Source of the DNA: a virus
Direction: 5' to 3' (one strand)
DNA: 20,056 nucleotides
Virus record (IMG/VR): IMGVR_UViG_3300011114_000833
Coordinates: 1-20,056 of that record
Below the pieces are notes generated by a model that worked only from the letters and a program-made list of their open reading frames with translations, had not been told where the DNA came from and did not search any database. Positions 1-20,056 of the stretch are shown in pieces (the stretch's first letter is position 1; each line of letters starts with the position of its first letter). The position numbers were made by a program, and so were the translations under genes.

Positions 1-873
1 AGCGGCACGGGCGGCGACCTTGGCGACGGGGAACCCGAAGGGGTTGTCGTTGTCGGCGGCGACGGTCGCGAGTTCGTGCTGTACCGTCGGCTGCGCCCCG
101 AAGAGGAGGTCGTGGGATGGGTGACGCTGGCAGAGGGTCGGCGCGACCTTGATCTTGAACTGTCGCAGAAGTTGGAGGCGATCAGCGCCCGGCACCGTGA
201 AGCGGTCATCGAAGGGCTAGCCGACGGATGGCAGGCGGGCGAGCGCGATCGGATCTGGTCGCAGTTCGTGGTAGAGTACCAGACGGCTCTGACGGAGGCT
301 GCAGGGGCTCTTCGCGCTGACGTTGCGGCGACGGTGCTAGACGAGGCGCGGCGTGCAGCACGCGGGGGCGCCATCGCGTCGATCAGCATCGACAACGTTG
401 CAGCCGGTCAGGCGGCGCTGCAGAAGTCGGCGAACGACCAGTTGGCACGCGCTGCGGCGATGACGCAGAAGGCGGGCGAAGTGATGGCAGACAGGGTCCA
501 GGGCGAGGTAGAGAACGCGATCCTAGGCGGGGTTGCGATCGACACGTGGGAATCGCGCATCACGCCGCTAGGCCTGCTGTCGTCGGGCTTGGAATCGCGC
601 AACACGGTCGAAGGTGCGGCACGTGTAGCCGAGTACGCGAACACGCCAGCGGCGCTGGGGCTGATGCCGACGGAGGCGGTGCGGTCGTCGATTCCTGACG
701 GCAAGCGGTGCGACCACTGCAAGGCGCTTGACGGTCAGCGGGTGCAGCTGGTCGACCCCGACGGCGAACCGATCGAAGGTCTAGAGTTGCCGCCGCTGCC
801 CGACCCCGACTGCAAAGGTGGCGCGTCGCGGTGCCGGTGCGGTTGGTTCGTGATCTACGGCAAGATCGACTAG
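1..873 (+). CDS. Minor head / head morphogenesis protein, MuF (SPP1 gp7)-like, 5'-truncated
   Basis: The frame is open from the first base, so the gene starts left of the window; the GTG at 76 is probably internal. About 290 codons are visible. The middle is a long, mostly helical, Ala/Glu/Arg-rich stretch. The C-terminus has the Cys-rich end typical of the Mu gpF/SPP1 gp7 minor head family: CDHC followed by ALDGQ, then DPDC, then RCRCGWFVIY. The family is known to sit at the portal vertex and to help head assembly or DNA ejection. A portal gene is expected just upstream, and the extra N-terminal residues could be the end of a portal-MuF fusion, but this cannot be decided here. The gene is followed by a protease/scaffold gene and the capsid genes, which fits a head operon. 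Family assignment is by motif recognition, not a search. Confidence 0.75.
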   Translation, partial: SGTGGDLGDGEPEGVVVVGGDGREFVLYRRLRPEEEVVGWVTLAEGRRDLDLELSQKLEAISARHREAVIEGLADGWQAGERDRIWSQFVVEYQTALTEAAGALRADVAATVLDEARRAARGGAIASISIDNVAAGQAALQKSANDQLARAAAMTQKAGEVMADRVQGEVENAILGGVAIDTWESRITPLGLLSSGLESRNTVEGAARVAEYANTPAALGLMPTEAVRSSIPDGKRCDHCKALDGQRVQLVDPDGEPIEGLELPPLPDPDCKGGASRCRCGWFVIYGKID

Positions 874-1112
874 GCGGTCGCGCAGTTCGGGCAGCTGCAG
901 TCGCGGAGGCGGTACTGCGTCGGGGCGCTGCCGCGACCTTCGACGACGCCGACGATTTCGCCGTCGACGATGAGGCGCCCGACGTCAGCGCGCATCGCCT
1001 GGCGTCCGCCTAGTTCGATGCGTTCGGCAAGTCGTACCGGCGACGGGTGGAAGCCTGCGGCGTGGGCTGCACGGATGGCGTCAAGGATCATGCGTTGGCG
1101 TCGTGTCAGCAT
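870..1112 (-). CDS. Small winged-helix DNA-binding protein (LexA N-terminal-like), antisense to the head operon
   Basis: This 80-residue reading frame opens with LTRRQRMILDAIRAA, continues with a PSPVRLAERIEL segment and a helix around MRADVGRLIVDGEIV, and ends in a wing-like GSAPTQYRL. The order and spacing match the N-terminal winged helix of LexA-type repressors, without a protease domain. The tail carries CSCPNC, a possible metal site. It is probably a transcription regulator, perhaps autoregulatory, since a 7-bp-arm palindrome lies just upstream at 1136-1155. The start at 1112 is the first ATG after that palindrome; the ribosome site is weak (CGGAT), and an internal ATG eight codons in is possible. 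Its TAG stop is the reverse complement of part of the same CTAG that ends the upstream head gene, so the two genes converge with a 4-bp overlap. It is the only reverse-strand gene inside the structural block. Confidence 0.6.
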   Translation of the reverse strand: MLTRRQRMILDAIRAAHAAGFHPSPVRLAERIELGGRQAMRADVGRLIVDGEIVGVVEGRGSAPTQYRLRDCSCPNCATA

Positions 1113-1135
1113 AGGGGATCCGTTCGGGTGCTAGT

Positions 1136-1155
1136 AGCGGGCTGCTTCGCCCGCT
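1136..1155. promoter_or_regulatory. Perfect inverted repeat upstream of the antisense regulator and the protease gene
   Basis: Arms AGCGGGC (1136-1142) and GCCCGCT (1149-1155) are perfectly complementary around a 6-base loop. It lies in the 107-bp gap between the divergently transcribed regulator (start 1112) and protease gene (start 1220). It could be an operator for the winged-helix protein or an RNA hairpin. On the - strand a weak promoter-like pair, TTGCCT with 17 bases to TAGCGT, lies just upstream of it. No U-run follows, so an intrinsic terminator is less likely. Operator function is inferred from position only. Confidence 0.35.
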
Positions 1156-1219
1156 TGCGGCACGCTACCGCATCACAGGGGGCTAGGCAAGGCGATCGTG
1201 GCGGTGCAGAAGTGGGTGC

Positions 1220-2437
1220 ATGAGATCTGCACGCTACAAAGTCCGCACGCAGTCGGTTGCCCTTGGCGACGACAGCGACCTGCGTTGGGTGTCGATGATC
1301 CCCGAAGGGGCGATCTTCGCGCACGGGATGGAGTGGCGTTTCGACGCTGACGCGACCGACCCCGACAACCTGCGGTTCACGTTCGACGACGCAGTCGATT
1401 CGTTGGAGCGGTGGCTTGCGGACTTCGCCCCGGCTGTCGCAATCGAGCACGACAAGAACGGCACGGCTGCAGGCTACCTGCGGCGCATTCGGGTGCTGAC
1501 GGCAGCGGAGGCGGCAGGCTACGGCATTCGTCAGCCTGCGCCGCGCATGATCTACGGTGGTCTAGACCTGACGTCACCCCGCTGGGCCGAAGCGTTCGAC
1601 GCTGGCGAAGTGCCGTACGTCAGCCCGAACATTCGGGCGTGGGCAAGCACGGAGCGCGACAGCGCGCCCGGCTACCCTTTTGCGATCGGTGAGGTGTCTT
1701 TCGTGACCATCCCGCAGATCAAGTCTCAACAGGTGCCTGTCGCAGAGATGCGGGGGGTCGCCCTTTCCGAAGGTGGCAAGATGAATGCAATGACGATGGA
1801 AGATTGTGCGGCCTACTGCGCCGACGCCGGGCTTGACGCTGCGGCGGTCGAGGCTCTGATGGCGAAGTTGTTCCCTGACCTTCACAAGGCAGAGCACGAT
1901 GCTGACCCCGACCTTGCCGACGCGCCCGACGCGGAAGCGGTTGCCGAGTTGGAGAAGGCTGCCGAGTTGGAGAAGAAGGACGACGAGGCGCTGCTGTCGG
2001 AGAACGGCAGGCTGAAGCGCGAGCTGGCGGCTGCCAAGCGCGCCTTCGCTGCGTCGTCGGTTCGTCAGCGCCTTGGCGCCCGCAAGGTGTCGGCTGCGAC
2101 GGAGGCGATGCTTGCCGACGCCTTCCTGCAGGGCGGCACGAAGTTCGAAGCCCTGCTTGCCGACCTTGGCGGGTCGAAGGCTGCGCCCGCTGCTGCGGCG
2201 CCTGTCGCTGCCCGCACGGTGGCGCCCATCGCCCGCACGTCTGCCGACGCCAACCTTGCCGAGTGCCTGACGAACTACGCGAAGTTCGACGCGCTGACCG
2301 ACGACCAGCAGTGGGAGCGGATCTGCGAGTTGTCCGACAAGGAGAACATCGCGCACTGGCAGGCGGCTTCGTGGATTCGGTACAGCCGGATGCCCGACAG
2401 CGTTCGCGAGCGTCGCGCTTCTGGCCTCGGCAAGTAA
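1220..2437 (+). CDS. Prohead protease/scaffold, Mu gpI-like
   Basis: The protein has 405 residues. The N-terminal half (about 20-185) looks like the Mu gpI-type protease: WVSMIPEGAIFAHG near the start, then AVAIEHDKNG, AAGYLRRIRV, YGGLDLT, and PYVSPNIRAW with FAIGEVSFVTIP. From about residue 188 the character changes to an acidic, Ala/Glu/Leu-rich region with a probable coiled coil (about 240-280), as expected for the scaffold half. In Mu, the I gene encodes the protease and an internal start gives scaffold Z; the same design is plausible here. The protease would process scaffold and capsid during head maturation. The gene lies directly upstream of capsid genes. The ATG at 1220 has only a poor ribosome site, so a nearby start is possible; the conserved region starts near residue 20. 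Confidence 0.72.
   Translation: MRSARYKVRTQSVALGDDSDLRWVSMIPEGAIFAHGMEWRFDADATDPDNLRFTFDDAVDSLERWLADFAPAVAIEHDKNGTAAGYLRRIRVLTAAEAAGYGIRQPAPRMIYGGLDLTSPRWAEAFDAGEVPYVSPNIRAWASTERDSAPGYPFAIGEVSFVTIPQIKSQQVPVAEMRGVALSEGGKMNAMTMEDCAAYCADAGLDAAAVEALMAKLFPDLHKAEHDADPDLADAPDAEAVAELEKAAELEKKDDEALLSENGRLKRELAAAKRAFAASSVRQRLGARKVSAATEAMLADAFLQGGTKFEALLADLGGSKAAPAAAAPVAARTVAPIARTSADANLAECLTNYAKFDALTDDQQWERICELSDKENIAHWQAASWIRYSRMPDSVRERRASGLGK
1781..2437 (+). CDS. Possible nested scaffold protein (Mu Z-like internal start)
   Basis: An in-frame ATG at 1781 (residue 188 of the protease gene) is preceded by AGGTGG at 1771-1776, a fair ribosome site. It falls at the boundary between the protease-like half and the coiled-coil, acidic half. 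Translation from here would give about 218 residues, starting MNAMTMEDC, containing the probable coiled coil and a Pro/Ala-rich linker. Mu makes its scaffold Z from an internal start of gene I in the same way. This is inferred from domain boundary plus ribosome site; no expression evidence is available. Confidence 0.35.
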   Translation: MNAMTMEDCAAYCADAGLDAAAVEALMAKLFPDLHKAEHDADPDLADAPDAEAVAELEKAAELEKKDDEALLSENGRLKRELAAAKRAFAASSVRQRLGARKVSAATEAMLADAFLQGGTKFEALLADLGGSKAAPAAAAPVAARTVAPIARTSADANLAECLTNYAKFDALTDDQQWERICELSDKENIAHWQAASWIRYSRMPDSVRERRASGLGK

Positions 2438-2443
2438 ACCCAC

Positions 2444-2455
2444 CCGCTAACGCGG
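2444..2455 (+). terminator. Small hairpin between the protease and first decoration gene
   Basis: CCGC and GCGG arms around a TAAC loop, directly after the protease stop codon. The stem is only 4 bp and there is no U-run, so it is more likely a weak mRNA structure or processing site than a terminator. The ribosome site of the next gene (GGAG, 2464-2467) lies just downstream. Confidence 0.2.
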
Positions 2456-2475
2456 CACCCTGACGGAGAAACGAC

Positions 2476-2937
2476 ATGGCACTTGGCAACCTGACCTACA
2501 AGACCCCCAACGCGATCAACAAGATCGCACAAGACCTTTCTGGCAGCGAAGGCTGCGCGCTGAAGCTCGACGCCCAGGGCGTCGTCAGCCTGGCGGTCAC
2601 GACCGGTTCGGTACCCTACGGCGTCGTCGTCGTCGGCTGCACGTCTGTCGATGGCACCTACTGGGCTTCGACGAACTCGACCACGAAGGCGCAGGGCGTC
2701 GTCGCGCAGTCGGCACTTGAACTTGTCGACGCGCTCGGCTGCGTCGTGCAGGTGTCGGCTTCGGCGACCGGTGCGATCGCTGCTGGCGACTACATTCAGG
2801 TCGACGCCGCGACCGCTGACGGCCGGTTCAAGACGAACAACGCGCCCGCCAGCGGCTCGTTCGTCTGGGGCATCGCCCTGACCGACTGCGCCGCTTCGGG
2901 CCAGTTCGTGCTGCGGTTCGCGCCCTTCATCAAGTAA
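2476..2937 (+). CDS. Small capsid/decoration-like protein, paralog 1
   Basis: A 153-residue, Gly/Ala/Val/Ser-rich, beta-type protein with a good ribosome site (GGAG) 8-11 bases before the ATG. It starts MALGNLTYKTPNAI and has LGCVVQV in the middle and a GIALTDCAASGQFVLRF ending. The next gene repeats the same pattern, so the two are clearly paralogs. Position between protease and major capsid, size and composition suggest a capsid-decorating or cement protein, possibly of the DUF2190 type. The exact family is not proven. Highly expressed virion proteins often have such position and tight ribosome sites. Confidence 0.55.
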   Translation: MALGNLTYKTPNAINKIAQDLSGSEGCALKLDAQGVVSLAVTTGSVPYGVVVVGCTSVDGTYWASTNSTTKAQGVVAQSALELVDALGCVVQVSASATGAIAAGDYIQVDAATADGRFKTNNAPASGSFVWGIALTDCAASGQFVLRFAPFIK

Positions 2938-2952
2938 CGAAACGGGGTCACG

Positions 2953-3405
2953 ATGGCACTGGGTTACACCACCTACAAGACGCCGAACGCGATCTTCACG
3001 ATCGGCAGCGACCTGACGAACTGCGAGGGCTTCGGCGTCACGCTGACGGGTCAAGGCGCTGTCGCACTGGCGTCTGCCACGACTGACACCCCCTACGGCA
3101 TCGTGACCGTCGGCGGCCCGTCTGAAGACGGCGTCACCTACCCCGGTCTGATCGGCGGTTCGTCGGTCGAGTTCGTCGACATGCTCGGCTGCACGGTGCA
3201 GGTGCAGGTCAGCGGCAACGGTGGCGTCAACGCTGGCGAGTTCGTGCTGATCGACATCAGCGCGCCTGGCACCTTCGTCAGCAATCTGAACGTCGTCGTC
3301 GCCGCAGGCGATTGGGCGTGGGGCCTCGCCCTGACGAATTGCTCGGCAGGCGAACAGTGCCTGATTCGCCTGCAGCCCTTCCAAGTTCAGTACGTCGCCC
3401 CCTAA
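2953..3405 (+). CDS. Small capsid/decoration-like protein, paralog 2
   Basis: A 150-residue protein that starts MALGYTTYKTPNAI, almost identical to the start of the preceding gene. It shares the LGCTVQVQV core and the GLALTNCSAGEQCLIRLQPF ending, so it is a tandem duplicate that has diverged in the middle. Only 15 bases separate it from paralog 1. A role in decorating or stabilising the capsid is inferred from position and size. The two proteins could occupy different capsid positions, or one may have taken another role. The gene is followed by a 6-bp hairpin and then the major capsid gene. Confidence 0.55.
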   Translation: MALGYTTYKTPNAIFTIGSDLTNCEGFGVTLTGQGAVALASATTDTPYGIVTVGGPSEDGVTYPGLIGGSSVEFVDMLGCTVQVQVSGNGGVNAGEFVLIDISAPGTFVSNLNVVVAAGDWAWGLALTNCSAGEQCLIRLQPFQVQYVAP

Positions 3406-3410
3406 CACAA

Positions 3411-3426
3411 CCCGCGCCTTCGCGGG
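3411..3426 (+). terminator. Hairpin before the major capsid gene
   Basis: CCCGCG (3411-3416) and CGCGGG (3421-3426) form a perfect 6-bp stem with a CCTT loop, starting five bases after the stop codon. No U-run follows. It may attenuate transcription, protect RNA ends or mark a processing site upstream of the capsid gene. Confidence 0.4.
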
Positions 3427-3449
3427 CGCTCTTCGACCGGAGATAGATC

Positions 3450-4487
3450 ATGGCCTTTGCTTTCCCGTCAGTTGGTGTCAACACCGGCGCACTTCGCCCC
3501 GGCGTACTTCAGCGGATCTCGCTCTTCCGCACCGGCGCTGCTGGCACGCAGTCGATGGAGCTCTCGCCCATCGTCAAGGTGCCGACCCGTCAGGGCTTCT
3601 ACCACTACTTCGCCGAGAACGACGCACTGCCTGGCGGTGACTTCTCGACCGTGGCTGCGACTGGCGCGCAGGCGATTCAGGCTGTCGACTACGACACCCC
3701 CGCTTCGCCCGGCGGCCTTCGCATCACGTCGGCTGCCTATCAGGCGTCGATCTACCGCTGGGGCTTCAACGTCTTCACGCTGAAGCAGATCGATGAGTTC
3801 GCTGCACGCGGCGAAGACATCACCGCCCGGTACGCCGACAAGCTCTCGATTCAGGGCCGCCAGCACCACGCTGCGATCACCGGCTACGCGCTTCGCCAGT
3901 CTGCCAACTACGGCAGCAGCACCGGCGTGACCGACGGCGGCATCGCATCGGCGCAGCTGCAGAAGACCTTCAACAACCTTCTTCTGGCGTCTGCGGCTGA
4001 CGGCTGCGACATCGAGGGGGGCCGTTGGGTTGCCTGCTGCAATCTCACGACCGCGAACCGCCTGCTCGGCAAGAACGAGGTCTTCCAGATGGGCTACGGC
4101 ATCGCGTCTGACGCCGCCGGTACCGCGCAGTTCCGCGCTGGCGCTTCCGACATGACGCAGCTGAAGGCGTTCTTCGCCTCCCGCCTGATCGTGCCGCTCG
4201 ACCTTGTCGTGCTTCCGACCTACCTGCCGACGAACGCGTCGCAGACGGGCGTGTCGGTGCTGACCGACGGCGACGTGTCGATCTTCAAGGTTGCAGAGGC
4301 CTACGGCGACAGCGGCTTCCTGCAGACCTTCACGCCCGACCCGAACGCGGCGCTCGGTCAGATCTACAGCTACGACACGAACAACCCGAAGGGCATCGCG
4401 ATGCACGTCGAGTCCGACTACGGCGTCGTCGTGCTTGGCGGTACCGCGAACAAGTGGGCACGCCTGGCGACTGGCATCAGCGCCTAA
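3450..4487 (+). CDS. Major capsid protein (probable)
   Basis: A 345-residue protein with a strong ribosome site (CGGAGA) before the ATG. It is a soluble mixed alpha/beta protein without membrane segments. The call rests on context: it follows a protease/scaffold gene and decoration-like genes, precedes connector genes, has typical size for a HK97-fold capsid subunit, and its 3' end carries the strongest hairpins in the window. Visible landmarks are TRQGFYHYFAEND, YRWGFNVFTLKQIDEFAARG (about 109-128) and the C-terminal SDYGVVVLGG. I do not recognise a specific subfamily with certainty; homology to Mu gpT is possible but not shown. It would assemble the icosahedral shell after cleavage of scaffold. 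Confidence 0.65.
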   Translation: MAFAFPSVGVNTGALRPGVLQRISLFRTGAAGTQSMELSPIVKVPTRQGFYHYFAENDALPGGDFSTVAATGAQAIQAVDYDTPASPGGLRITSAAYQASIYRWGFNVFTLKQIDEFAARGEDITARYADKLSIQGRQHHAAITGYALRQSANYGSSTGVTDGGIASAQLQKTFNNLLLASAADGCDIEGGRWVACCNLTTANRLLGKNEVFQMGYGIASDAAGTAQFRAGASDMTQLKAFFASRLIVPLDLVVLPTYLPTNASQTGVSVLTDGDVSIFKVAEAYGDSGFLQTFTPDPNAALGQIYSYDTNNPKGIAMHVESDYGVVVLGGTANKWARLATGISA

Positions 4488-4493
4488 GGGCGT

Positions 4494-4519
4494 AGGGGGC
4501 GGGCTTCGGCTCGCCCCTT
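4494..4519 (+). terminator. Hairpin 1 after the major capsid gene (UUCG tetraloop)
   Basis: GGGGCGGGC (4496-4504) pairs with GCTCGCCCC (4509-4517) around TTCG, with one G-U wobble; the stem can extend two more pairs outward. This is a very stable structure beginning seven bases after the capsid stop codon. There is no clear U-run, so termination may be partial. Confidence 0.55.
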
Positions 4520-4521
4520 GT

Positions 4522-4560
4522 CAGAAGCGCGTCGCAGCCCCTCCCTGCGGCGCCCTTCTG
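4522..4560 (+). terminator. Hairpin 2 after the major capsid gene
   Basis: The arms 4522-4537 and 4545-4560 form a stem of about 16 pairs with one C-C mismatch (4528/4554) and one wobble, and a 7-base loop. It ends just before the ribosome site AAGGGAGG of the next gene. With hairpin 1 it forms a tandem stem-loop block between the capsid and connector genes, as expected where high capsid expression must be separated from low connector expression. Confidence 0.55.
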
Positions 4561-4576
4561 TCAAGGGAGGCACAAC

Positions 4577-5059
4577 ATGGCAGACTACTACACCTTCGGC
4601 GTCGTGCCTGCTGACATCGGGCGATACGTGCCGCGCTTCGCGTTCGACACGACCAGCGCGCCGACGCTGCTGCAGGCGGCAGACATCATCGACGACCACG
4701 CAGCCGACTTGTGCGCCTTCCTCTACGGCATGGGCGTCGCGGTGCAGGCGCTGAACAACAACCCGACGCTGGCGATGTATCGCACCTGTCAGCGGTACAT
4801 CCTGCTGCGGTTCTCGGCACAGGCCGCGCGGCTGCGGAATCAGAACAACATCACCCTAGCCGACCAACTCGACGAGCAGGCTGACGCGCTGATGAAGCGG
4901 CTGCGTGAGATCCCGCAGGACTTGGGCTCGACCCGTCCGATCTCGGCAACGTCGGCGAACATCATGCATTCGAATGCCGACTACCCCGGCGACATCTATC
5001 GCGCGTCGATCACGTCAGGGTCACGCCTGGCGATCAACGCTGCCGTCGACAAGATGTGA
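4577..5059 (+). CDS. Head-tail connector / adaptor-like protein
   Basis: A 160-residue protein with an excellent ribosome site (AGGGAGG) before its ATG. The middle is helical, for example LLQAADIIDDHAADLCAFLY and the segment ending in RLRNQNNITLADQLDEQADALMKRL. Small helical proteins in this slot between major capsid and tail completion genes usually close the portal (Mu gp36 / HK97 gp6 type adaptors). No unique motif was recognised, so the function is from position, size and predicted helicity. It leads with a ten-base gap into the gpG-like gene. Confidence 0.45.
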   Translation: MADYYTFGVVPADIGRYVPRFAFDTTSAPTLLQAADIIDDHAADLCAFLYGMGVAVQALNNNPTLAMYRTCQRYILLRFSAQAARLRNQNNITLADQLDEQADALMKRLREIPQDLGSTRPISATSANIMHSNADYPGDIYRASITSGSRLAINAAVDKM

Positions 5060-5069
5060 GGGGGTCGAC

Positions 5070-5729
5070 GTGTCAAGCTTCAATCTGATACTCTACGACG
5101 AGACCGGCAAGGCGACGGGCGCGCTAGAAGCGGCGATCCGCAACGCGAAGGATTGGAAGGCCTTCTGGGCGGGCAAGGATGGGCCGATCAGCACCCTGTG
5201 GGCTGAATCGCGCAAGGTCATGTTCGCGACCGAAGGGCAGTCAACGGGCGCCGACTGGCCGAAGTACACGCGGCAGGAGCAGCGCTACTGGCTTCCGATC
5301 AAGCGGTGGTCGCTAGGGGTCAAGAAGATCGCGACGGGCGGCATCCTGCGTTGGACCCCGACGCCCCGGTCGTCGACGCCAGCGGCGCACGAACGGCTCT
5401 ACCCGTCGATGACCGTGACGAACCACCCGAACTACGTCTACGACGTCAGCGGCACGCGGGTCGAACTCGGCACGTCGCTGGCCTACGCGCGCAACCACAA
5501 TCTCGGCATCGGCGCCTACACGCGGCGCACGTCGAAGAAGAAGGGCGGCAGCGTCACGATCCCCACCCCGAAGCGCCCGCTGGTGCGGTTCGGCAAGCCG
5601 TTCGCGGACGGGGTGCAGCAGGAATTGAACCGCACGGCGCTGATGCAGTCGGCGGGCAAGAAGGTCGGCATCACGTCGACGGGCTTGGCTGACCGGATTA
5701 GCTTCGCCCGCGCGCAGGGTCGCCCGTGA
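5070..5729 (+). CDS. Tail completion / virion morphogenesis protein, Mu gpG-like
   Basis: The start is taken as GTG 5070, preceded by GAGGGGG at 5058-5064, giving 219 residues; the frame is open further left but that would overlap the previous gene. The order of landmarks fits the gpG/phage virion morphogenesis family: an early Trp-rich segment with EGQSTGADWPKYTRQEQRYW, a middle block ending in DVSGTRVELGTS, then LAYARNHNLGIGAY, and a basic PKRPLVRFGKPF near the end. In this family the protein joins or completes heads and tails. Neighbours agree: connector upstream, tail terminator-like gene downstream with a 4-bp overlap. Confidence 0.6.
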   Translation: MSSFNLILYDETGKATGALEAAIRNAKDWKAFWAGKDGPISTLWAESRKVMFATEGQSTGADWPKYTRQEQRYWLPIKRWSLGVKKIATGGILRWTPTPRSSTPAAHERLYPSMTVTNHPNYVYDVSGTRVELGTSLAYARNHNLGIGAYTRRTSKKKGGSVTIPTPKRPLVRFGKPFADGVQQELNRTALMQSAGKKVGITSTGLADRISFARAQGRP

Positions 5730-6337
5730 TCGCCGGTACCGCGAACGGCGCGCAGGTCGTGGCGAACACGGCGAAGGCGCTTGTGCTGGCGAACTGGTCG
5801 ACCATCTGCGACAGCGCGTGGCTGACGGCGATGGGTGCGCCTGGCCTGCCTGCGCCGGTGTCGAACAACATCTTCACGTCGCAGCGTTCACTCTTCACTG
5901 CCGAGTCGCAGCCGAAGGTCGGGCTGACGGTCATTCGCACCGACGGGCTAGTGACTGACGCGCTGGGTGCGATGGATCAAACGCACGAACTTGAAGTGTC
6001 GGTCTGCTCGGATTGGGGATACTACGACGGCACGGGGGCGCACCCGTTGACGACGGTGCAGCCGTTCACGATCGAGGCCTACGAAACGGCGGTGCGGGCC
6101 TACGTCGAAGGCATCGTCATGATCCTGACGTCGCCGACCTACGGCTTCGTGAACCTTGACGCCCGCAACTACACGACCCCCGGCTACGTCTACACGGGGA
6201 TCTACAACTGCCTTCCTGCGTCGGGTCTGACGCCAGTCGACTTCGTGGTGGGCGAAGACGACACCGGGCAGACGTTGATTCAACAGACCGTTCGTGCTTC
6301 TATTCAGGTGCTTCAGCGCCGCAGCCTAGCAAGGTAG
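5726..6337 (+). CDS. Tail terminator-like protein
   Basis: A 203-residue protein whose GTG start overlaps the previous stop (GTGA). Part of the central region, HELEVSVCSDWGYYDGTG and AVRAYVEGIVMIL, looks like an alpha/beta fold in which a long helix packs on a sheet, as in tail terminator proteins (lambda gpU / Mu gp37-like). The family is not certain. The position between tail completion protein and tube protein is where the terminator lies in many siphoviruses. A four-base gap separates it from the tube gene. Confidence 0.42.
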   Translation: MIAGTANGAQVVANTAKALVLANWSTICDSAWLTAMGAPGLPAPVSNNIFTSQRSLFTAESQPKVGLTVIRTDGLVTDALGAMDQTHELEVSVCSDWGYYDGTGAHPLTTVQPFTIEAYETAVRAYVEGIVMILTSPTYGFVNLDARNYTTPGYVYTGIYNCLPASGLTPVDFVVGEDDTGQTLIQQTVRASIQVLQRRSLAR

Positions 6338-6341
6338 AACA

Positions 6342-7541
6342 ATGGCAACTCAGTACCTGATCGCGAGTAACACAAGCGCCGTCTACATCAAGACGCAGTC
6401 GTCGCTCGGCGCCTTCGACGACCCGACCCCTGCGATCGTGCCTACGCCTGGCGCTGCGCCCTTATACACCGGCACGAACGCGGTGCGGGTGGTCGGCACG
6501 CCGAAGTTCACGCCGCGCGGCGCGGGCATCATTCAGCGGACTGACATCTACACCCCGTACGGAGGCGGTCAGGCGGCGGTCACGGGCGGCATCGGGTGGG
6601 ACATCACCCTGCAGACCGAGTTCTTCTGGCGCTTCGACGAGGCGGTCGGCGGCGCGTCGCAGTACATCACGACGAACCAGTCGCAGCTGTCTGCCTTGTG
6701 GCTTGCGTCGCCGTGGGCGATCACGCTGTTGAACACCAGCACCGACACGCTGCTGACGGTGCAGCCGGACTTCACGGCGAACCACGTGCGGGTCGCGACG
6801 ACCGGCACCGAGTACGTGCAGCCGTTCAGCATCGTCTATGAGGAATCGAACGGCAAACGATACGAGGCCTTCGACTGCGTCTGCGTGCCGAAGATCAGTT
6901 GGGAGAGCGGCGGCAAGATGATGCTCGACTGGACGATCAAGGGCAAGTGGCGCCCGGTCACGAACAGCATCAACGCGCCGGATCTGGTGCCGGTCTACCC
7001 CGAGCAGTACGCGACCGCGAAGCCGCAGCCCCCGCTTATCGGTCAGAACGCGACGATGGCGCTGACGGGCTTCTTCGGGCCTGACACGAACGCGCTGTCA
7101 AAGGTGACGGTCGACACCGGATGGGCGATCAGCGACGTCATGGACACGCGGCAGGCCTACGGGTTCGGGCTCGGCTTCATCGCCCTGACGACCTACCCGA
7201 CGATCGCGGTCGAAGTGGCGAACTTCGCCGAAGGCACCGCAACGCAGGTCGGGCCGCCAGTGGTTCCGCAGGTCGGTCAGCCCGACTGGACTGCCGCCCA
7301 GGCGAACACGATCTACGCGGGTCAAACGGGGTCGGGCGGCGTCGCAGTCGGCAGCGCCCTGACGGTCACGCTGACGATCGGCACCGACACCATCGTCTTC
7401 ACGCTGAACCTGCCGCAGCTGATCGAATGGCCTGCGCCTGGCGACGCGAACGGCTACCGCAACATCGGGCTGAAGTTCGGCGGCATACCGAACAACGCGC
7501 AGACGACCGTGATGTCGATCCTCTTCAACTCCGTCACCTAA
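6342..7541 (+). CDS. Major tail tube protein (probable)
   Basis: A 399-residue beta-rich, Thr/Gly/Ala-rich soluble protein directly before the chaperone pair, the normal place of the tail tube gene in long-tailed phages. No sheath gene is present, so the tail is likely non-contractile. The ribosome site AAGGT is five bases from the ATG. The C-terminal 100 residues (AGQTGSGGVAVGSALTVTLT and after) may be an added Ig-like or surface domain, since simple tube proteins are usually 150-250 residues. A hairpin with a TTCG loop follows the stop codon, as with the capsid gene, consistent with high expression. The call is from position and composition. Confidence 0.55.
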   Translation: MATQYLIASNTSAVYIKTQSSLGAFDDPTPAIVPTPGAAPLYTGTNAVRVVGTPKFTPRGAGIIQRTDIYTPYGGGQAAVTGGIGWDITLQTEFFWRFDEAVGGASQYITTNQSQLSALWLASPWAITLLNTSTDTLLTVQPDFTANHVRVATTGTEYVQPFSIVYEESNGKRYEAFDCVCVPKISWESGGKMMLDWTIKGKWRPVTNSINAPDLVPVYPEQYATAKPQPPLIGQNATMALTGFFGPDTNALSKVTVDTGWAISDVMDTRQAYGFGLGFIALTTYPTIAVEVANFAEGTATQVGPPVVPQVGQPDWTAAQANTIYAGQTGSGGVAVGSALTVTLTIGTDTIVFTLNLPQLIEWPAPGDANGYRNIGLKFGGIPNNAQTTVMSILFNSVT

Positions 7542-7546
7542 CCCCC

Positions 7547-7560
7547 GCCCCTTCGGGGGC
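7547..7560 (+). terminator. TTCG-loop hairpin after the tail tube gene
   Basis: GCCCC (7547-7551) and GGGGC (7556-7560) form a perfect 5-bp stem with a TTCG tetraloop, six bases after the stop codon. No U-run. Probably partial termination or mRNA 3' end protection after a highly expressed gene. Confidence 0.45.
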
Positions 7561-7590
7561 ACTCCACCACCTTCTTCGCAAGGGCAACGC

Positions 7591-7971
7591 ATGGCAATCG
7601 AGTTCGTCGAACAGCACCGCATCACGGTCAAGAGCAAAGGTCAGACTGGCACGCTGCTAGCGCGTGAGCCTAACGCGTTGGAGGGCGCCCGCTACATGGC
7701 AGCGCTGCAGCGGCATGGGGTAGGGCTACGGGAGACAGACCCCGACGCCTTCGAAGCCACCATCGCGCTGCACGTCGGGCTGCTGGTGTCGTGCGTGCAG
7801 GGCAGCGAAGACTGGTCGCCAGCGTTCCCCTCTGACGGCACCGAAGCGGAGCGCCGCGCGTGGCTGCTGCGGCTGTCGTGGGCTGACGTGTCACCCATCG
7901 CGACTGCGGTAATGGCGCTCGGCTTCCCCCCTACTTCAGCCGGGTCGTCTGGCGAGACTACGCCCGGCTAG
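7591..7971 (+). CDS. Tail assembly chaperone, zero-frame product (lambda gpG-type)
   Basis: A 126-residue, mostly helical acidic protein with a good ribosome site (AAGGG) before its ATG. It sits between tube and tape measure genes, where almost all long-tailed phages have a chaperone pair linked by frameshifting. The last 13 or so residues after GFPP look unstructured (TSAGSSGETTPG), as expected for the termination product, whereas the -1 frame from the same point reads a protein-like segment. The known family role is to coat the tape measure during tail assembly. The slippery site at 7926-7932 supports the assignment. Confidence 0.7.
   Translation: MAIEFVEQHRITVKSKGQTGTLLAREPNALEGARYMAALQRHGVGLRETDPDAFEATIALHVGLLVSCVQGSEDWSPAFPSDGTEAERRAWLLRLSWADVSPIATAVMALGFPPTSAGSSGETTPG
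7926..7969 (+). promoter_or_regulatory. Predicted programmed -1 ribosomal frameshift site with stem-loop
   Basis: CCCCCCT at 7926-7932 is an X XXY YYZ heptamer in the correct phase: zero-frame codons CCC and CCT, re-pairing as CCC and CCC after a one-base slip. Five bases later a stem begins: AGCCGGG (7938-7944) pairs perfectly with CCCGGCT (7963-7969), with an inner GTCT/AGAC stem and a GGCG loop. Frameshifting would join the chaperone frame to the following frame and make a protein of about 242 residues. Spacer and stem fit known -1 signals. Not tested experimentally. Confidence 0.65.
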
Positions 7972-7973
7972 TC

Positions 7974-8318
7974 ATGACGCACGGGTTCCGCTGCTGGGAG
8001 TGCCCCGACGCAACCCGCTACGAGAGAGGCTGCACGATGGGTTATCGACAGGGGCTAGGGCACGACAGCATGACACCCCTGCCGAAGACCTGCCTAGTGC
8101 TTGTCGACGAACCTGCGGGCTTCTGGTCGGCGAACAAGTTCGGCAAGATGATCGAACGCGGGTCGCCGCAGATCGCCCTGCGCGACATGTCGCACGCGCA
8201 ACTTGAACTAGCCGAAGTGGTGCAATACGAGCTGCAGGAAGGCGCGCAGGCCTACGACGATCAACGCGCCAAGTCAGCCGAGCGCATGGCTGCGATGTTG
8301 GAGGGTCTGAAGCGATGA
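7974..8318 (+). CDS. Tail assembly chaperone T-type extension, made by -1 frameshift
   Basis: The reading frame has an ATG at 7974, but it is open back past 7932 and that upstream part reads a sensible YFSRVVWRDYARLVM, so the likely product is a fusion with the upstream chaperone (about 242 residues), not a separate protein. There is no ribosome site worth the name before 7974; the two-base gap also argues against independent initiation. The extension carries RCWECP, then a single Cys in RGCTMG and one in LPKTC, a possible zinc site, and ends in a helix around AYDDQRAKSAERMAAML. In lambda the GT fusion binds tail tube subunits while G coats the tape measure. The stop overlaps the tape measure start (ATGA). 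Confidence 0.6.
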   Translation: MTHGFRCWECPDATRYERGCTMGYRQGLGHDSMTPLPKTCLVLVDEPAGFWSANKFGKMIERGSPQIALRDMSHAQLELAEVVQYELQEGAQAYDDQRAKSAERMAAMLEGLKR

Positions 8319-10207
8319 GCAGCGTAGCCGGTGCAGTAGTAACGATCGACGGCGACAGCAGCGGCCTTGTCAGCGCGCTTCAGAAGGGTGAGAAGGGGCT
8401 TGCTGACGTCAAGCAGGGCGCGCGCAAGCTGTCAGACCAGTTGCGCGAGGTCGCCGACGACGCCGACAAGGCAGCCGGGGCGATGATTCAGAACATCGGC
8501 GGGCCGGGTGCGATCAAGGCGATCGCCGGTGTCGGCATCGCGATGGGCGTGGCGAAGGCAGGCGTCGAAGCCTTCATGGATTCGTCAGAAAACCTGTTCA
8601 AGTCCTACGGCGACGAGGGCGTGGCGGCGTGGGATAAGGCAGAGAAGGGGCTGTTCGCGATCAAGGGTGCCTTTGCTGAAGCGCTGCTAGGCGGTCGCGA
8701 CTTGGCAGAGAACACCGAACGACTGAACATGCTCTTCTCGTTCACGAAGGTCGCGGTTGACCTGGCGCTGCTGCCGCTGAAGTTATTGTCTGACGCTATG
8801 TTCGCGCTGGTCGGCAACACGAAAGATCAGACCATCTATCAGCGCGACCTGCTCGACATCGAGCAGAAGTACAGCATCGCAGTCGGGCAGACGACGACGG
8901 CGCTGCAGCAGTCGAACATCGCCTACGAAGCGATGACGATCAACTTGGGCAACCTGCTACGGTCGAAGCAACAAGATGCTGCGATCAGCCTGCAGGCTGC
9001 GGTCGATCAGATCGACATGTTTCGGGCCGTCAATCGCGAGTCAAAGGAGTTCCGCGCTAACGCCGAAGCAGACCATCAAGCGGCGATCGTGCGGGCTGAC
9101 GCGCTGCAGAAGGGGTTCGCATCAAAACTCGACGAAGCCGAACACGAACTGACCGTCGTCAACGACGGCGTGCGCCAGTCACAAGAAGAGATCAACCAAC
9201 GCGCACGCGAGATGCTGTCAGCAGACGTGACGTTTCAGCGGTCGCTGTACCGACAGCAGGAAATCGCGCGAACTCAGGCCTACGAAACGGCGGCGAAGCA
9301 GACCGAAGCAGAGAAGACCAGAGAAGAAGAACTGCTGACGCAGCGCGAGAACCTGCTGCAGCGGTACGAAGAGCTGCGAACCTTCGGTGAGGGGAGGTCA
9401 GCCCCGGCTGCGCCGCCGCCGCCGCCGCCGAAGCCAGTCGACGACACGGTGTACGCGGTGCAGCAGGCCGAAGGCGGCTACGCGAAACTGACGAAGATTC
9501 AGTACGACGCGCTCGACAAGATGCAGCAGCAGACGGGCGACTACTCGCAACGCATCATGGAGATGACGCAGGTCGAGTTCGACGGCCAAGCGGCGCTTGG
9601 CGACAAGATGTACTTGGCAGAGATCGACATGCAGACGAAGCGGGCTGAAGCGGCTGACAAGTTCCGTGCCGAGCAGGCAGCGAAGCTGAAGGCAGAGCAG
9701 GACATCAACGAACACGAAAAGGCCGAGTACGACGCGAAGGAGCTGAAGCGCGTTCAGGACTTGGAAAAGGCGAAGGCTGACGAACAGAGGGCAGCGATGG
9801 CGCTGGTCTTCAACCTGGCGGTCATTCAAAGCGGCAAGATGCTGGCGCAGGCGATCGTCGGCAACAAGAAGATGAGCGAGGTTGCACGGGCTGCGATGGG
9901 CAACGTGGCGTCAGGCCTCGGCGACATCGCGATGGTCAAGTCAGCCGAGTACGCCGCCGACGGGTTGTGGCCACAGGCGTCAGGCATGGCAATCGCAGGC
10001 ACGCTAGGCTACACCATCGCGGCAGCGCTTGGCGCCGACAAGAAGGCGAATGCAGGGCCGCCGACGGAGCGCCAGCAGCCGGTGCAGAACTACGCGTACA
10101 ACCTGCGGATCGACTCTGCCTTCGCCGACAGCGAAAGCATCAGCCGTCGATTCGCGCAGATGCAAGAAGGCGCGCGGCAACGCGGCCTCATCACGGCGGC
10201 GGCATAA
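8315..10207 (+). CDS. Tail tape measure protein
   Basis: A 630-residue protein starting in an ATGA overlap with the chaperone gene and preceded by GGAGG. The N-terminal region has an Ala/Lys-rich helix, then a hydrophobic segment around residues 60-88 (AIAGVGIAMGVAKAG). The middle is long coiled coil with many Gln, Glu, Arg and Lys. A Pro run (about 362-372) is encoded by a CCG repeat. A hydrophobic C-terminal part follows, with MALVFNLAVI (about 494) and MAIAGTLGYTIAAALGA (about 557-575). That is the usual design: a helical ruler with membrane-active segments. The rule of about 0.15 nm per residue would give a tail near 95 nm, an estimate only. It follows the frameshifted chaperone pair, as expected. 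Confidence 0.8.
   Translation: MSSVAGAVVTIDGDSSGLVSALQKGEKGLADVKQGARKLSDQLREVADDADKAAGAMIQNIGGPGAIKAIAGVGIAMGVAKAGVEAFMDSSENLFKSYGDEGVAAWDKAEKGLFAIKGAFAEALLGGRDLAENTERLNMLFSFTKVAVDLALLPLKLLSDAMFALVGNTKDQTIYQRDLLDIEQKYSIAVGQTTTALQQSNIAYEAMTINLGNLLRSKQQDAAISLQAAVDQIDMFRAVNRESKEFRANAEADHQAAIVRADALQKGFASKLDEAEHELTVVNDGVRQSQEEINQRAREMLSADVTFQRSLYRQQEIARTQAYETAAKQTEAEKTREEELLTQRENLLQRYEELRTFGEGRSAPAAPPPPPPKPVDDTVYAVQQAEGGYAKLTKIQYDALDKMQQQTGDYSQRIMEMTQVEFDGQAALGDKMYLAEIDMQTKRAEAADKFRAEQAAKLKAEQDINEHEKAEYDAKELKRVQDLEKAKADEQRAAMALVFNLAVIQSGKMLAQAIVGNKKMSEVARAAMGNVASGLGDIAMVKSAEYAADGLWPQASGMAIAGTLGYTIAAALGADKKANAGPPTERQQPVQNYAYNLRIDSAFADSESISRRFAQMQEGARQRGLITAAA
9411..9430 (+). repeat. CCG/GCC triplet run in the tape measure gene
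   Basis: Twenty bases of unbroken GCC/CCG triplets encode six Pro in a row within APAAPPPPPPKP. It probably forms a stiff linker between the coiled coil and the second half of the tape measure. Such a run may vary in length between isolates. Confidence 0.7.
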
Positions 10208-10208
10208 C

Positions 10209-11081
10209 ATGGCGAACTTCCCACTGGCGACATGGCAGGTGACAGCCCCTGCGTTCACGGTAGCGAACTCGGTCGGGTCGGTGTCGGTGCCTGCAGCTGC
10301 AGACAAGTGGGGGTTCGGCGTGTCGTCGCTGACAGCACCCTACCCTGCCGACATTGATACGGCGGCCTATTACCTGGCGGACGCGATCGGGAATGCGGCA
10401 CTGCCGGGGCCGCCGCCTGTCTCGCTCGGCATCGTGGCTGCGGCGACGTTCAACTACACCCCCGGCACGAACCCCTCGACGTCACCCCTGACAATGACGC
10501 TGGCAACGACATCGGCGTCGGCGATCACGCTGACCTTCACGACCTTGACAGATGCGGCGATCTACGGGTTCGCGTCAACGACGGTCAGCATTGGCGGCAG
10601 CGTGCAGACGACCACAACGGGCTACAACGTGGGGGGCGTGTGGGCACCGTGCGGGGTAGCAGGGGATCTGCGCCGCACCACCCGTCAGCGGGCCGCTGCG
10701 TCGTCGTCAGACATGTCTGGCGTGTCGACCGACGTGGTCAACTGGGGCGAAGTCGCCGATCTAGAGTTCCTGACGTCGGTCTTCCCTGCGGGCAACCTGA
10801 CGCGGTGGTTCGCGGCAACGCAGATCTACGCCACGGCAGCGGGTCGCAACGTCGCCGACCCGAACAACACGTTAGAGGGGCTGCTGCAGGCGGCAGCGAC
10901 GGGGGTGACGTTCCGCCTCTACCGCCAAGCGTCGACAACCAGCGGCACAACTCCGACCACCTACGTCGAAGCGAAGATGCCGACGATCTCGTCGAAGTCG
11001 GCGGCTCAAGACTACACGTCAGCGGTCGACGAACCCCGGCTGTGGTCGACTGCGGGCATGGTCTTTCGGGGGTCGACCTAA
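10209..11081 (+). CDS. Tail protein downstream of the tape measure (distal tail-like position)
   Basis: A 290-residue protein starting at the ATG two bases after the tape measure stop. The frame is open further left, but that part overlaps the tape measure gene. It is beta-rich, with low charge in the N-terminal 130 residues (long Thr/Ser/Ala/Val stretches such as TLATTSASAITLTF) and a more mixed C-terminal half. I do not recognise the family. By position, a distal tail or tail-tip protein is expected here, but no typical Dit motif is visible. The stop overlaps the next start (TAATG). Confidence 0.4.
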   Translation: MANFPLATWQVTAPAFTVANSVGSVSVPAAADKWGFGVSSLTAPYPADIDTAAYYLADAIGNAALPGPPPVSLGIVAAATFNYTPGTNPSTSPLTMTLATTSASAITLTFTTLTDAAIYGFASTTVSIGGSVQTTTTGYNVGGVWAPCGVAGDLRRTTRQRAAASSSDMSGVSTDVVNWGEVADLEFLTSVFPAGNLTRWFAATQIYATAAGRNVADPNNTLEGLLQAAATGVTFRLYRQASTTSGTTPTTYVEAKMPTISSKSAAQDYTSAVDEPRLWSTAGMVFRGST

Positions 11082-13669
11082 TGGCCTCCGACCGCGTCGT
11101 GATCGTTCGGGTGCTTGGCATCGGGCTTGTGCCGGGGTTTAGTACACCAGCAGCGTTCACGTCGCGGGCGGGCCTGTCGTACCTGACAGACGAAGTGCCT
11201 GGCGTGGTCGTCGACGTGGGGTCGCAGTTGTCGTCGAACATCGACCTCTTCGGCGCGCTCGGCAGCGACCCGACAACGACCTTCACGCTGCTGTCGACGG
11301 CAGTGACGTCGCAGTTGACGCTGTCGCGTGGCAAGCGCCCGCTGCTCGACGCGGACGGAGCGAACGTCACGGTGACGGACTACATCCCGCCGTTCGGGGT
11401 GGTCAACAGCGGCTTCATCATCGTGACCGACACGACGAACGCGTCGCCTGGCATGATGCTGCGGGTGGCGAACACGGTCTTCAGAGTCGTCACGGTGTGG
11501 TCGTCGACGTCGCTGCGGGTGCAGCGCAAGTGGGGCTCGGCTGACGTGCCGATCCCTATGGGCGTCACGGGCTTCGGTATCTTCGGCGCGACCGTCTACG
11601 ACGTGACACCCGGCAACCCGACTGGCGGCATCGAATCGCTTCCCGTTGTGATCTCCACTGCGGCACTGTCAGCGACGTCGCAGGGGCAAGAAGAGATCAT
11701 CTTTCGCGGCATCGTCAACCGGGCGTCGACCGACACGTCAGCGCGCGCGCAGAACCGGATCAAGGTCGACTGCGGGTCGCTGATGGCGTTCGTCAAGTCG
11801 GCGAAGTTCACGCCCGCCCAGGGCGGCACGCGCGTATTCCCGAAGCGGGCTGAAGACGCCACGCAGGCGATCACGAACTCGGCGATGAACGTCGACTTTT
11901 GGTGGCAGATCGTGCACGATCAACGGCTCTACGGCACGCCCTTCGAAGTGACGGGCGACCCCGGCAACGTGCGGGTGCCGCTGATGCAGATTCGGAAGGA
12001 TGCATTTGGCGGCACGGTGGCGCTCGACCCCGATCAGCCGTGGGCCTACGAAACGATCGACGACTTCCCCGTGCTAGTCGCGCAGGTGTCGACGCGGTAC
12101 CGGCTCGACCCCGCGAACCCGACCTACATGAATTCAAACACATTCCTGTCGTCGTTCCGTGAAGGTTGGATAGGCAGCGGTGGCGTCGGGCCTGCGCTAG
12201 ACCCTTCAATCACGCGCATTGGTGTGTACGGGGCGGGGACTAACCTGTTCGGCCAGGAGGTCACGACGACGTACCCTATCGGCTACAGCTGGCAGACACA
12301 AGATGCGTGGTTCAATCCTGAAAGTTTGGGCGAGACGACCTTCATCGCGAAGACGTTCAGCGACCTGATCGTCGACTTGCTACTCGGCACGATCAACGGC
12401 GACACCGAAAACGACCAGTTCGACTTCACGACCGGCTGCAGGGCCGCGACTGAAGCTGCGTGGCTGCCCTTCGGCGTGCAGGCGGGCGTGTCAGTCGTGG
12501 ATGACATAATCGACATACCGTCGCTGATCGCTGCGACAGCAGCGCCGGTGGCAGCCCTGCAGCCAGAAATGCCTGGCACCCCTATGGGCATCAGCGAAGC
12601 GGTCTTCGGCAGCAATGCAGGCGTCATGCTGCCCTACATGCACGCGGACGCGAAGACGGTCGGCGACGTACTAGAGGAGATCCTGAAGCGGTCGGGGATC
12701 TACATGGTCTACGACAAGTGCAAGTTTCGCTTCGGTCGGTGGACGCAGCGCCCGTCGACGCCTACGGTGGTCAACGACACCGGACTTGCCGAACCTAGGG
12801 TGTCGCTGACCTTCGACCGCAACAACTGCGTTCAGACGGCTCTTATGAAGATCTGTTGGAATCTGCAGGGCGACAGCCCCGTGACGCAGTCGGTACCGGT
12901 CAACAACGTCGAACTCGGCATTGGGGCGCTCGGCAAGGTGGTCAACTTGTCGCATTGGATTCCGATGACGTCGAACGAGTACCTGCCGAACAGTCAGCTG
13001 TTCGCGAATGCGGTCAACACGGTCACGCGGTTTTCGCAAGCGGCGGCGATGGTCGAAGTGGTCTACCGTGACGACGTCTTCGACCTTGTCGTCGGGCAGC
13101 AGGTGGCGTTCAGCAGCGACTACGTGCCGAACGCTGACGGGGGCATGGGCGTCACCCTGGCGAGGGGCTTCGTGTTGAAGGCTGCTCGGTCGTGGCAGAC
13201 GCCGACGACGGCCTACACGATCGCCCTTCCCGGCTACCTGTCGCCTATCAATCGCATCTCGGTCTTCAGCTGCAGCGGCACGGTCGTCAGCGTCAGCGGC
13301 AACGACATTGTGATCGCGCCGAACGACTTCACGCAGCCCCCGTCACGGGCAGAGATCGGCGCCCCGACCAGCGATGCAGCTGCGTTCGAACTGTCGCTGC
13401 AACTGCAGGGCGGGCCGATCAACCTTGTGCTGCGCGACCAGTACGGCACGGCGCAGGGGGCGGCTGATTTTATTGCTTCGGTCAACGTGGCGACGAACAC
13501 GCTGGTCAACGTGCCGATTATGGCAGCGGTGGCAGTGCCGGGCGACGTGATCGTGCTAGCACGCGCGACAGGGCAAACGTCGGTTGATACGCTGTGGGAT
13601 GCCTTCCAAGCCGACACTGCGGGCAACGTGACAGGCAGTGCGGCGCTAGCCTACAAGTGGGTGCTCTGA
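11081..13669 (+). CDS. Large tail-tip / hub-like protein
   Basis: An 862-residue protein, the largest gene in the window. The ATG at 11081 overlaps the previous stop (TAATG) and follows a GGGGG ribosome site; the frame is open to 10640 but that upstream part lies inside the previous gene. The N-terminus (VVIVRVLGIGLVPGF) and the region near residues 525-550, HADAKTVGDVLEEILKRSGI, followed by FRFGRW, suggest a tail hub or baseplate-like part. The last 150 residues are Val/Ala/Thr-rich, perhaps a surface domain. A central role in the tail tip (baseplate hub, host contact or ejection) is inferred from size and position; no motif proves it. Confidence 0.45.
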   Translation: MASDRVVIVRVLGIGLVPGFSTPAAFTSRAGLSYLTDEVPGVVVDVGSQLSSNIDLFGALGSDPTTTFTLLSTAVTSQLTLSRGKRPLLDADGANVTVTDYIPPFGVVNSGFIIVTDTTNASPGMMLRVANTVFRVVTVWSSTSLRVQRKWGSADVPIPMGVTGFGIFGATVYDVTPGNPTGGIESLPVVISTAALSATSQGQEEIIFRGIVNRASTDTSARAQNRIKVDCGSLMAFVKSAKFTPAQGGTRVFPKRAEDATQAITNSAMNVDFWWQIVHDQRLYGTPFEVTGDPGNVRVPLMQIRKDAFGGTVALDPDQPWAYETIDDFPVLVAQVSTRYRLDPANPTYMNSNTFLSSFREGWIGSGGVGPALDPSITRIGVYGAGTNLFGQEVTTTYPIGYSWQTQDAWFNPESLGETTFIAKTFSDLIVDLLLGTINGDTENDQFDFTTGCRAATEAAWLPFGVQAGVSVVDDIIDIPSLIAATAAPVAALQPEMPGTPMGISEAVFGSNAGVMLPYMHADAKTVGDVLEEILKRSGIYMVYDKCKFRFGRWTQRPSTPTVVNDTGLAEPRVSLTFDRNNCVQTALMKICWNLQGDSPVTQSVPVNNVELGIGALGKVVNLSHWIPMTSNEYLPNSQLFANAVNTVTRFSQAAAMVEVVYRDDVFDLVVGQQVAFSSDYVPNADGGMGVTLARGFVLKAARSWQTPTTAYTIALPGYLSPINRISVFSCSGTVVSVSGNDIVIAPNDFTQPPSRAEIGAPTSDAAAFELSLQLQGGPINLVLRDQYGTAQGAADFIASVNVATNTLVNVPIMAAVAVPGDVIVLARATGQTSVDTLWDAFQADTAGNVTGSAALAYKWVL

Positions 13670-15078
13670 TGGCGTGGAAGAAGCTCGACGACGAACTGAC
13701 TAGCCCGAACAGCGAAGAACCCCTGTCTGCCTTCCTCGTGCGGGGGCTGACGCGCAACGTCAACAGCTACTCTACGGCGCTGACGCGGGGCGGCGCCTTC
13801 GCCTTCGCAAACGACACGATCCTGATGCAGTGGGCGTCGTACGATCAGCCGACCGGTTTCGTCTTCACGGTCGACGTTGGCATCGCGGCAACGCAGGTGC
13901 AGTTCGACATCGTCGGGGCAACGAAGACGGCGACGGCAGGCGGCACGCTGGTCGTGCGCCACCTTGACACCAGCACGCAGCGGTTCACGCCAGTCGCAGC
14001 CGACCAGTCACTGACAAGTCGCACGGTGTCGTTCGACTTTGTGTCGCCGACCACCGGGCTGCAGGGCTTCTTCATCGGGTGGCAGTCTGACGTCGGCGAC
14101 GACCTTGGGTGGGTGCGGGTGCGCGGCGGGGTAGAGAATCAGATCTTCTGCGACGAAGGCAACGGCGCCGGTTATTGGCCGTTCCCTGTCGGCTCAGGCC
14201 TTGGCACCGAAACGCACCTGCTGATTCGGATCGATCAGGTGACGAACAGCGGCAACGTGCAGCCGTCGGCTGACGCGCGGCGCGACTACCAGATCTGCTA
14301 CTTTCGCCACTTCAATGGCAGCAGCCCCGAAGGCACCTTTGTAATCTGGCCTGAACTCGACCAGACGCCCGCAGTGCTGCCGACGCGCTACGATGCAAGC
14401 CTGCAGATCCTAGGTCACGTCTTCGACCTCGGCTGCTTCAACCTGTGGTCGGTGTCGGCGACGACCACCGAAGTGCAGGTCGGCAACGCAGGCCTGCCGA
14501 ACGCCTACGACCAGACGACCGATCTGGGTTCGATCGCCCAGGCGCCGTCGAACTTCCTCACGCCGGTCATGCCGTCGCTGTCGAACATCCTGACAAGCCC
14601 CGGTCGATTCGGCCGAATCCTGCGCGCTGGCGACACCTTGTACTTCACCTTCGCGGTGCAGAACAGAGCTGCCTTTGGCGTGCAGGTGAACTTCCGCGCC
14701 TTCTCGATCAACCTGGCGCAAACGGCCTTCGACACGCCCGACTTCACCTTCGACGTGCTCGACAGCGCTGGCAACCCCGTCGGCACGCAGGTGCTGCTAT
14801 TGAAGCAGTCGGTGCCGCGCTACACGGCGCAGACGAGCTACGGCGCCACGGGCAGCAGTATGATCGCGGCGAACGGCGTCTACGGCAACGCGGACGAATG
14901 GGGGATGCGCGACAGTATGCCAGTCGTCGAAGTCATGCGCCCGACCCCGATCGCGATGCGGTGGGCGTCGAACACGTTGGAGGCGCTGACCGTTGGCGGC
15001 GTTGGCACCACGTACACGGGCGCGATCACCTGCACGTCTGACATCTACATCTACGCCTTCTTCAGCAGGCTCTTCTGA
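13669..15078 (+). CDS. Tail-tip protein of unknown family
   Basis: A 469-residue beta-rich protein starting in a TGATG overlap with the hub-like gene. It begins MAWKKLDDELTSPNSEEPL, then alternates hydrophobic strands and short loops, for example TGFVFTVDVGIAATQVQFDI and TVSFDFVSPTTGLQGFFIGW. No membrane segment, coiled coil or recognised enzyme motif is visible. It could be a structural tail-tip or receptor-contacting protein. The name is from position only. It leads into the next gene with another TGATG overlap, so the two are probably translationally coupled. Confidence 0.4.
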   Translation: MAWKKLDDELTSPNSEEPLSAFLVRGLTRNVNSYSTALTRGGAFAFANDTILMQWASYDQPTGFVFTVDVGIAATQVQFDIVGATKTATAGGTLVVRHLDTSTQRFTPVAADQSLTSRTVSFDFVSPTTGLQGFFIGWQSDVGDDLGWVRVRGGVENQIFCDEGNGAGYWPFPVGSGLGTETHLLIRIDQVTNSGNVQPSADARRDYQICYFRHFNGSSPEGTFVIWPELDQTPAVLPTRYDASLQILGHVFDLGCFNLWSVSATTTEVQVGNAGLPNAYDQTTDLGSIAQAPSNFLTPVMPSLSNILTSPGRFGRILRAGDTLYFTFAVQNRAAFGVQVNFRAFSINLAQTAFDTPDFTFDVLDSAGNPVGTQVLLLKQSVPRYTAQTSYGATGSSMIAANGVYGNADEWGMRDSMPVVEVMRPTPIAMRWASNTLEALTVGGVGTTYTGAITCTSDIYIYAFFSRLF

Positions 15079-15539
15079 TGGCCTTTACGGTACCTGCGAG
15101 TACACCTGCCCGGTCACCCTACCTCGTGCCGCCGAACGCGGTGCGCGCCGACGCTGTCAACAGCCTGCTGCAGCGCGACCGCTTCCTCTTCGCGACCCGT
15201 CGGCGGCTGATCTTCACGGGCGGCGCCTTCGACGCGACGCTGGCGACCTTTGTGACGCCCTTCTTCTTCGTTGCTCGCACGTCGGCGGTCGTGACCGGCA
15301 ACCTGTGGGTGGTCATCGCAGGCAACGAAGTCGAAGTGAAGGTCGACGAGTTCAATGTTGGCGCGTCGCTGACGCTAGGCGTGTCGGCGGGCGGCTTCGA
15401 AACGAACGCGCAGCTGCTGACGGGTATGCCTGCCGCGACAACGCTGGCGTTCAGCCTGTCGGTGCGGGCGACTGGCGCTGGCAACCTGTTCGGCGTGTAC
15501 ATCTTCGAAGAGATCCTAGCGGCGGGCGACCTGCCCTGA
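15078..15539 (+). CDS. Small tail-associated protein of unknown function
   Basis: A 153-residue protein coupled to the previous gene through TGATG. It has an N-terminal region rich in Pro, Ala and Arg (VPASTPARSPYLVPPNAVR), then strands such as FTGGAFDATLATFVTPFFFV and GNLWVVIAGNEVEVKVDEF. It ends with GVYIFEEI. No family was recognised. Its co-transcription and coupling with tail-tip genes suggest a virion or assembly role. Confidence 0.38.
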   Translation: MAFTVPASTPARSPYLVPPNAVRADAVNSLLQRDRFLFATRRRLIFTGGAFDATLATFVTPFFFVARTSAVVTGNLWVVIAGNEVEVKVDEFNVGASLTLGVSAGGFETNAQLLTGMPAATTLAFSLSVRATGAGNLFGVYIFEEILAAGDLP

Positions 15540-15560
15540 CCGCGCAACCTGTGAGGCCTC

Positions 15561-15971
15561 ATGTCAGTTGCCCTGCTATCATCTGTCCTGCACGCCCTAG
15601 TCGGCTGCCGCCTGTCGCCGTCGCGTGACGGGATTCTGATCGTGTCGCCTGGCGGGTCGTCGTACGACTTCGTGACGGTGCATTCAGACGAGGGCGAACT
15701 GCTGGCGGCTGTCAACGCGCTGGCGGCGGCGCTACGGGCTAGGGGCGCCATCGCTGCGGCTACGCCTGCGCCCGTCGTGCTGCCTGCGCCTGCGATGCCG
15801 CTGGCGTTCACGTCAGCCCTGCCCGTCGACTTCATCGACGTGCCGCCCGACACGATTATTCACGGCGGCAAGGTGACGCAGGTGCAGAAGGTCGACGCCC
15901 CGAAGTGGGAAGCGCCGAAGGTCGAACCCGTTGCGGGCGCCGTCAAGCGCCGGGCAAAGGGTGGCAAGTGA
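15561..15971 (+). CDS. Hypothetical protein between tail and lysis genes
   Basis: A 136-residue protein. Its ATG follows a modest GTGAGG ribosome site after a 21-base gap. The N-terminal half is an alpha/beta-like unit (ILIVSPGGSSYDFVTVHSDE then LLAAVNALAAALRARG); a Pro/Ala-rich linker follows, and the C-terminus is basic (VKRRAKGGK). Family unknown. Its stop codon overlaps the endolysin GTG start, so it is probably translated with the lysis gene. It may be a small tail or lysis-associated protein. Confidence 0.35.
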   Translation: MSVALLSSVLHALVGCRLSPSRDGILIVSPGGSSYDFVTVHSDEGELLAAVNALAAALRARGAIAAATPAPVVLPAPAMPLAFTSALPVDFIDVPPDTIIHGGKVTQVQKVDAPKWEAPKVEPVAGAVKRRAKGGK

Positions 15972-16741
15972 CCGCGCCTGACGCAGTAGTTTACAACACG
16001 ACGCGCGCAGGGGCTCTGTGGGTGCAGGCGCAGCTGCCGCCTCCCTTCTGCACACTGAACGTCACGACCCCTGCCTTCGCTGACGCGGTGGCGACCTTCC
16101 AAGCGGCGCGCGGCCTGACGGCTGACGGCAAGCTGGGGCCTGCGACGCTGGCGGCGATGGGGTACGGGCGACCGACTGCAGCTGCAGTCACGGGCGTCGT
16201 GACCGTCGACGCGCTGATCGCCACTGCCGAGCACGAAGCCGACCTGCAGGTGCGCGAGGAAGGCGGCATGAATCGCGGCGCGAAGGTCGAAGAGTACCAG
16301 CGGGCAGGCGGCCTAGGGCCGGGCGACCCGTGGTGCGCCGCCTTCGTTGCGTGGTGCGTCATGAAGTCGCGCCAACTCGACAAGCCCCCGACGTGGTGCA
16401 GCGGGTCTGCGATCACCACCTGGCACAAGGGGTCGAAGCGGGCAGGCGATGCCAGCACGACGCCGAACGCCCCCGACTTCAAGTCGAAGGTGCAGCAGGG
16501 GTGGGTCTGGGTGCGCGCGAAGGATCCGAAGGGCGCGTCTGACGCGTCGCGCGGGCTGTGGGTGCAGGGGCACTGCGGCATCGTGGTTGCCGTCGACATC
16601 GTGGGCTTCTACACGGTAGAGGGCAACACGAACGCGGCAGGGTCGCGCGACGGCGACGGCGTGTACCGCAAGTTGCACCGCTGGTCGGACTTGGCACAGA
16701 TCGCCCGCACTGTCGGGTGGTTCGATTCAACACACATCTGA
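15968..16741 (+). CDS. Endolysin: peptidoglycan-binding domain plus CHAP-type amidase/peptidase
   Basis: A 257-residue protein with start GTG 15968 in a GTGA overlap, preceded by AAAGGGTGG. Residues about 14-65 fit a PG_binding_1 domain (VQAQL, AVATFQAARGLTADGKLGPAT). From about residue 95 a CHAP-like domain follows: GDPWCAAFVAWC with the presumed nucleophile Cys123, GHCGIV with presumed His202, and VEGNTN with Glu218/Asn220. All three catalytic positions appear intact. It has no signal peptide, so export depends on a holin, which is encoded next. The protein would cut cell-wall peptide or amide bonds at the end of infection. Confidence 0.78.
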   Translation: MTAPDAVVYNTTRAGALWVQAQLPPPFCTLNVTTPAFADAVATFQAARGLTADGKLGPATLAAMGYGRPTAAAVTGVVTVDALIATAEHEADLQVREEGGMNRGAKVEEYQRAGGLGPGDPWCAAFVAWCVMKSRQLDKPPTWCSGSAITTWHKGSKRAGDASTTPNAPDFKSKVQQGWVWVRAKDPKGASDASRGLWVQGHCGIVVAVDIVGFYTVEGNTNAAGSRDGDGVYRKLHRWSDLAQIARTVGWFDSTHI

Positions 16742-16752
16742 CAGGGGCTAAC

Positions 16753-16995
16753 ATGCTGAAGTTCACGCATTCAAAGGGCAAGATCAACGCAGGCCTGACG
16801 TTCGGGGCGATCCTTGGCGCAGCGATCCCGATCATCGCCACGGCTGCCACTGGCGGCTTGGCGGCGGTGCCGGTCGCGATGTGGCTTGCGCTTGGCGGCG
16901 TCGTGTCGGGGCTCTTCGCGGGCAACGTGGAGATGAAGACGACGGTGGAGCGGGCGCTTGACGCTGACGCAGCGAAGATCAGCCGTGGCGAGTAG
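16753..16995 (+). CDS. Putative holin
   Basis: An 80-residue protein starting 11 bases after the endolysin stop with a ribosome site (AGGGG). A short basic N-terminus is followed by two hydrophobic segments at about 13-31 and 36-57, then a charged C-terminal tail. That pattern, plus its position right after an endolysin without signal peptide, suggests a two-segment holin that opens the inner membrane. No sequence family was recognised. The C-terminus overlaps the next gene. Confidence 0.5.
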   Translation: MLKFTHSKGKINAGLTFGAILGAAIPIIATAATGGLAAVPVAMWLALGGVVSGLFAGNVEMKTTVERALDADAAKISRGE

Positions 16996-17278
16996 CTTGC
17001 CGCCGACGGGCTCGGTCGAAGCGATCGTCAGCCGGGCGTCGGTCAGTCTGCCGACACTTTGGAAGGTGGTCTGGTCGATCACGTCGGTGCTAGCGGCGCT
17101 GATCTTGGCGCTGCTGTCGGTGCTCTACAACGGCGCGAAGGCCGAGTGGGTCGCGATGCGGAACGACGTGCGGCTGCTGCAGCAGACGGTCGCCGCGCAG
17201 CCGACTGGCGAGCAGTTCCGCGAACTGACGCACCGGGTCGACCTGATCGAACGGCAGGTCAACAGCTGGGATGAGTAG
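16985..17278 (+). CDS. Membrane-anchored coiled-coil protein, candidate spanin or lysis accessory
   Basis: The start is taken as GTG 16985, giving 97 residues; an upstream TTG at 16958 (with GGAG before it) is an alternative and would add nine residues. One membrane segment (about 26-48, VVWSITSVLAALILALL) is followed by a charged helix (KAEWVAMRNDVRLLQQTV, then FRELTHRVDLIERQV) that can form a coiled coil. This resembles inner-membrane spanin subunits or XhlA-type membrane proteins in topology. The gene overlaps the holin gene in another frame and ends the + strand operon. The function is inferred from topology and place in the lysis cassette. Confidence 0.42.
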   Translation: MASSLPPTGSVEAIVSRASVSLPTLWKVVWSITSVLAALILALLSVLYNGAKAEWVAMRNDVRLLQQTVAAQPTGEQFRELTHRVDLIERQVNSWDE

Positions 17279-17287
17279 GCTTGACGA

Positions 17288-17318
17288 CCTGCCAGCGGGC
17301 GATGTAGCCTGCCAGCGG
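17288..17318. repeat. Short direct repeat in the convergent junction
   Basis: CCTGCCAGCGG occurs at 17288-17298 and again at 17308-17318, a period of 20 bases. It lies in the 62-bp gap between the + strand lysis operon and the - strand genes. No strong terminator hairpin with a U-run is visible in the gap. It could be a chance duplication or a protein-binding site. Confidence 0.4.
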
Positions 17319-17340
17319 TCGCTGCGTTGCGTTCCCCCTA

Positions 17341-18366
17341 CTACTTAGGAGGGTGAAGGTTACGCTCACTTGTGACGCGGCGACCTTCCCGCTTCATGAC
17401 CGCCAGCAGTCGGCGCTCTTCGGCTTCGATGGCCTCGGCACGGATCGCCTCTTCGAGCAGCATCTTCGCCGTCGGAATGGTGGGGTCACGGTGCGGGTTG
17501 GGTATCGGGCGCCCGGCGAACCTGGCAGCCCCTTCCTGCGGCTGCTGCGCGTCTGCCTTCTTGCCCTGCTTCCGCTTCATGCGGAACGCCTTGGCTTCGG
17601 CGGCGTCGACGACTTCAGCGACGATCGAAGGGCAGGCGTCGGCGCCTGACCGTGCAGCTGCACGCTGCTGCGCCTTGCGTTCGCGCTCCCGGCGGTTCTT
17701 CTCTTCGCGCTTGGCGGCTGCCCGTGCAGGGTTGGCGTTGACCCCGGCAGTGTACTTCGCTTGCGCCTTGCGGGTCAGTTCTAGCCGTCGGGCTGCACGC
17801 GCTTCAGCGGTCACGTGCGCGGCTGCCTTCTCTGCCGCCAGCGCCGTGACGCGAGCAAGCGCGACCTCCCGTTCGACTTCAACTGGCGACTTGCCCTGCG
17901 CCTGCGCAACCTCTTCGATCGTGTCGCGGTGCGCCTTGCGGGCCTGCAGCGTGTCGAGCGACCACGGTTTCGTTGCGCGCTTGATCGTGATGTCTAGCAC
18001 GGTCGGCGTGGCGTAGTTCCGGTGGCGGTCACCCTTGTGTCGGGGCGCCGTGTCGATGGTCGCAAGCACGTTCTCGGCTGTCGACTGCTGCGACCGTTTG
18101 TGGCTCTGATACTGCGACCGGTTCTTCAACAGGTTCTTCGCCTGCTGCCGTTCGCGGGTGGTGTGATTGTGGTCGACATTCGCCAGTTCAACGGAGGCCT
18201 CCCACTCGGTCAGCACTGGGATCGGCACGGTGGCGAACTGCGGCGACAGCCACCACCCCCGCGCTGCGACTAGGCGACGCATCGCGACAGCTTCGGCGCG
18301 CATGTACTGCGGGCCTTCGTCGTTTGACCTTCTGCTGCTGGCGAGTGTCGGGGCGTTCTGTGCCAT
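17341..18366 (-). CDS. Charged helical protein of unknown function
   Basis: A 341-residue protein. The ATG at 18366 is chosen because AGGA lies nine bases before it on the - strand; the frame is open to 18507, but that part overlaps the methyltransferase gene and is Pro/Ser-rich. An N-terminal part (about 20-95) with ARGWWLSP and a TTRERQQAKNLLKNRSQYQ segment faintly resembles phage terminase small subunits of the type with a TTRERxxA helix. The rest is rich in Ala, Arg, Glu and Lys and probably forms long helices, with very basic stretches around AAKREEKNRRERERKAQQR. It may bind DNA. A small terminase role is only a weak guess, as the gene is far from the head genes. It follows the methyltransferase by 28 bases, so they are likely one operon. 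Confidence 0.42.
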   Translation of the reverse strand: MAQNAPTLASSRRSNDEGPQYMRAEAVAMRRLVAARGWWLSPQFATVPIPVLTEWEASVELANVDHNHTTRERQQAKNLLKNRSQYQSHKRSQQSTAENVLATIDTAPRHKGDRHRNYATPTVLDITIKRATKPWSLDTLQARKAHRDTIEEVAQAQGKSPVEVEREVALARVTALAAEKAAAHVTAEARAARRLELTRKAQAKYTAGVNANPARAAAKREEKNRRERERKAQQRAAARSGADACPSIVAEVVDAAEAKAFRMKRKQGKKADAQQPQEGAARFAGRPIPNPHRDPTIPTAKMLLEEAIRAEAIEAEERRLLAVMKREGRRVTSERNLHPPK

Positions 18367-18394
18367 GTTCGATCCTGTCGGTGGGGGAGGGGGG

Positions 18395-20056
18395 TTAGAA
18401 GAGGGCGAGTTGTGCGCCTGGCGCTTCGGCTGCTGCGGCTTCAGCGTCGACGGTGTCGACGGCGAACTGACAGCGGGCTTCGGCGATGGCGACGTGGGCG
18501 GGGTCAAGGTCGATTCCGACGAAGCGGAACCCCTCCATCAGCGCGCCCTTGCCGGTGCTGCCACTGCCCATGAAGGGGTCTAGCACCAGACCGTCGGGCG
18601 GGGTGACAAGGCGGGCAAGGTACCGCATCAGGTCGGTGGGCTTGACGGTCGGATGGAAGTTGCGAACGGTGTCGGCGGTGCGGCCTGCGCCTGCGCGGGG
18701 CGACTGCAGGCCTGCGGTGTCGTCGTCACGGTCGACGGCTTCGGCGCCGGTGCGTGCGGGCAGGTGGTCGCAGCCCTCTTCGCGGTCGGTTCGTGAGGCC
18801 TTGGTGCAGTAGAAGAACCTAGCCGCGCTGCCGCTGTCGTTTCGGAAATGTTCGGGCTTGCTTACTCCGCCAACGCCAAACATTGAGGCATCACGGCGAC
18901 CATCTCCTCCGCCCGACATTCCGGGCCTATCCGCAGGAAACCCCGCCACCACTTCGTCGCTACCGTCCGTGATAAGGTTCGCAGGCCACCTTCCAACAAC
19001 GGTTTTCTCGCCTGATTTCACATTTCTGCCACCGCCCGTTGTCTCAAAGCCTCCGCTCACCATCGTCAGATCGTAGGTTCGTTCCTCCGTTCCCACCCTG
19101 CACCCGTCGATGTTCAACGCACCTGTTCCATACTTCAGCACAGTCGCTGCAACGGTGCCGTCGAGGGGCTTTCGCGCCACGATCACGGGTTCCCATGCGG
19201 GCTTCAGTGCGGTGCCCCAGCCTTGCCAGTCGGTCAGGCCTCCGCAGACTTGGCAGACTTCAGGCGGCGCCATTCCTCGCGTTTGTGTTCGCCGTTGTTC
19301 GGGAACAGTTCCAAGTTGCACAGCCGGTTGTCGTGCGGGTCGTGGTTGCGATGATGCACGACCTCGGTGCGCGTCAGGCACCGCCCGATCGACGCTGCCA
19401 TGATCAAGCGATGTTCCATGATGTAGCCATCCTTCCGCGCCATCGGAAGGAACTCGACTGGGCATCGAACGTACTTGATCGGCTTGTAGTTGCCCTTCTT
19501 GCGCCAGTACGTCACGCCCCCCTTCCATGCAGGGTTCAATGCTCCCTGCAACTTCGGGTTCGGGCCGCGCTTGCCGTAACTTCGATGCGCCGTGTTGCGA
19601 CACGCGCGAGAGCAGTACCTGCCCTTGCCCTGTTGCAGTTGGGCTGGTCTGCGGTACATCTGCGACGCGCAGACGTGACAAGTTGTGTTTGGTCGTCGGT
19701 TGGTTTGCATGGTCGTATGGTAGCGCACCCCTGCCGCACTTGCAACCAAAATTGAGGCTCTTCGGGAACCCTGTCGAGTACAGCCAGCAGACCACGTCGC
19801 GGATCTCCCATCCCGCGTCTTCGATGGCGACCGTCAGCCGGTGAAACGTGCGCGACCCGCCGAACGCCAGCAGGTGCGCGCCGGGCTTCGCAACCCGCAG
19901 CGCCTCCCGCCAGAACTCTTCGCCTGGCACGCCCCGATCCCACCCCTTGCCCATGAACGACAGCCCGTACGGCGGGTCGCTGACGATGCTGTCGAAGTGG
20001 TCGGCAGGGTAGTCGCGCATCACGTCGCGGCAGTCGCCTGCGTGCAGCGTGTAGCG
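18395..20056 (-). CDS. DNA methyltransferase, beta class (N6-adenine/N4-cytosine), 5'-truncated
   Basis: The frame is open to the right edge and enters as RYTLHAGDCRDVM, the usual start region of phage methylases, so the true start lies beyond the window. Motif IV, SDPPYGLSFMGKGWD, comes first and the SAM-binding motif LDPFMGSGSTGKG comes late, with NFHPTVKP before it; this order defines the beta class. It ends in the common phage ending QLALF. Residue numbers here count from the GTG at 20023: DPPY 16-19, FMGSGST 484-490. Between GFPKSLNF and WQGWGTALKPAWEP about 170 residues are inserted where an HNH gene sits in another frame. CKC (94-96) and CQVC (257-260) bracket the insert. The segment encoded at 18840-19140 is distinctly AT-richer. 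Likely role: protecting phage DNA from host restriction. Confidence 0.8.
   Translation of the reverse strand, partial: RYTLHAGDCRDVMRDYPADHFDSIVSDPPYGLSFMGKGWDRGVPGEEFWREALRVAKPGAHLLAFGGSRTFHRLTVAIEDAGWEIRDVVCWLYSTGFPKSLNFGCKCGRGALPYDHANQPTTKHNLSRLRVADVPQTSPTATGQGQVLLSRVSQHGASKLRQARPEPEVAGSIEPCMEGGRDVLAQEGQLQADQVRSMPSRVPSDGAEGWLHHGTSLDHGSVDRAVPDAHRGRASSQPRPARQPAVQLGTVPEQRRTQTRGMAPPEVCQVCGGLTDWQGWGTALKPAWEPVIVARKPLDGTVAATVLKYGTGALNIDGCRVGTEERTYDLTMVSGGFETTGGGRNVKSGEKTVVGRWPANLITDGSDEVVAGFPADRPGMSGGGDGRRDASMFGVGGVSKPEHFRNDSGSAARFFYCTKASRTDREEGCDHLPARTGAEAVDRDDDTAGLQSPRAGAGRTADTVRNFHPTVKPTDLMRYLARLVTPPDGLVLDPFMGSGSTGKGALMEGFRFVGIDLDPAHVAIAEARCQFAVDTVDAEAAAAEAPGAQLALF
19234..19710 (-). CDS. HNH homing-type endonuclease nested inside the methyltransferase gene
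   Basis: A 158-residue protein starting at ATG 19710 (MQTNRRPNTT); earlier TTG/GTG starts at 19749 and 19728 are possible, and no ribosome site is convincing for any. A zinc-ribbon-like N-terminus has Cys11, Cys14, Cys33 and Cys37. PAWKGG follows, then PVEFLPMARKDGYIMEHRL, a hallmark of phage HNH endonucleases. The HNH site is EVVHHRNHDP (His119, His120), DNRLCNLELF (Asn132) and EHKREEW (His142). The stop at 19234-19236 falls just before the methyltransferase resumes its WQGWGTALKP. It lies entirely in the +1 frame of the methyltransferase gene, same strand. GC is lower (about 55-60%) than in neighbouring genes, in line with recent transfer. Its family spreads by nicking or cutting DNA lacking the insert. 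Confidence 0.78.
   Translation of the reverse strand: MQTNRRPNTTCHVCASQMYRRPAQLQQGKGRYCSRACRNTAHRSYGKRGPNPKLQGALNPAWKGGVTYWRKKGNYKPIKYVRCPVEFLPMARKDGYIMEHRLIMAASIGRCLTRTEVVHHRNHDPHDNRLCNLELFPNNGEHKREEWRRLKSAKSAEA

Follow-up and report, generated by a model that had tools for sequence, protein, structure and literature searches.

The window analysed here is a whole viral contig of 20,056 bases, and the methylase, the insertion and the HNH features described below lie on its minus strand. The host DNA methyltransferase frame (18395..20056; 553 aa) matches PF01555 in two stretches (E 5.6e-23); its 5′ end is cut off, the first residues of the methylase being absent because the contig ends at 20056. 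The catalytic motif DPPY (motif IV; residues 27–30, 19967..19978) is nearly invariant in 41 homologs, the GFPKS motif (19757..19771) is conserved in methylase alignment A2 and in the homologs L213 and L209, and the SAM-binding motif DPFMGSGSTG (residues 493–502, 18551..18580) is seen in the translation and in alignment A2. DPPY and FxGxG are both present in the order IV then I, as in the N6/N4 methyltransferases of PF01555, and the AlphaFold model of the methylase core has a pLDDT mostly >90. In the rest of the window (76-18387) there are ten large non-methylase ORFs, which belong to no PHROGs family, and a search for near relatives of the contig gave no match among 50,697 phage records.

A second ORF (19234..19710; ATG at 19710, 158 aa and a stop) is hidden in the methylase frame, in phase +1 relative to it, and encodes an HNH endonuclease (HNH_3, E 5.7e-7). 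The HNH_3 catalytic domain covers residues 100–139 of the HNH frame (19294..19413), and H120, H123, N128, N132 and H142 are invariant; Pfam and the HNH alignments thus agree on an HNH domain with the active-site residues of an HNH homing endonuclease. The N-terminal region contains a zinc-ribbon-like set of cysteines (CxxC...CxxxC; C11, C14, C33 and C37, 19600..19680), invariant in HNH alignments A1 and A3. Homologs of the ORF are 45–72% identical and found in the same phase, and the AlphaFold model of the HNH protein has a pLDDT of 84, although neither a PDB sequence search nor a fold search with that model gave a significant match. The sequence-only reading of this locus had held that the HNH gene is real, with a full active site and a zinc-ribbon-like start, that the methylase frame runs across it with no stop (it is open from 20056 to 18395), and that the insert separates the catalytic motif DPPY upstream from the SAM-binding motif downstream; all of this is borne out.

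The limits of the insertion were set by alignment with homologs that lack it (L213, L209 and other short-loop homologs), a comparison which that reading had proposed. L213 (GFPKSHNGPWGGTALKP) reads GFPKSHN-GPWGGTALKP at the site, with a left flank 85.5% identical to the window over 200 nt, and L209 reads GFPKSHNLKGEWQGWGTALKP. The insertion element, placed just after GFPKS, occupies about 19229..19750 and is 522 nt long, i.e. 174 codons of the methylase frame, so that the length is a multiple of three, as had been claimed; of the earlier limits, 19234-19760, the higher one misses by a few bases. A domain of ~100 aa (FTEWMRSTGLTSKQIDEATGTNMGGHYLTAASQPAI) is found in frame in the GFPKS loop of many HNH-free homologs (L003-L024), with no significant Pfam match.

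Viral contigs, together with one genome for each prokaryote species, were searched first with the HNH protein and then with its aligned homologs; such searches ignore the second frame, and the sample is therefore unbiased as to whether the host frame is open. After identical copies were dropped, 89 non-redundant HNH loci were obtained, the viral part being at most the best 80 of 194 matches. The HNH is nested in the methylase family of the window in 73 of the 89 loci, always in phase host+1 and with both methylase halves in one frame, and these loci come from very diverse viral contigs, among them a 484-kb phage and MAG contigs. Four loci are of the ShiLan type (ShiLan, Mantra, Starcevich and Cr-LKS3; phase host+2, different site), and in the remaining 12 the HNH is not nested within an open frame. 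The nested loci form two classes, which comprise about 41 and about 32 loci after the reassignment of L197, which lacks the C-terminal splice block, from the first to the second following the stop-count test. Class I, or ‘naked’, to which the window belongs, has the HNH after GFPKS with no splicing motifs; in class II the HNH lies in an intein-like insert (YG^C...TGN^SGFPKS), still in phase +1. Among the other relatives, L165 has its HNH far away from any methylase gene, and in L092:272-1347 and L201:1839-3929 a methylase gene has a non-nested HNH at its 3′ end, an arrangement which is possibly a step before nesting.

Selection on the host frame was assessed with a null model in which the codons of each HNH are permuted among synonymous positions, keeping both the protein and the codon usage. 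Across the HNH of the 73 nested loci no host-frame stop is observed, compared with about 497 expected. A host-frame stop results when AAN, AGN or GAN follows a codon with T in third position; in the nested loci a third-position T is found before such at-risk codons in 0 of 3219 cases and elsewhere in 1858 of 7481. The controls behave as expected: the 12 non-nested relatives contain 112 stops in the same frame (120 expected), and the third frame of the nested loci contains 660 stops and is open in 0/73. The host frame has therefore been selected to stay open, and the joint probability of its openness across the family is vanishingly small. For the window alone, P is 0.0075 under synonymous shuffling, so the 1–2% chance estimated from the sequence was about right for a single locus. 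Stops or frameshifts in insert-bearing homologs, which had been named as the finding that would speak against dual coding, occur across the HNH in none of the 73 +1-phase loci, down to 34% GC, while free-standing relatives contain many stops. The view that the endonuclease enters without breaking its host gene, by way of an open second frame, is supported by the same 73 stop-free homologs.

The amino acid sequence encoded by the host frame within the insert does not seem to matter. The neutral expectation for its identity between pairs of loci follows from the HNH protein plus the no-stop rule; over the HNH stretch the observed identity was 0.275 (neutral 0.268) for pairs with 50–60% HNH identity and 0.325 (neutral 0.308) for pairs with 60–70%. 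No extra purifying selection on the peptide was seen in that stretch except in very close pairs, where the excess is due to shared descent, and the frame is therefore selected for openness and not for sequence. G, S, Q, R and E are frequent in the peptide, which is more polar than the rest of the methylase (GRAVY -1.01 compared with -0.45), and residues 109–265 of the methylase are modelled as disordered (AlphaFold pLDDT <50).

In the methylase frame the HNH start codon has a CxC pair before it (CKC; methylase-frame residues 105 and 107, 19736..19744), and the insert closes with a CxxC pair (CQVC; residues 268 and 271, 19244..19255). Of the naked-class loci in which both flanks are present, 30 carry the two pairs together, seven carry neither and two carry a single pair (Fisher p 4e-6), a count that includes L088, whose CGC precedes a shifted site. 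The closing CxxC is present in 33 of 41 naked-class loci and in 0 of 32 intein-class loci. The HNH tails over this CxxC vary by group (SAKSAEA, GVANR, AKQSLTQV), so of the two frames it is that of the host which is conserved here. A search for a pre-existing cysteine ribbon at the empty site, in 194 distinct loops, found two pairs in HNH-free loops only in L220, L229 and L239, in the other order (CxxC...CxC), and the pairs therefore seem to travel with the element. The two pairs possibly form a metal clamp which closes the loop; seven naked-class loci lack both of them, so a clamp would not be essential, and the AlphaFold methylase model, with a pLDDT of about 50 at the cysteine pairs, leaves a metal site unresolved.

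Concerning the interpretation, we consider it probable that the window carries a mobile HNH homing-endonuclease element in the variable post-GFPKS loop of a phage amino-methyltransferase, lying in the +1 frame, with the methylase translated straight through. The methylase would accommodate the additional ~150 residues as a loop that is polar and disordered and whose ends may be pinned together around a metal ion by the CxC and CxxC cysteines. Translation of the HNH would start internally, at the nested ATG, and this putative nuclease would cut insert-free alleles near the GFPKS codons, repair then copying the element in. Both the methylase and the HNH product are presumably translated. A crude Shine–Dalgarno-like motif is found at only about a quarter of the nested HNH ATGs, and the window has none close enough. 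Around the nested ATG (19710-19730 in the window, CTACCATANNNCCATG), the nucleotides are conserved in several loci; read in the methylase frame, they give PYxHE.

An alternative is that the HNH is made as a methylase–HNH fusion by +1 frameshifting and not as an independent protein. In many loci the open HNH frame extends some way 5′ of the ATG, and the nucleotide conservation around the ATG would also fit; but in eight naked-class loci an HNH-frame stop lies 0–15 nt before the ATG, so that hardly any room is left for a shift. This favours internal initiation and makes frameshifting improbable. Equally little weight is given to the idea that the methylase is decaying and non-functional, with the nested HNH as the only selected product. 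Phage methylases are often dispensable, as stated for the relatives of ShiLan (PMC11855218), the host-frame sequence within the insert is unconstrained, and two methylases are disrupted: L100 in its start region, and L098 (1102-2701), where stops break the gene into two ORFs around the HNH, so the nested open state can be lost or bypassed. Host-frame stops are nevertheless selected against throughout, the methylase core is conserved on both sides of the insert, and its motifs are intact in most loci.

It is very improbable that the methylase is made without the insert, whether because the latter is a self-splicing intron or because the ribosome bypasses it. Phage group I introns often carry HNH genes. 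However, the window has no Rfam match at the gathering score, 19100-19900 has none even up to E 1, and 15 related loci have no Rfam intron match; the roughly 45 nt outside the HNH ORF are too little for a group I core; and splicing or bypassing would remove the need for an open frame, contrary to the stop counts. Practically negligible is the explanation that codon bias and high GC in the HNH gene keep the second frame open incidentally, with no selection on the methylase frame: the window on its own (60% GC) is not a very rare case, but GC content is no explanation because nested loci at 34–42% GC are open too (L188, L169, L192, L131 and L132 at 34–39%, and L101), and the stop counts of the family and of both controls refute it.

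The intein splicing blocks A/B and F/G, and a C-terminal Asn with a Ser/Thr/Cys junction, are absent from the insert of the window. In class II the C-terminal block TGN^S is present in 31 of 32 loci and the N-terminal block in most. Generic intein models match class II weakly (Hint_2, E 0.0064 in L101; an intein-bearing NCBIfam model, E 3.5e-5 in L160), and the intein call therefore rests mainly on the splice-junction motifs. The earlier proposal that no splicing is needed holds for the class of the window and not for the 32 relatives in intein-like inserts. Two loci contain additional insertions: the intein-class methylase of L124 also has a ShiLan-type HNH (4300-4700; HNH_3, E 8e-10) in phase host+2, i.e. 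two hidden nucleases in one gene, and L085 has a second out-of-frame insertion in the same methylase (4852-5259; phase host+2, host frame open), which encodes a zinc-finger protein from a different family (CEYC...HHDDYNKPLEIRWVCRRCH) with no Pfam match.

In quick trees based on short alignments, the patristic distances of the HNH and the methylase are uncorrelated (r 0.02), and changes of host-context class number six on the HNH tree (shuffled 22) and 19 on the methylase tree (shuffled 19–22). An HNH tree unrelated to the methylase tree fits an element moving between methylases. This lack of correlation, together with the close uninserted relatives, is the patchy distribution described for the ShiLan type, and the HNH element is probably mobile.

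Taking the family as a whole, we lean, with due caution, towards a widespread family of HNH homing endonucleases specialised for the +1 frame of phage methylases, whose ORF is shaped by the need to keep the host frame open while the host amino acid sequence is irrelevant. The insertion would be made harmless either by a cysteine clamp that loops the peptide out or by an intein that splices it away, in which case splicing and homing would be encoded in overlapping frames of one element. What had been a curiosity of a few mycobacteriophages would become a broad, testable rule: a coding sequence can take in a mobile gene without harm and without splicing, provided that the codons of that gene avoid host-frame stops, and the element, which is probably mobile, spreads without breaking its host gene. 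In the stop counts and the neutral peptide sequence, selection for openness as such can be seen, a rare situation among overlapping genes. If a nuclease is indeed hidden in the intein-like inserts, homing and splicing would share the same DNA in different frames.

Several known systems resemble the locus in part. In group I introns of phages that contain HNH ORFs (I-HmuI type), a conserved phage gene likewise houses an HNH homing endonuclease; these introns are removed at the RNA level and need no open host frame, whereas no intron was found in the window. Inteins with homing endonucleases occur in the same host gene family, for example at YG^SGFPKS in ShiLan gp65, and the 32 intein-like inserts with relatives of the window HNH lie at that site, a few codons from the site in the window. 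In known inteins the endonuclease is in frame, whereas the class II relatives have the HNH in the +1 frame of the intein, and the window insert differs from homing-endonuclease inteins in having no splicing motifs. Pacc40 gp60 likewise has an out-of-frame HNH-like insertion in a phage methylase (PMC11855218), from which the window is set apart, going by the description of gp60, by a different methylase family and position.

The closest system is the ShiLan domain, reported by Arsenault, Gosselin and Gogarten (2025; PMC11855218) as an out-of-frame HNH in a mycobacteriophage methylase with no stops, for which no intron or intein was found. It is known from Mycobacterium phage ShiLan gp65 and its relatives (PMC11855218, PMC9957025), and the term has been reused for phage Applejack (PMC12613952). 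The ShiLan domain and the window share an out-of-frame HNH in homologous phage DNA methylases with a stop-free methylase frame, no detectable intron or intein function, and a patchy distribution. The principle was thus known already, and the sequence-only suggestion of an unusual survival strategy is upheld by the selection for openness but not as something new. The differences are in phase (host+2 in ShiLan, Mantra, Starcevich and Cr-LKS3; host+1 in the window), in site (downstream of ALKPSYEPV in ShiLan; upstream of it in the window, after GFPKS(L/H)N, which reads GFPKSLN there), and in the ends of the ORF (a GTG 18 bp into the insert and usually a TAAC end in ShiLan; an ATG 40 nt in and a TGA stop in the window). 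The window HNH is also of a different subfamily, about 35% identical to the ShiLan HNH and with one N-terminal zinc ribbon but no C-terminal one; its type has flanking cysteine pairs in the host frame, and its hosts extend far beyond mycobacteriophages. A preprint on actinobacteriophage inteins cited in PMC11855218 (10.1101/2025.01.02.630785) may overlap part of the novelty. What is new relative to ShiLan is the phase, the site, the HNH subfamily, the wide viral range and a quantified selection test with controls, as well as the neutral host-frame sequence, the cysteine pairs and the related HNH inside intein-like inserts.
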